Source: a virus. From it: a stretch of 42,754 nt of DNA. The translations under genes were made by a program, and so were the position numbers. The DNA is taken from positions 1-42,754 of the IMG/VR virus record IMGVR_UViG_3300043403_000222. One strand, 5' to 3'. The notes under the pieces are model-generated. The model had not been told where the DNA came from. It saw nothing but the letters and a program-made list of their open reading frames with translations, and made no database searches. Shown piece after piece: positions 1-42,754 of the stretch. Within the stretch, counting starts at the first letter, position 1; each line of letters begins with the position of its first letter.

Positions 1-1
1 C

Positions 2-508
2 GTTTTTAACTCTGTGCCCTTCCCAGAGGATCGGGAACACATGATGACTATTTTTCAGGCGCTCTGCTGTCGTGGTGCAAAATTGTTCCTCTTAACACTC
101 AAAGACACTCAACTTAAATCAAGCCTTTTCAGTAACCGCCCTGATAAGGTCAGTAGGGAAAGTAGGCTTGTTATGCTTGACTCCGAGCCGGGAACCTTTG
201 TCAGATCTATCCTGACTAGACCCAAGGTGCAAAAATACCACAGCCGCAAAGAGCTGATCGCTCAAGGCAATCGCTATTTCCATCGCACAACCTATAACTC
301 AGCCAGTGGCGGTAGCCACGGAATTGAGTGTGAAGGCAGCCGTGAGATCGACCCAGAAAGATTAGTTCGAGCATTGTTGTTTGAGTTTGACTTGCCATAC
401 CCAAACAACAAAAGAATGGGCTTGCAAGACAAAGCCGTTGCAGCCTTCAGCGCCTATACTGACATCGATTTAGTCTCAGTCCAAAAACACCTTAAGCAGA
501 ATGTCTAA
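2..508 (+). CDS. Hypothetical protein, possibly 5'-truncated
   Basis: I do not recognise this protein. The frame is open from the window edge; the first possible starts are GTG at 14 and ATG at 41, so the true start may lie outside the window. The product is basic at the N-terminus and has a conserved-looking middle (RGAKLFLL, then IECEGSREIDPERLVRALLFE) but no known motif, signal peptide or membrane segment. Its stop overlaps the start of the next gene by 8 nt, so the two are probably translationally coupled. If that neighbour is a small terminase, this gene would belong to a packaging or early module, which is only an inference. Confidence 0.55.
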   Translation, partial: VFNSVPFPEDREHMMTIFQALCCRGAKLFLLTLKDTQLKSSLFSNRPDKVSRESRLVMLDSEPGTFVRSILTRPKVQKYHSRKELIAQGNRYFHRTTYNSASGGSHGIECEGSREIDPERLVRALLFEFDLPYPNNKRMGLQDKAVAAFSAYTDIDLVSVQKHLKQNV

Positions 509-1166
509 GTTGACTCCTAAAGAAGTAGCCACCCGTGAAAACTTTGTTTTGTCGCGGGTGAGAGCAGGACTCTCGCGCAAACAAATCGCGCTGCAAATCA
601 GTGAACAGTTTGGAGTGGGTAGCACAGCAGCCGACGACGTTTATAACACTGTCATCGACGGACTAGCAGAGCGATCGCCTAACGACCTCCGGCGAAACAG
701 AGCAATCATTCTAGAAATGCTGCACTCTCAAGTCAGCTCATATCAAGCTGACCTGGTGGCCGTTCAGACCCAAATCAAAATCAGCCTAGATATACAAGAG
801 CAGCGAGCTTTAATCGCAGAGCAGCTATCTATTGCGACCTTAAGTAAAGACCGCAAAGCCGCCCTCAGAGCCGAGCTAAAAAGTTTACATTCCGTTAGGC
901 CAAACGTCATAACTGGCATGGTTGAAACCAAGGCCAGAGTGAGAACTCAGTTAGTAAGAGCGGTCGCCGAAATTGCTCGTGTTCATGGCCTATATAACGA
1001 GATGCCTCTACTCCAGGCTATCAGCGTTCTAGCTTCCACCGAGCTTCTGCCGCCGATCGTTGCCAGTCAAATGCTAGAAGCGATCGAGGGTATTTCCGAC
1101 TCGATCGAAAGAGCCGTCCAGTCAGAATCAAAACCACTGAACGTACTCGAAGAAGACCTCAACTAG
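501..1166 (+). CDS. HTH plus coiled-coil protein, possible small terminase subunit
   Basis: 221 residues. Residues about 10-50 (RVRAGLSRKQIALQISEQFG) form a helix-turn-helix of the type found at the N-terminus of phage small terminases and other DNA-recognition proteins. Residues about 65-150 are strongly helical and charged, a likely oligomerisation coiled coil. That layout (N-terminal HTH, helical core) fits a terminase small subunit, but there is no diagnostic motif and the large subunit lies over 30 kb away, so the role is tentative. The start overlaps the previous stop by 8 nt. Its end overlaps the convergent repressor gene by 8 nt. An alternative is a generic phage DNA-binding protein. 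Confidence 0.6.
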   Translation: MSKLTPKEVATRENFVLSRVRAGLSRKQIALQISEQFGVGSTAADDVYNTVIDGLAERSPNDLRRNRAIILEMLHSQVSSYQADLVAVQTQIKISLDIQEQRALIAEQLSIATLSKDRKAALRAELKSLHSVRPNVITGMVETKARVRTQLVRAVAEIARVHGLYNEMPLLQAISVLASTELLPPIVASQMLEAIEGISDSIERAVQSESKPLNVLEEDLN

Positions 1167-1521
1167 CGTTAATCAACTTCTGAGCGATTAATAAATTTAG
1201 CTCGCGGAGTTTGCTTTCAGGCAGTGTACTAACCGCCTGTTTCGCTATATCAAAATCTCTCCCAGGCCAAGATTCTTCTTCGACAGTGCCCTCAAGCATT
1301 TGCCACAACTCTGATGTAGTTTTGAGGCCAAGGAACAAAGCGATGGCGGGATGGCGCTCGGTATCAGGCATGGTTTTACCAGATTCCCATGCCTGATAAG
1401 CCCCCCTGGTTACGCCTAGTCTTTCGGCAGCAATGGGCTGACTAATACGCAAGCTTTTCCGTTGAGCAGCTAACAGCCTTCCCAGCGCCTCTCGTTTTTC
1501 GCGCAATGATTTTTCGAGCAT
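1159..1521 (-). CDS. XRE-family transcriptional regulator (repressor candidate)
   Basis: 120 residues. An XRE/Cro-CI helix-turn-helix spans about residues 12-65 (RKSLRISQPIAAERLGVTRGAY, AWESGKTMPD), including the typical recognition helix and the WESGK turn. The rest is a short helical tail without a LexA-like peptidase domain, so a RecA-cleaved repressor is unlikely. It is the only clear leftward gene in the first 5 kb and is divergent from the ribbon-helix-helix and ParB genes. A promoter with TTGACA (1577-1582) and TAGTAT (1553-1558), 18-bp spacer, lies directly upstream. The arrangement fits a lysogeny or immunity repressor; that role is inferred from context. Confidence 0.8.
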   Translation of the reverse strand: MLEKSLREKREALGRLLAAQRKSLRISQPIAAERLGVTRGAYQAWESGKTMPDTERHPAIALFLGLKTTSELWQMLEGTVEEESWPGRDFDIAKQAVSTLPESKLRELNLLIAQKLINAS

Positions 1522-1552
1522 AGTCTGAAGAATGACTCAAGGACATACCACT

Positions 1553-1582
1553 ATACTACTCGCCGTATAAAGCGGGTGTCAA
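1553..1582 (-). promoter_or_regulatory. Leftward promoter of the XRE gene
   Basis: On the minus strand, TTGACA at 1577-1582 (perfect -35) is followed after 18 bp by TAGTAT at 1553-1558. The predicted start is near 1546, about 25 nt upstream of the XRE start codon. No clear Shine-Dalgarno sequence is seen before the ATG. It is divergent from the promoter at 1641-1669. Confidence 0.55.
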
Positions 1583-1640
1583 CAAAGTGTGACCAACAGC
1601 ATTGACAAAGTACATGCAACTGTAGTACCAAATCAACTTG

Positions 1641-1669
1641 TTGACAAAGTAGACTGTACGATTTATCTT
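1641..1669 (+). promoter_or_regulatory. Rightward promoter overlapping a 19-bp inverted repeat
   Basis: A perfect TTGACA (-35) at 1641-1646, a 17-bp spacer and TATCTT (-10) at 1664-1669. The spacer and -10 lie inside the inverted repeat 1647-1688, so a protein bound to the repeat would block RNA polymerase. The predicted start is near 1676, about 20 nt before the ATG at 1696. Confidence 0.6.
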
Positions 1670-1688
1670 TAAATCGTACAGTCTACTT
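1647..1688. repeat. Perfect 19-bp inverted repeat, probable operator
   Basis: Arms at 1647-1665 and 1670-1688 are exact reverse complements separated by TCTT. Each arm carries the AGTAGACTGTACGAT block. The repeat covers the -10 element and early transcribed region of the rightward promoter and ends 7 nt before the small RHH gene. It is best read as the operator of the RHH or XRE protein; a transcript hairpin is a weaker alternative because no T-run follows. Confidence 0.7.
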
Positions 1689-1695
1689 CGGTATT

Positions 1696-1869
1696 ATGAA
1701 AGAAGGCACAACCAAGCTGACGATAACTATTAATGCAAAATTCAAGGAAGACCTCAAAATCTTAGGGATTCGCAAGAGCCTCTCAATGGGAGAGCTGATC
1801 AGCGAAGCTTGCAAAAGTAAGTGGTTCTCTGATACAGGCGACTGTACCGATGCAACAGATCTCAGTTAA
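1696..1869 (+). CDS. Small ribbon-helix-helix DNA-binding protein (57 aa)
   Basis: An ATG at 1696 opens a 57-residue frame ending with TAA at 1867-1869. The sequence begins with a predicted beta strand (TKLTITINAKF), then helix A (KEDLKILGI), a turn and helix B (SLSMGELISEACKS), the Arc/CopG/ParG ribbon-helix-helix pattern. The gene sits directly behind the 19-bp inverted repeat, so autorepression is likely. It is upstream of the ParB-domain gene in the same direction. An RHH protein next to ParB recalls plasmid partition cassettes, but no ParA ATPase is seen. No Shine-Dalgarno sequence precedes the ATG. Confidence 0.65.
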   Translation: MKEGTTKLTITINAKFKEDLKILGIRKSLSMGELISEACKSKWFSDTGDCTDATDLS

Positions 1870-1901
1870 GTCCATGTATTAATCTCCAGCACACTACAAC
1901 C

Positions 1902-3320
1902 ATGCCACTAACAAAGAAAGTATTCTCAAATAGCAAGACAGTAACCTCAAAAACCAGCACTCTCGCACTAGAGATTGTGCAGATACCAGTAGCAAAGCTT
2001 CATCCCCATCCTCTCAATCCCCGTCCTTGGTCGGACACGTATCAGTGCCATGTCCACGCTGATAAGGTGGAAGAACTGATTCACAGCATTGGCAGCGGTG
2101 ATTACGACTGGCATGAGCCGATCCACGTAAGGCAATTTGGAGGAGACTCGTATCAAATCCTTGCGGGTCATCACCGCTACTGCGCGATGGTTGCTTTGAA
2201 TAAAAAAGAGGTTCCTTGTCTAATCCTTGAAAACATTGATGACGCAGAAGCGGCAATCAGACTAGTAGCTCGCCAGGGCAAAGGGGTGGAGCCTTGGGAC
2301 TTAGCTCACCACGCTTACAGTCTCTGCGTCACCGAGCAAATCTGCTCGCAGGTTGATTACGGAGCGAAGACGGGTTATGGAGCGGCGCTTATCAGCAAAT
2401 GGATTCGAGCCGAAGAAATGCGCCAAGCCACGGGCGTTAAGAATCTATCGATTACTAGTTGCGCGATGATATCTCGTGCCCCACAGAATCATTGGCAAAG
2501 CCTAGCCGATCGAGCAGTAGCCGAGAACCTTAGCACCAGAGACTTAGATAGCTTGGTGGCAGTCGCTCAAGGAAAGGCTCCAGCCAGCACTCACACCCCA
2601 TCTATTCAGACCGTATCTGAGCCTGACTCACCAGAGCCATCGAAGACGGTAGAGATGGAGCAAACTATTACGGTACACAAAGCGATTCCGGCTCCACCTC
2701 CGATCGGTTTGTTCCAGCCAGTTGGCCACCAAACTAATCTCAAGAGATGGGACAACCCGGTTGGTGGAAGCTTTGATTTGGTTATCGCCGATCGGTCCAC
2801 ACTCAGAGAAGAACCAGACGAGGCTTTTCGAGTGGTGGGGGAATTACTAAATCCCTTGACTGGACGACTCGTTGTGGTCTGCGAGCCGCGCCATACTTTT
2901 ACAACCCTGAAGGCAGCCGAGTACGGCAAGCTGCATTTAGAGCAGAAGCTGGTCTGGGTGCGTGGCGATGGTGAACATGATGAAATCGAGGCGGGGCGCT
3001 GGCCAAACAACTATCGAGACATCTTGGTTCTAAATATCCAAGAACCAGCGCATTTCAATGGCAAAGAAGCTGCGAGGCATTTCAGTATATCTGCCAGCGA
3101 TATTTTAAAGCTAGCTGCCAGTCCTAATGGGGGCATTAGCCAAACCCTTGCTGAGTTACTGCTTCGCACCTACGCTCCAGACAATGCCCAAGTCTTGCTA
3201 CCAGCAGCGTTCGAGGCACACGCCATAATTGCAGCCCAGCGACTGAATCATCATGTCACTTGGCTGGAGGCATCTCCACCGCTGTTTGAGTCGATCGAGA
3301 GGGCATTGCCATCATGGTAG
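1902..3320 (+). CDS. ParB/Srx-domain protein fused to a degenerate DNA methyltransferase fold
   Basis: 472 residues. Residues about 25-125 are a ParB/sulfiredoxin nuclease-like domain (HPLNPRPW; AGHHRYCAM is the GHxR box). A Pro/Thr-rich linker follows (about 220-265). Residues about 280-470 follow the order of an N4/N6 DNA methyltransferase: FDLVIADRS stands where FDLVxxDPPY is expected, and near the C-terminus VLLPAAFEAHAIIAAQRL stands where VLDPFxGSGTTxxAAxxL is expected. Both catalytic (DPPY) and SAM-binding (FxGSG) signatures are lost, so the domain is probably catalytically dead and may be a DNA-recognition or structural module. ParB-methyltransferase fusions are known in phages and plasmids; the decay is seen directly here. 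It overlaps the next gene by 7 nt. Confidence 0.75.
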   Translation: MPLTKKVFSNSKTVTSKTSTLALEIVQIPVAKLHPHPLNPRPWSDTYQCHVHADKVEELIHSIGSGDYDWHEPIHVRQFGGDSYQILAGHHRYCAMVALNKKEVPCLILENIDDAEAAIRLVARQGKGVEPWDLAHHAYSLCVTEQICSQVDYGAKTGYGAALISKWIRAEEMRQATGVKNLSITSCAMISRAPQNHWQSLADRAVAENLSTRDLDSLVAVAQGKAPASTHTPSIQTVSEPDSPEPSKTVEMEQTITVHKAIPAPPPIGLFQPVGHQTNLKRWDNPVGGSFDLVIADRSTLREEPDEAFRVVGELLNPLTGRLVVVCEPRHTFTTLKAAEYGKLHLEQKLVWVRGDGEHDEIEAGRWPNNYRDILVLNIQEPAHFNGKEAARHFSISASDILKLAASPNGGISQTLAELLLRTYAPDNAQVLLPAAFEAHAIIAAQRLNHHVTWLEASPPLFESIERALPSW

Positions 3321-3640
3321 CTACCGAACTACAAAGTGTTAGTCGAATCAACGTAATAGCGCTCAGCCTATTGCGGTATTTGACACTAAAGAACGAGCCG
3401 GTATCAGCCGCTCAGCTCCATTTAGAATGGTCATTCTGTAATGTCTCTGAACAGTGGGACATGAACGATGGCAGCATCCGCCAATTGCTTACCACGATGA
3501 CCAGTAATGGACTGCTCGAAGTGACCACTAGAGAAAAGGAAAAGCTTTATCAAGTAGCCGCTGGAGGCTATCGACTGATGAACGATTTCCTAGAGATCGA
3601 TGCCAATATTCTCGCCAAGAAATGGAAGATTAAACCATGA
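3314..3640 (+). CDS. Winged-helix-like small DNA-binding protein
   Basis: 108 residues, overlapping the ParB fusion gene by 7 nt and the next gene by 4 nt (ATGA). The predicted helix-helix-wing layout, with IRQLLTTMTSNGLLEV followed by a YQVAAGGYRLM strand region, resembles winged helix proteins of the MarR/PadR sort, where the 'L...NGLLE...' helix-turn precedes the wing. No family is assigned with certainty. The context (a run of DNA-binding genes) supports a regulatory role. Confidence 0.6.
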   Translation: MVATELQSVSRINVIALSLLRYLTLKNEPVSAAQLHLEWSFCNVSEQWDMNDGSIRQLLTTMTSNGLLEVTTREKEKLYQVAAGGYRLMNDFLEIDANILAKKWKIKP

Positions 3641-3954
3641 TCACTAAAGCTCCCTTTAAGCCCAAGCCTTGGAAGATGATTACGAGCAGCTACACTGCTG
3701 TCGCTGGCGATCGACTAATTCTAGAGCCGCAGTCTTCCACTACTGTGATTACTACTGACTCAAGCCCAAGCATGGGCGACGAAATCACGGTGATAAGAAT
3801 TGGCGCGATTATGACAATCCAATTCGATTTACAGGGTAAGAAACTAAACGGTGTAGTTCCCTCGAACGTGAGCTACACCGTTGGCAAAGTAGACACTCTT
3901 TTGTACACAGGCAGCACTATTGGGTGGGTATCTTTAAATGGATTCATCGTCTAA
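3637..3954 (+). CDS. Small beta-rich protein resembling a tail-fibre tip domain
   Basis: 105 residues. The sequence AVAGDRLILE, ITTDSSPSMGDEITVI, NVSYTVGKVDTLLYTGSTIGWV follows the pattern of the short beta domain often found in phage tail fibres (YTAxAGDxxxVDTSAG..., ...GDxVxIxDA..., ...vtlvYdGtgW). Here it is free-standing, without a fibre shaft, in a run of regulatory genes. It overlaps its neighbours on both sides (4 nt and 17 nt), so it is part of the operon. It might be a decoration or receptor-binding protein; I cannot tell from sequence. Confidence 0.5.
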   Translation: MITKAPFKPKPWKMITSSYTAVAGDRLILEPQSSTTVITTDSSPSMGDEITVIRIGAIMTIQFDLQGKKLNGVVPSNVSYTVGKVDTLLYTGSTIGWVSLNGFIV

Positions 3955-4264
3955 GGTGCGAGAACTGGAACTAACAGTGCAGCGGCTATGGCAACGAGTC
4001 GATGCGCTGGAAGCTCATGCCAAGCCATCGGCTAAAGGAGAATGGCTGACCCCGGCCAAGGCTGCCGAAGCTAGCGGCGGGCGATATAGCGAATATCTGA
4101 TACGCGCTCGTATCGACAGAGCCATTGAATCACCTGTTAGCACTCGGTTAATTGCCGGAAAGCATTACAGCAAAACTCGAATCGGTGAATCTCGTTGGCA
4201 GTACAAGGTTTACTGGCCAGCGTTTGACGACTTATTGCAACAAGAAAGTACTTTGGAGAACTGA
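3938..4264 (+). CDS. Excisionase-like or MerR-like small DNA-binding protein
   Basis: 108 residues. An N-terminal coiled coil (VRELELTVQRLWQRVDALE, residues 6-24) is followed by a putative winged helix: WLTPAKAAEASGGRYSEYLIR, then AGKHYSKTRIGESRWQYKVY and a closing helix FDDLLQQES. A helix-turn-helix followed by a wing with RWQYKV is common in excisionase and phage Alp-type regulators. Proximity to the integrase (about 1 kb) makes an excisionase role attractive but unproven. It starts within the previous gene and abuts the next (stop TGA 4262-4264, next start 4265). Confidence 0.5.
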   Translation: MDSSSKVRELELTVQRLWQRVDALEAHAKPSAKGEWLTPAKAAEASGGRYSEYLIRARIDRAIESPVSTRLIAGKHYSKTRIGESRWQYKVYWPAFDDLLQQESTLEN

Positions 4265-4714
4265 TTGAAACGGCAACCAACAGATCAAGAAACGGCGGCG
4301 CTACTTGAAATGCACGAAAACGGCAAATCCATGAATGCCATGCGCCTCTCTTTTAACTGCTCAAAAGAGACTCTAGTGCAGTGGTTCGAGCTACTGGGAC
4401 TAGAGCCGATCGGCACTACTAAAAAGCTGCGTACCACTGATTTGGCGACAAACGAAGAAGCAGTTTTTCGCAAGTATTACGCCACCATGCCCACAGTGAG
4501 AGAAGTCACCAATAGATACGATATTAGTAGGAGAACGCTGAATCGATGGCTAGAAAAACTTCACCTTGAGAAGCACTGCTCTCAGGCTAGGAGCCAGGAA
4601 ACCACAGTGAGTCATCAAAGCGATTTGGTCAAAGACGAGAAGTATGTTTACGTTGAGTCGATCGCCCAACGATTCCACCGACAGGGGCTAGTGAAGCTCA
4701 ATCCATACAGATGA
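4265..4714 (+). CDS. Protein with two helix-turn-helix segments
   Basis: 149 residues from a TTG start directly after the previous stop. Two HTH-like segments are visible: ALLEMHENGKSMNAMRLSFN...TLVQWFELLGL (about 11-45) and VREVTNRYDISRRTLNRWLEKL (about 76-98), as in resolvase-type and transposase-type DNA-recognition domains. No catalytic domain is present. It is probably a phage regulator or DNA-structuring protein. It overlaps the next gene by 4 nt. Confidence 0.6.
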   Translation: MKRQPTDQETAALLEMHENGKSMNAMRLSFNCSKETLVQWFELLGLEPIGTTKKLRTTDLATNEEAVFRKYYATMPTVREVTNRYDISRRTLNRWLEKLHLEKHCSQARSQETTVSHQSDLVKDEKYVYVESIAQRFHRQGLVKLNPYR

Positions 4715-4926
4715 TTCGCCCAGGCAACAAAGTTGAAACTTTTCACCCACTCAGCGGTCAACGCTTTGTGGGTTTCGTTGACCTAATCAAAGACTGTACT
4801 CCGACGACCAGCGGCGTTCGTGACGCAGAGCCTGTGTTCAAAGCGTTAGTGAGATTGGTAGACAAAGAGGGTGAGTCAATAGCGACCGAACTAATCTCCG
4901 TTGAGCTGCTGGAATTAATCGATTAA
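4711..4926 (+). CDS. Hypothetical small protein (beta-rich)
   Basis: 71 residues, overlapping the previous gene by 4 nt (ATGA). Strand-rich sequence (KVETFHPLSGQRFVGFVDLI, VFKALVRLVDKEGE) with the look of a small SH3-like or 'modifier' barrel; no recognised family. It is the last gene of the overlapping operon, and a palindrome follows 6 nt after its stop. Confidence 0.5.
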   Translation: MIRPGNKVETFHPLSGQRFVGFVDLIKDCTPTTSGVRDAEPVFKALVRLVDKEGESIATELISVELLELID

Positions 4927-4932
4927 CAAAAA

Positions 4933-4944
4933 CTACGCGCGTAG
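4933..4944. repeat. Dispersed palindrome, copy 1 of 3
   Basis: The core CTACGCGCGTAG, followed by ATTT, lies 6 nt after a stop codon and 7 nt before the next start. It matches the longer, perfect copies at 27463-27484 and 38925-38946, except that the base left of the core is A, so only 12 bp are perfectly palindromic here. Confidence 0.75.
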
Positions 4945-4951
4945 ATTTCTT

Positions 4952-5137
4952 ATGAGGTATCCAAATCTGCATACTTGGCAAAAACGGCCAATCGGCAATA
5001 TTTGTGTGTGCTGTGGCCGATCGGTCCAAATCACGCCAGAGATGAAAAATGTCTATTTGCTCACGATCGGGAGTGCAGTCTCATGGTCACACCGAAGCTG
5101 CTGGGACGAAGGGCGACCCCCAAGTCACTCGGTCTGA
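4952..5137 (+). CDS. Small cysteine-containing hypothetical protein
   Basis: 61 residues starting just after palindrome copy 1. It contains CVCCGRSVQITP and a later SHRSCWDEG, three or four cysteines plus histidine that could bind zinc. No Shine-Dalgarno sequence is evident. The 3' end overlaps the convergent integrase gene by 13 nt. It may be a real small gene or a chance frame; the cysteine spacing and operon position are the only support. Confidence 0.4.
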   Translation: MRYPNLHTWQKRPIGNICVCCGRSVQITPEMKNVYLLTIGSAVSWSHRSCWDEGRPPSHSV

Positions 5138-6249
5138 TCCAGTGCCTGAGCTTGGCTATTTCGCAACTGGCGAAAGTGTTCTTTGGTCAGAAAGCGATTG
5201 TAGGTAGAGGTATGAACCTCTACAGAATGCCCCATAAACTTAGCGGCTAGGCGCACGTCTAACCCAGCAACAATCGTGTGCCAAGCGTAAAGATGGCGCA
5301 GGTCGTAGAGATTAAAAGGCAGACCCAGGCGAGTCAGTTTGGTACGGAAGCTGGCAGTCTGAGTTTTGACCGAAGCGCCACGAGACTTGAAGATTACCGG
5401 TTCCCGAGTCCCCAGATTAAAGGTGTCAAACAACTCGATCGGGTAGGGGTAGGTAACGCGCCACTCACCGAGCTTTGAGCTGTAGACCGACAATTCCTTC
5501 TCGGTTCTGAGGTTAGCAAAATCGCAGAATTGAGCGCCTTCGCCTGGGCGCAAACCAAAAGCGGCTCTGATGGCGTACTCGAACTGCACCGATTCTGGCA
5601 ACCTCTGATGCCACTCAACCACGGTGGCAAGATCAGGCAAGTCTCGTTGAAGCACTTCGCCGCTGCGGTAATTGCTTTTAAGAGCCAGCAGAGGTTTATG
5701 GTCAAGCTCAGCAAGCATGGCCAATTTGGAGTACGCCATAACCGATCGAGTACGAGACTTGGTGCCAGCCTGGGTATTGAGAATGTGCTTCTTAAGGAGT
5801 TCGATCGACAGCGGTGCCGATTCAGGCAGTAATCGATAGGGGTAGCCGTAGTCGGCCATCCAGTTAATCAAGGTGTCTGGGGTTTCCTCTCGCTTGTCAA
5901 AATACTCTGCTCTGGCTAATGCGGCGAATTCACCAACGGTACAAGGCTGAAAAGTTCGGACAGCTTCCTCGATCGGAGTCGGCAGATAGTCAGCCCAATC
6001 AAACCTGTCTAGAGCTAAATCAGTGGTGATGGCGATCGACTTCTCCAGGGCTGCTCGCAAACCTCTGACCGTCGCCTTCATTTTGAGAGGCAACTCTCGG
6101 CTCTTAGCCTTGGTTTCGCCGGGTTTGGGTGGAAAAGTTGCCCTCAAATATAGAGAGCCGGTCACGCGCCGAATTGTGCCCTGCCCATAACCCGCTCTTA
6201 GCTTTTTGTTGATCTTCTGAATCTCTTTGTCCACAAGGGAATAATCCAT
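5125..6249 (-). CDS. int: Tyrosine-family site-specific integrase
   Basis: 374 residues from ATG at 6249, preceded by GAGG with good spacing; the frame is open further upstream through the tRNA fragment, but that extension is not protein-like. The N-terminal part (TIRRVTGSLYLRATFPPKPGE) is typical of cyanobacterial integrases, followed by a core-binding domain. Catalytic residues are visible: R234 in FGLRPGE, R318-H319 in DLRH, H341 in MGHS and the nucleophile Y350 in STYNRF. It catalyses recombination between attP and a host tRNA-Phe gene, whose 3' half lies 145 bp upstream. The conserved direct repeat 6253-6265 overlaps its ribosome-binding region, so Int may regulate itself. Confidence 0.95.
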   Translation of the reverse strand: MDYSLVDKEIQKINKKLRAGYGQGTIRRVTGSLYLRATFPPKPGETKAKSRELPLKMKATVRGLRAALEKSIAITTDLALDRFDWADYLPTPIEEAVRTFQPCTVGEFAALARAEYFDKREETPDTLINWMADYGYPYRLLPESAPLSIELLKKHILNTQAGTKSRTRSVMAYSKLAMLAELDHKPLLALKSNYRSGEVLQRDLPDLATVVEWHQRLPESVQFEYAIRAAFGLRPGEGAQFCDFANLRTEKELSVYSSKLGEWRVTYPYPIELFDTFNLGTREPVIFKSRGASVKTQTASFRTKLTRLGLPFNLYDLRHLYAWHTIVAGLDVRLAAKFMGHSVEVHTSTYNRFLTKEHFRQLRNSQAQALDQTE

Positions 6250-6252
6250 TTT

Positions 6253-6265
6253 GCCTCTACCAAAA
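6253..6265. repeat. Putative integrase arm-type site, left copy
   Basis: GCCTCTACCAAAA, repeated exactly at 6495-6507 in the same orientation. The two copies flank the tRNA-derived core, which is the geometry of integrase arm sites. The similarity continues weakly beyond the 13 bp (ACTACCAACGCC versus CTTACCATCACC). This copy overlaps the ribosome-binding region of int. Confidence 0.5.
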
Positions 6266-6343
6266 ACACTACCAACGCCTTTTAAGTAATTTAAGTTATT
6301 TAGGCGCAAATTGTTAAAAACAAGAAAAAGAAGCACCAGACCA

Positions 6344-6373
6344 AAAGCCCCACCGGGTAAGGGGTGGGGCTTT
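6344..6373 (-). terminator. Intrinsic terminator hairpin captured with the tRNA-Phe 3' end
   Basis: A perfect 11-bp stem (AAAGCCCCACC at 6344-6354, GGTGGGGCTTT at 6363-6373) with an 8-nt loop. On the minus strand it follows the tRNA 3' end by 20 nt and is followed by T-rich sequence. It is most simply the host tRNA terminator carried in the phage att region, and it also insulates int from upstream transcription. Confidence 0.65.
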
Positions 6374-6393
6374 AAATGGTGATATATGGTGGA

Positions 6394-6440
6394 TGCCAAG
6401 AAGGGGACTTGAACCCCTGACACGAGGATTTTCAGTCCTC
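6394..6440 (-). other. attP core: 3' half of tRNA-Phe(GAA)
   Basis: Read on the minus strand, the segment holds a full anticodon arm (GAGGA, loop CTGAAAA with anticodon GAA complementary to 6431-6433, TCCTC), the variable bases GTGTC, a T-arm (AGGGG-TTCAAGT-CCCCT) and the 3' acceptor strand TCTTGGC plus discriminator A. No D-arm or 5' acceptor strand precedes it. A 3' tRNA half beside an integrase gene is the hallmark of a phage attachment site, since integration rebuilds the host tRNA. No encoded CCA follows (TCCA instead). Confidence 0.85.
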
Positions 6441-6494
6441 GCTTCGTTTGACCCTGATTACTGATGCACACTGACTTCAGTCGATGAAGGTATC

Positions 6495-6507
6495 GCCTCT
6501 ACCAAAA
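6495..6507. repeat. Putative integrase arm-type site, right copy
   Basis: Exact second copy of the 13-bp direct repeat seen at 6253-6265, on the far side of the tRNA-Phe fragment, about 55 bp from the anticodon arm. Confidence 0.5.
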
Positions 6508-6564
6508 TCTTACCATCACCATCAAATAATGCCAAATGCTTTCACAGCAAGGGTTTTGACGATT

Positions 6565-6599
6565 AAGGCGATGAGCTCACATTTTGAACTCATCGCCTT
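6565..6599 (-). terminator. Hairpin downstream of the leftward gene at 6623-7015
   Basis: An 11-bp perfect stem (AAGGCGATGAG at 6565-6575, CTCATCGCCTT at 6589-6599) with a 13-nt loop, 24 nt past the end of the leftward gene. T-runs are weak on both sides, so termination may be inefficient or bidirectional. Confidence 0.5.
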
Positions 6600-6622
6600 T
6601 GGTAAAGAATTGTAACAGTGGT

Positions 6623-7015
6623 TTAACTAGCCAGAGCTGCAACAGGCTCAGACTTCGCTGACTTAGCGGCTTCGACCTTTTTCTTCTCGGCTGGCGGCTC
6701 GGTTGGTTCTGGTTCAGGAATGCCCCCAGCCGATTGATACCTAGCCTGAAAGTGTTGATCGTCGATCAGCATGTAGCCGCGATCGGCTTGAACGACCCAC
6801 TGGCCAGTAGCGACAGGAAATTCACCATACTCGGTTCGGAGGCTGAAGCCGTTTTCGGGATTCTCTAAGTCAGTTGGAAAGATCGCCCCTACCTGCCGGA
6901 TGTCGGCCTCGCTATTTTCACGCGCCCAGTCTGGCCAATGTTTGGAGCTGGTCTGCGCTTCTGCGGTCATCTGAAATGCTTCGACGTATTCGGGGATGGT
7001 TTGGTATTTAGCCAT
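6623..7015 (-). CDS. Conserved small phage protein (GDW...FxxxYQ family)
   Basis: 130 residues. YQTIPEYVEAFQMT at the start and FPVATGQWVVQADRGYMLIDDQHFQARYQ further on match a small domain common in phage genomes, usually written as a start like YRTKPVxIEAIQW and an end like GDWVIxGVxGEFYPCKPDIFxxTY. The function is unknown. The C-terminal 30 residues are a charged, Pro/Glu/Lys-rich tail (PEPEPTEPPAEKKKVEAAK). It is divergent from the tail-fibre gene at 7112. Confidence 0.7.
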   Translation of the reverse strand: MAKYQTIPEYVEAFQMTAEAQTSSKHWPDWARENSEADIRQVGAIFPTDLENPENGFSLRTEYGEFPVATGQWVVQADRGYMLIDDQHFQARYQSAGGIPEPEPTEPPAEKKKVEAAKSAKSEPVAALAS

Positions 7016-7111
7016 GATTTGATGCCGTCTTTTGATAAAATCTGCAAGTTCAGATTAGAACCAAATGGGCTATTGTGCGCGGTGAATTAACTACTATTCG
7101 AGAGAATTTAT

Positions 7112-7957
7112 ATGGCGATCGCGGGCGTTATTAATGGCGCAAATCTAGTATTAACAATCGGCGGGTTCGATTCGATAGAAGAGGTCACGTATCCTGCGAG
7201 CTTGGTTTCGACCAAACTCCTGACTACGCCGTCAACCGGTTTCTCCACGCTCAGCCTGATTTTCGGAGGGCAACCAATCTTATACCTGCCGAGCAACAAT
7301 ACCGGGCAGGGCTGGGGAAATACATTGTTTGGGCTGACCGACCCACTGCTGGCCAAAGTACAAGCCCAAACTCAATTAGGAGCATCATCAAGTAGCGGGA
7401 GTGCAGGAACAATGCCTAAGACTGGTGACACGAAACACAGCTATTACACGACATCCCATGATGGCTGGGTGCCCTTGGCAGGGCAGTTGAAAAGTAGCTT
7501 AACTGCCACTCAACAGGCCGCCGCTACGTCACTTGGGTTTGGAGCTAACTTGCCTAACGCTGCCGACCTCGCAATAGTTGGAACTAGCGGAACCAAAACA
7601 AATGGGTCGATCGGGGGTTCAGCCCAAGCCACCATCGGTCAGACCCATCTCCCTTCTGTGAATCTTTCTGGCGGGAGTCACAGTCACTCCGCCTCTGACT
7701 CCGGGCATAGCCACGCTACCTGGGCTGGTAGCGGTGGACAGCAACTCGCCGATGTTAACGGTACGGGTTCAGCGGGAGGATTCGCAGCGAGCTTAGTTAG
7801 TAGCAGCTCGCCCAAAATGAGTACCGGAGGAGCTGGCGCTGCAATTACCGTAGCTTCTAGTGGCGCTTTGACAATCCCTCTGGGCGGTGGTGGTACAGCC
7901 TTGCCGATTCAAAACCCCTATATTGCACTGAACACCTTTATATACTTGGGTGCTTAA
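7112..7957 (+). CDS. Tail collar-type fibre protein
   Basis: 281 residues, rich in Gly, Ser and Thr. The region ADLAIVGTSGTKTNGSIGG, QATIGQTHLPSVNLSGGSHSH and the end ALPIQNPYIALNTFIYLG match the phage tail collar / short tail fibre pattern (ATIGQxxLPxHxHxxxxxxxH..., xxPPYxALNxIIYxG), which binds host surface structures. A His-rich loop (GGSHSHSASDSGHSHA, residues about 190-205) resembles metal-binding loops of fibre tips. It lies away from the other tail genes, beside the lysogeny region, as fibre morons often do. A weak GAGAG ribosome-binding site precedes the ATG. Confidence 0.8.
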   Translation: MAIAGVINGANLVLTIGGFDSIEEVTYPASLVSTKLLTTPSTGFSTLSLIFGGQPILYLPSNNTGQGWGNTLFGLTDPLLAKVQAQTQLGASSSSGSAGTMPKTGDTKHSYYTTSHDGWVPLAGQLKSSLTATQQAAATSLGFGANLPNAADLAIVGTSGTKTNGSIGGSAQATIGQTHLPSVNLSGGSHSHSASDSGHSHATWAGSGGQQLADVNGTGSAGGFAASLVSSSSPKMSTGGAGAAITVASSGALTIPLGGGGTALPIQNPYIALNTFIYLGA

Positions 7958-8001
7958 TCAACGCGACGAAATCCTGCAAAAAATAAACACTTGAGGAAAA
8001 T

Positions 8002-8337
8002 ATGACTAATTGTTGGCTTGAAATCGACACGGGCGCTGGTGACTTTGCCAAAATCGAGGGCGGAAATTTTGGGTCTATCTCCACTGGTCAGCAGTTGTTG
8101 CTGACCTTGCTGGGAAGCCCGACGCTCCTGCAAGACTTGAATGGGCAAACAGCCGATCGAGCCAGCAGCAGCGCAAGAAGCACAATGGACTCACTGAGAA
8201 GTTCGATTAACTCCATTGCCACGCCTAAGCAAGCCACCGAATTTGAGCCCTTAATGAAATTCTTGGACTCTATTCATGATGTTGGCCTTCGGAACCCGAG
8301 CTGCATCTTCAGGTGTGTTACCGGAACTCCGGTTTAG
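8002..8337 (+). CDS. Hypothetical protein
   Basis: 111 residues with a good ribosome-binding site (GAGG, 7991-7996 region). No family recognised. The N-terminal half (WLEIDTGAGDFAKIEGGNFG) looks beta-rich and the middle is Ser-rich and helical (ADRASSSARSTMDSLRSSINSI). It follows the tail-fibre gene in the same direction and could be a fibre chaperone or partner, but that is only a positional guess. Confidence 0.55.
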   Translation: MTNCWLEIDTGAGDFAKIEGGNFGSISTGQQLLLTLLGSPTLLQDLNGQTADRASSSARSTMDSLRSSINSIATPKQATEFEPLMKFLDSIHDVGLRNPSCIFRCVTGTPV

Positions 8338-8398
8338 AATTTATCACCTTGCAAATTCCGAAGTGCTAAATTCTGTGACCCTTTAGGTTTAAACTACT

Positions 8399-8623
8399 AT
8401 GCAAATATCTCCACCTGCAAAACCACTCTCTGATGCTCTAGACAATCATTTGATTCAGGAGTGGGTGAAAGCCATCCCTGAGCTAAAGACCGCATTCATT
8501 GACGGCACCATCTTAGGTATCGCGTTTGGTTCTCGCCCAGTTGTTTTCGTTGCCCCCAAGATATCGAATTCTCTGCTCGCACAGTTGGGGGCGATCACCA
8601 GGGTCGAAGTCAGCAATGGCTAG
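8399..8623 (+). CDS. Hypothetical small protein
   Basis: 74 residues. A helical N-terminal half (DNHLIQEWVKAIPELKTAFI) is followed by hydrophobic strands (GTILGIAFGSRPVVFVAP). No family recognised. It overlaps the next gene by 8 nt, implying coupled translation in a small rightward operon with the collar fibre gene. Confidence 0.55.
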   Translation: MQISPPAKPLSDALDNHLIQEWVKAIPELKTAFIDGTILGIAFGSRPVVFVAPKISNSLLAQLGAITRVEVSNG

Positions 8624-8834
8624 CTACCAACTCCCCGCTGAAGCGATGGAAGAATTGATCCGCAACGTCCAGCTTTTGTGTGGGGTTGATCGGCTGTCAG
8701 CTCGATCAATTATCGTCTCTGGGTTGACTGGTACCCCTTGCGAGATGAATGCCCTACAAGAGGAACCGGCAAAGGCATTCATCGAAACGTTCAGAGAGTT
8801 GGTGAGAGATGGCAACTTTGAAATCGAAATCTAG
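8616..8834 (+). CDS. Small paralogous protein, copy 1
   Basis: 72 residues from ATG at 8616; the frame is open upstream, but this start overlaps the previous stop in the usual coupled way and aligns with the paralogue's start. It contains EELIRNVQLLCGVDRLSARSI and TGTPCE, nearly identical to the next gene. A duplicated core with an extra internal segment (MNALQEEPAKAFIE) distinguishes it. Both end in FEIEI or FDIEI. The function is unknown. Confidence 0.65.
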   Translation: MASYQLPAEAMEELIRNVQLLCGVDRLSARSIIVSGLTGTPCEMNALQEEPAKAFIETFRELVRDGNFEIEI

Positions 8835-8848
8835 AGTGGAGAGTGACA

Positions 8849-9037
8849 ATGGCTAAATACCGGCTTGCAGAAGGAGCCAAAGAAGAATTGATCCGCAACG
8901 TCCAGCTTTTGTGCGGAGTTGATCGGCTGTCGGCCAGCTCGATCGTTGCCTCTGGGTTGGATGGTTCCCCCTGCGAGGCATACATCGAGGCGCTCAGGAG
9001 GTTGGTGAAAGCAGGTGACTTTGATATCGAGATTTAA
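8849..9037 (+). CDS. Small paralogous protein, copy 2
   Basis: 62 residues from ATG at 8849, preceded by GGAG with 7-nt spacing. The protein repeats the previous gene (EELIRNVQLLCGVDRLSA, SGLDGSPCE, DFDIEI), and a stretch of about 50 nt is almost unchanged between copies, so the duplication is recent. The function is unknown. Its stop is followed immediately by the nested inverted repeat at 9038-9164. Confidence 0.65.
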   Translation: MAKYRLAEGAKEELIRNVQLLCGVDRLSASSIVASGLDGSPCEAYIEALRRLVKAGDFDIEI

Positions 9038-9164
9038 GCCAAATTGCTTAGGCGCAAAAAGACCCGCTGATTTTTATATAATCGCGGGTTTTACGGTATT
9101 CAAACGGCGGAAACTCGTTAAAAGGTTTTCGCCGTTTTTGGCTTCAGAGGCTAAGCAATTTGGC
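9038..9164. terminator. Nested double hairpin enclosed by a 14-bp stem, between convergent genes
   Basis: An outer perfect 14-bp inverted repeat (GCCAAATTGCTTAG at 9038-9051, CTAAGCAATTTGGC at 9151-9164) encloses two hairpins: 9062-9089 (ACCCGC/GCGGGT plus GAT/ATC, then TTTT) and 9102-9137 (AAACGGCG/CGCCGTTT extended by GAAAC/GGTTTT, followed by TT). Both inner hairpins look like intrinsic terminators. The element starts right after the stop of the rightward operon and ends 8 nt before the stop of the leftward endolysin gene, so it probably terminates both. Confidence 0.75.
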
Positions 9165-9171
9165 GTAAGGA

Positions 9172-9735
9172 CTAGCCGTAAATCACCTTAAGTTCAAGGG
9201 CTCTCCAGATCGCCACTATCCCGACTTGCTCGCTGACCGCATAAGCATCCCATTCCCCATCAGCCACATACTTCCCCTGGTAATAGTTGGTGGTGCCAGA
9301 CCACAAATAGGGCGACAAGGTTTCGGGGTGGTGGTCAAGATACCCAGTCCCGTTATACCGTTCGCACATCCCCAGGCAAACCGCTCGATCGTTCCAGTCG
9401 ATATCAGTATTCACCCACCCCATTTGTTCGAGAGCGGCGATCGCCCCTTCCTGCCAAGTGAACGGTGGTTCACCATGCTTCGGCAGACCGGCAGGTTCCT
9501 GAACGGTCCGATCGGTCAGCGGGTCGCCATTGGCAAGATGGGTCGAGAAGTCACCGCTCGACTCCATCTGATGAATGCCACCAATCACCCACCAAGGAAC
9601 ACCGGTTCGTTGCTCGATCGACTCGTATTCTGCCTTGCCTTCGATAATGTTCTGCGCGGCCATAGCTGCGGCTGGTGCCCACTGGGGGCGGATTCGGGCT
9701 TGGATATCGAGGCGGCGGTATTCAATTAGGTTCAT
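9172..9735 (-). CDS. Endolysin (peptidoglycan hydrolase)
   Basis: 187 residues. The block IHQMESSGDFSTHLANGDPL, TDRTVQEPAGLPKHGEPPFTWQ, AIAALEQMG matches a lysozyme-like phage and cyanobacterial hydrolase family (IHxxESSxxFxTHLHNGDPLxxRTxxVPxGRP...PPFxWexSAxDAL). Glu58 in the ESS motif is the likely catalytic residue. A later CERYNGTGYLDH segment fits the substrate groove. No signal peptide, so release would need a holin. It is the last gene of the leftward operon and overlaps the previous gene by 14 nt. Confidence 0.8.
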   Translation of the reverse strand: MNLIEYRRLDIQARIRPQWAPAAAMAAQNIIEGKAEYESIEQRTGVPWWVIGGIHQMESSGDFSTHLANGDPLTDRTVQEPAGLPKHGEPPFTWQEGAIAALEQMGWVNTDIDWNDRAVCLGMCERYNGTGYLDHHPETLSPYLWSGTTNYYQGKYVADGEWDAYAVSEQVGIVAIWRALELKVIYG

Positions 9736-10009
9736 CTAGTTCTGCCTCTTTGATTTCGACTTGTACTTTTGCTCCAGTGAAAACTGAGTAGCCAGCAGTA
9801 ACGCCGCCAAAGCCATCGTCTGTCGCTTGGGGCTGCATCTCCCAGTTGATCTTCACGACTCTATAGCCATTGCGTTCAATGTCTTCGGTTAGCATTTTAG
9901 CGACCTGCTCTCTGGTGAGCGAGATGACTTGTTCGATAGTTATGGTGCGCTTCTCGACTTCTTGAATCATTGGGCTGTACTTGCCCGCATTCTGTTGGCC
10001 TAATTCCAT
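9722..10009 (-). CDS. Hypothetical small protein upstream of endolysin
   Basis: 95 residues. Helical N-terminal half (VEKRTITIEQVISLTREQVAKML) and a beta-rich C-terminal half; no membrane segment, so not itself a holin. No family recognised. It overlaps the endolysin start by 14 nt and is 2 nt from the preceding gene, so it belongs to the same transcript. Confidence 0.55.
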   Translation of the reverse strand: MELGQQNAGKYSPMIQEVEKRTITIEQVISLTREQVAKMLTEDIERNGYRVVKINWEMQPQATDDGFGGVTAGYSVFTGAKVQVEIKEAELDEPN

Positions 10010-10011
10010 AG

Positions 10012-10443
10012 CTATTCTCCAAATCTCCTGTCTTCAATCCAGCGGTCTTCGGAGACTTGAATCGGTGGCCTTCTGAGTCGTCGGTAGTGATATTCGGCTG
10101 GAGCCATCCAAGATTCTGCCGTGTTCGCAGGCTTATCTAGGCCGGGAGTCTCTTCCCTTGAAGCCGGGATGGTCATGGTTGGAAGCGCTGGGTTGCCCAC
10201 CAAGCCGCCAGGGATAAACGATCGCAAGACTCTGTCTCTCAGCGATTGATAAATGGAGGAGGCGATCGCCTCCTCCATCTTTTTGCGGTCAAAGTTGACA
10301 GGCTGAATATCAACCTTGATCGTGACTTCGGGAGCTTCGTCGGCGGCTGATCGGCCACTCAGGAGGGCGACTAGCCTGAATGGAATATTGACGATTTGGT
10401 AGGCAGTTGTTAGTAGCCAGAGCATGGGGGTTAGGTTGTTCAT
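10012..10443 (-). CDS. Hypothetical protein with N-terminal hydrophobic segment
   Basis: 143 residues. Residues 6-30 (PMLWLLTTAYQIVNIPFRLV then ALLSG) form one hydrophobic segment that could anchor the protein in the membrane; the rest is soluble and Pro/Arg-rich. One anchor plus a position two genes upstream of the endolysin allows a lysis-related role, but nothing specific supports it. The first 134 nt lie inside the 3' end of the preceding frame, an unusually long overlap. Confidence 0.5.
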   Translation of the reverse strand: MNNLTPMLWLLTTAYQIVNIPFRLVALLSGRSAADEAPEVTIKVDIQPVNFDRKKMEEAIASSIYQSLRDRVLRSFIPGGLVGNPALPTMTIPASREETPGLDKPANTAESWMAPAEYHYRRLRRPPIQVSEDRWIEDRRFGE

Positions 10444-10777
10444 AGTTATTGGGGTGCATTGGTGCTGAGGTTAGCTTGAATTCAAAGTAGCATCTTGGGG
10501 GTGGCGCGGTTGGCAGGCCGATCAGCTCACTTCGCCAATTGATTGAGTGTGGGACTCTCTCGATTAGGCGCTTATCAAGAAGCCCTTGCAGGACTCTCCC
10601 GAAAGCTGAGCTGCACTCTTCCGGGATGCCGACGTACTGAAACAAGTCTTTGTAGGTGAAAGACCCCACGCCGCGAATTGTGCCGAGGAAAAGGATGGCA
10701 TACAAGATGCCTTTTTCTTGGGCATCAATGTCAAGGTAGGCAATATCAATGTAGCGGTCGAAATATTGTTGATTCAC
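10310..10777 (-). CDS. Winged-helix-like hypothetical protein
   Basis: 155 residues. Residues about 20-75 (KGILYAILFLGTIRGVG, FTYKDLFQYVGI, GRVLQGLLDKRLIERV) suggest a winged-helix fold like replication or regulatory proteins. The last 45 residues are read from DNA that also encodes the start of the next gene in another frame; they are Arg/Ser/Pro-rich and look like read-through, so the original stop may have been lost. It overlaps the previous gene by 4 nt (ATGA). Confidence 0.5.
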   Translation of the reverse strand: MNQQYFDRYIDIAYLDIDAQEKGILYAILFLGTIRGVGSFTYKDLFQYVGIPEECSSAFGRVLQGLLDKRLIERVPHSINWRSELIGLPTAPPPRCYFEFKLTSAPMHPNNYEQPNPHALATNNCLPNRQYSIQASRPPEWPISRRRSSRSHDQG

Positions 10778-11277
10778 GATGCCTCCATCTGCTGTCGATA
10801 CTTCCGAAAGCTATCAAACACCCGCTTTCGCATTTCGGGGTCAAGGCCGACATCTTCAAAAGCGCTGACCATGAAGTTGTCAGTTCTGGCGGTTTCCGCT
10901 GCCTCCAAATACGCCTGAGCGTGATGGCGAGCTTCCGCCAGATCGAGGGATAGCTGATCGCCGTACCAAAAGATTTCGACCAACGGCCTTTGGGTCTTCA
11001 TGCCGTAGATAGGGTTTATACCAGGCGTTGTTGTTGGCCGCGCTGCGCGGATCAATTTCAGCAGCGCAGCGGTTGGTGATTTGGTCGCAGTTCTCAGCTC
11101 TTCCATTATCCGCGCTTCGCACTCGGATATCGCTGCCGTATTGAGCAAGGCTATCCCCCGATCGACTGCATCACCAGGGGTAACAGCTCCTTCGAGTTCT
11201 CCCCACTGCCAGAAAACAAGCGTGTTGCCGGTGGGGTTATGTCCGGTTGTAATATTCAAAGATCGTTCAGTTGTCAT
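10774..11277 (-). CDS. Hypothetical protein
   Basis: 167 residues, mostly helical. No family recognised. NTLVFWQWGELEGAVTPGDA at the start is followed by alpha-helical segments (ISECEARIMEELRTATKS; AEARHHAQAYLEAAETART; RVFDSFRKYRQQME). It overlaps the next gene by 4 nt and follows the small gene ending at 11290, so it is an internal member of the leftward operon. Confidence 0.5.
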   Translation of the reverse strand: MTTERSLNITTGHNPTGNTLVFWQWGELEGAVTPGDAVDRGIALLNTAAISECEARIMEELRTATKSPTAALLKLIRAARPTTTPGINPIYGMKTQRPLVEIFWYGDQLSLDLAEARHHAQAYLEAAETARTDNFMVSAFEDVGLDPEMRKRVFDSFRKYRQQMEAS

Positions 11278-11289
11278 GGCTAATATAAT

Positions 11290-11493
11290 TTATTCAATTT
11301 CGGTCATCGCAGAATAGGCGACCATTGTTCGCACCACATCGCCGCTAGCCATTGCTTGTTCGGCCTGTGCCAAAGCAGCTTCGATAGTCATTGCGCCAAA
11401 TACACCCTCGGGGATACTTTGATACTCCTTGAGCAAGCGTCGGAGTCGGGCTTGCTGCCTTGGGTAGTCGGTGCCGATCGATAGGTTTTCCAT
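11290..11493 (-). CDS. Conserved small phage protein
   Basis: 67 residues. GVFGAMTIEAALAQAEQAMA followed by SGDVVRTMVAYSAMTEIE matches a short helical protein often seen in phage and prophage operons (GxFGAxMIExALxxAExAxxSGDxxxMxxAYxxMxExE), of unknown function. It lies just downstream of hairpin element A at 11524-11557. Confidence 0.65.
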   Translation of the reverse strand: MENLSIGTDYPRQQARLRRLLKEYQSIPEGVFGAMTIEAALAQAEQAMASGDVVRTMVAYSAMTEIE

Positions 11494-11523
11494 GATTTTC
11501 TACTCTTGATTTTAGGCTTGAGT

Positions 11524-11557
11524 GGCGATCGCTGTTTTTCGAGGACAGGCGATCGCC
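11524..11557 (-). repeat. HIP1-armed hairpin element, copy A
   Basis: A 34-nt element with arms GGCGATCGC and GCGATCGCC around the constant loop, which reads on the minus strand as CTGTCCTCGAAAAACA. It lies between two leftward genes. This copy lacks the 25-nt leader that accompanies copies B, C and D. Confidence 0.75.
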
Positions 11558-11570
11558 CGAAGGCGGAGGG

Positions 11571-11765
11571 TTAATCTTTGCGAGATTTAAGGTCTTTGAT
11601 TGCTGCTTGCAAAAGACTCTTTGCAAGGGCTGCTCGGGAAAGGCCGTAGGCTACGGCAAGCCCGTCTAAGTCAGTAGCGGCCTCGGCGGAGATACTTACC
11701 GAGAAGCGAGTATCTTGCTTCTCAGTACTTTTTAATTCGGAATACAAGTCATCCATTGCGCTCAT
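11571..11765 (-). CDS. Ribbon-helix-helix (CopG-like) protein
   Basis: 64 residues, start supported by AGGAG upstream. DTRFSVSISAEAATDLDGLA then VAYGLSRAALAKSLLQAAIKD gives beta strand, helix A, turn, helix B: a ribbon-helix-helix DNA-binding fold. It may be a repressor or activator for this phage; the repeated promoter dyads are possible targets. The 28-bp quasi-palindrome at 11795-11822 lies 30 nt upstream. Confidence 0.7.
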   Translation of the reverse strand: MSAMDDLYSELKSTEKQDTRFSVSISAEAATDLDGLAVAYGLSRAALAKSLLQAAIKDLKSRKD

Positions 11766-11794
11766 TTTTTCGGCTCCTTTTAATTGATTTTGAG

Positions 11795-11822
11795 CGAAGG
11801 GCTTTAAATTTAAAACCCTTCG
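11795..11822 (-). repeat. 28-bp quasi-palindrome between two leftward genes
   Basis: Arms CGAAGGG and CCCTTCG flank TTTAAA repeats; the 28 bp are symmetric except for one position (C opposite A on the plus strand, a G-U pair in minus-strand RNA). It lies 9 nt after the stop of the 11831-12070 gene and 30 nt before the RHH gene. It may be an RHH operator or a weak hairpin; no T-run follows. Confidence 0.55.
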
Positions 11823-11830
11823 ATTTAGCT

Positions 11831-12070
11831 TTATTGAAAATCGAGAATAACAGTCAATCGCTTTACATTATTTGAATTGCGAATTGGATTTCGATGCTTC
11901 ATTTTAAAAAGCAGCATATTTAAATCTTTAGTAACGACTGAAAACTGATTTGGTTTGCGACCATTATAAAGAAGAACTTTTCCATCGATCTGATCGATGG
12001 AAAGCTTTAGCTGCAAAGTGGGGTCAATACGATTCCATTCGCGGTGGATTGCTTCGATGAGATTATTCAT
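11831..12070 (-). CDS. First gene of promoter cassette 1, hypothetical
   Basis: 79 residues. The start MNNLIEAIHREWNRIDPTLQ is clearly related to the start of the gene at 16061-16270 (MTNLIAEINSEMNRINPEHG), which also follows a copy of the same promoter; the C-terminal halves differ. No family recognised. The two may be diverged paralogues duplicated with the promoter. Confidence 0.6.
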   Translation of the reverse strand: MNNLIEAIHREWNRIDPTLQLKLSIDQIDGKVLLYNGRKPNQFSVVTKDLNMLLFKMKHRNPIRNSNNVKRLTVILDFQ

Positions 12071-12107
12071 TTTGTCAAGGTACGGGTGGATAAAAAAGGG
12101 CTTGGAT

Positions 12108-12203
12108 GAAAGGCTTTATCTCTTTCCCTTATATAACTATTATATCACGCAAATTATGTATTTGTCGGTGATTTATATCACACACGCAAAGTTTTTAAGT
12201 GTC
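12108..12203 (-). promoter_or_regulatory. CRP-site/extended -10 promoter, copy 1
   Basis: On the minus strand: dyad TGTGATATAAATCACC (12167-12182), then the extended -10 TGATATAAT with TATAAT at 12139-12144. There is no recognisable -35. The predicted start is 12132, placing the dyad centre at -42.5, as in class II CRP-activated promoters. The repeat continues into the leader (a CTCTTTCCCT/GAAAGGC hairpin, 12108-12129) shared with copy 2. It drives the gene at 11831-12070 and the leftward operon behind it. Confidence 0.7.
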
Positions 12204-12208
12204 TTTAG

Positions 12209-12604
12209 TTAATAAAGATCAGGAGCGGTTTTGATAATCGGCGTTTCCCCGGCCTTGTATCCGTCAGCCAAGCCCTCGATTAGTAGCTGTTTGCTGACAA
12301 GATATGATGGCAATATTCCGTTATTTGCGGCAATAATTCTATCTGCTGACTCTTCTGCTCGTTGTCGTATCTCTTCGCTTGTGATTGAGGCGAAATATCG
12401 CGTCCCAGGCGGAGGCGCAAAGTCCGGGAGCCTTCGATCCTTGTGCCAATCGACATGGCTAATCATAGTCTTGCCGTCTTTGGCGAGGACGCAGAAAGGC
12501 GTTACACCATCGCGGCTGTTCCAAATCTTTTCGCTTACAAGTCCGTCCTCTGACCTGTAGTTCATGAGGCAAAAAGCCTCTCTATGCCGATAAACAGTTT
12601 TCAC
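12209..12604 (-). CDS. Conserved phage protein of unknown function (WNSRDGVTPF family)
   Basis: 131 residues from GTG at 12604, which has AGGG upstream and overlaps the methyltransferase gene by 23 nt; ATG at 12565 is an alternative. EKIWNSRDGVTPFCVLAKDG, MISHVDWHKDRRLPDFAPPPGTRYFAS matches a small phage protein found in many dsDNA phages (WIWNSRDGVTPF..., ...HVdWxxDxxxPdhxPxxGDRxFvd), function unknown. The helical C-terminus (EEIRQRAEESADRIIAAN) fits the family. Confidence 0.65.
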   Translation of the reverse strand: MKTVYRHREAFCLMNYRSEDGLVSEKIWNSRDGVTPFCVLAKDGKTMISHVDWHKDRRLPDFAPPPGTRYFASITSEEIRQRAEESADRIIAANNGILPSYLVSKQLLIEGLADGYKAGETPIIKTAPDLY

Positions 12605-13589
12605 GTTTAATCCCTGTTGGTTGTTGTATTTGATGGTCGAAAGATTCGGCGATTCGTTGCATCGCCAATGGTGGCACCCCGTTCCCCAGCACCCGCCAGC
12701 ACTCATGCCACTGGGCATTCTCGGGAAACTGATAGCTATCGGGGACGCTCATCAGCCTTGCTACTGCCCTGATGTTGAGGCTCCGACAAATGCCGTCTTG
12801 GGTGATGACATCAATGACCTTCGTGCGATTACCAGAGTCATTGTCGCCACCCTTACTGGCCAGTATCGTCCACGAAGGCTGATGGGCTTCCCTAATAGCC
12901 GCGAACTTGCCAGGGTAAACCCCGACGCGCTGAATCAATATCGGGAAAGCTGGCTCTGCTCGCCTGATAGCCTTCATCTGTTTTTCTGTCACCCTGCTTA
13001 CATCGAAGTCGTCAAGAATGTCGTGGAGAACACTCTCCCAGCCCTCGAAAGACATCTGCAAGAGATTAGACTGCTCTCGGTGAGTATATGAGAGATAGAG
13101 CGGCGATATCGGCTCGAAGGCCGCTCTCAAGATTAGGCGCTTTCGATTCTGGGGTACTCCAAATTGGGCGAAATCTGGAGTGTTGATCGTGTGATACGGG
13201 TAGATGCCTTCAACGGCTTTCACCAATAGCTTGAAGGAGTCAGAGCCTTTGTAGCCGGGAACGTTCTCGATCGACAGCCGCGCCGGTTGATGCCACCTGA
13301 TGAACTCAGTAGACCTCTCCGCGAGCGCCGTGTCTTCAACCTTCTCGCCCTTTTTGGGGTTGGCCAAGGAGAAGCGCTGACAGGGATTTGACAGATGCAA
13401 GTAATCGGGAGTGGGGTAGTCGCCCGGTTGAGCGGCCAGTAAATCTTTGAGCGGGTTGTGACCAAAGTTTAGTTGGTAGATTTCTGCTGCTGGTTGGTGA
13501 TACTCGATACCCCAGACGGGACGGTAGCCAGCGGCGGCGAGGCCAAGGTCGGCGAGGCCACCGCCACTGAATAATGTTGCTGAGATCAT
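12582..13589 (-). CDS. DNA cytosine-5 methyltransferase
   Basis: 335 residues, the usual size for a phage C5 methyltransferase. Motifs run in order: I (FSGGG, 7-11), IV with the catalytic cysteine (SNPCQRFS, Cys70), VI (IENV, 107-110), VIII (GVPQNRKR, 144-151) and X (GNGVPP, from about 302), with a short target-recognition region between VIII and X. It methylates cytosine C5 in DNA, probably to shield phage DNA from host restriction; HIP1-type sites are a possible target but this cannot be read from sequence. No partner restriction enzyme lies next to it. It overlaps the previous gene by 4 nt. Confidence 0.9.
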   Translation of the reverse strand: MISATLFSGGGLADLGLAAAGYRPVWGIEYHQPAAEIYQLNFGHNPLKDLLAAQPGDYPTPDYLHLSNPCQRFSLANPKKGEKVEDTALAERSTEFIRWHQPARLSIENVPGYKGSDSFKLLVKAVEGIYPYHTINTPDFAQFGVPQNRKRLILRAAFEPISPLYLSYTHREQSNLLQMSFEGWESVLHDILDDFDVSRVTEKQMKAIRRAEPAFPILIQRVGVYPGKFAAIREAHQPSWTILASKGGDNDSGNRTKVIDVITQDGICRSLNIRAVARLMSVPDSYQFPENAQWHECWRVLGNGVPPLAMQRIAESFDHQIQQPTGIKRENCLSA

Positions 13590-13813
13590 GGGTCGGAGAG
13601 GATGTCTAAGTGGTCGATTGAAATTGTCTTAGTAGTGATTTCGGTGATTTGGAATTTACTGAAGCCAGCAGACCGTAGGAGCGCGATCGCCGCTCGCAGC
13701 TCCGATGATTTGATGTAGTCGCCATCGTAATACCAGCCGCAATACCAACCGGCTTGAAGCCGAAGCTCTTCTGGCATGTCTCGCCAATAAGAAAGTCTGT
13801 AAATTATGTCCAA
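13586..13813 (-). CDS. Hypothetical small protein
   Basis: 75 residues, overlapping the C5 methyltransferase start by 4 nt (ATGA) and 2 nt from the gene before it. Aromatic N-terminal half (SYWRDMPEELRLQAGWYCGW) and a predicted helix (SSELRAAIALLRSAGFSKFQ). Unrecognised; tight coupling suggests it is made together with the methyltransferase. Confidence 0.55.
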   Translation of the reverse strand: MDIIYRLSYWRDMPEELRLQAGWYCGWYYDGDYIKSSELRAAIALLRSAGFSKFQITEITTKTISIDHLDILSDP

Positions 13814-13815
13814 GG

Positions 13816-14055
13816 TTAGATTACTCGCTCCAAAGTTTCGTAGTTAACAATAGCTATTTCCAGCCCCCTTTCTTGCGAGATATGGTCACGCAATTGACTA
13901 ACGGTGCCCTCAAATATCCACTGGCGAACATTTTGTTCGGTATGTGGCTCAAGGGTTTTAAAGATAATCGCACTGTCGCAAGGAGCTTCGGTTAATTCGC
14001 TGCTGGCATAGCCGCCGCTACCACGCCGATCGGTCAACAGAATTAGGTATTTCAA
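13816..14055 (-). CDS. Hypothetical small protein
   Basis: 79 residues, overlapping the previous gene by 4 nt. A hydrophobic first strand (MKYLILLTDRRGSGG) is followed by alternating strands and helices. No recognised family and no membrane segment. Confidence 0.5.
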   Translation of the reverse strand: MKYLILLTDRRGSGGYASSELTEAPCDSAIIFKTLEPHTEQNVRQWIFEGTVSQLRDHISQERGLEIAIVNYETLERVI

Positions 14056-14339
14056 TTCACCGCCTCTTTTAAGTCAAGCTTCACCGGCTCAATGAATTCC
14101 ACCCGCTGAAGCTTGCAATCACGAAGGAAAGAAGCAACATCTGAAGCGTAGATATAGCAAGTGCCTCGCGTAAGTATCTGATAAATGCCCGTCTCCGAGC
14201 AGTACGAAGTCTTGGCTATATCTAATTGGCCGCTCTCGCCAAATTCGACAAGACAGATAACTGATTGCTTAACCATGATTTCGACTAGGCGATCGTAATC
14301 AGAGGAAGTATTGTAGCCAGTAATTTTATTGATGGTCAT
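14052..14339 (-). CDS. Hypothetical small protein
   Basis: 95 residues, overlapping the next gene by 4 nt. Mixed alpha/beta (VEIMVKQSVICLVEFGESGQ; YIYASDVASFLRDCKLQRVE). No family recognised. It is the first gene after the 30-bp palindrome. Confidence 0.5.
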   Translation of the reverse strand: MTINKITGYNTSSDYDRLVEIMVKQSVICLVEFGESGQLDIAKTSYCSETGIYQILTRGTCYIYASDVASFLRDCKLQRVEFIEPVKLDLKEAVN

Positions 14340-14436
14340 TGTTTAGAGTTATTGGTGTTGGTAGTATTCGTAGCTCTGGCTCTAGCTGCTCCCGAAACAG
14401 ATGAGCAGTATGTCTTTGTAACCAATTACGGAGACA

Positions 14437-14466
14437 TCTGGTGCCGTAATCGATTACGGCACCAGA
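14437..14466. repeat. Perfect 30-bp palindrome between two leftward genes
   Basis: The sequence from 14437 to 14466 is exactly self-complementary (half-site TCTGGTGCCGTAATC, centre ATCGAT). It begins 8 nt beyond the stop of the DUF5895-like gene, so in RNA it would form a very stable stem. There is no T-run, so it is more likely an mRNA-end or attenuation hairpin, or a protein-binding site, than a classic terminator. Confidence 0.75.
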
Positions 14467-14473
14467 GCAGAAG

Positions 14474-15370
14474 TTAGCCAGGGAGCGCCAGCATCTCTTT
14501 ACCGGCTGGCAGCTCTGCCGGTGCCTGGACAGACTTCAGCCCAGAGATTAAGGGCTGCTCGGCTGCCATGACATCGGTGAACCAGTCGGCATTCTCGTTG
14601 CGCCCAAGGAAGTAATTCACCCAGTCATCGGCAGTGGCTCGGGCATGGTCTACAACCTTCGCCGCCATCACGTTAGCCTTGGTGGTTTCTACCTTCTCTT
14701 TTGCCAAATCGGGCACGAAAACACAGAGCGATCGATAGGTGGCATTTCTGCGAGCAAATGGTTTGTTCAGCGATCGGCAGTGCAGTCTAGTGATTTCGTC
14801 GCAGTTCTGGTTCCAGTGATTCGCAAAGGTTGAACGAGTGGCACCCTTGGCGCGGAACTCGAAAGGCATTTCAGCTAGTGGGCGGTTCTGCTCATCAAGT
14901 AGATAGAGTCGGAAGAATTGCACCATGCCAAAATCGTCTTTCTTTTCCTCTGGAATGTAGTTGTAGTCCCCAGCTAAAATCATGCGTTGCGCGGTCTGGC
15001 TGGCTGTTCGATCAAACGCCAGCAGAGTTGTCTTGGCAGCAACCAACAGCCGGGGCTGCAACAACATCAAGCCGTCATCTGTGCCACCACCGGCAAAATG
15101 ATAAGTGGTGATCTGAGGGTTGGGATCAAGCCAGCCAGCGCGGTCTAACTGCGACATGGGGATAAACCAGCAAGGGGGTTGACCGCCCTCGCCTCTGAGC
15201 GTCTGGATTCGGGGATACTGAGCGTCTAGGTCAGAGTAGCTATCGTCCATGTAGGGGTCATCTTCGGGGATCGCTAATGGCGCAGGTTCAGCGGCGATCG
15301 TCGTGTCTTCGGTGACGACTTCGACAGTTGGTTCTTCGGTGGTTGGTCTGGTGACTTTTTTGGTGGTCAT
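14474..15370 (-). CDS. DUF5895-like cyanobacterial protein
   Basis: 298 residues. After a Thr/Glu-rich N-terminus, QYPRIQTLRGE, CWFIPMSQLDRAGWL, AKTTLLAFDR, FRLYLLDEQNRPLAEMPFEF, KGATRSTFANHW and RSLCVFVP match a family found on cyanobacterial chromosomes, plasmids and phages (DUF5895, from memory), whose function is not established. A role in single-strand DNA handling is possible given its place in an early-type operon, but this is inference. It lies downstream of the 15437-15961 gene and ends at the 30-bp palindrome. Confidence 0.7.
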   Translation of the reverse strand: MTTKKVTRPTTEEPTVEVVTEDTTIAAEPAPLAIPEDDPYMDDSYSDLDAQYPRIQTLRGEGGQPPCWFIPMSQLDRAGWLDPNPQITTYHFAGGGTDDGLMLLQPRLLVAAKTTLLAFDRTASQTAQRMILAGDYNYIPEEKKDDFGMVQFFRLYLLDEQNRPLAEMPFEFRAKGATRSTFANHWNQNCDEITRLHCRSLNKPFARRNATYRSLCVFVPDLAKEKVETTKANVMAAKVVDHARATADDWVNYFLGRNENADWFTDVMAAEQPLISGLKSVQAPAELPAGKEMLALPG

Positions 15371-15436
15371 AATTTTGGTGGATAAATTGGTTCTTGGATA
15401 TGAATGGTTGGTCGCCAGCGGTGGCGATTCCTGGGG

Positions 15437-15961
15437 CTAGAAAATAGCCTCCAGCTCTGGGGCGGCTTGTCGAGCATTCCATTCTTCAGCCGCGACGTTA
15501 GCGGCTTGGTAGGCTGATCGAAAGTTCCTACCGTTGTACTGACAACCCTTTTCAGTTTCCCAGACGGTATCGCCAATAGTCCGGCCATTCACCAGCACGT
15601 CCCAGGCTCTGAGTCTGCAATTGGCGAAAGTCTCCAATGGCTCGATAGTCACCCCGTCAGTCAACGAGCAGTCGAATGTGAAGCAGTTGCCGAAGCGAGT
15701 AATGATGTCTCCGTGGTGCAGCTCGGGTTCAGCGATTACCACGTCGTCTGCGGACAGCAAGAAGTTTTGGTAAAGACCTGAGCCGGGAATGTTCATGCCG
15801 CAGAGTAGAATCACGTTGCCATTGTCGTAATTGATGCGACCCATAACCCGCAGTGTCGCGTAGCCAGGGCGATAGATGATGTCAAAGATTAGGGCTTGGA
15901 GGTTGGGGGTGTCCCATGTTTTCGGCGGACGGTTGGTTTGCGAGGTGGTTTGCTGGGGCAT
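15437..15961 (-). CDS. Hypothetical protein behind hairpin element B
   Basis: 174 residues. No family recognised. The central region is strand-rich (ALIFDIIYRPGYATLRVMG; DGVTIEPLETFANCRLRAW) and the C-terminus helical (FRSAYQAANVAAEEWNARQ). Hairpin element B and its conserved leader lie just upstream of the start codon (leader edge 8 nt away), so translation may be controlled through that leader. Confidence 0.55.
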   Translation of the reverse strand: MPQQTTSQTNRPPKTWDTPNLQALIFDIIYRPGYATLRVMGRINYDNGNVILLCGMNIPGSGLYQNFLLSADDVVIAEPELHHGDIITRFGNCFTFDCSLTDGVTIEPLETFANCRLRAWDVLVNGRTIGDTVWETEKGCQYNGRNFRSAYQAANVAAEEWNARQAAPELEAIF

Positions 15962-15969
15962 AATAGGAA

Positions 15970-16036
15970 TAATTCTTGGTGAGTAACTAGGGGTTGGTGA
16001 AAGCGATCGTTGTTTTTCGAGGACAGGCGATCGCTT
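15970..16036 (-). repeat. HIP1-armed hairpin element B plus conserved leader
   Basis: Hairpin at 16001-16036 (arms AAGCGATCG and CGATCGCTT, constant loop). The 25-nt leader at 15970-15994, which on the minus strand begins ACCCCTAGTTACTCACCAAG, is shared with copies C and D and sits immediately upstream of the start codon. The outer stem pairs differ from copies A and C but remain paired. Confidence 0.75.
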
Positions 16037-16060
16037 TTGCTGTAATGGGCGAATTTCAAC

Positions 16061-16270
16061 CTAAACATCCATTAAGCAATCGTTGCGATCACGCAACCAC
16101 TGCTCAAAACTAGACTCGTTATCCTCGTAACCATCAGGGATTGCGAATTCTGTAGGCTCATTATCACTATCAAAAGTAATATCATCAAAGCTGTTGCCAT
16201 CAATTTTGATTCCATGCTCAGGATTGATGCGGTTCATTTCGGAATTGATTTCAGCGATTAAGTTAGTCAT
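16061..16270 (-). CDS. First gene of promoter cassette 2, hypothetical acidic protein
   Basis: 69 residues, acidic. The N-terminus MTNLIAEINSEMNRINPEHG resembles the first gene of cassette 1 (11831-12070); the rest (DDITFDSDNEPTEFAIPDGY) does not. No family recognised. It is directly downstream of promoter copy 2. Confidence 0.55.
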   Translation of the reverse strand: MTNLIAEINSEMNRINPEHGIKIDGNSFDDITFDSDNEPTEFAIPDGYEDNESSFEQWLRDRNDCLMDV

Positions 16271-16298
16271 TTTATTTTTTCGGTTATTTGAGTGGTGG

Positions 16299-16394
16299 GA
16301 AAGGCTTTAACTCTTTCCCTCATATAACTATTATATCACGCAAATTGGATACTTGTACGTGATTTATATCACACACCTGAAGTTTTTAAGTGTT
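16299..16394 (-). promoter_or_regulatory. CRP-site/extended -10 promoter, copy 2
   Basis: Dyad TGTGATATAAATCACG with the symmetric core at 16359-16372; extended -10 TGATATAAT with TATAAT at 16330-16335; predicted start 16323, dyad centre -42.5. The leader contains GGGAAAG...CTTTCCC (16297-16319), a 7-bp hairpin at the RNA 5' end. It drives the 16061-16270 gene and the operon down to the C5 methyltransferase. Confidence 0.7.
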
Positions 16395-17335
16395 TAGTTT
16401 TTGGCTGCATCAGCGAATTCCACCCGCATCTTCTTGCCAGTTTTAGCTGTGGCGCGAACAGGCTCTAGCTCGCCGTCTTCGCCAGCCATAAAAGCATTTA
16501 GACGATAGAGTTCGCGCTTCAGCGGCTCGGCGATTTCGGCAGGAATCTCACAGCCCTCAGCGGGATTGTTCAGAAGTTCGCAGATGAACCAAACGCGCTG
16601 ACCGAGCTTGTCAAAGTAGGTGCGCTGATGGATGACTTGAGCGACACGGTTGGCAGAGAATGCGGTGATATCAAACATCGTCGGCTGGTCGGCTGCTGCC
16701 GGAGTAGCAGATTTGGCGCGGCGCATATCAGTGATGAGGCGCTGGACTTGAGGCAAGCGCAAGTCGTGGTCAACGATAAGTTTGATGATGGCGTTCAGTT
16801 CGTCCACAGAGCAGGGGTTCTTCTCGCAGAACTTTCCAACCTCATAGCCCAAAGAAACAACATGAGGCATGTGAAGGTGCAGCATCCAGTCGGTGTTGCG
16901 AAGGTGGCGCAGAGAATAATAGTTGATAGCCATCGTTGGGGTTATGGTCAGGCGATCGGCTGCTGCGGCCTTGGTCATGCCCTGCTTCTCCACCAAGAAT
17001 TCCATGCAAGCGCAGTACTCGATCGGCTGATAGGGGATGCGATTAGAGTTGGAGGCCATTGCTAGTATACGGGCTTCATCTTCGGTGCCCTGCTGAACAC
17101 GACAGAGGATTTTGTCATAGTTGAGCTGCTTGGCGGCGGCGAGGCGGTGATGCCCAGAGATGAGCCAGTACAGGCCGTCTGCGTCTTGCCAAACATCCAA
17201 GGGATCGAGAATGTCTTTGTTCCAATTGGCAACCAGCCAGTCTACTTTCTCTTGACTGAACTCTTCAGCACGGAACTGGAAGCGAGAAAGGTCGATATTG
17301 ATAGCGGAGATTTCGATATTGATGGAGCGAGCCAT
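16394..17335 (-). CDS. ParB-like DNA-binding protein
   Basis: 313 residues. Residues about 5-110 are a ParB/Srx domain: FRAEEFSQEKVDWLVANW, then LISGHHRLAAAKQLN (the GHHR box). A helix-turn-helix follows at about 118-150 (VEKQGMTKAAAADRLTITPTM), as in ParB/Noc proteins. The C-terminal third is unrecognised. ParB domains bind or hydrolyse CTP and clamp DNA; here the protein may act in partition, repression or DNA protection. It lies directly downstream of hairpin C, whose leader ends 2 nt from its start codon. Confidence 0.85.
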   Translation of the reverse strand: MARSINIEISAINIDLSRFQFRAEEFSQEKVDWLVANWNKDILDPLDVWQDADGLYWLISGHHRLAAAKQLNYDKILCRVQQGTEDEARILAMASNSNRIPYQPIEYCACMEFLVEKQGMTKAAAADRLTITPTMAINYYSLRHLRNTDWMLHLHMPHVVSLGYEVGKFCEKNPCSVDELNAIIKLIVDHDLRLPQVQRLITDMRRAKSATPAAADQPTMFDITAFSANRVAQVIHQRTYFDKLGQRVWFICELLNNPAEGCEIPAEIAEPLKRELYRLNAFMAGEDGELEPVRATAKTGKKMRVEFADAAKN

Positions 17336-17337
17336 GA

Positions 17338-17406
17338 TAATTCTTGGTGAGTAACTAAGGGTGAATAGATAGGCGATCGTTGTTTTTCGAGGACAGGCGA
17401 TCGCCT
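17338..17406 (-). repeat. HIP1-armed hairpin element C plus conserved leader
   Basis: Hairpin 17371-17406 (arms AGGCGATCG and CGATCGCCT, constant loop) and leader 17338-17362, 2 nt upstream of the ParB-like start codon. The leader replaces a normal Shine-Dalgarno sequence: no GGAG-type site is present. Confidence 0.75.
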
Positions 17407-17425
17407 GAGAGTAGAGATGCTTGGT

Positions 17426-17833
17426 TTACGCTAAGCCAATTTGAGAGACTGGCTGAAGCTCTGGCTGAGAAGCAGCGGCTCTTAGTTTTTGCAGAGTCGC
17501 TGGCAGACCGGCGGCGGTCTTAGTCAAGAGCATGGTGGCCACGATCAAACCGACGAATAGAACTCGCAGGAATGCTCCCGCGAAGGTCAAGAGAACGACG
17601 GCTACAGCAGCTCCAGAGAAAGAAGTTTTGACAGCGAATTCTTCTTGAGCCACGGGAGTCACAAGAAGTTTGGCAGCCACTTTGACAGTCTTTTTGGGTA
17701 GCTCCTCATAATAGGCGGCTAAGGCAGCGCGAGCAGCGGTGGTGGAAGGATACTTTTTGACTGGCAACTGGAACTCGTTGATGTGGCTCCAGATTTCGTT
17801 GCGAGTCAGAGTTGCGATAGCTTGAATGTTCAT
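17426..17833 (-). CDS. Membrane protein, first gene of promoter cassette 3
   Basis: 135 residues. A soluble N-terminal half has a small helical domain (IATLTRNEIWSHINEFQLPV, residues 6-25, SAP-like in pattern). A long hydrophobic stretch at about 75-110 (VAVVLLTFAGAFLRVLFVGL, IVATMLLTK) would span the membrane once or twice. No family recognised. It is directly behind promoter copy 3 and before hairpin C. A holin or superinfection-exclusion role is possible but unsupported. Confidence 0.6.
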   Translation of the reverse strand: MNIQAIATLTRNEIWSHINEFQLPVKKYPSTTAARAALAAYYEELPKKTVKVAAKLLVTPVAQEEFAVKTSFSGAAVAVVLLTFAGAFLRVLFVGLIVATMLLTKTAAGLPATLQKLRAAASQPELQPVSQIGLA

Positions 17834-17901
17834 GATACTTAAAGTTTAAATGAGTGAATAATTGGCGAAGGCGAGGATTGGAGAGGGTTCTATGCCTTCC
17901 G

Positions 17902-17971
17902 CTTATACAACTATTATATCACGCAAATTGAGCTATTGTGCGTGATTTATATCACACACGCAAAGTTTTTT
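17902..17971 (-). promoter_or_regulatory. CRP-site/extended -10 promoter, copy 3
   Basis: Dyad TGTGATATAAATCACG with the symmetric core at 17942-17955; TATAAT at 17913-17918 with the extended TGA; predicted start 17906, dyad centre -42.5. The upstream edge overlaps the end of the leftward gene at 17970. It drives the membrane protein and the ParB-like gene. Confidence 0.7.
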
Positions 17972-18467
17972 AACTTGCAAACTCGACCAGAATCCTCTTG
18001 ACGCAATCTTCGCCAGGGTAATTCGACATGATGATTGCCCAGGCTAAATTGCTCATCAGCACTCCCTTGAAAGTGGCTCCCCGGATATCTGGATAATCTT
18101 CATGGCATCTCACAGCAGATTCCTTAAGTAGTTCGTAAGTAGACTGCTCAAGCCAAGCGTATGCACAGTCCCTGTCCCTGGGATATGAAATTAAAAATGG
18201 TTCGATCGACTGACACTTATTTTCAGTAATGCCACCCTTTGCAAATTTGATCACCAAGGAGCCAAATAACTCATAAGCGCTAACTCCGTCGCCATCAGAT
18301 GTCTTTAGAAATCGGGATTTGGCAGCGAGTAATTCCCTCAACTCGATCGGCACCCGCACACTTTTATACTCCAGGTCTTTCCTTGGCCGACCCAGAGGCC
18401 GAGAACCTTTTGGTGGGCGAGATTTGTTAATTAGTGGTACTGTCTTTTTCTGATTATTAGTGGGCAT
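17970..18467 (-). CDS. AT-hook-containing putative DNA-binding protein
   Basis: 165 residues from ATG at 18467; the longer frame upstream is antisense to the divergent gene and is rejected. SRPPKGSRPLGRPRKDLEY carries a GRPRK AT-hook, followed by YKSVRVPIELRELLAAKSRF, which looks like a ribbon-helix-helix strand and helix. The C-terminal half is unrecognised. The start codon is 5 bp from the divergent ParB-like start at 18473, so each promoter must lie inside the other gene; this protein may repress that pair. Confidence 0.65.
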   Translation of the reverse strand: MPTNNQKKTVPLINKSRPPKGSRPLGRPRKDLEYKSVRVPIELRELLAAKSRFLKTSDGDGVSAYELFGSLVIKFAKGGITENKCQSIEPFLISYPRDRDCAYAWLEQSTYELLKESAVRCHEDYPDIRGATFKGVLMSNLAWAIIMSNYPGEDCVKRILVEFAS

Positions 18468-18472
18468 GACGT

Positions 18473-19111
18473 ATGAAGAAAGTAGTTGCTGATGGCAAAT
18501 GGGAGATTGAAACTTGGGCGATCGAGAAGGCTCAAGAAAAAGCCTGGAAGGACAACCCCAAGCAGATTGCCTCAAATGAGCTGTCCAATCTGCGGCGGCT
18601 AATTGCCACGTTTGGGATGGTGCTGCCAATCATATACAACAAGCAAGTTGATAGTTTGGTGGGTGGGCACCAGCGACTGAAGGCAGCGGCGTTAGAAGGG
18701 CTAATCGAAGTCCCTGTAAAAGTCGTAGACCTGTCGCTCGAAGACCATCGCCGCTTGGCTTTGGCTCTGAGTAAAATTGAAGGTGACTGGGATTACGAGA
18801 AGCTAGCATCTTATATCGAGGAGTTGGCGGGGCACGAAGCCCAGGCTTTGACTGGCTTTGACGAAACCGAGCTGGTGTCAATCTTTGCCAATTACGAAGA
18901 ATCGGGCGAAGGCGAGCCGAACTTTGATTCATTTGTTGAGATGGGTAACAGTGCTGTTCAGAGTCAGCTCGTACCCTTCCGATCGCCTAAGGTTGAATTC
19001 GTTTGCACCCGCGACCAATACAACGCATTACTGGTACGCATACAAAAAGAAGTCGGCACCAATGACCGCGATTGCAGTGACCGGTTCTTTCAAATGATTG
19101 AAGTCGCCTAG
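18473..19111 (+). CDS. ParB/Srx-domain protein
   Basis: 212 residues. WEIETWAIEKAQEKAWKDNP, NLRRLIATFGMVLPIIYN, then SLVGGHQRLKAAALEGL (the GGHQR box) and VPVKVVDLSLEDHRRLALAL define a ParB/sulfiredoxin domain, the type often found near phage packaging genes. The C-terminal part (VEFVCTRDQYNALLVRIQKE) is a small separate domain. It is the third ParB-fold protein in the window. It is divergent, by 5 bp, from the AT-hook gene and 29 bp upstream of the tape measure gene. Confidence 0.85.
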   Translation: MKKVVADGKWEIETWAIEKAQEKAWKDNPKQIASNELSNLRRLIATFGMVLPIIYNKQVDSLVGGHQRLKAAALEGLIEVPVKVVDLSLEDHRRLALALSKIEGDWDYEKLASYIEELAGHEAQALTGFDETELVSIFANYEESGEGEPNFDSFVEMGNSAVQSQLVPFRSPKVEFVCTRDQYNALLVRIQKEVGTNDRDCSDRFFQMIEVA

Positions 19112-19140
19112 TTCCTCATTACCATTATACCCCTGCCCGT

Positions 19141-22100
19141 ATGGATAGCAAAGTCGCCTTATTACTGATTGCTGACGACAGCCAGCTCATCCCCCAAATG
19201 GTGCGCTCTGGAGAAAAGGGCGGGGTTTTGATGGGTAATGCCGTCGCCACCAAGATGAAGGTGACGATCGAGCGGGATATGTCTGGGTGGAAGATGCCCG
19301 GAACTAATTCGATTGGTCAAGGTATTGGTCAAGGTATTGGGCAGGGAATTCTCACTTCCATCACCAGAGTCTTAGCCGGAGGAGCTGGCGCGATCGGAGG
19401 ACTACTCGGCGACTCTCTGAAGGTTGGGGGCGACTTTCAGAAAACAGAAGTAGCCTTTACCACGTTCCTTGGTTCTGCCAAGGATGCCAAGAAGTTGCTA
19501 GGCGAAATTCAGCAATTTGCGGCTAAGACTCCTTTTGAGCTGCCGGAAGTAACTGGCTCTGCTCGATCGCTCATGGCCTATGGCATCGCCTCCAAGGATG
19601 TGATTAGCACCCTGAAAATGGTGGGCGATGTGGCGGCGGGAACCGGCCAGCCACTCGAAGACATGGCGCAAATCTTTGGCAAGGTGCGGTCTAACGGGCG
19701 GATGATGAGCCGTGAGCTACACGAGTTCACTAACCGAGGAGTGCCGCTGATTGCTGAATTGGCCAAGCAATTCGGATTATCAGAAGGCGAAATCCACAAA
19801 CTCGTTGAAACTGGCGCGGTGGGATTCCCTGAGCTAGAAAAAGCCTTCAAAGCCATTACTGGCGAGGGTGGTAGATTTTTTAACTTGATGGAGGCACAGT
19901 CAGCCACCATCCCCGGCAAGATTTCCAACATCAATGACCAATTCACTTTGATGAAAATCAAGGTGTTTGAAGCATTCAAGCCAGCCACCAATACGATTGT
20001 TGATATTCTGGGCAGCTCCTTAATCGCGCTGCAAAATAATGATGTGCTTTTTGATAAGTTGACTGCCCAGGCTCAAGCATTCTCAGACGAACTCAGTAAA
20101 AACCCAGCCGTGGCCGAGGGGATCAATAAGGCGATCGCCGACCTGACTGAGCAGAGTTTTAAGGCGCTGCTTGAATCCGCTGAAGGACTCACCAACTACC
20201 TGAAGGAAAACCCCAACGCAATTGCCGATGCTGCTGCCAACCTGCAAATGTTCCTGGGCGTTATGGGTAAGGTGGTGGAATCGGTAGGCATGGCGATCGA
20301 TGGCTGGACAAAACTAGCGGCGTTGATTGAGGGCGTGGATGCTCATTCGGCTCGGGGGACTCTGACCCCAGCCGACCAGAAAGAGGTTGATCGAAGAATG
20401 GCCGCAATGGGCAAAACTCAGACTGGAATAAACGTCTCGAACAAAGGAGTAGAGTTCGGAGAATTTTATAACACTCCAAAAGGACTGGAGTCCAAGCAAG
20501 ATGCCTATGTACGCCACGCTGCTGACGTTCGAGCAGAGCGAAACAAAAAGATTAACCCCGACTATGAAGATCATTCTGATGTGACTTTGAAGCGAGGCAT
20601 TGATGCGGAGGTTGAGCGGCGGATGGCCGCAATGGGCAAGACCCAGACAGGGTTAGAATTCGATAGCAAGAAGGGATTCCGATTCGGCGAATTCTACAAG
20701 ACCGCCCAAGGCACAGAAACAAAGCAGGAAGCTGAATCGCGTATCCGCTCTCAGGTAGAAGGCGAATTTAGCGACAGGAAATTCGCCTATGAGTCTCGGT
20801 TGAAAACGGCTGCTGACAAAAAGAAAACCGATGCGGCTGCTGCGAATAAGAAGCCTGAGATATATGGCCCACCCGCGCCAGTTAAACCCCCAGACTCAAA
20901 AGAAGACGAGGAGCTGAGGCACCGCCAGCAGAAAGAGATTCGAGCTGCTCAAGCTGAATATAAAAAAGACCGGCTAAAGCGCCAGCGAGATAAATTCTCT
21001 GCTGGTTCCGTCGAGCGCATTGGCCTTGACGAGCAAATCGAAGTTGGCGACATTCGGGAAAAGCACTCGGAGAAGATCGTTAAGCTGCGCGAGGATTTAG
21101 CCAAATACGAGAAGGCTGCTCAGCTCAAGATCAAGAAAGGTGAGAAGGGCGGCGTAGATTATGGCGCGGCAATTGCCCGTACTCGCCAACTCCTTACTCT
21201 GGAGCAGCGCAACCTAAATGAAGAGATCGCTGCCAGTGGCGAGAAATATCGAGATCAACGCAGGGAAGCATCACGCGAAGCGCTTAAAGTTAACAGTAGA
21301 AATCGGGAAGCGCTGCGTGTTGCTCAGGTATCTGCTGGCACCACCAAATTAGTTAGTCAGGCTGACGCAGCGGTGCAGGGTAGCCAGCGCCAACAGGCAA
21401 TCCAGTACTCAATCTCCACAAAGAATGTGAATGAAAAGTACGACGCTGGCCGATTTGAACAACAGCAAAGGCTGCTCGAATTACAGCAAAAGCAAGCCGA
21501 CAAACTGCGATCAGGAGAAAGAGGCGGGGTTGACTACAATGCTGCGATTGCTGGGCAGCGAGAAATCATGCGGCTTTCTGAGCAGCAGCGGCGAGATGAG
21601 TTGGCTGGTGTTGCGGCCAAGCGGCGACTAGAATTACAGGCCATCGAAGATCGCCAACTCATGGAGAGACGTGGTGCAACCCGACAGACCGAGCGCCAAG
21701 TAACGGGTGCCAACCAATCGGTGTCTCAGGCTGGCTATCAACTGCAAGAGACTCAAACAAGCGACAGCCGTGCTAGGCGCAATTTGGAGTACACCCGCAA
21801 CCAAGAAGCTATCAATAACAAATTTGATGAGCAGCGCAAGACCAACCTCCAGGCAATTGAGGATGCCAAATTAGCTCAAGAACAGCAAGTCCGCAGTGGT
21901 GATACTGGAGGCATTGATTATGATGCTCAAATAAATGGCCTTGCAATGGTCATCAACAAAAACGAGGAGCTGCGGCAATCTGAACTCCAACTCCTTGCCG
22001 TGCAGAAAATACAGGCTGATACTGTTGCAGAAAGAGAAGCCGCTGATCGGCGGCGCACAGCAACTAGAAGTCGCCGCGATGAACTGGCTGCCAGTCAAAC

Positions 22101-23778
22101 CAGCAAGCGGACTACTGAATTAGAAGGTCGGAAGGTTGGAGTGACCGATCCGATTGTCATTGCGGCGATCGACAAGGAAAAAGCCGAAATTGAGAATGAG
22201 GCCAACAAGGTCAGAGAGCTTAACGCCCTGAACGATGCTCTTGCAGACTTGAAAACTCAGCAGCTCCGCAAAGCTGAAAATGCCAAAATCGGTATTAGTG
22301 ACCCAGCCTTGGAGTCGATCGACTTCGAGAAAGAAAGAGAAGCTATTTTGCAGCGACGCAAGGATGTCCTGGCTCGCGCCGAAAGCCAGAAGAATACTAT
22401 TGCTGGCACCTTCCAGGAAACGACCAACACTACTAATCGGGAAGAGAGAATTGCCGCAGACGAAAAAGCTCGAGTTTTGAGAAATGAGTCAATCAGGACT
22501 CAGATTGCTGAGACTTCAGACGAGAGAGTCAAGGTGGCGCTCCAATTTGAGATTGATCGATCTGATTTAGTTGCCCAGGCAGAGGCCGCAAAACGCGATC
22601 TCGAGAAAATTCTAAGGGGCTTGAATAAACGCCAGTCGGAGCTGGCAGACAAAGGGATCGTCGATCCTCAGCTAGACAAGCTCATCAAGGATACCGACAA
22701 AATGTTGGTGACAGTGAGCGAGAATCAAAGAGCTGCTGAGAACCAGTTGGGCAGACAGGCTGCGCTGAATCTAGCCGTAGCTCAGACTACTGAGTATCGA
22801 AAAAAGGTTGACCAGATATCACTGCTGTACACTCCAGGCGTAGATTTGGCCGAGGCTCAGAGCCAGAAATTTACCCAAGAAGGCGAATTCGCCAAAGCCG
22901 CCGTGCCGGGTCGAGCTGCGGCTGTAGGCCGAGAGCAGCTTAGATACAACGACCAGACATCGAGCTTTGCCGATTCTGTGGCTGCTCGGAGAGCAAAAGG
23001 CGAGGTGATCGATGAGAGCCAAGTTCAGGCGACCGTCGATGTGATGGAGCGGTTACACAATTTCAACTTGGAGAATATTGCCACCCAGTTCGACGTGATG
23101 GCAAAGTCTATTAATTCAGCCAACCTCCAGCTCAGAGAAATGAGCCAGAGCCAGACGGGAGATTTCCTGACAGACTTGGTTTCTGGTACCAAGTCTTTTG
23201 ACGACATCTGGAAGTCAACAGTTAACAACGTGATTCAGGGCATTATCAGAATCGCTGTCCAGAAGCAAATCTCAAAGCTCTTCGATGGCGAAGGAGCCAA
23301 AGGCTCTGGAGATGGAATTCTTGGCCAAGCCGTGGGCTTCCTCGGCAAGATATTCAACTTCAATGACGGCGGCGTAATTGGCGGCGGCTCGCCTCAGCCA
23401 GATCTCACCAGGGGGAGTGGACCGATCGCCGAAGCCGCCAGAAAAGAGGGTAATGGCCATCAGCTAATCATGGGCAAGATTGGTGAGCGAGTGCTGAACC
23501 TGCAAGAGACGGCGGAGTATCACCGCATACACCCGAAAGGTATCTTGCAGAACTTTGAGCGAGGCGGCATGATTGGCGGCGCAGCCAATAGCGGCATCGC
23601 TTCTGGCAGTCTTACTGGCTCAGGCTTAAGTCTGGGCGATATGAACGTGAACGTTAAGAGCGAAGGTCGCTCTCAACCAGAGGCCAGCAACCAACTTGGC
23701 TCAAAGCTAAATCAAGTAATTCGGGCTGCCATCGCCGAAGAAACAAGAGCCGGTGGAATTCTAGCCAAGTTTCGTTGA
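19141..23778 (+). CDS. Tail tape measure protein
   Basis: 1545 residues. Residues about 96-290 are the tape measure domain (TEVAFTTFLGSAKDAKKLL, FAAKTPFELPEVTGSARSLM, GKVRSNGRMMSRELHEFTNRG, ATIPGKISNINDQFTLMK). A long coiled-coil central part (about 590-1330) contains repeats: a doubled block RRMAAMGKTQTG...FGEFY near 415 and 495, and three GGVDY/GGIDY...AI motifs near 675, 795 and 920. The C-terminus is Gly-rich with two hydrophobic patches. At about 0.15 nm per residue the tail would be near 230 nm, which indicates a long-tailed siphovirus. A GQGIGQGIGQG run at 60-70 comes from a short tandem DNA repeat. No strong ribosome-binding site is visible. Confidence 0.95.
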   Translation: MDSKVALLLIADDSQLIPQMVRSGEKGGVLMGNAVATKMKVTIERDMSGWKMPGTNSIGQGIGQGIGQGILTSITRVLAGGAGAIGGLLGDSLKVGGDFQKTEVAFTTFLGSAKDAKKLLGEIQQFAAKTPFELPEVTGSARSLMAYGIASKDVISTLKMVGDVAAGTGQPLEDMAQIFGKVRSNGRMMSRELHEFTNRGVPLIAELAKQFGLSEGEIHKLVETGAVGFPELEKAFKAITGEGGRFFNLMEAQSATIPGKISNINDQFTLMKIKVFEAFKPATNTIVDILGSSLIALQNNDVLFDKLTAQAQAFSDELSKNPAVAEGINKAIADLTEQSFKALLESAEGLTNYLKENPNAIADAAANLQMFLGVMGKVVESVGMAIDGWTKLAALIEGVDAHSARGTLTPADQKEVDRRMAAMGKTQTGINVSNKGVEFGEFYNTPKGLESKQDAYVRHAADVRAERNKKINPDYEDHSDVTLKRGIDAEVERRMAAMGKTQTGLEFDSKKGFRFGEFYKTAQGTETKQEAESRIRSQVEGEFSDRKFAYESRLKTAADKKKTDAAAANKKPEIYGPPAPVKPPDSKEDEELRHRQQKEIRAAQAEYKKDRLKRQRDKFSAGSVERIGLDEQIEVGDIREKHSEKIVKLREDLAKYEKAAQLKIKKGEKGGVDYGAAIARTRQLLTLEQRNLNEEIAASGEKYRDQRREASREALKVNSRNREALRVAQVSAGTTKLVSQADAAVQGSQRQQAIQYSISTKNVNEKYDAGRFEQQQRLLELQQKQADKLRSGERGGVDYNAAIAGQREIMRLSEQQRRDELAGVAAKRRLELQAIEDRQLMERRGATRQTERQVTGANQSVSQAGYQLQETQTSDSRARRNLEYTRNQEAINNKFDEQRKTNLQAIEDAKLAQEQQVRSGDTGGIDYDAQINGLAMVINKNEELRQSELQLLAVQKIQADTVAEREAADRRRTATRSRRDELAASQTSKRTTELEGRKVGVTDPIVIAAIDKEKAEIENEANKVRELNALNDALADLKTQQLRKAENAKIGISDPALESIDFEKEREAILQRRKDVLARAESQKNTIAGTFQETTNTTNREERIAADEKARVLRNESIRTQIAETSDERVKVALQFEIDRSDLVAQAEAAKRDLEKILRGLNKRQSELADKGIVDPQLDKLIKDTDKMLVTVSENQRAAENQLGRQAALNLAVAQTTEYRKKVDQISLLYTPGVDLAEAQSQKFTQEGEFAKAAVPGRAAAVGREQLRYNDQTSSFADSVAARRAKGEVIDESQVQATVDVMERLHNFNLENIATQFDVMAKSINSANLQLREMSQSQTGDFLTDLVSGTKSFDDIWKSTVNNVIQGIIRIAVQKQISKLFDGEGAKGSGDGILGQAVGFLGKIFNFNDGGVIGGGSPQPDLTRGSGPIAEAARKEGNGHQLIMGKIGERVLNLQETAEYHRIHPKGILQNFERGGMIGGAANSGIASGSLTGSGLSLGDMNVNVKSEGRSQPEASNQLGSKLNQVIRAAIAEETRAGGILAKFR

Positions 23779-23860
23779 GAATATGATAAAAAGCTTAAAT
23801 TGAGCAGGGGTAAATACCTAAAATGCCTATGATTGTAGTATCCAAATTCAAGTCACCACT

Positions 23861-24121
23861 ATGAACCCCATTGATCCGAGAGAACTTGCCGCATGTCTCC
23901 GGCGATTGGCTGGGACTATTGCTATGATTGAATCCGTCTTCCCTTCGGTGAGAAACAGTGGACATCGATCAAGTCAAGTTACAGGAAATTTACTCCACTC
24001 TTACTCAGTGTCAATCTCTGCTGACCCGCAGCGAATCCCAGGTAGTAGATCTGGAAAAGCGTATTCGGGAATTAGAGCAAGAAGGCGTGAGATTGGATGG
24101 CAAAATCCAACAGATTTATGA
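23861..24121 (+). CDS. Possible small overlapping ORF upstream of the XhlA-like gene
   Basis: 86 residues from ATG at 23861. The first 35 residues (MNPIDPRELAACLRRLAGTI, then AMIESVFPSV) look like a real helical protein, but the rest overlaps the XhlA-like gene in another frame and is Ser/Arg-rich. It may be a short leader gene whose tail is incidental, or the N-terminus of the downstream protein after a frameshift. Low confidence. Confidence 0.3.
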   Translation: MNPIDPRELAACLRRLAGTIAMIESVFPSVRNSGHRSSQVTGNLLHSYSVSISADPQRIPGSRSGKAYSGIRARRREIGWQNPTDL

Positions 24122-24398
24122 TGCTCGGAAAGATTCGGTGCAGCGATTTGACAAATACCAATCAGTGGTCAGCAACGTCCAGACCTTAATGGAATGGAAG
24201 ATTGCTAACGATGCCCGCATGGACAAAATTGCCACAAGTCTTTGGGGCGCAGTAGTTACCGGAATTGTCAGCTTCATTGGATTAACTGTGATGTTTTATC
24301 TCAACAGCACGTCTAAGCCGGTAAAGGCGATCGAGCAGCCTGAAAACCACAAGCCCAAGACAGTAGCATCAGATACTATCAAGCCAAATATTCGGTAA
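23958..24398 (+). CDS. Coiled-coil membrane protein, XhlA-like lysis accessory candidate
   Basis: 146 residues from GTG at 23958. An N-terminal coiled coil (residues 5-50, VDLEKRIRELEQEGVRLDG) is followed by a single membrane segment (about 97-118, LWGAVVTGIVSFIGLTVMFY) and a short charged tail. This layout is that of XhlA-type hemolysin/holin accessory proteins that sit beside holins, and the next gene is a holin candidate. An overlapping frame with a plausible start (ATG 23861) lies just upstream in another frame. Confidence 0.6.
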   Translation: MDIDQVKLQEIYSTLTQCQSLLTRSESQVVDLEKRIRELEQEGVRLDGKIQQIYDARKDSVQRFDKYQSVVSNVQTLMEWKIANDARMDKIATSLWGAVVTGIVSFIGLTVMFYLNSTSKPVKAIEQPENHKPKTVASDTIKPNIR

Positions 24399-24404
24399 AT
24401 CAGA

Positions 24405-24632
24405 ATGCTGGACAAATTTTGGCTGAAGTTTGGGGAAACTCAAAAAATAGGTATGACCAATCTGGGTGCGTATGTAGGCTTTGTGGTTAGCGTCTTAGGG
24501 GTAATGACCAACAGGCATCTATTGCCAGCGGTAACGGCAGACTGGTTGGAGGTAGGCACCGCAATCTCAATCGGCTTGATTGGGCTGGCCGGTGGCCGAT
24601 CGTCAGACCTGAAGGGCAAACAGGGCGACTAG
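24405..24632 (+). CDS. Holin candidate
   Basis: 75 residues with two predicted membrane segments, about 20-35 (LGAYVGFVVSVLGVM) and 48-63 (VGTAISIGLIGLAGG), a charged N-terminus and a Lys-rich C-terminus, which is class II holin topology. It follows the XhlA-like gene by 6 nt. The endolysin lies 15 kb away. Its end overlaps the convergent replication-like gene by 4 nt. Confidence 0.6.
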   Translation: MLDKFWLKFGETQKIGMTNLGAYVGFVVSVLGVMTNRHLLPAVTADWLEVGTAISIGLIGLAGGRSSDLKGKQGD

Positions 24633-26530
24633 CCCATTGGGTCGTTGGCCTCCAGCCAAGTAACTGCTTCTTGCTGCATAGCCTCATCCCCCTTCAGCGC
24701 CCAAACCATGTACTTAGCCGCCTTAGTCAAATCATAGGGCGGCTTTTTGCGTCTCCATTGCAGCTCAAGCTGTTTTCGCTTGGCTATAGTTTCAGCGAGT
24801 AATTCCACTGTCAGAGGACGTTTTGGCGGAGCTGGTGGCTTCTGCTCTAATTCGAGGGGTAACTGCTCTGACTCGAGAGGCGACTGCTCCAAAGCGTCTC
24901 CTGGTTTCTCGGGTTCGCTATCCGCCCAAACATCATCGGTGAAGCATTGTTGACAAATCTGGCTGTTTTCCACCTCATTGCGGACTTCAGGAGCAGATTC
25001 CGCAATGAGGTAATTTTGAGCAGATTTGTCAACAGCGCGAGAAGACGATCGACCACCCATGCTGCCAATTCGCTGCATCTTTGCCAAGATATCGGCCTTT
25101 TCTGGTTGGCTGGCCACAAACTCTTGAGCCGTAATCTCCGGCGCTGAAGCTTGTATCACTTTTGCTTCATTTGCTTCATTTGCTTCAGAGGCTTGCATCA
25201 ATTGTGGCTGAGACACCAGCGCCGCCGCTGCCATCAACCGATTCAACCCCTGGTGTGTCTCTGCTTCAGTTGGCTGATCTGACCTGGGCAACAGCGCCCC
25301 GGGAGGTAAATAGGATTGACCACGCTGCTGGTACTGATCAGCATTCTGGACTTCGCGGGCAACCTCTCGCTGGAACCTTGCCCATAGCTGCCGAGAGTTG
25401 AATCGAAGCTGTTTAGCAGCCTCGGCGGTATTCGCGGCGGGTGATTTGGTGCTGTCAAATAGCTGAGTCGATACCCAGTTTGAGAAAGCCGGGTTTATCA
25501 CCCCCGGCTGGACTTCCCAATCAAATAAGTTTTCCCAACCAATCGGGTGCCCATTGCGCCATGCCTCCCAGTACCGATCGGCCTTGGGGTTATCCCCGGC
25601 CAGCAGCCCTTTAATCACCGAGTTGGTGTAGTCCAAGGGCGATTTGCACCAGTCTTGATTGCGGGCGTACTGCGCCACTTGGCCTTGAAACTCAATAGCA
25701 AAATCCTTGCTTGCCCAAAGCCCTAAAGCGATGCCCTGCTGTATCCAGGTAGATTGTCCCCTGACCCGTCCAGCAGGGCTTTCTACCCACGCCTGACTGC
25801 CATCCGGTGCCGTTGCGCGGACTAAGCCCATAGATGCGGCTTGCTGAGGCGTTATGATGCTCATTTTTTCGGCGGCGGAAGATCTGTCCCCACTAATATC
25901 CCGAATCTTTTCCGAAGGTTGTATAAGTCCTGGCTGCGTAGTCTGAGATTCTGGTATTTGTATCTCTACCTTTATCTCTTTCCTTCCCAATCTCTCCACT
26001 TCTTCCCGGAGGGGTAGGGGAGGGTTTTTTTTATTAATAGGATCTTTAAAAGGATTCTTATATGTAAGCTCATTTTGAGCTACCCCTAGTTCATCCTGAG
26101 CTACCCCCCGTTCAAAATGGAGGTGGGAACTTTGCGCCATCCTAGCGTTTTCGGGCAGATCTGCGGCCACACTTTGAGCGGCTAAAAAGGCGGTCACTTT
26201 CTGCCAATTGACCCGGTACTCATAGACCGTATAACTGAAGAATTTGGTTAGGTAGACCGGGCGCGATCGAACTTGAATTGCATCTTCAACCTTCTGGTTG
26301 ATCTGCTGAATGAATCTTTTGACTGAGCTAACTGAATAGTCGATCGCCTCGGCTATTTGCTGCTGAGTCAGAAACACCCACTCAGGATCTTGAGCCTTGT
26401 CCTTTTTGGTGAGCTGCACCATCCAATTGTGCAGATAGGCTAAAAGATGGTTCTCGCCCCGCCCAAAAAGTCCGCATAACTCTGGGTAGGCTTTGATGGT
26501 GTAAGCCGGTTGCCAAGTGATATCAATCAT
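24629..26530 (-). CDS. Replication initiator-like protein with N-terminal winged helix
   Basis: 633 residues; AGGAG precedes the ATG at 26530. Residues about 25-105 (HLLAYLHNWMVQLTKKDKAQ, FLTQQQIAEAIDYSVSSVKR, FFSYTVYEYRVNW) resemble the winged-helix region of phage and plasmid replication initiators in cyanobacteria. The central part has a WVESPAGRVRGQSTWIQQGI segment and a helical C-terminal region; there are no helicase or primase motifs. It is the best candidate for the phage O-like protein. The gene contains nested inverted repeats (24948-25034) and short direct repeats (25163-25190), as origins located inside initiator genes do. It is divergent from the K-like tail gene. Confidence 0.55.
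   Translation of the reverse strand: MIDITWQPAYTIKAYPELCGLFGRGENHLLAYLHNWMVQLTKKDKAQDPEWVFLTQQQIAEAIDYSVSSVKRFIQQINQKVEDAIQVRSRPVYLTKFFSYTVYEYRVNWQKVTAFLAAQSVAADLPENARMAQSSHLHFERGVAQDELGVAQNELTYKNPFKDPINKKNPPLPLREEVERLGRKEIKVEIQIPESQTTQPGLIQPSEKIRDISGDRSSAAEKMSIITPQQAASMGLVRATAPDGSQAWVESPAGRVRGQSTWIQQGIALGLWASKDFAIEFQGQVAQYARNQDWCKSPLDYTNSVIKGLLAGDNPKADRYWEAWRNGHPIGWENLFDWEVQPGVINPAFSNWVSTQLFDSTKSPAANTAEAAKQLRFNSRQLWARFQREVAREVQNADQYQQRGQSYLPPGALLPRSDQPTEAETHQGLNRLMAAAALVSQPQLMQASEANEANEAKVIQASAPEITAQEFVASQPEKADILAKMQRIGSMGGRSSSRAVDKSAQNYLIAESAPEVRNEVENSQICQQCFTDDVWADSEPEKPGDALEQSPLESEQLPLELEQKPPAPPKRPLTVELLAETIAKRKQLELQWRRKKPPYDLTKAAKYMVWALKGDEAMQQEAVTWLEANDPMG
24948..25034. repeat. Nested inverted repeats inside the replication-like gene, possible origin
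   Basis: Outer arms TGTTGACAAATCTG (24948-24961) and CAGATTTGTCAACA (25021-25034), 14 bp perfect; inner arms ACCTCATTGCGGA (24972-24984) and TCCGCAATGAGGT (24999-25011), 13 bp perfect. Two exact nested stems in coding sequence are not expected from codon use. The outer arm shares TTGTTGACAAA with the switch region at 1639-1648. Confidence 0.5.
25163..25190. repeat. Three tandem TTTGCTTCA repeats
   Basis: Nine-bp direct repeats in the reading frame of the replication-like gene, coding for Glu-Ala-Asn repeats. Iteron-like in spacing and near the nested inverted repeats, but also explainable as simple replication slippage. Confidence 0.4.
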
Positions 26531-26570
26531 CTGTTCTCCTGTGGAGCCAGATTAGTGGTTTTACCGATTG

Positions 26571-26646
26571 CCGAAGAAAGAGCGAACTGTTAGTCTTGAA
26601 GGTGATTAATACATGGACTTAGTTTTTTGTTCGCCTCTTTCTTCGG
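26571..26646. promoter_or_regulatory. Inverted repeat in the divergent region between replication-like and K-like genes
   Basis: Arms CCGAAGAAAGAGCGAAC (26571-26587) and GTTCGCCTCTTTCTTCGG (26629-26646) are complementary apart from one inserted base. Between them lies an 18-bp sequence (26604-26621) that occurs in inverted orientation at 1867-1884, upstream of the ParB fusion gene. In both places the 18-mer has the same orientation relative to the gene it precedes. It is probably a shared control site. The rest of 26531-26718 shows no gene. Confidence 0.5.
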
Positions 26647-26718
26647 GAATGGCTTCAGCACTAACTGAGTCCATTTCCTTGTATATATGTAAGTTGACGA
26701 TCCTTATCATAGCTATAC

Positions 26719-27462
26719 ATGGAAATTTTACAAGAGCTAAATGTCGCTACTCGATCGGCCATACAAGAACAGGCGATCGGCAACTATCCCGAAGAAAGTT
26801 GTGGCATCGTAGTTGACGATCAGGTGATCCCTTTTAGGAACTTGGCCGAAGATCCTACTCGTGACTTTATTCTTGACCCAGCAGCTTGGGCGAAGTACGA
26901 AAAAGTAGACTGCATCTGGCATTCGCATACCAACGATACCGATTTATCTTTTGCTGACATTCGATCAGCCAAACAGCTTAGAGTGCCTATATATTTATTT
27001 AGCCTACCCACCGGCAAGGAATATTTTTACAATCCCCTAGTTACTCCACCACTATTGGGACGACAGTTTGTGTACTGGGCTGCGGACTGTTGGTCGCTAG
27101 TTCAAGACTGGTACAAGATAAATCGAGAAGTTGAGTTACCTGATCACCCAAGAGAGCTGAAAAACGCTGATGAGCTTTACGATTGGGACACACCCGGTTG
27201 GGACATCTACCGAGAGATGCTACCGATCGCCTTTGATCGCTATCCGGCTGATACACCGATCGAGCGTGGTGATTTGGTGCTATCCACTATCCGCTGGCAG
27301 TCACCACCGGAAGCACCCAACACTCCGAATCATGTAGCAATCGTTGATGATGCGGAGAAGTCGGAAATACTGCAACATCTATTCGGACGGCTTTCTGAGC
27401 GCAGTGTTTATGGTGCTGAAGGACGAAGGGCGACTGAATCAATCTGGAAGTTTCGTAACTAG
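26719..27462 (+). CDS. Tail assembly protein K: JAB/MPN plus NlpC/P60
   Basis: 247 residues. The N-terminal JAB/MPN metallopeptidase has Glu25/26 (PEESCG) and the JAMM motif H68-S-H70 with S77 and D80 (HSHTNDTDLSFAD). The C-terminal NlpC/P60-like domain has Cys124 in the DCWSLV motif and a likely His205 (NHVAIV). This two-domain order is that of lambda gpK, which acts in tail tip assembly and possibly cell-wall penetration. It is upstream of the I-like gene as in lambda. Palindrome copy 2 lies just past its stop. Confidence 0.92.
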   Translation: MEILQELNVATRSAIQEQAIGNYPEESCGIVVDDQVIPFRNLAEDPTRDFILDPAAWAKYEKVDCIWHSHTNDTDLSFADIRSAKQLRVPIYLFSLPTGKEYFYNPLVTPPLLGRQFVYWAADCWSLVQDWYKINREVELPDHPRELKNADELYDWDTPGWDIYREMLPIAFDRYPADTPIERGDLVLSTIRWQSPPEAPNTPNHVAIVDDAEKSEILQHLFGRLSERSVYGAEGRRATESIWKFRN

Positions 27463-27484
27463 AAAATCTACGCGCGTAGATTTT
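27463..27484. repeat. Dispersed palindrome, copy 2 of 3
   Basis: A perfect 22-bp palindrome (half-site AAAATCTACGC) that starts right after the stop of the K-like gene and ends just before the ribosome-binding site of the I-like gene (GGGAG at 27486). The T-run on its right side could make it a short terminator. Confidence 0.8.
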
Positions 27485-27495
27485 TGGGAGTAATT

Positions 27496-28056
27496 ATGTT
27501 GGTAAATGTCAGGTTAGTTGGTGATATGGCCGAGGCTTTTGGAGCCAATCACCTGTTTGAAGTTAGCTCTGCTCGCGAAGTTTTCTCGGCTCTCGCCGCC
27601 AACTTTGCCGACTTCAGAGCATATCTATTGGGGTCTGAAGACCGAGGCGTAGAGTATCGAGTGTTGGTTGATGAAGTACCGCTCGACCTTGATGAATTGA
27701 AACGCGCTGCTGCTCCAACTGCTTTGGTGGTGGCTCCGATCGCTATTGGCTCTGGTGGCGCGGGCAAAATCATTGCTGGCATTGGGCTATTAATCTTAAG
27801 CGCTTTCGTGCCATTTTCGATCGGCTTGCTTGGAGCGGGAGTAATTAGTTCGGCATCGATCGGGTTGGGGTTGTTGTTATCTGGAGCCAGTCAGTTGTTG
27901 TCAGAAGGCAGCAAGAAGGATAGCAACAATCCCAGCGGTACAGCTATCGGTGGGAATGGCACCATCACTGATGGCGAAGTAATCCCGATTTGTTATGGGA
28001 GAGTATTCGTTAAGGGGCGAGTGATATCTGCTGGCACTACAGTAAATAAGAGGTAA
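27496..28056 (+). CDS. Tail assembly protein I
   Basis: 186 residues from ATG at 27496, with GGGAG 5 nt upstream. VNVRLVGDMAEAFGANHLFE, AREVFSALAANFADFRAYLL form the N-terminal ubiquitin-like domain of lambda gpI; two hydrophobic segments follow (GKIIAGIGLLILSAFVPFSI; GVISSASIGLGLLLSGASQL) and the end GEVIPICYGRVFVKGRVISA matches the conserved C-terminus. gpI acts with gpK and gpJ in tail tip assembly. The J-like gene is 11 kb downstream, not adjacent as in lambda. Confidence 0.88.
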   Translation: MLVNVRLVGDMAEAFGANHLFEVSSAREVFSALAANFADFRAYLLGSEDRGVEYRVLVDEVPLDLDELKRAAAPTALVVAPIAIGSGGAGKIIAGIGLLILSAFVPFSIGLLGAGVISSASIGLGLLLSGASQLLSEGSKKDSNNPSGTAIGGNGTITDGEVIPICYGRVFVKGRVISAGTTVNKR

Positions 28057-28058
28057 CG

Positions 28059-28445
28059 ATGCGACCAGTAATGCAGACTAAATTCCCAATTCGCGGCAAT
28101 TGCTGGAGAGCGGCGATCGCCAGCCTACTTGAAATTGATATTGATTCCATGCCAGCCTTTGAGGATGCTGGCCATCGAATGTTTGTTGATACCCGTACTT
28201 GGGCTACAGAGCAAGGCTACAGCGTATTCACATACGATGCCGACAATCCCCCGGCCTCTTACGCGATCGCCTTCGGCCAGTCCCTGCGCCGATCTGACAG
28301 CGATCATGCGATTGTCGTAGAAGATGGCGTGATGGTGCATGACCCGCACCCGTCTAGTGAGGGGCTGCTCGAAGTCAAGGGCTACTGGGTGATTTTCCGA
28401 GATGAAGAATCTCCGCAAGTCGAAAATCTTCCGGCTGTGGCCTAG
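28059..28445 (+). CDS. Papain-like cysteine peptidase-fold phage protein
   Basis: 128 residues. GNCWRAAIASLLEIDIDSMP has the catalytic-type Cys15, SDHAIVVEDG the His83 and VHDPHPSSEGL the Asp95, the C39/papain-like order. The protein matches a common phage family (GNCxxAxxASILEIPLxxVPxF..., ...HAVVxxxGxxxHDPHPSxxGL) of unknown role. It sits 2 nt after the I-like gene, so it may act in the tail tip or cell-wall entry. An unusual feature is that all three catalytic positions are intact. Confidence 0.75.
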   Translation: MRPVMQTKFPIRGNCWRAAIASLLEIDIDSMPAFEDAGHRMFVDTRTWATEQGYSVFTYDADNPPASYAIAFGQSLRRSDSDHAIVVEDGVMVHDPHPSSEGLLEVKGYWVIFRDEESPQVENLPAVA

Positions 28446-28484
28446 TTTGTGGTGTAGATAGGGTAGACCCTTAACTTTATCGCT

Positions 28485-28811
28485 ATGTTGATAGCCTCAA
28501 TCTTAATCGCCCTAACTCCAGTTACAGAAACCGTCCAGCTCGACACCGGCACGATCGTCCTCAGCGGCCAAATCGATAAAGTAGTCAATCGCTACTGTGA
28601 GTTATCGCCCACTAATACGGCGATCGAGCTACAGCAAAAGATCAAGCCAGGAATTAACAGCATCCTAGAAGTGAGTCGCATGACCAACCGAGCGCTGGCT
28701 GAACAGGGCAGCATCACCTTGAAAGAAGAAAATCGCCGATATATTGCTGACACGGTGCAGGTGGGCAGAATTATTCGGAGTCGAGCAGCGTTGAAATGCC
28801 CTGACATTTAG
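28485..28811 (+). CDS. Small putatively exported protein
   Basis: 108 residues. The first 20 residues (MLIASILIALTPVTETVQ) look like a signal peptide or short anchor, followed by a helical region (RYCELSPTNTAIELQQKIKP, VSRMTNRALAEQG). No family recognised. It is the last gene of the rightward tail assembly block. Confidence 0.5.
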   Translation: MLIASILIALTPVTETVQLDTGTIVLSGQIDKVVNRYCELSPTNTAIELQQKIKPGINSILEVSRMTNRALAEQGSITLKEENRRYIADTVQVGRIIRSRAALKCPDI

Positions 28812-28852
28812 ACTGGTTAAACCATACCTAATTCCTTAGAGGAGTTAGCTGC

Positions 28853-28876
28853 GCCCAGAAGTGATCACTTCTGGGC
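28853..28876 (+). terminator. Palindromic terminator after the tail assembly block
   Basis: A 24-bp perfect palindrome (half-site GCCCAGAAGTGA) followed by TTCTT, 42 nt after the last rightward gene. Likely an intrinsic terminator. Confidence 0.6.
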
Positions 28877-28916
28877 TTCTTGCTGCAAATTGAATGATTC
28901 TTGGTATGATGTTTTT

Positions 28917-28962
28917 GCGGGGGAAGTCTAAGGCTTTTCACAGGTTCGATCCCTGGCCTCTG
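28917..28962 (+). other. tRNA-like remnant, T-arm only
   Basis: Contains ACAGGTTCGATCCCTGG, close to a tRNA T-arm (B-box GGTTCGATCCC), and CCTCTG that could be a 3' acceptor strand, but there is no matching 5' acceptor strand and no D-arm. It could be a decayed tRNA or chance. A 7-nt loop (TCTAAGG) with a weak stem lies just upstream. Confidence 0.2.
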
Positions 28963-29011
28963 TTTGATATCGATTTTGATATCCCAACACAAACTTAAAT
29001 AATGAATACAA

Positions 29012-29056
29012 TCAAAGCCCTTGCCTGTAGACGTACAGAATTAGCAAGGGCTTTGA
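29012..29056 (+). terminator. 13-bp nested hairpin in non-coding region
   Basis: Arms TCAAAGCCCTTGC (29012-29024) and GCAAGGGCTTTGA (29044-29056), with an inner CTGTA/TACAG stem in the loop. It is one of several hairpins in 28812-29209, a stretch with no convincing gene. Confidence 0.55.
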
Positions 29057-29059
29057 CTT

Positions 29060-29113
29060 CACCGATTTGAATATTTGCCGTGAGACATACCAAGATTTAA
29101 AAACAAATCGGTG
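29060..29113. repeat. 10-bp inverted repeat in the non-coding region
   Basis: CACCGATTTG (29060-29069) and CAAATCGGTG (29104-29113), separated by 34 bp, between the hairpins at 29012 and 29146. Confidence 0.4.
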
Positions 29114-29145
29114 ATAGTATCTTAGCCGGTAGATGCGATTCCTGG

Positions 29146-29182
29146 TGCAAAACCCTTCGATGTAGTGACGGAGGGTTTTGCA
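29146..29182 (+). terminator. 11-bp hairpin before the 29210 gene
   Basis: Arms TGCAAAACCCT (29146-29156) and AGGGTTTTGCA (29172-29182), loop 15 nt, 28 nt upstream of the next gene start. It may be a terminator or attenuator for the gene at 29210. Confidence 0.5.
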
Positions 29183-29209
29183 TTTGGCATCTTTAATTAA
29201 GAGGCTAAA

Positions 29210-29764
29210 TTGAGCTCAGTTAAGGGAATAGATTTCACCAAAATACTGCATTGGTTGGTAGCCGACAGAGGCGCGATCGTTATCCCTGATAGCGACCTAA
29301 GATCAGGCTGCGGCACGATCATGTATCAGATGACCCATAGACAAATATTTACCGACCCTGGTCTGCTAGCGATTTCGGCCTGTAGGCACATGTCAAAGAA
29401 GCCTACAGCGATAAGCTCTGCTATTGATAGTTGGCGAATCCACGGAGCGGGCTGGTTGGATTTTGTTGACCGACTAACTTATGAAAGTGAGACAGGTAGA
29501 AAGTCTTCTCTTGATGACCCGTTTGTTGCAGGGTGGGTTCTCGCGGCCAATATACCGAAATATAAAATGTCTGAGGGCAGCAGAGAATTGTTTCAGGGAA
29601 TCATGGATTTAGTTCTACCAGAAGAAACTTGTATTTGCACTTTTCGGGGGGTGCCGATCGCCCATAAAGGTATTGTGCAATTCACAGCTACAGTTGCTTT
29701 GATGATGTTTTCACCACAAAGTAGGGGCATGGAATTCCCGATTGTCCCTGGCGACCAGTGCTAG
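29210..29764 (+). CDS. Hypothetical protein, paralogue of 31670-32266
   Basis: 184 residues from TTG at 29210, supported by GAGG with 5-nt spacing. LHWLVADRGAIVIPD, WRIHGAGWLDFVDRLTYESETG and CTFRGVPIAHKGIVQFTATV align with the leftward protein at 31670-32266, so the two are diverged paralogues on either side of the nuclease/Dam region. No known family. They could share a role in DNA modification or defence, but only position supports this. Confidence 0.6.
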   Translation: MSSVKGIDFTKILHWLVADRGAIVIPDSDLRSGCGTIMYQMTHRQIFTDPGLLAISACRHMSKKPTAISSAIDSWRIHGAGWLDFVDRLTYESETGRKSSLDDPFVAGWVLAANIPKYKMSEGSRELFQGIMDLVLPEETCICTFRGVPIAHKGIVQFTATVALMMFSPQSRGMEFPIVPGDQC

Positions 29765-29816
29765 CAGCAAAGAACTTTTCTTAACTACAATAGAAGGGTT
29801 CTTTGTTGGCAGAAAT

Positions 29817-30311
29817 ATGGTCAAGCAATTTGCGAAACAATTGGAAATCGGCGAAGCTTTTGAAAAGGTTCTAGACGCTCACTTTGCCTCCGAATATCAA
29901 ATATCTAAGGCCACACTGATCGAGCAAAGAACAGGAATTGACAGGTGGTTTGAATCAGAAGACGGCGGAAGAATATCAGTTGAATACAAGTCTGATTCGA
30001 GAGCTGCCGATACTGGTAACGCTTTTGTTGAGATAGTTTCTGTCAGTACTAGAAATATTGCTGGCTGGGCTTACACGAGTCATGCCAATACACTTATTTA
30101 TTATTTGCCGCAGCCGAGAATTTGCTACCACATTGGCTTCGATATATTGCGACAGGAATTAGACGGTTGGCGAGTCAAATACCCAGCTCGAAATGTTAGG
30201 AACTCCGACTATTTCACAACAGGACTGCTAGTCCCTATCGGCGAACTAGCAGTCCTGGCTTTCGATATTTCGCAAGTCACTCCAGATAGTTGCGAATTAT
30301 TAGCTCCTTGA
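29817..30311 (+). CDS. PD-(D/E)XK-like nuclease-fold protein
   Basis: 164 residues from ATG at 29817 (TTG at 29742 is the alternative). GIDRWFESEDGGRISVEYKSD holds a D...(E)xK catalytic-type signature, and DSRAADTGNAFVEIVSVSTRN matches a phage family (VEYKxD...A..TGNAFIExxS). This family is common in phages and is thought to be nuclease-like. It is convergent with and overlaps the Dam gene by 35 nt. A restriction-modification pairing is possible but would be unusual for a convergent pair. Confidence 0.65.
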   Translation: MVKQFAKQLEIGEAFEKVLDAHFASEYQISKATLIEQRTGIDRWFESEDGGRISVEYKSDSRAADTGNAFVEIVSVSTRNIAGWAYTSHANTLIYYLPQPRICYHIGFDILRQELDGWRVKYPARNVRNSDYFTTGLLVPIGELAVLAFDISQVTPDSCELLAP

Positions 30312-31140
30312 CCTTGCCCCGACTTTCGCCGCTGGCTCCGATCGACCGCTGAACATCGATAGAAATAATATCCAGCACTCTGAAACTGCTCTCGTCATAC
30401 AACGAATGATACTGCGGCTCATCATGCCCTGAAAGCATCCACTGCACTCCCTTTGTGTCAAGCCGCTTTAATTCTTCGACTAGTTGCAGTTGCTGTTCTT
30501 CGGTAAATTTCTCGGCAGAATAGCTGGTGAAGCCCCCTTTTTTGAGAGGGACATACGGTGGATCAGCATAAACGAAATCGCCTTTTTCACAGTTGGTTAG
30601 AGCGCTCAAGTAATTGCTGCAACTTATAGATGCTTGAGCCTTCATAAGCACCTTGGAGGTGCCTAACAGACTAGGTAGACTAGGGTGCGTTGTCTTCCCC
30701 CAGGGGGCATTGAATTCACCGCTTTGATTCATTCGACACAAGCCATTAAAACCAAGCCGGTTGAGTAGAATGAAACGCGCTGCTCGCTCAACCTCGGAAT
30801 ACGCCGAAATGTCGCCACGATCCCATTCTCTCAGCTTCTCGAAAGATTTCCTTGACCACGGGAGGTTTAGAGCATTTTGTAGTTTTAACTCAGTAGTTAA
30901 GCCTTCGGGATTATTCATGACTTGGAGCCAGCAATTAATTAATTCAGGATTTGAATCATTCAAAAATACTTTATGCTCCAAGTTATCGAGTCCTTCCACC
31001 GCGCTAAATGCCCGAAAGAATACAGACCCAGCACCCAGAAATGGTTCGTAATAAGAGCCAAATTTAGACGGCATCAAAGAAATTAACTTTTCAGAAATGT
31101 CTCGTTTGCCGCCAGCCCATTTGAGAAAGGATTTAGCCAT
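30277..31140 (-). CDS. dam: DNA adenine methylase (Dam, D12 class)
   Basis: 287 residues, start supported by GGAG. Motif X KWAGGK (7-12), motif I-like PFLGAGSVFF (33-42) and motif IV VYADPPYVPLK (DPPY 193-196) define a D12-class N6-adenine methyltransferase, normally specific for GATC. The HIP1 element GCGATCGC and its relatives contain GATC, so the enzyme would modify the abundant host and phage GATC sites. It may protect phage DNA or affect protein binding at the promoter sites. The usual Dam length is 270-290 residues, so it is full length. Confidence 0.93.
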   Translation of the reverse strand: MAKSFLKWAGGKRDISEKLISLMPSKFGSYYEPFLGAGSVFFRAFSAVEGLDNLEHKVFLNDSNPELINCWLQVMNNPEGLTTELKLQNALNLPWSRKSFEKLREWDRGDISAYSEVERAARFILLNRLGFNGLCRMNQSGEFNAPWGKTTHPSLPSLLGTSKVLMKAQASISCSNYLSALTNCEKGDFVYADPPYVPLKKGGFTSYSAEKFTEEQQLQLVEELKRLDTKGVQWMLSGHDEPQYHSLYDESSFRVLDIISIDVQRSIGASGESRGKVKELIIRNYLE

Positions 31141-31256
31141 GTCTGCTCCAGACGATCGTAATCAGCCATAACCCTAAGCTGTAGTAGTTGGTGCCATTGA
31201 TCGTGCAAGAAGAACAGCCAAGATAGCGACATCGACGGTCACTATTAATCAAAACA

Positions 31257-31700
31257 TCAATCATTGGAATCCTCTTCTGGGTGCAGCCAGTTTAAGTAAG
31301 CAGCTATCCGATCGCAGTGGCAAGGCAGTGGGGCGCACCAACAGAGCAGTGTGACTGGCTCTTGCTTCAGGTGCTTCTCGGTCAGTGCCCCAAGCTCGAC
31401 CATGAATGAGTCCCGCGATGGTCTAGGAGTTGAGGACACAATCAGTATCCGCTGTCCCGGCTTCTGCCGAGCCTTGACCCTTTCGACAGCTTCGACTGGC
31501 TCGAAGCCCTCGTTAGCGATGAGATGCAGGTAGAGGCCATAGGCTGTTACAGCATCAGCTCTACCAGCGGTATCGTTTTTGGCCATCAGGACAAAGGGAT
31601 TCCTTAGGGCTGACAGTTGATCGCATCGAAAGCCATCAGTGGTATTCCGCAGGTTGGCGACTGTAATCACTATGCGAATGTCTCCCGAGCAGCCATGCAA
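31257..31700 (-). CDS. DUF4326-like protein
   Basis: 147 residues. LRNPFVLMAKNDTAGRADAV near the start and the C-terminal CWCAPLPCHCDRIAAYLNWL match DUF4326 (NPFxxg..., CwCaPxxCHgdxLxxxl), a small family found in phages and bacteria with unknown function. The Cys/His cluster may bind a metal. It overlaps the gene before it by 31 nt. Confidence 0.75.
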   Translation of the reverse strand: MHGCSGDIRIVITVANLRNTTDGFRCDQLSALRNPFVLMAKNDTAGRADAVTAYGLYLHLIANEGFEPVEAVERVKARQKPGQRILIVSSTPRPSRDSFMVELGALTEKHLKQEPVTLLCWCAPLPCHCDRIAAYLNWLHPEEDSND

Positions 31701-32266
31701 GTAATGCCGCTTTCAACCAATTTGGCTTTGTCCACCATAAGCAGGACTGAACACGGATATCTATCATCAGCCGCTCCTACCGGAACGCTTTGGAATAGGC
31801 AAGGGTAAGACTGACCAGCGATCAACTTGTCAATCAATCTGTCAATCAAATGCCTGACTTCTTCACTAAAGAATATTCGTCTCAACTCGGCAGTTTTGTA
31901 CCAGTTGAACACGAACAACTCGCCAGGATTAACCCTTACTCCTGTGGCTGCTTCGTAAGCGTCACGGTCAATCAGACCCATGAAACCTTCGCCAATTTCG
32001 AGCCAGCGACGAACGCCTAATGCGACAGTGTTTGCCTGTCGAGCAATTTGTGTTGCTGAATCAATATTAAGCAGCTCTTTGTCTTCGGTGAGCTGCTGAT
32101 AGCTGGCTCGGAAACAAACTTCAGTAGAGCCGATTTGTGGGATTTCTGGAATTATTAATACTCCCTCCCCGGCTATTAGCCAATCGATTAAGTCTAGGTG
32201 CTTCTCTTGAAACTTTGACTGCCCATAGCTAGGGTCTTGTTGTTTGCGTCTTCGTGATTCGCCCAT
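31670..32266 (-). CDS. Hypothetical protein, paralogue of 29210-29764
   Basis: 198 residues from ATG at 32266; the frame is open upstream, but MGESRRRKQQDPSYGQSKF is a typical cyanobacterial protein start (MGxSRRRKxxDPxYG). IDWLIAGEGVLIIPE, WLEIGEGFMGLIDRDAYEAATG and CLFQSVPVG align with the 29210 protein. The function is unknown. Confidence 0.6.
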   Translation of the reverse strand: MGESRRRKQQDPSYGQSKFQEKHLDLIDWLIAGEGVLIIPEIPQIGSTEVCFRASYQQLTEDKELLNIDSATQIARQANTVALGVRRWLEIGEGFMGLIDRDAYEAATGVRVNPGELFVFNWYKTAELRRIFFSEEVRHLIDRLIDKLIAGQSYPCLFQSVPVGAADDRYPCSVLLMVDKAKLVESGITCMAARETFA

Positions 32267-32273
32267 TTTATTG

Positions 32274-32495
32274 TTAATTGAAATTAAGTGAACATTGGTT
32301 GCATCGATAGCGCTTGTGGCTAGGATGGCTAACTTCTCGGCGGTGAAAGTCGGGGGAGCCACAACCGGGGCAGCGCCGTGAACTATCACCAGGAAAGGGC
32401 GGGTGCAATAGCGATTTGTCAGAGCAAGGAAGTTTTGCCTGCTTGCTCTTTAGATTCCGCAGTCCCGCACCGGCTTGAAATCTAAGATGGCTCAA
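32274..32495 (-). CDS. Small zinc-ribbon protein
   Basis: About 73 residues from a TTG at 32495 (start uncertain). The C-terminus RRCPGCGSPDFHRREVSHPS followed by HKRYRCNQCSLNFN is a two-knuckle zinc ribbon (CxxC, about 20 residues, CxxC) of the kind seen in transposase-associated and DNA-binding proteins. It ends 7 nt before the next start, so it belongs to the leftward operon. The N-terminal half is basic and unrecognised. Confidence 0.55.
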   Translation of the reverse strand: MSHLRFQAGAGLRNLKSKQAKLPCSDKSLLHPPFPGDSSRRCPGCGSPDFHRREVSHPSHKRYRCNQCSLNFN

Positions 32496-32517
32496 AGTTT
32501 TAATTGATAAAAGTGGG

Positions 32518-32766
32518 CTAATTTTCCCGGAAAAGCTCAGGACATTTCTCGGGAGTTATGACCCCAGTTGTTTTCTTGCGCTTGACCCACGCAATCAGCT
32601 TGGTGCGATCGGTTGGTATCTGACCCAAGTTGAAATACATGTTGCGCCAAAGATACTTTCTCAGTCGCTCGCAGTCAGATAGCCGCGAGTCTTGGAGTGT
32701 GGTGGCGTATGAATTGGCTCGCAGCCAAGCATCAACAGCCGCCATGTAAGGGATAGGTCTGGCCAC
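32518..32766 (-). CDS. Hypothetical small basic protein
   Basis: About 82 residues from GTG at 32766, just after the stop of the upstream gene (32769); ATG at 32745 or an overlapping ATG at 32826 are alternatives. VDAWLRANSYATTLQDSRLS, CERLRKYLWRNMYFNLGQIP, KLIAWVKRKK looks helical and basic, like a small DNA- or RNA-binding protein. No family recognised. Confidence 0.5.
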   Translation of the reverse strand: MARPIPYMAAVDAWLRANSYATTLQDSRLSDCERLRKYLWRNMYFNLGQIPTDRTKLIAWVKRKKTTGVITPEKCPELFREN

Positions 32767-32768
32767 AG

Positions 32769-33230
32769 CTACACCATCCCCGCCGTTCTGAAATCTGGCA
32801 GCGGATCTCGCTCCAGGTTTGCCCACAGGTGCAGGCAGTTTGGGTGCAGGCTAAAGTGTTCATCGACTGGTGGGAAGACGTGCAGAGCCTTCAGATGCGG
32901 CGGGAACATAGCCGTTCTCAGCCAGACTGTCTGCTCGTAGGTGGGGATGGACTCACGAAAACTAAAGCTGACGTGATACCAGACTTCGCCTTCGTAGGTG
33001 GCGATCGAGGCAATGATCAACATGCCTTTGCAAATGCCCGATTTGACCCGATAATTGCGGCGCAGCTCTTCCCAATTCGCCCTGTCTACGGGTTGCAGAA
33101 AAAAGGCTCTAGCCTTTGGCTCATCAGGCCAGGGCAAAGCGATTTGATGGCATTTGATGGTGTTTTTGGTTTCAACCCGGTTTTTGTCGGCGGCATTTAA
33201 CGCCTCAATTATTTGGCTAGAAGTAATCAT
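32769..33230 (-). CDS. Conserved phage protein (DUF7694-like)
   Basis: 153 residues. WYHVSFSFRESIPTYEQTVW, LKALHVFPPVDEHFSLHPNC, LHLWANLERDPLPDF matches a phage family (HVSxSxxxRxPtyeE..., AxxvFPpxxeyvnxHPxxlHLW) of unknown function, from memory listed as DUF7694. It ends in the same reading context as the 32518-32766 gene and follows the OB-fold-like gene by 1 nt. Confidence 0.65.
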   Translation of the reverse strand: MITSSQIIEALNAADKNRVETKNTIKCHQIALPWPDEPKARAFFLQPVDRANWEELRRNYRVKSGICKGMLIIASIATYEGEVWYHVSFSFRESIPTYEQTVWLRTAMFPPHLKALHVFPPVDEHFSLHPNCLHLWANLERDPLPDFRTAGMV

Positions 33231-33677
33231 TTAGAGTCCGAGATGACGAGTAGTTTGAATAAATAAAGTGGTGCCGACATCCTTGATATCGGAGGGCGAC
33301 AAATCAGTACTGCCTAAATACTCCGTAGCCTTTTGGTAGCAGCTCGCGTAGAGCCTTGCCATTGAGTCGATGTAGTTAGCAGTTTCGTCACTCTGACCGC
33401 TTTCTGGCTGCGGCTCTGGTTCAACAGTGAAACCCATTTGTCGTGCCTCTGCTGCACGAGTTTCGGCAGTTTCTACCAACGAAGCCTTGCCCTTCGAGTC
33501 AATGGCGATCGTCACCCGCTCACCATTGGCGCGGTTCATTACCTCTGGATCTCCGACAGGCCGCCAGATGGCGACGACTTTCCCTTCCGAAGTCCGGCAG
33601 TCTAATACTGACTTTTCGCCGTATCTAGTGTTTACGTTGCGAGGGCTGCCCGCAACTTTGGCTGTGACTACTTTCAT
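33231..33677 (-). CDS. Putative OB-fold/single-strand-binding-like protein
   Basis: 148 residues. VVTAKVAGSPRNVNTRYGEK, SVLDCRTSEGKVVAIWRPVG, NRANGERVTIAIDSKGKASL gives a five-strand OB-like pattern, followed by a charged linker and a helical C-terminus (DETANYIDSMARLYASCYQK). OB-fold proteins of this size in phages often bind single-stranded DNA. The assignment rests on the strand pattern only. Confidence 0.55.
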   Translation of the reverse strand: MKVVTAKVAGSPRNVNTRYGEKSVLDCRTSEGKVVAIWRPVGDPEVMNRANGERVTIAIDSKGKASLVETAETRAAEARQMGFTVEPEPQPESGQSDETANYIDSMARLYASCYQKATEYLGSTDLSPSDIKDVGTTLFIQTTRHLGL

Positions 33678-33809
33678 TTAAACTCCTGCGGGTAGCAAGG
33701 ACAAGAATTCGCTGGCATCAGGCGCGAGGGCAGCCCTAGTCAGACTCTCGAACTCATCGGCGGACAAAGAAGCAATCGTGGCGGAATATTCAAACATTGA
33801 GTAAATCAT
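33678..33809 (-). CDS. Small hypothetical protein, first gene of promoter cassette 4
   Basis: 43 residues from ATG at 33809; the longer upstream frame runs through the hairpin and is not protein-like. MIYSMFEYSATIASLSADEF then SEFLSLLPAG. The start is 2 nt from the conserved leader of hairpin D, as in the ParB-like gene. The next gene start abuts its stop. Confidence 0.5.
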   Translation of the reverse strand: MIYSMFEYSATIASLSADEFESLTRAALAPDASEFLSLLPAGV

Positions 33810-33811
33810 GG

Positions 33812-33876
33812 TAATTTTTGGTGAGTAACTAGGGGTGGGTGAGTGCGATCGTTGCTTTTCGAGGACAGGCGATTGC
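33812..33876 (-). repeat. HIP1-armed hairpin element D plus conserved leader
   Basis: Hairpin 33845-33876 (arms GCGATCG and CGATTGC; this copy has one altered HIP1 base, giving a mismatch in minus-strand RNA) and leader 33812-33836. Here the hairpin follows the promoter directly, at about +10 to +41 of the predicted transcript. Confidence 0.7.
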
Positions 33877-33882
33877 TTTTCC

Positions 33883-33957
33883 TTATACAACTATTATATC
33901 ACGCAAATTGCATATATGTACGTGATTTATATCACGCACATAAAGTTTTCAAGTGTC
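33883..33957 (-). promoter_or_regulatory. CRP-site/extended -10 promoter, copy 4
   Basis: Dyad GTGATATAAATCAC (33922-33935); TATAAT at 33893-33898 with the extended TGA; predicted start 33886, dyad centre -42.5. It drives the leftward genes at 33809-30277. It lies 7 bp past the end of the terminase gene. Confidence 0.7.
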
Positions 33958-33963
33958 TCACAA

Positions 33964-35897
33964 CTAGCTGATATAGCTACCAACAGACATCTGCTCACCC
34001 GAGAAGTCCTCTGTCAGTTTGAGATAGAATGCCGCTTCAGCGAACAGCAGCGCCATATAAAAGTCGTCCAAATTATTCTTGCCTCGGTGCCAAGCCCCAC
34101 CCTGATCGCGCCAGGGACCTGTAAGGTGCAAAATTGGTGATTTCTCCGACGGATTAGAAAGCCATTGCTGCCAACTATCAGGCACCCGGTAGCAAACCTC
34201 GCCATCCCAAGCCGGGTTGACGAAGCCCTCAAAGACACTGAGCATAAACTTATCGTTACGCAGCGCCCAGCAAGGAATCTCCAGCCCCCCATCAGTGACC
34301 ACGGTGTATTTGATGGTGTGCTTCGCCCCGGCCACTTGGTCGCCCATTTGAAGGCATGTGTCAGCGCACAAGCCCATAACAGTTTCTCGGCTTGGCTCGT
34401 TGTCCACCAGCCCATAATCTACATACCACTGCTCAAGCAAGAACGGCACGTTTGCTCTGACCACCGCCTCGGCAAACACGACATTTCTGATAGTTTTCTC
34501 AGCGATTTGAGCCACCGACATAGTTGCTCGATCGGGAGGCAAATAGTAATCAGTGAAGGTGAGCCAGTCTTCTTGGCGACCCATATCCATGCCCGCAATG
34601 CGGTAGTCGCGCTCAACATTCGGTGGCACTGTCGCCCCAATTCGATCGCGGATCATCGCATAGCTGAGATGCAGAATTTCGGTGACGCTGTAGTGACCTA
34701 ATACCTGTTGCTGCCAGTTAGGAGGGTTGCTAGTGTTGAGGCCGCGCCGAATAATATCTACAGCAATTTCGGCGGACAGCCCTTCGCGGGTCAGTGGCGA
34801 CATGTGAATGCCGACTTTGTAGGACTGAGTTGGTCGCCCAGACTCCAGGCCATCCAAGAAGTCGCGCATGTAAACGCCAGTGCGAATGCAGCGATAGCGA
34901 CTCTGTTCCAGGCGCGTGTCGTCATCAATCTCTGCGCCGCATTTCTTACAGCCGATATAGGCCGATTTGACTGGCTCCTTTGGGTCTGTATGCCACCATT
35001 CGATCGGTCGCCCACTGCCAGAGAGATACGTTTTCTCCTTTTTACCCAGTAAGTTGACTTGCTCAACCTCTTTCAATACGCAACCTTTTGGGTCAAGGGG
35101 GATATTCTCGCCGCAGCTCGGACAGTCGCAGTGCGGGTAAAAGTAATAATCGCAGTCCTCCATATCTGACTCGATGCCCAGGCCGCCGCCTGGAGTCCCT
35201 AAGTCTCTGCGTGGTCTGGTGGGGACGATCGAGTTAGACAGACGATCTAAGCAAACATCGGCTGCTCCAGGCGCGTATTGGCTGCGTTCTTCCATAATGG
35301 CAAAGTCAGCGGGGAAGGAAGAAGCAGCAGCAGCAGCAGCGGCCATCCCTCCTTCAGCGCGACTCATTTTAGAGGTAGAAACGAATGTGAAAATCGCATT
35401 CACACCATCAATTTGAAAACGAGTGTTTATGGACCGATCGCCACTTCTTCTGAATTGATAGCCAGCTTCTCTCATGCTGGAAATCCACGCTTCAGCCGGT
35501 GGCCTGAATTGCATAGGAGCGTACTGATCTAGCGATGTTCGAGAATCGTAGAACCAAGCACCATTCAATTTTCCGAAGACCACACCATCAATCATTAAGA
35601 AAGTATGGCCTAGGGTTTTCCCACTTGAGCACAGCCAGTAGTCAAAACCCATCGCAGCCTCAAGTCTCCAAGGCATTCCAAGTATTCCGAATAGTGTGGC
35701 CGCAGAATTAGCGGCGTACCTTTTTCGGTAACAGCGTATTTTTTAACCCGTTTTAGAAACCCTCTACCACCAGTCAAAAACGCGCTCTCTAGAAATTTCT
35801 CTCTCTGTTTCTGGCGCTTCCCTAAGTAGATTCCCGGCGATTTATCAACCTGCTCGTTCAGCCGCTTCTTGATTTGTCGAAGGTTGGTCGGAGGCAT
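33964..35897 (-). CDS. Terminase large subunit (GpA type), split by a -1 frameshift in Walker A
   Basis: Two overlapping frames: 35610-35897 (95 residues, ends GCAQVGKP and stop) and 33964-35676 (570 residues, open from CSSGKTLGH onward). Joined by a -1 shift at GGGAAAA (complement of 35616-35622), they give ...CAQVGKTLGHTF..., a complete P-loop, and a protein of about 644 residues, the length of lambda gpA (641). The C-terminal frame then has DFAIMEERS (Walker B-like), a CxxC/CxxC zinc-type segment (CDCPSCGENI, IGCKKCGA) as in lambda gpA, and IAGMDMGRQEDW at the start of the nuclease domain. The slip site fits a programmed frameshift, but loss of one A from a run of five would give the same picture. 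Confidence 0.8.
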
Positions 35898-35898
35898 T

Positions 35899-36111
35899 CT
35901 ATGTGCGCCAGTTGCGCCCTTTTATCGTTTGCATGATTTCGATTTCGGTAGCCGCTACGTCGATCTCGCGGCCATCTTTGAGAATTATAGTGGTGCCGAT
36001 CGGCTCTCCGCCAATTTGCAGCAGTGAGTAGAGAGGCCGAAACCCTTTGATGTCTTTGAGGCGCACCCTGGCGTTACCGTCGTCTGCCGCGAGCTGGAAA
36101 TACGCCGACAT
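35899..36111 (-). CDS. Hypothetical small protein upstream of terminase
   Basis: 70 residues, 1 nt from the terminase start and touching the previous gene. MSAYFQLAADDGNARVRLKD, ETIIL-type strands (GTTIILKDGREIDVAATEIE) suggest a small beta-barrel. No family recognised; by position it could be a head-completion or terminase accessory protein. Confidence 0.5.
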   Translation of the reverse strand: MSAYFQLAADDGNARVRLKDIKGFRPLYSLLQIGGEPIGTTIILKDGREIDVAATEIEIMQTIKGRNWRT

Positions 36112-36512
36112 CAGTTCATCGACTTGTTGATAGTAATCGGTTCATTGTTCACCGTGTTGCCAGAGATGTTCGCGTACAGCTCCAGCAGCGCCGATAAATC
36201 TGCTGGGATTTTCATGTGCTTAGCCAACTGTCGGGTCAGTTGGATCATCCTAGTGATTAATGCCATGAGCTGATTGTGTTCAAAGAATTCCACATCGTCA
36301 GCTTTCTTGATAGCCGACAAGCCACTGGCCACGGATGATTGTACCTGCGTGTCAAGAGCGGCCAAAGCGGTTAGTATGCTCTGGACTTGAACTACAAGCT
36401 GCGGAGCGGTGACACTGATAGCCGACAACCTAACTTCAACCGCTGGCTGTGATTCTTCGTCTAGCCCCAGGAATCTAATCACGTCCCAGGTATCGTCTGC
36501 TGTAAAACTCAT
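36111..36512 (-). CDS. Hypothetical helical protein between portal and terminase
   Basis: 133 residues, overlapping the portal gene by 4 nt. Long helices with heptad-like spacing (APQLVVQVQSILTALAALDT; LMALITRMIQLTRQLAKHMK). No family recognised. Confidence 0.5.
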   Translation of the reverse strand: MSFTADDTWDVIRFLGLDEESQPAVEVRLSAISVTAPQLVVQVQSILTALAALDTQVQSSVASGLSAIKKADDVEFFEHNQLMALITRMIQLTRQLAKHMKIPADLSALLELYANISGNTVNNEPITINKSMN

Positions 36513-38092
36513 GTCTCGGCTCCGGTTGCAACTACTAAATCATCCTCGGCGGGTAAAGTATCGTCGATACTCTCGCCGTCGTCCTCAGCCTCTGGCAGCT
36601 CAGGCAAAGGTGCTGGTGCGCCAAATTCATTGGCAATCTCCATCAGCTCTTCCTCAACATCTAACGATGAGGGAAGGATTCTCGCCTCTTGAATCAACTC
36701 CAAGAATGATCGGCGGCTCAAATCTCCAGCGGCTCGAATTGCCATCAATCGATCGACAGTAGAGCTGTTGATAGCCGCCCTCATCGCCCCTTCATCAATC
36801 ACAATCCCGGCTTCGTAATCTTGGCCACTGTAAATCTGCCAGTACTCAAAGATTCTGGTTGCCAAGGATTCCTTGGCAACCACCATCCCGGACAGAGATG
36901 CTGACAAAGGCGCAGCCGTATGAACAACCTCGGTGGCTGTCTTTGCTACATCTCCTAGTGTCAGAAAGTCGAGAGTTTTCTGAGTCATCGCCGCCTCTAA
37001 GTCGGCGATATCCTGCATGGTTAGCGCGAGAGCAGCGCCGGTCGGCTCCACGTAGCGAGCGTCCACATTCCATAAAACGGTACTTGGTCCGATCGAGATA
37101 CTAGGCTGATCCTTCGGAGGATCACCGGGCTTAACGTTTTTACCTGTGGCTCCAGTGAGTGTGCCGCCCTTGCGATTTATTTCCAGTAGCGGGATATTGC
37201 ACTTGTGCATCACCTCGTCCTTCTCAGACATTTTTTGATAGTGCCGAAGATTCAGTTCCGCCAAATCCAGGAATGGTGGCTTGTCTTCGCCGAACACGCT
37301 GCTGGCACCGATGGCGATCGAGTAAGGAATCAGAGTAACGACTGGCGCAGTTGATACCCAAGTTTGTTCGAGTATTAGTTCCTCCACCGTGTCGCTGACT
37401 TTGACGACCTTGTATAACTCGCCGCCACCGGGATAAAGTACCCGATATCGCTCGACTAAGCCAATCCCGTAGCGACCAACTCTTTCGTAACTGACCTCTC
37501 TCAATGTGACCAGCTCAATCGACTGACCGCCGTCGCTGCCAACCTGCCAATTAACCAGTTGGCGAGCATCGTATAGCACTAGCGATGGGCGAAGATTTAG
37601 CTGCTGTTCTTCGGCGTAGGTCAGCTCACTCCCGTCTGGCTTGATTGGGCGTGGTGGAAAATCCACTAGGATATAGCAGGTACCATCGCGCAAGGCTTTG
37701 ATGTCAGCCTGCACCAAAAAACGAGCCAAAGAATTTCCGCGCCGATCAACGTCTTCCTCGAAACACTCTTTCTCGTTTTCTGGCATGTTGTCTGAAGTTA
37801 TGGCAAACCGAGATAGTATCCCGGCGAAAGCATCGATCGCGTTCCCGAACTTGCGATGAAAAGAACTGCGCCGAATTCGATTGAGGTAATTCGCGTCCTT
37901 TTCATCAGGTTCTTGCGGGAGGTACAGCCGCGATTTGTAGTCTATTGTGCTGGTGACAGCATTGTTGCTGTCGTTGAGCCAAGCCCTTCGACCTTTGTAC
38001 ATGTCTTCCACAAAACCCCAATCGTCGCTCATCGCCTTGTACATCGGACAACGGTAAGAGGGTAGTGTAGGATCGTCGATCGGAATAGCCAT
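36509..38092 (-). CDS. Portal protein (DUF4055 type)
   Basis: 527 residues. WGFVEDMYKGRRAWLNDSNN, YLPQEPDEKDANYLNRIRRS, FHRKFGNAIDAFAGILSRF, and LVDFPPRPI, YDARQLVNWQVGSDGGQ, NLRHYQKMSEKDEVMHKCNI, VEPTGAALALTMQDIADLEA match the DUF4055 family, which are phage portal proteins at the head vertex that thread DNA and anchor the terminase. The C-terminus is acidic (EAEDDGESIDDTLPAEDD). Its start lies 12 bp from the divergent scaffold-like gene. Confidence 0.85.
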   Translation of the reverse strand: MAIPIDDPTLPSYRCPMYKAMSDDWGFVEDMYKGRRAWLNDSNNAVTSTIDYKSRLYLPQEPDEKDANYLNRIRRSSFHRKFGNAIDAFAGILSRFAITSDNMPENEKECFEEDVDRRGNSLARFLVQADIKALRDGTCYILVDFPPRPIKPDGSELTYAEEQQLNLRPSLVLYDARQLVNWQVGSDGGQSIELVTLREVSYERVGRYGIGLVERYRVLYPGGGELYKVVKVSDTVEELILEQTWVSTAPVVTLIPYSIAIGASSVFGEDKPPFLDLAELNLRHYQKMSEKDEVMHKCNIPLLEINRKGGTLTGATGKNVKPGDPPKDQPSISIGPSTVLWNVDARYVEPTGAALALTMQDIADLEAAMTQKTLDFLTLGDVAKTATEVVHTAAPLSASLSGMVVAKESLATRIFEYWQIYSGQDYEAGIVIDEGAMRAAINSSTVDRLMAIRAAGDLSRRSFLELIQEARILPSSLDVEEELMEIANEFGAPAPLPELPEAEDDGESIDDTLPAEDDLVVATGAET

Positions 38093-38104
38093 AACAGAGG
38101 TTCT

Positions 38105-38923
38105 ATGTTTAGAGGTAGATATTATCGTTTCCTGTCGCCCGATGCTGGAGATGAAGGCACTAGTGCTGGCGCAAGTGGTGCTGCTGCTACAGACGATGGC
38201 GGTGATTTAGCTCGAACCCTGGCGACTCTTTCCAAGGAAAGAGGCCAGCGGGAGGCAGCCGAAAAAGCATCGAGAGCGGCTGCCGATTCGCTCGCTGCTG
38301 CATCTGCTCGGGAAGCAGAGCTGCAAAAACAATTAGAACAATTCAAGGGAGTTGATCCGGCCAAGTTTCAGGAGCTGCTCGACAAGCAGACCAAGGCTGA
38401 TCAAGATGCGCTGAAGAACGCTCAACAGTGGGACGTTCTAGAAAAGAATCTCACCATTCAAGTTAATACCGAGAAAGCAGCAGCAGCAGCTTTGCGTGAA
38501 GAAAATGCCAATCTATTTGTGTCACTGCAATTGGGGCAAGCATTCCGCGCCGCTGGCGGAATCGAAGACGTGCAGCCTGTTGATGGGGCGGAAGCGATTC
38601 AGCCGATCGACCTGATAAAAAGCTATTTAGGCGGGCGCTTGAAGCGAGAAGGCGACCAACTGACACTGCTTGATGCAGTTGGCAAGCCAGAGAAGAACGC
38701 TGATGGCAAGCCCAAGTCACTTGGTGAGAAAATGATCGAGCTAAAAAAGGGATCGCTAGGTAACCTCTTTAGAGCCGAATCCACGGCCTCTGGTGGTGGC
38801 GCTCAAACTAGCATGGTGATGGCCGATGGTCGTCAAAAGATTGTTTACACCCGCGCTCAAACAATGAATGGCACTGCTGACATGGCCAAGATCGCTAGTG
38901 GCGAAGCGGTAGTTATCGACTAA
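38105..38923 (+). CDS. Scaffold-like (GP20-type) capsid assembly protein
   Basis: 272 residues. MFRGRYYRFLSPDAG, a Gly/Ala-rich segment, then a long coiled coil (LARTLATLSKERGQREAAEK to about 135, with EAELQKQLEQFKGVDPAKFQ) and a conserved-looking region (AFRAAGGIEDVQPVDGAEAI, GDQLTLLDAVGKPEKNADGK, GQSLxEK-like PKSLGEKMIELKK) fit phage scaffold proteins. A good AGAGG ribosome-binding site precedes the ATG. Normally the major capsid gene follows; here the J-like gene follows instead. Confidence 0.7.
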   Translation: MFRGRYYRFLSPDAGDEGTSAGASGAAATDDGGDLARTLATLSKERGQREAAEKASRAAADSLAAASAREAELQKQLEQFKGVDPAKFQELLDKQTKADQDALKNAQQWDVLEKNLTIQVNTEKAAAAALREENANLFVSLQLGQAFRAAGGIEDVQPVDGAEAIQPIDLIKSYLGGRLKREGDQLTLLDAVGKPEKNADGKPKSLGEKMIELKKGSLGNLFRAESTASGGGAQTSMVMADGRQKIVYTRAQTMNGTADMAKIASGEAVVID

Positions 38924-38924
38924 C

Positions 38925-38946
38925 AAAATCTACGCGCGTAGATTTT
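38925..38946. repeat. Dispersed palindrome, copy 3 of 3
   Basis: A perfect 22-bp palindrome identical to copy 2 (half-site AAAATCTACGC), starting 1 nt after the stop of the scaffold-like gene and ending 23 nt before the J-like start, again followed by T. Confidence 0.8.
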
Positions 38947-38969
38947 TCGGCACCTAATTTGAGGTCAAT

Positions 38970-41243
38970 ATGGGTAAAGGCGGTGGGGGAAACGAAAGAC
39001 CGGACTCGATTATTACCGACTCCTCGATCAAATTGATCGACATGCTGTGCGAGGGACCGATCGGCGGGTTGGTGGCTGGAGCGAAATCCATTTACCTGAA
39101 TAAAACGCCCATCCAAAATAGCGATAACAGCTATAACTTTCAGGCTCAAGGTAGCAGCAGCTACACAATCGGAGCTACTTCCATCCCTGGCCTTTTCAGC
39201 TTTGGGGCTGCCCCAGGCACCAACACCCAAAGTTATATCCCTGGATTTGACGGGGTGTTCTCCGAGGTCAGCGTCGGAGCCGAAGTGAAAGCTAGTACCG
39301 GAGCAGTCACTCGCACTGTGACGACCCCTGGCTTAAATGCCGTTGTCGTGACCTTAACTATTCCTCGATTAGTTTCCTACGACGGAGAAGGGAACAGTGG
39401 GACAGCGACCCTAAAAGCCAAGATTTACCTCAAGCTGGGCGCGGGACTTTTTGTCCTCCAGCACGATATTGTCCAAGAGGACAAGAGCAGCAATGGATTC
39501 GAGATTCAGCGCACAATCTTGATTCCGTCTGGAACAGCATCCTTTCAGCTCAGGGTCGAAAGGGCAGAGCCTGACAGCACCAGCGACAAATATACAAACG
39601 CCTTTGCCTGGAAAAGCTACACCGAGGTTATTTACAAGAAATACAATTACCCCAACTCCGCTCTAGTAGCGATGGAGATAAACTCCAAAGTGCTGCCCGG
39701 AAACGTTACTGAGCGGCGGTATGAAATCTATGGGCTGCAAGTCAGAATTCCCACAAATGCGACTGTTCAGCCCGACGGAAGCTTGGTTTACAGCGGAAGC
39801 TGGAACGGCGCTTTTTCGACCCCAACTTGGTGTGCTGACCCGGCCTGGTGCCTCTACGACCTGCTGTCAAACAGTCGCTATGGCGCGGCGATACCAAGTA
39901 TTGTTCTGGCTCGAACAAAATGGGACTACTACACGGCAAGTCAATGGTGCAACGCCCAGGTGCCGAATGGAGTTGGCGGGCTTGAGCCAAGGTTCTTGCT
40001 GAATGTGGCGATCGAGCAAGAAGTCAAAGCTTACGATTTAATCACTCAGCTTGCTGGAGTCTTCGGCGGCATCTTTTTCGTCTTAGGCGGCGGGCTAGCT
40101 CTAGCCACCGACAGACCGCTTACGCCAGTGGCTATGCTGACTAATGAAAATTGTTCTTTCAACTACCAAAACACAGCTTTACGCAATCGCCACACATTGG
40201 CTTTAGTGCGCTGGCAGAACCCCGAACTAGTCGGGGACAGCGATTTAGAAGTGGTGGAAGACCAGGAAGGCGTAGCTCTTTACGGGGTTCGCGAGACGAC
40301 GATTACAGCGATCGGCTGTAATCGTCGCAGTCAAGCCCGACGATTCGGACTGTGGTATCTGCTGACCAGTCGCCTTCAAGCAGATACTTTGGTAGCAAAA
40401 TCTAATCTTTCGGTGGCAAGAATCAAGCCGGGAGAAGTTGTATATGTAGCGGATCGCAACAAACGCCAATACAAAATGGGTCGGCTCAAAAGCTCTACTG
40501 CAACTGTGTTAACCCTAGATCAACCCGTTGCTTTGCCAAGCACCCAAATATGGAAAATCTATTATTTATTGCCGAGCGGTCAGAGTACCAGCTCAATCCT
40601 TCAAGCAAACACCGCAAGTCAGCCGACCGTAACGGCAGTTACCGCTATTGCCACCCCCCCAGTAGCGGGGTCAATCTGGGTGATTCAGCCCAGCACTGAC
40701 CCCGACCCTCCGCAGTACCAAGTGTTAGCCGCAGTGCCGACAGAGGACGGAGAATGGGAGCTGACGATGTTTAGATTTAGCCAGACCAAGTGGAGTCTCA
40801 TCGATCAGATGACAACTCTCGACACCATCACGCCAGTTAATGTGGTGCCAATCGTCCCCAACCCTCCGCGCAATTTAGTGGCCTGGGCAGAATCGACAAG
40901 TACCATCTCTACTGGCCTGATCAGCGATCGGTTGGGGATTGCCTGGGACTATCCAATACAGTTGCCCAGCAATGCCCCCGACCCATATACCACAGGGTAT
41001 GAGGTTGGGTATCGACTAGCCAGTAGCAGTAACTTCACTCTGGTCAATACCTCTAATCGGTCAATCGAGATAGACGGTCTGCCAGCAGGGTATTATTTTG
41101 TGCAGGTAAAAGCAATTAACAACCAAGGCCGTAAAAGCGTAGAGATTTCTGCGACTGATACTGTGCCTATCAATGTAATGGTTAATGCTCAAACTCAGTA
41201 CAGCAGCGTAAACTCAGCAGTATTCTTGGCGGCCATAGCATGA
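38970..41243 (+). CDS. Tail tip/host specificity protein J family
   Basis: 757 residues, start supported by GAGG. RPDSIITDSSIKLIDMLCEG then GPIGGLVAGAKSIYLNKTPI, GFDGVFSEVSVGAEV, TLTIPRL, RYEIYGLQVRIPTN, WCLYDLLSNSRYGAAI, YDLITQLAGVFGGIFF and ARRFGLWYLLTSR follow the order of lambda J. A fibronectin type III domain lies near the C-terminus (about 630-725, YTTGYEVGYRLASSSNFTLV). It forms the tail tip and contacts the host. At 757 residues it is shorter than lambda J (1132), and adhesion may be passed to the downstream M-like/LamG-like gene. Confidence 0.92.
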   Translation: MGKGGGGNERPDSIITDSSIKLIDMLCEGPIGGLVAGAKSIYLNKTPIQNSDNSYNFQAQGSSSYTIGATSIPGLFSFGAAPGTNTQSYIPGFDGVFSEVSVGAEVKASTGAVTRTVTTPGLNAVVVTLTIPRLVSYDGEGNSGTATLKAKIYLKLGAGLFVLQHDIVQEDKSSNGFEIQRTILIPSGTASFQLRVERAEPDSTSDKYTNAFAWKSYTEVIYKKYNYPNSALVAMEINSKVLPGNVTERRYEIYGLQVRIPTNATVQPDGSLVYSGSWNGAFSTPTWCADPAWCLYDLLSNSRYGAAIPSIVLARTKWDYYTASQWCNAQVPNGVGGLEPRFLLNVAIEQEVKAYDLITQLAGVFGGIFFVLGGGLALATDRPLTPVAMLTNENCSFNYQNTALRNRHTLALVRWQNPELVGDSDLEVVEDQEGVALYGVRETTITAIGCNRRSQARRFGLWYLLTSRLQADTLVAKSNLSVARIKPGEVVYVADRNKRQYKMGRLKSSTATVLTLDQPVALPSTQIWKIYYLLPSGQSTSSILQANTASQPTVTAVTAIATPPVAGSIWVIQPSTDPDPPQYQVLAAVPTEDGEWELTMFRFSQTKWSLIDQMTTLDTITPVNVVPIVPNPPRNLVAWAESTSTISTGLISDRLGIAWDYPIQLPSNAPDPYTTGYEVGYRLASSSNFTLVNTSNRSIEIDGLPAGYYFVQVKAINNQGRKSVEISATDTVPINVMVNAQTQYSSVNSAVFLAAIA

Positions 41244-41623
41244 ACAATTTAACGATTAGAGACGGGGCTGCTCAAACAAAATATGCCGCAACCGCGAAAG
41301 GCGACGGATCAGCGGCTGATCCGTTTTACCTCTCGGCGATCACCCCCGTTGACTACCCCCCGAACTCGCCAATAAGCGTGACCGTCCTTACCACTAGCAC
41401 CGTGATTTTAGTAAGCAATGCCAACCGCAGAGGGGCATTGATTCAAAACAGGGGAACAGTGAATCTTGACTTATTCTTCGATGGCTCAGGGGCTTTTGGA
41501 GTGGGCTTTTTGCTGGAGCCAGGTGATAGCTATGAAATAAACTCCACCAATTTGCACACCAGCCAGATTTCAGCAGTAGCCCAGACAGGCTCTGGACTCG
41601 TTGTGGTAGCTGAGGGCGTATAG
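41240..41623 (+). CDS. Small tail-associated protein
   Basis: 127 residues, overlapping the J-like gene by 4 nt. TIRDGAAQTKYAATAKGDGS, then LVSNANRRGALIQNRGTVNL, GFLLEPGDSYEINSTNLHTS: a beta-sandwich-type sequence often encoded beside tail tip genes in phages. The function is unknown; probably a structural tail component. Confidence 0.6.
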   Translation: MNNLTIRDGAAQTKYAATAKGDGSAADPFYLSAITPVDYPPNSPISVTVLTTSTVILVSNANRRGALIQNRGTVNLDLFFDGSGAFGVGFLLEPGDSYEINSTNLHTSQISAVAQTGSGLVVVAEGV

Positions 41624-42754
41624 TGGCAATCCTTCTTTTGCCGGACTCAGCAAAAATCACCAAGCGCCAGAAGTGCGCCGTGAAAGTAATAGATGTAAGC
41701 AGCTATTCGCTTCGATCTAGCCATGCGCCTCTTGCTGAGGTCAGCGTAGAGATAGACATCTTGGAGCAGTCTAAGATCGATACCCTGATTGCTCAAATAG
41801 AAACGGCTCGCGGCGAAGGATTTCTGGAGTTACCGTACCTCAGCTCTGGAGAGCGGTATTTGGTGCAGGAATATAAATCTGCTCCCTTGCTGCATGGAGT
41901 CTACAGCAACCTGTCGCTTACCATGATTCAGCAGAGGCTAGGAATCGTGCCAGAGGACGACTCACTGTTTCGATGCCCGCAAGTGCCTCTCTACGAATCT
42001 GCCGAAACCAACTCTTTTCGCAACTTCGCCCAACAATTTAACGGTGGGTTTCAAGCGACAAAAGCAAAAGGGGCAAGGTCTAAAGAGCAGTACTGGGACG
42101 TAGTTTTTCACCTGAGTCCTGCGGAGGCCGCGCTGCTTGACCAGCAGCTTGTAGCCAGAAGAGGGATTTACCCGTTCAACTGGTCGCCGATCGGCGATCA
42201 GTTGAGTAATGAGACTTGGCTATGCAGCGAGTGGCAAATAGAATATTTCGTTTATGGACTATATATCTTCAGCGCTAAATTCTTGCGACAAGAATTTAGC
42301 GCTGTAGTGATCCCGCCGCAGCAATTCTGCGACCCCTACTGGAATAACGTTCTGGCCTTACTGCCACTGAAAACGTCCGTTATAGAGGTCAAGAATGGGT
42401 TAGCTATTACCAATAACACAACTACAGTAGATTCAACATCATTAGATCCTTTTGGTAATCCTGGTGTTTTGAATATTGATCATAACCAGGGGTTTTGTTT
42501 AGCATCTCCTAGTGGTCTACCTGGAGATTATAAAATTGAATTATGGTTTATTCCGTTGGGTGGATTAAATCCTGAAAATACAGGTGGTGACGGAAGAAGA
42601 CTTGGAATGATTCTAGTTGATACATCTAGTCCTTTGGCTTATCAGAATTTTAATTTATACTATAAAAATAATGGTGCAGTTGAAGGAGGTATAAACAGCA
42701 CTACTGCTTTTTACCTAAACCCTGGAACGGTAACTATTGGAAGCTGGAATTATG
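41623..42754 (+). CDS. M-like minor tail protein with LamG-like C-terminal domain, cut by window end
   Basis: Open from GTG at 41623 (overlapping the previous stop by 1 nt) to the window edge, so at least 377 residues and 3'-truncated here. The middle part (WDVVFHLSPAEAALLDQQLV, ARRGIYPFNWSPIGDQLSNE, WLCSEWQIEY, IFSAKFLRQEFS) resembles lambda gpM. From about residue 230 (CDPYWNNVLALLPL) it becomes a concanavalin/LamG-like domain (GDYKIELWFIPLGG; TVTIGSWNY), a sugar-binding fold. GC content falls from about 50-60% to about 34% at 42400, which points to a swapped receptor-binding domain. Confidence 0.75.
   Translation, partial: MAILLLPDSAKITKRQKCAVKVIDVSSYSLRSSHAPLAEVSVEIDILEQSKIDTLIAQIETARGEGFLELPYLSSGERYLVQEYKSAPLLHGVYSNLSLTMIQQRLGIVPEDDSLFRCPQVPLYESAETNSFRNFAQQFNGGFQATKAKGARSKEQYWDVVFHLSPAEAALLDQQLVARRGIYPFNWSPIGDQLSNETWLCSEWQIEYFVYGLYIFSAKFLRQEFSAVVIPPQQFCDPYWNNVLALLPLKTSVIEVKNGLAITNNTTTVDSTSLDPFGNPGVLNIDHNQGFCLASPSGLPGDYKIELWFIPLGGLNPENTGGDGRRLGMILVDTSSPLAYQNFNLYYKNNGAVEGGINSTTAFYLNPGTVTIGSWNY

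Follow-up and report, generated by a model that had tools for sequence, protein, structure and literature searches.

A tRNA-Phe half beside an integrase gene

The DNA analysed here (the window) is a stretch of 42,754 bases, the full length of the virus record that holds it, and its G+C content is even (47-52%). On the minus strand, the 3' half of a tRNA-Phe(GAA) gene is followed by a terminator-like hairpin and a tyrosine integrase gene, with phage genes on both sides (Table 1). Read from 6440 to 6394, the half has the sequence GAGGACTGAAAATCCTC-GTGTC-AGGGGTTCAAGTCCCCT-TCTTGGCA. The match of this 47-nt half begins exactly with base one of the anticodon stem and runs to the tRNA 3' end. On the 5' side of 6440, neither a D-arm nor a 5' acceptor strand is present, and the sequence there is not tRNA. 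This anatomy confirmed the original prediction of a tRNA-Phe(GAA) 3' half that starts at the anticodon arm and keeps the T-arm and the acceptor 3' strand. The score with the Rfam tRNA model (21.5 bits) was below the cut-off of 29 because the D-arm is absent. The whole window was searched with ARAGORN and no intact tRNA was found; a full tRNA-Phe next to the half, named in advance as a sign against an attP, was thus absent within the window. A shuffled window is expected to hold 0.01 copies of the 22-nt anticodon part (up to 3 mismatches), and the window has one exact copy, so that a chance match was excluded.

Table 1. Features at and around the tRNA-Phe half
Feature	Position	Strand	Evidence or detail
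Phage ParB-like/methyltransferase protein, C-terminal part, far end of integrase side	14..508	+	phrog_5475, E 1.9e-19
Tyrosine integrase, 374 aa, ATG at 6249	5125..6249	-	PHROG integrase families, conserved residues
P'-side candidate arm-type site TTTTGGTAGAGGC, directly before integrase start codon	6253..6265	-
Intrinsic-terminator-like hairpin, then TTTT overlapping arm end	6344..6373	-	11-bp perfect arms, 8-nt loop
attP core, tRNA-Phe(GAA) 3' half	6394..6440	-	sequence anatomy, cyanobacterial tRNA-Phe match, shuffle test
Acceptor strand TCTTGGC and discriminator base A	6401-6394	-
T-arm AGGGG-TTCAAGT-CCCCT	6418-6402	-
Variable region GTGTC	6423-6419	-
Anticodon stem-loop GAGGA-CTGAAAA-TCCTC, anticodon GAA	6440-6424	-
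Predicted strand-exchange (overlap) region CTGAAAA, anticodon loop	6429..6435	-	att pairs of relatives
P-side candidate arm-type site TTTTGGTAGAGGC, 54 bp before core	6495..6507	-
Next P-side gene, 130 aa, phage family of unknown function	6623..7015	-	phrog_419, E 4.9e-6
Tail fibre-like gene, P-side phage DNA	7112..7957	+	phrog_8469, E 4.6e-7

A perfect 11-bp terminator-like hairpin had been predicted 20 bp past the tRNA half and was found there. Its arms (AAAGCCCCACC, 6373-6363, and GGTGGGGCTTT, 6354-6344) are paired at 11 of 11 positions, with a folding energy of -20 kcal/mol. The hairpin is well placed to stop transcription of a rebuilt tRNA before the integrase gene, which starts 94 bp further on the same strand; the GTG start proposed by the ORF caller, at 6471, would run through the attP core. 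Another hairpin (6565-6599, 15 bp, 93% complementary) lies on the P side just past the 6623-7015 gene, and is possibly the terminator of that gene.

The integrase matched two PHROG integrase families (E 1.9e-6 and 7.8e-6). Compared alone with Pfam it scored 20.6 bits, below the cut-off of 27.1, and 9 of 13 members of its family matched Phage_integrase. Residues R234, K259, Y315, R318, H341 and Y350 were invariant in an alignment of 13 homologues, and we take R234, K259, R318, H341 and Y350 to be the catalytic residues. Residue 315, the first of box II, was Tyr in all 13 aligned homologues; in box II of tyrosine recombinases (YxLRH) the matching position is usually His.

The core is flanked by two copies of the 13-bp sequence TTTTGGTAGAGGC, with no further copy in the window within one mismatch. 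This repeat was longer than any in 450 shuffles (maximum 12), and longer than 71 of 72 mismatched pairs when flanks were compared. Among the related elements described below, matched flank repeats of their own were found for G020 (21), G173 (15) and G011 (11), at 56-86 bp before the core, and those of the other elements were not clearly above background. The two 13-bp copies are candidate arm-type integrase sites, and the presence of an element-specific repeat on each side suggests that both flanks of the core belong to one phage.

The protein encoded at 14-508 has relatives in Aeromonas phage HJ05, Gordonia phage Evaa and Pseudomonas phage PaMx31, and a ParB-like gene (1902-3320) is also located on the integrase side. 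No match to a chromosomal family in Pfam was obtained for the left-side proteins tested. Host genes on one side of the site had been named as another sign against an attP, and no chromosomal-looking gene was recognised among the flanking genes tested.

Some other properties of the genome were observed. Three ParB-like proteins and the C-terminal part of a ParB/methyltransferase protein are encoded by this one phage (14-508, 1902-3320, 16394-17335 and 18473-19111). The order of the virion genes is unusual, with tape measure and tail assembly genes on the plus strand (19141-28056), then terminase and portal genes on the minus strand (33964-38092), then a GpJ-like tail tip gene on the plus strand (38970-41243), about 11 kb away from the other tail genes. 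Two DNA methyltransferases are encoded at 12582-13589 and 30277-31140, one of them C5-cytosine and one of Type II/orphan type, and no restriction partner was recognised among the proteins tested.

Rebuilt tRNA and integrase relatives

When the host 5' half GCCGGGATAGCTCAGTTGGTAGAGCA was joined in silico to the window 3' half, the chimera was scored by ARAGORN as a complete tRNA-Phe(gaa). Two G-U pairs are present in the acceptor stem of the chimera when the 5' half is GCCGGGA, which is common in cyanobacteria. The window's own upstream sequence joined to the 3' half was not scored as a tRNA.

The best homologues of the integrase in 386 cyanobacterial genomes were approximately 29-37% identical. 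The integrase formed a long branch in the tree, with no more than 36-37% identity to any relative found, and as its placement was not supported, no conclusion is drawn on whether tRNA-Phe is the target of all of its nearest relatives. The integrase loci were scanned for tRNAs with approximately 1.5 kb of flanking sequence. An intact tRNA directly 5' of the integrase, in the orientation seen in the window, was found for tRNA-Phe (G011 and G072), tRNA-Ala, tRNA-Met (twice), tRNA-Thr and tRNA-Cys. The integrase faced the opposite way beside tRNA-Phe (G173, G306 and G141) and tRNA-Trp, and many other scanned loci had no adjacent tRNA. Six regions of approximately 18-25 kb had an intact tRNA-Phe as one boundary and, as the other, a displaced 3' half in the same orientation (G011, 18.0 kb; G072, 19.5 kb; G173, 20.4 kb; G141, 25.4 kb; G020, 24.7 kb; Laspinema, 22.0 kb). 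The nearest integrase homologue found in G020 is located at a tRNA-Met elsewhere in that genome, so the G020 element at tRNA-Phe either relies on a different enzyme or no longer has an integrase of its own.

In these relatives, the identity shared by the two copies always takes in CTGAAAATCC, and the preceding 5' stem arm may differ; TAAAA, TTGGG, GAGTC and TTGGA are examples of the bases that stand for GAGGA. Since the copies share CTGAAAATCC and may differ before it, the exchange was placed within the anticodon loop or immediately 3' to the loop. By analogy with the relatives, the crossover of the window phage is predicted to occur in the anticodon loop, and the arms of the anticodon stem would be the core half-sites of the integrase. 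In a first step, the integrase would bring the phage core together with its counterpart in the host tRNA-Phe gene. The strands would then be exchanged in the CTGAAAA loop, with the stem as flanking inverted half-sites, and the phage would be inserted. The host 5' half would be joined to the phage 3' half, leaving a working tRNA-Phe, and the host's own 3' half would be displaced to the far end of the prophage. Transcription of the rebuilt tRNA would be ended by the phage-borne terminator ahead of the integrase gene.

Single-sequence searches of IMG/VR detected no close relatives of the integrase, portal or terminase, and no integrase matches were found among GenBank phages. An alignment of the integrase family found 195 relatives in IMG/VR, and the 80 viral loci kept were covered by a structural scan for tRNA 3' halves. 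Orphan tRNA-Pro(TGG) 3' halves were detected in four of them (L321, L340, L353 and L359), on the integrase strand and approximately 180-600 bp upstream of the integrase match; the remaining four hits look like intact tRNAs. Judged by these loci, the layout of the window is common to some other viruses with the same integrase family. Most of the 80 loci had no such half, which indicates that other sites or other tRNA subsites are used.

It is possible, though rather unlikely, that the tRNA half and the terminator travel as one insulated unit in elements with this integrase family. If so, a terminator placed after the rebuilt tRNA and ahead of an integrase gene on the same strand would keep constant tRNA expression from switching on excision. 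The arrangements in the window and in G072 agree with this idea. A hairpin after the intact tRNA was present in G072 and in one Laspinema element (strong), and none was found in G011 by the same scan. Several restored tRNA copies failed the scan, and displaced host tRNA-Phe 3' halves often carry a terminator. When the corresponding window sequence was shuffled 500 times, 37 of the shuffled versions passed the scan (these are pass counts, not scores). As 49 of 111 ordinary tRNA-Phe genes also passed, the terminator was not upheld as a general part of the att unit; insulation of the integrase is plausible but cannot be called a rule. In Nostoc sp. LEGE 06077 (L009, 1224-5416), where tRNA-Phe carries an insertion of 4.1 kb, the terminator is found with the displaced half and is missing from the intact gene.

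Interpretation of the site

Taken together, positions 6253-6507 are very probably the attP of a temperate, siphovirus-like cyanobacterial phage, with its integrase gene (5125-6249) adjoining. The original prediction of an attP rather than a prophage end is supported by the adjoining integrase, the repeat on both sides, the phage genes on both sides, the rebuilt tRNA and the relatives. Weighing against it are the long branch of the integrase, the two G-U pairs in the rebuilt acceptor stem and a search for the exact half in host genomes that gave 44/47 as its best match. On this reading the phage would be able to form lysogens.

A 3' half beside an integrase gene may also originate at the junction of tandem islands, and the direct repeat and the gene content were needed to favour the attP of a single phage. 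In such a junction at tRNA-Phe, the half would be a displaced one, with one element at 6441-42754 and another, bearing the integrase, at 1-6343. An arrangement of this kind is seen in Laspinema, where a displaced 3' half at 173.2 kb is followed by an integrase and the intact tRNA is 22 kb away, and displaced host copies often have a terminator. However, of the two copies of the 13-bp repeat that flank the core, one stands close to it and the other adjoins the integrase gene, as would be the case if both arms belonged to one element, the G+C content is even and the record is a virus record, and we consider a tandem junction improbable. Even less probable is the end of an integrated prophage, with a displaced host 3' half and the host chromosome on the 1-6343 side; the fragment with its terminator resembles displaced host copies, but the supposed chromosome side holds the integrase, the ParB-like gene and the phage ParB/methyltransferase gene, and its tested proteins match no chromosomal Pfam family. 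That the tRNA-derived fragment is present by chance or serves another use, with lysogeny relying on a phage-encoded tRNA, is scarcely credible: phages with very short cores and a full tRNA do exist (PMC10865867), but here the core is complete at 47 nt, the window is without a full tRNA and an integrase adjoins.

The Laspinema palackyanum D2a locus (L123, L217 and L218; 173.2 and 195.2 kb) is itself of note as an apparent case of tandem islands at tRNA-Phe. The displaced 3' half carries a native-looking terminator and is followed by a second integrase, and no third tRNA-Phe half was detected within the following 33 kb.

Under the attP reading, a cyanobacterial tRNA-Phe gene with the same 3' half was sought. 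The exact 47-nt half was absent from the GTDB and IMG/VR contigs searched, and the 22-nt anticodon part was identical to that of many cyanobacterial tRNA-Phe genes. A relaxed pattern retrieved 118 stretches, nearly all of them bearing cyanobacterial names, with an identical anticodon part and overall matches of up to 42/47. Matches of 44/47 (3 mismatches allowed) were found in 6 of 42 genomes from the order of Leptolyngbyaceae cyanobacterium CSU_1_3 (G004), and two of the three differences together convert the outer base pair of the T-stem from A-T to C-G. No match with 3 or fewer mismatches was found in the 386 genomes sampled across the phylum, which held some members of the same order, or in 389 genomes of the order of Laspinema. 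Judged by this short sequence, the host may tentatively be placed in or near the order of Leptolyngbyaceae CSU_1_3. The proposed search of cyanobacterial genomes thus yielded close tRNA-Phe halves and no exact one; the proposal that the host site is a tRNA-Phe gene is supported by relatives integrated there, and the host itself was narrowed tentatively to the level of order, without the exact gene. A tRNA-Phe of cyanobacterial type is also present in a MAG named uncultured Lactobacillus (L071), which is likely to be mis-named or a mixed bin.

No prophage of the window phage was found in a tRNA-Phe gene when G284, the cyanobacterial genome with the nearest relative of the portal (37% identical), was examined. 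The contig with the portal relative has no tRNA-Phe, the integrase homologue of G284 is located at tRNA-Cys, and no matches to window proteins were detected beside its tRNA-Phe or displaced half.

With these results, an integration site that can be tested is proposed for a temperate cyanophage not placed by other means. The integrase family is common to free cyanophages and to cyanobacterial islands at tRNA genes (Phe, Pro, Cys, Met, Ala, Thr and Trp), and att/int modules of this kind could serve as integration tools in cyanobacteria.

Comparison with known tRNA integration sites

That a virus carries the second half of a host tRNA gene with a stop signal is a well-known strategy, textbook in principle, and the attP described here belongs to the already known anticodon-loop class of tRNA attP sites; its mechanism is not novel. 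In Islander, 2083 sites among 3919 islands are centred on the anticodon ('A' subsite; PMC4383910). As in these sites, the tRNA fragment in the window is a 3' one that begins with the anticodon arm, a tyrosine integrase adjoins it and the target gene would be rebuilt, but the window is a free phage record rather than a lysogen and concerns the tRNA-Phe of a cyanobacterium. The G011 and G072 islands resemble the window in their integrases (approximately 30-33% identical), which have the same orientation 3' of tRNA-Phe, in the crossover region and in having a direct repeat at each end, of 9-11 bp and little above background. They differ in their size (18-19.5 kb), in their primase/helicase genes and in having few clear virion genes among ten proteins tested.

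The Prochlorococcus siphovirus P-SS2 has a putative attP next to int, a match of 53 bp, of which 36 bp belong to the host tRNA-Met (PMC2784084). Like the window phage, it is a cyanosiphovirus with a tRNA-containing site beside int. The tRNA differs (Met rather than Phe), a host sequence match was found for P-SS2 and not for the window, and the portal genes are only about 28% identical.

Mycobacteriophage attP cores of 30-45 bp also include the 3' half of a tRNA (PMC10865867). The tRNA-dependent form of lysogeny is characterised by a short core (approximately 10 bp) that does not rebuild the tRNA, together with a phage-encoded tRNA of the same isotype (PMC10865867); the window differs in both respects, with a complete 47-nt half and no tRNA gene. 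An example of the 30-45 bp cores is Boilgate at attB-4, where the 43-bp core spans the 3' half of tRNA-Lys and a functional tRNA is rebuilt at attL (PMC10865867). There too the core is the 3' half, although the host is different, the tRNA is tRNA-Lys and the phage is unrelated.

Follow-up and report, generated by a model that had tools for sequence, protein, structure and literature searches.

The window, that is, the whole stretch of DNA that was analysed, comprises all 42,754 bases of the linear IMG/VR record IMGVR_UViG_3300043403_000222, and the ORF at its right-hand end appears to encode a gpM-like tail-tip subunit with a C-terminal LamG-like accessory adhesin that recombination brought in from an AT-richer genome. 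This explanation is held with moderate confidence. As the linear record ends at 42754, the gene is cut at its 3' side. The original prediction of a tail gene with an M-like part at 41623-42754 was borne out, given that the frame is open to the end of the window and contains a gpM-type domain (Table 1).

The phage has a lambda-like tail. The virus is probably a cyanobacterial phage, a host assignment that we infer from the excess of CGATCG, the core of the cyanobacterial HIP1 motif (101 in the record compared with about 10 expected from base composition), and from the portal protein, whose nearest known matches are those of the cyanophages S-CRES3, S-CBS2 and PSS2 (about 28%). Palindromic hexamers are also strongly avoided; 24 of the 64, including CAGCTG, GGCGCC, TTCGAA, CTGCAG and GGATCC, do not occur at all although base composition predicts about 10 of each, which is consistent with restriction pressure in cyanobacterial hosts. 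No match to gpL was found in a profile search of the record, nor could a major capsid protein be recognised there. The gene order is unusual, with a gap of ~11 kb between the gpI-type gene (27484-28056) and J (38970) that holds the terminase and portal genes on the opposite strand. A 22-bp perfect palindrome, AAAATCTACGCGCGTAGATTTT, lies exactly between the gpK-type and gpI-type genes (27463-27484), with a second copy just upstream of J (38925-38946) and a two-mismatch copy at 4928-4949, and is possibly an operator or terminator common to the tail gene blocks.

Table 1. Tail genes of the record and features of the gpM-like ORF at its right-hand end.
Feature	Position	Strand	Remark
Collar-type tail fibre	7112-7957		
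TMP_3 tape measure	19141-23778		
JAB/NlpC protein, gpK type	26719-27462		
gpI-type gene	27484-28056		
Lambda J-type central tail tip / host specificity protein	38970-41243	+	
127-aa ORF	41240-41623	+	No function assigned; between J and the gpM-like gene
Open ORF, gpM-like tail-tip protein with LamG-like C-terminus (putative)	41623-42754	+	377 aa so far; cut by record end
N-terminal region, residues 1-121	41623-41985	+	Normal GC; no detectable relatives
gpM / PF05939 Phage_min_tail domain (lambda Dit ring type), residues about 122-221	41986-42285	+	hhalign, hmmsearch
Near-perfect palindrome inside gpM coding sequence	42176-42205		Hairpin -21.6 kcal/mol
Inverted repeat with 19-nt arms, coding sequence at gpM domain end	42267-42307		Hairpin -24.3 kcal/mol
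Putative LamG-like (concanavalin A-like) domain	42331-42753	+	3' end incomplete; profile comparison, no Pfam match
Composition step, GC3 0.564 to 0.178	42391-42424	+	Best point 42400

The ORF begins with a GTG overlapping the TAG that ends the ORF before it. Its match to PF05939 (E 4.2e-8, 34 bits) is under the curated cut-off of 39, and comparison with a canonical gpM profile gave 44 bits by hmmsearch and 97% probability by hhalign. Canonical gpM is a protein of about 110 aa, encoded upstream of J in the interval from the tape measure gene to L/K. The gene described here follows neither the canonical placement nor the canonical size, being located downstream of J and encoding over 377 aa. The post-J position is unusual because in all 132 gpM-J pairings on one strand amongst the fetched loci gpM was upstream of J and in none downstream. 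No second gpM was found in the record, which is incomplete, so that a canonical copy could lie outside it. One of the fetched loci (L155:662-1390) encodes a single chain with two gpM domains in tandem, recognised as two Pfam stretches; a trimer of such chains could mimic the hexameric Dit ring. A tandem duplication of gpM within residues 1-125 of the present protein was considered in view of this example and none was detected.

A sudden fall in GC from about 42400 had been noted, and the GC3 values in Table 1 place it there. The log-likelihood ratio of this change-point was 26.2, compared with a maximum of 11.7 over 1000 shuffles, far beyond chance. The preceding GC had been put at 50-60%; the drop is real, but the level before it is about 50%, with single 100-nt windows ranging from 0.37 to 0.58. 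GC over the remainder of the record from 42396 is 0.357. The C-terminal coding GC is 35.5%, whereas the same peptide written in the record's own codons has 48.4 +/- 1.5%; none of 5000 recoding simulations reached a GC as low as 0.355, which is 8 SD under expectation. At third positions the contrast is 0.20 with 0.54 expected under the codon usage of the record. Residue composition cannot explain the drop because it is mostly synonymous, and the C-terminal DNA thus has foreign codon usage rather than an unusual amino-acid composition. The gpM part, on the other hand, fits the record's codon usage (GC 50.0% vs 48.7 +/- 1.1%). Among the main ORFs the C-terminal stretch is the lowest-GC 375-nt coding window of the record, and no other such window is under 0.411 in GC or 0.376 in GC3.

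The step does not coincide with the junction at which the M-like part was thought to end and the LamG-like domain to begin. The gpM domain ends about 115 nt earlier, at 42285, and the step is about 22 codons inside the LamG-like domain, whose start is near 42331 and whose first residues, DPYWNNVLALLPL (42331-42369), are still encoded with normal composition. The claim that HIP1-like sequence stops at the same place was not sustained either; the 566 nt after the last CGATCG (42188) are inside the normal spacing, which extends up to 1872 nt, and the last full HIP1, GCGATCGC, is at 28263, long before the step. Two palindromes within the gene (42176-42307) stand 93-224 nt upstream of the step. They were considered as marks of recombination and set aside, as it is not very unlikely (roughly estimated at about 0.1) for two strong inverted repeats to lie so near each other by chance.

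After the gpM domain there is a linker and then DPYWNNVLALLPL, which resembles the LamG opening DPYLSNVSLLLKMDG of L063 and looks like the typical opening of phage LamG units. No match to LamG was found in the C-terminus with Pfam (PF13385) or PHROGs, the domain being cut by the record end, and a truncated, divergent domain may escape both collections. A LamG profile was therefore built from seven units of L063 and L129, in proteins labelled Laminin_G_3 by Pfam. Compared with this profile by hhalign, the C-terminus scored 34.5 (61% probability), whereas 300 shuffles reached 20.9 at most. Of about 300 natural fragments a single one scored above the C-terminus, and on inspection this one too looked like a LamG/lectin-like tail protein. 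The signal was found on each side of the step, with none of 150 shuffles as good as the pre-step piece and one of 150 as good as the post-step piece. In addition, the C-terminus and the phage LamG units have invariant G, L, E, W and W positions in common. With hmmsearch and the same phage profile the C-terminus was not above shuffles, and AlphaFold models were of low confidence (pLDDT 31 and 47.5) and the Foldseek fold search came back empty; neither result is meaningful. The C-terminus is accordingly regarded as likely, though not proven, to be LamG-like, on the strength of weak-to-moderate homology on both sides of the step.

Searches with the whole protein found no relatives in viral contigs, genome contigs or plasmids, and in phages and viral contigs returned only canonical gpM. 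Likewise, terminase, portal, integrase and gpK had no relatives in the contig collections, and no contig overlapping the record by its last 31 bases turned up in an exact search. Amongst phages, viral and genome contigs and plasmids no relative was found that combines this scaffold with a different C-terminus, for which reason domain swapping is not directly demonstrated. The swapping of a receptor-binding domain, as originally proposed, nevertheless survives in part, in that a foreign lectin-like module on a tail-tip scaffold is the best reading of strong codon evidence and of a precedent in L063.

Nearly all of the 142 gpM-domain matches in ORFs of the fetched loci end at the domain. The IMG/VR record represented by L063 and L064, separate from the window, provides two gpM-domain proteins with extensions of 120 and 478 aa. 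As in the window, a gpM domain is followed by a C-terminal extension and composition falls near the end of the domain; the GC of the long extension in L063 is 8.2 SD below the recoded expectation, and the change-points of L063 lie no more than about 60 nt from the point where the gpM domain ends. Unlike the window, L063 and L064 have extensions that Pfam does not recognise as LamG, in genes placed upstream of J. The lambda-like record L063 (671-7874) has its extended gpM proteins on either side of a 1391-aa protein with six LamG units.

The step might also be the left-hand boundary of a more extensive AT-rich foreign block that takes in the end of the gene and several later genes, in which case the LamG-like domain would be no special unit of exchange. 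Such a block is a possible though rather unlikely alternative. The record stops 354 nt past the step, so that low GC could run on beyond it, and low-GC troughs occur elsewhere (at 11804 and 16052), though between main ORFs. The closeness of the step to the start of the domain and the similar within-gene step near the gpM boundary in L063 both speak against such a block. A chimeric contig end, with the last 350 nt misassembled from another genome, is improbable. The step does lie at the extreme end of a metagenome-derived record, with palindromes about 100-225 nt upstream, but the reading frame is open across it and the LamG signal is found independently on both sides, in register within one frame, which argues against misassembly. 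Slightly less probable still is a wholly native gene made AT-rich at its C-terminus by selection (for example on mRNA structure or translation rate) or by drift in a fast-evolving domain, for although the residues N, T, Y and K, which have AT-rich codons, abound in adhesin domains, and the expected C-terminal GC of 0.484 is slightly under the record's coding mean of 0.505, the deficit is mostly synonymous and its onset abrupt.

Under the preferred explanation, an acquired module on a gpM-like scaffold, the product of the ORF would be a distal tail subunit whose gpM-type domain joins the assembly of the tail tube and J, while the lectin-fold C-terminus would project outward as an accessory adhesin, by analogy with evolved Dits. 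The module from about residue 259 onward would have been gained by recombination from an AT-richer genome whose codon usage it retains, the break lying a short way into the LamG-like domain, at its conserved start. We infer the recombination event and also that the module is exposed on the surface, binds carbohydrate and influences adsorption to the host. The further suggestion that this C-terminal domain sets host range was not supported in the sense of sole control, since J and a collar-type fibre (7112-7957) are encoded by the phage as well. Phage tail adhesins are well known to evolve as mosaics, adhesin swaps being a familiar way to alter attachment, and the finding is a further instance of this; if the explanation is right, the mark of recombination is visible here with codon usage not yet adapted to the recipient.

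In comparison with lambda gpM (PF05939), which the gpM-type domain of the window matches along its length, the protein has 121 additional N-terminal residues and a putative C-terminal lectin-like extension. In a review, gpM is treated as the Dit of lambda, a hexameric ring at the tail end, and 'evolved Dits' are Dits with added carbohydrate-binding modules (PMC7291167). Dits carrying such extra modules are known adsorption factors (PMC7291167; PMC10688798), and with an evolved Dit, lactococcal skunaviruses were able to infect exopolysaccharide-bearing hosts fully (PMC10688798). The evolved Dits of lactococcal, streptococcal and Lactobacillus phages likewise combine a distal tail ring protein with a module of carbohydrate-binding type. 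Their modules are placed in loops of the galectin domain, whereas the LamG-like domain in the window would be C-terminal to the gpM-type ring domain; moreover, the likeness concerns a probable cyanophage in which the ring-type domain is present and the module is lectin-like by weak homology only. A bolder and distinctly tentative proposal is that a lambda-type cyanophage has moved the Dit/gpM function to a post-J position, N-terminally extended, as an interchangeable lectin-bearing tail-tip subunit. If true, this post-J lectin-bearing gpM would be a counterpart, Gram-negative and based on gpM, to the evolved Dits that dairy phages carry. The preferred explanation, if right, would in any case carry the idea of an adhesin-bearing Dit over to a ring of gpM type, in a phage that bears a cyanobacterial signature.
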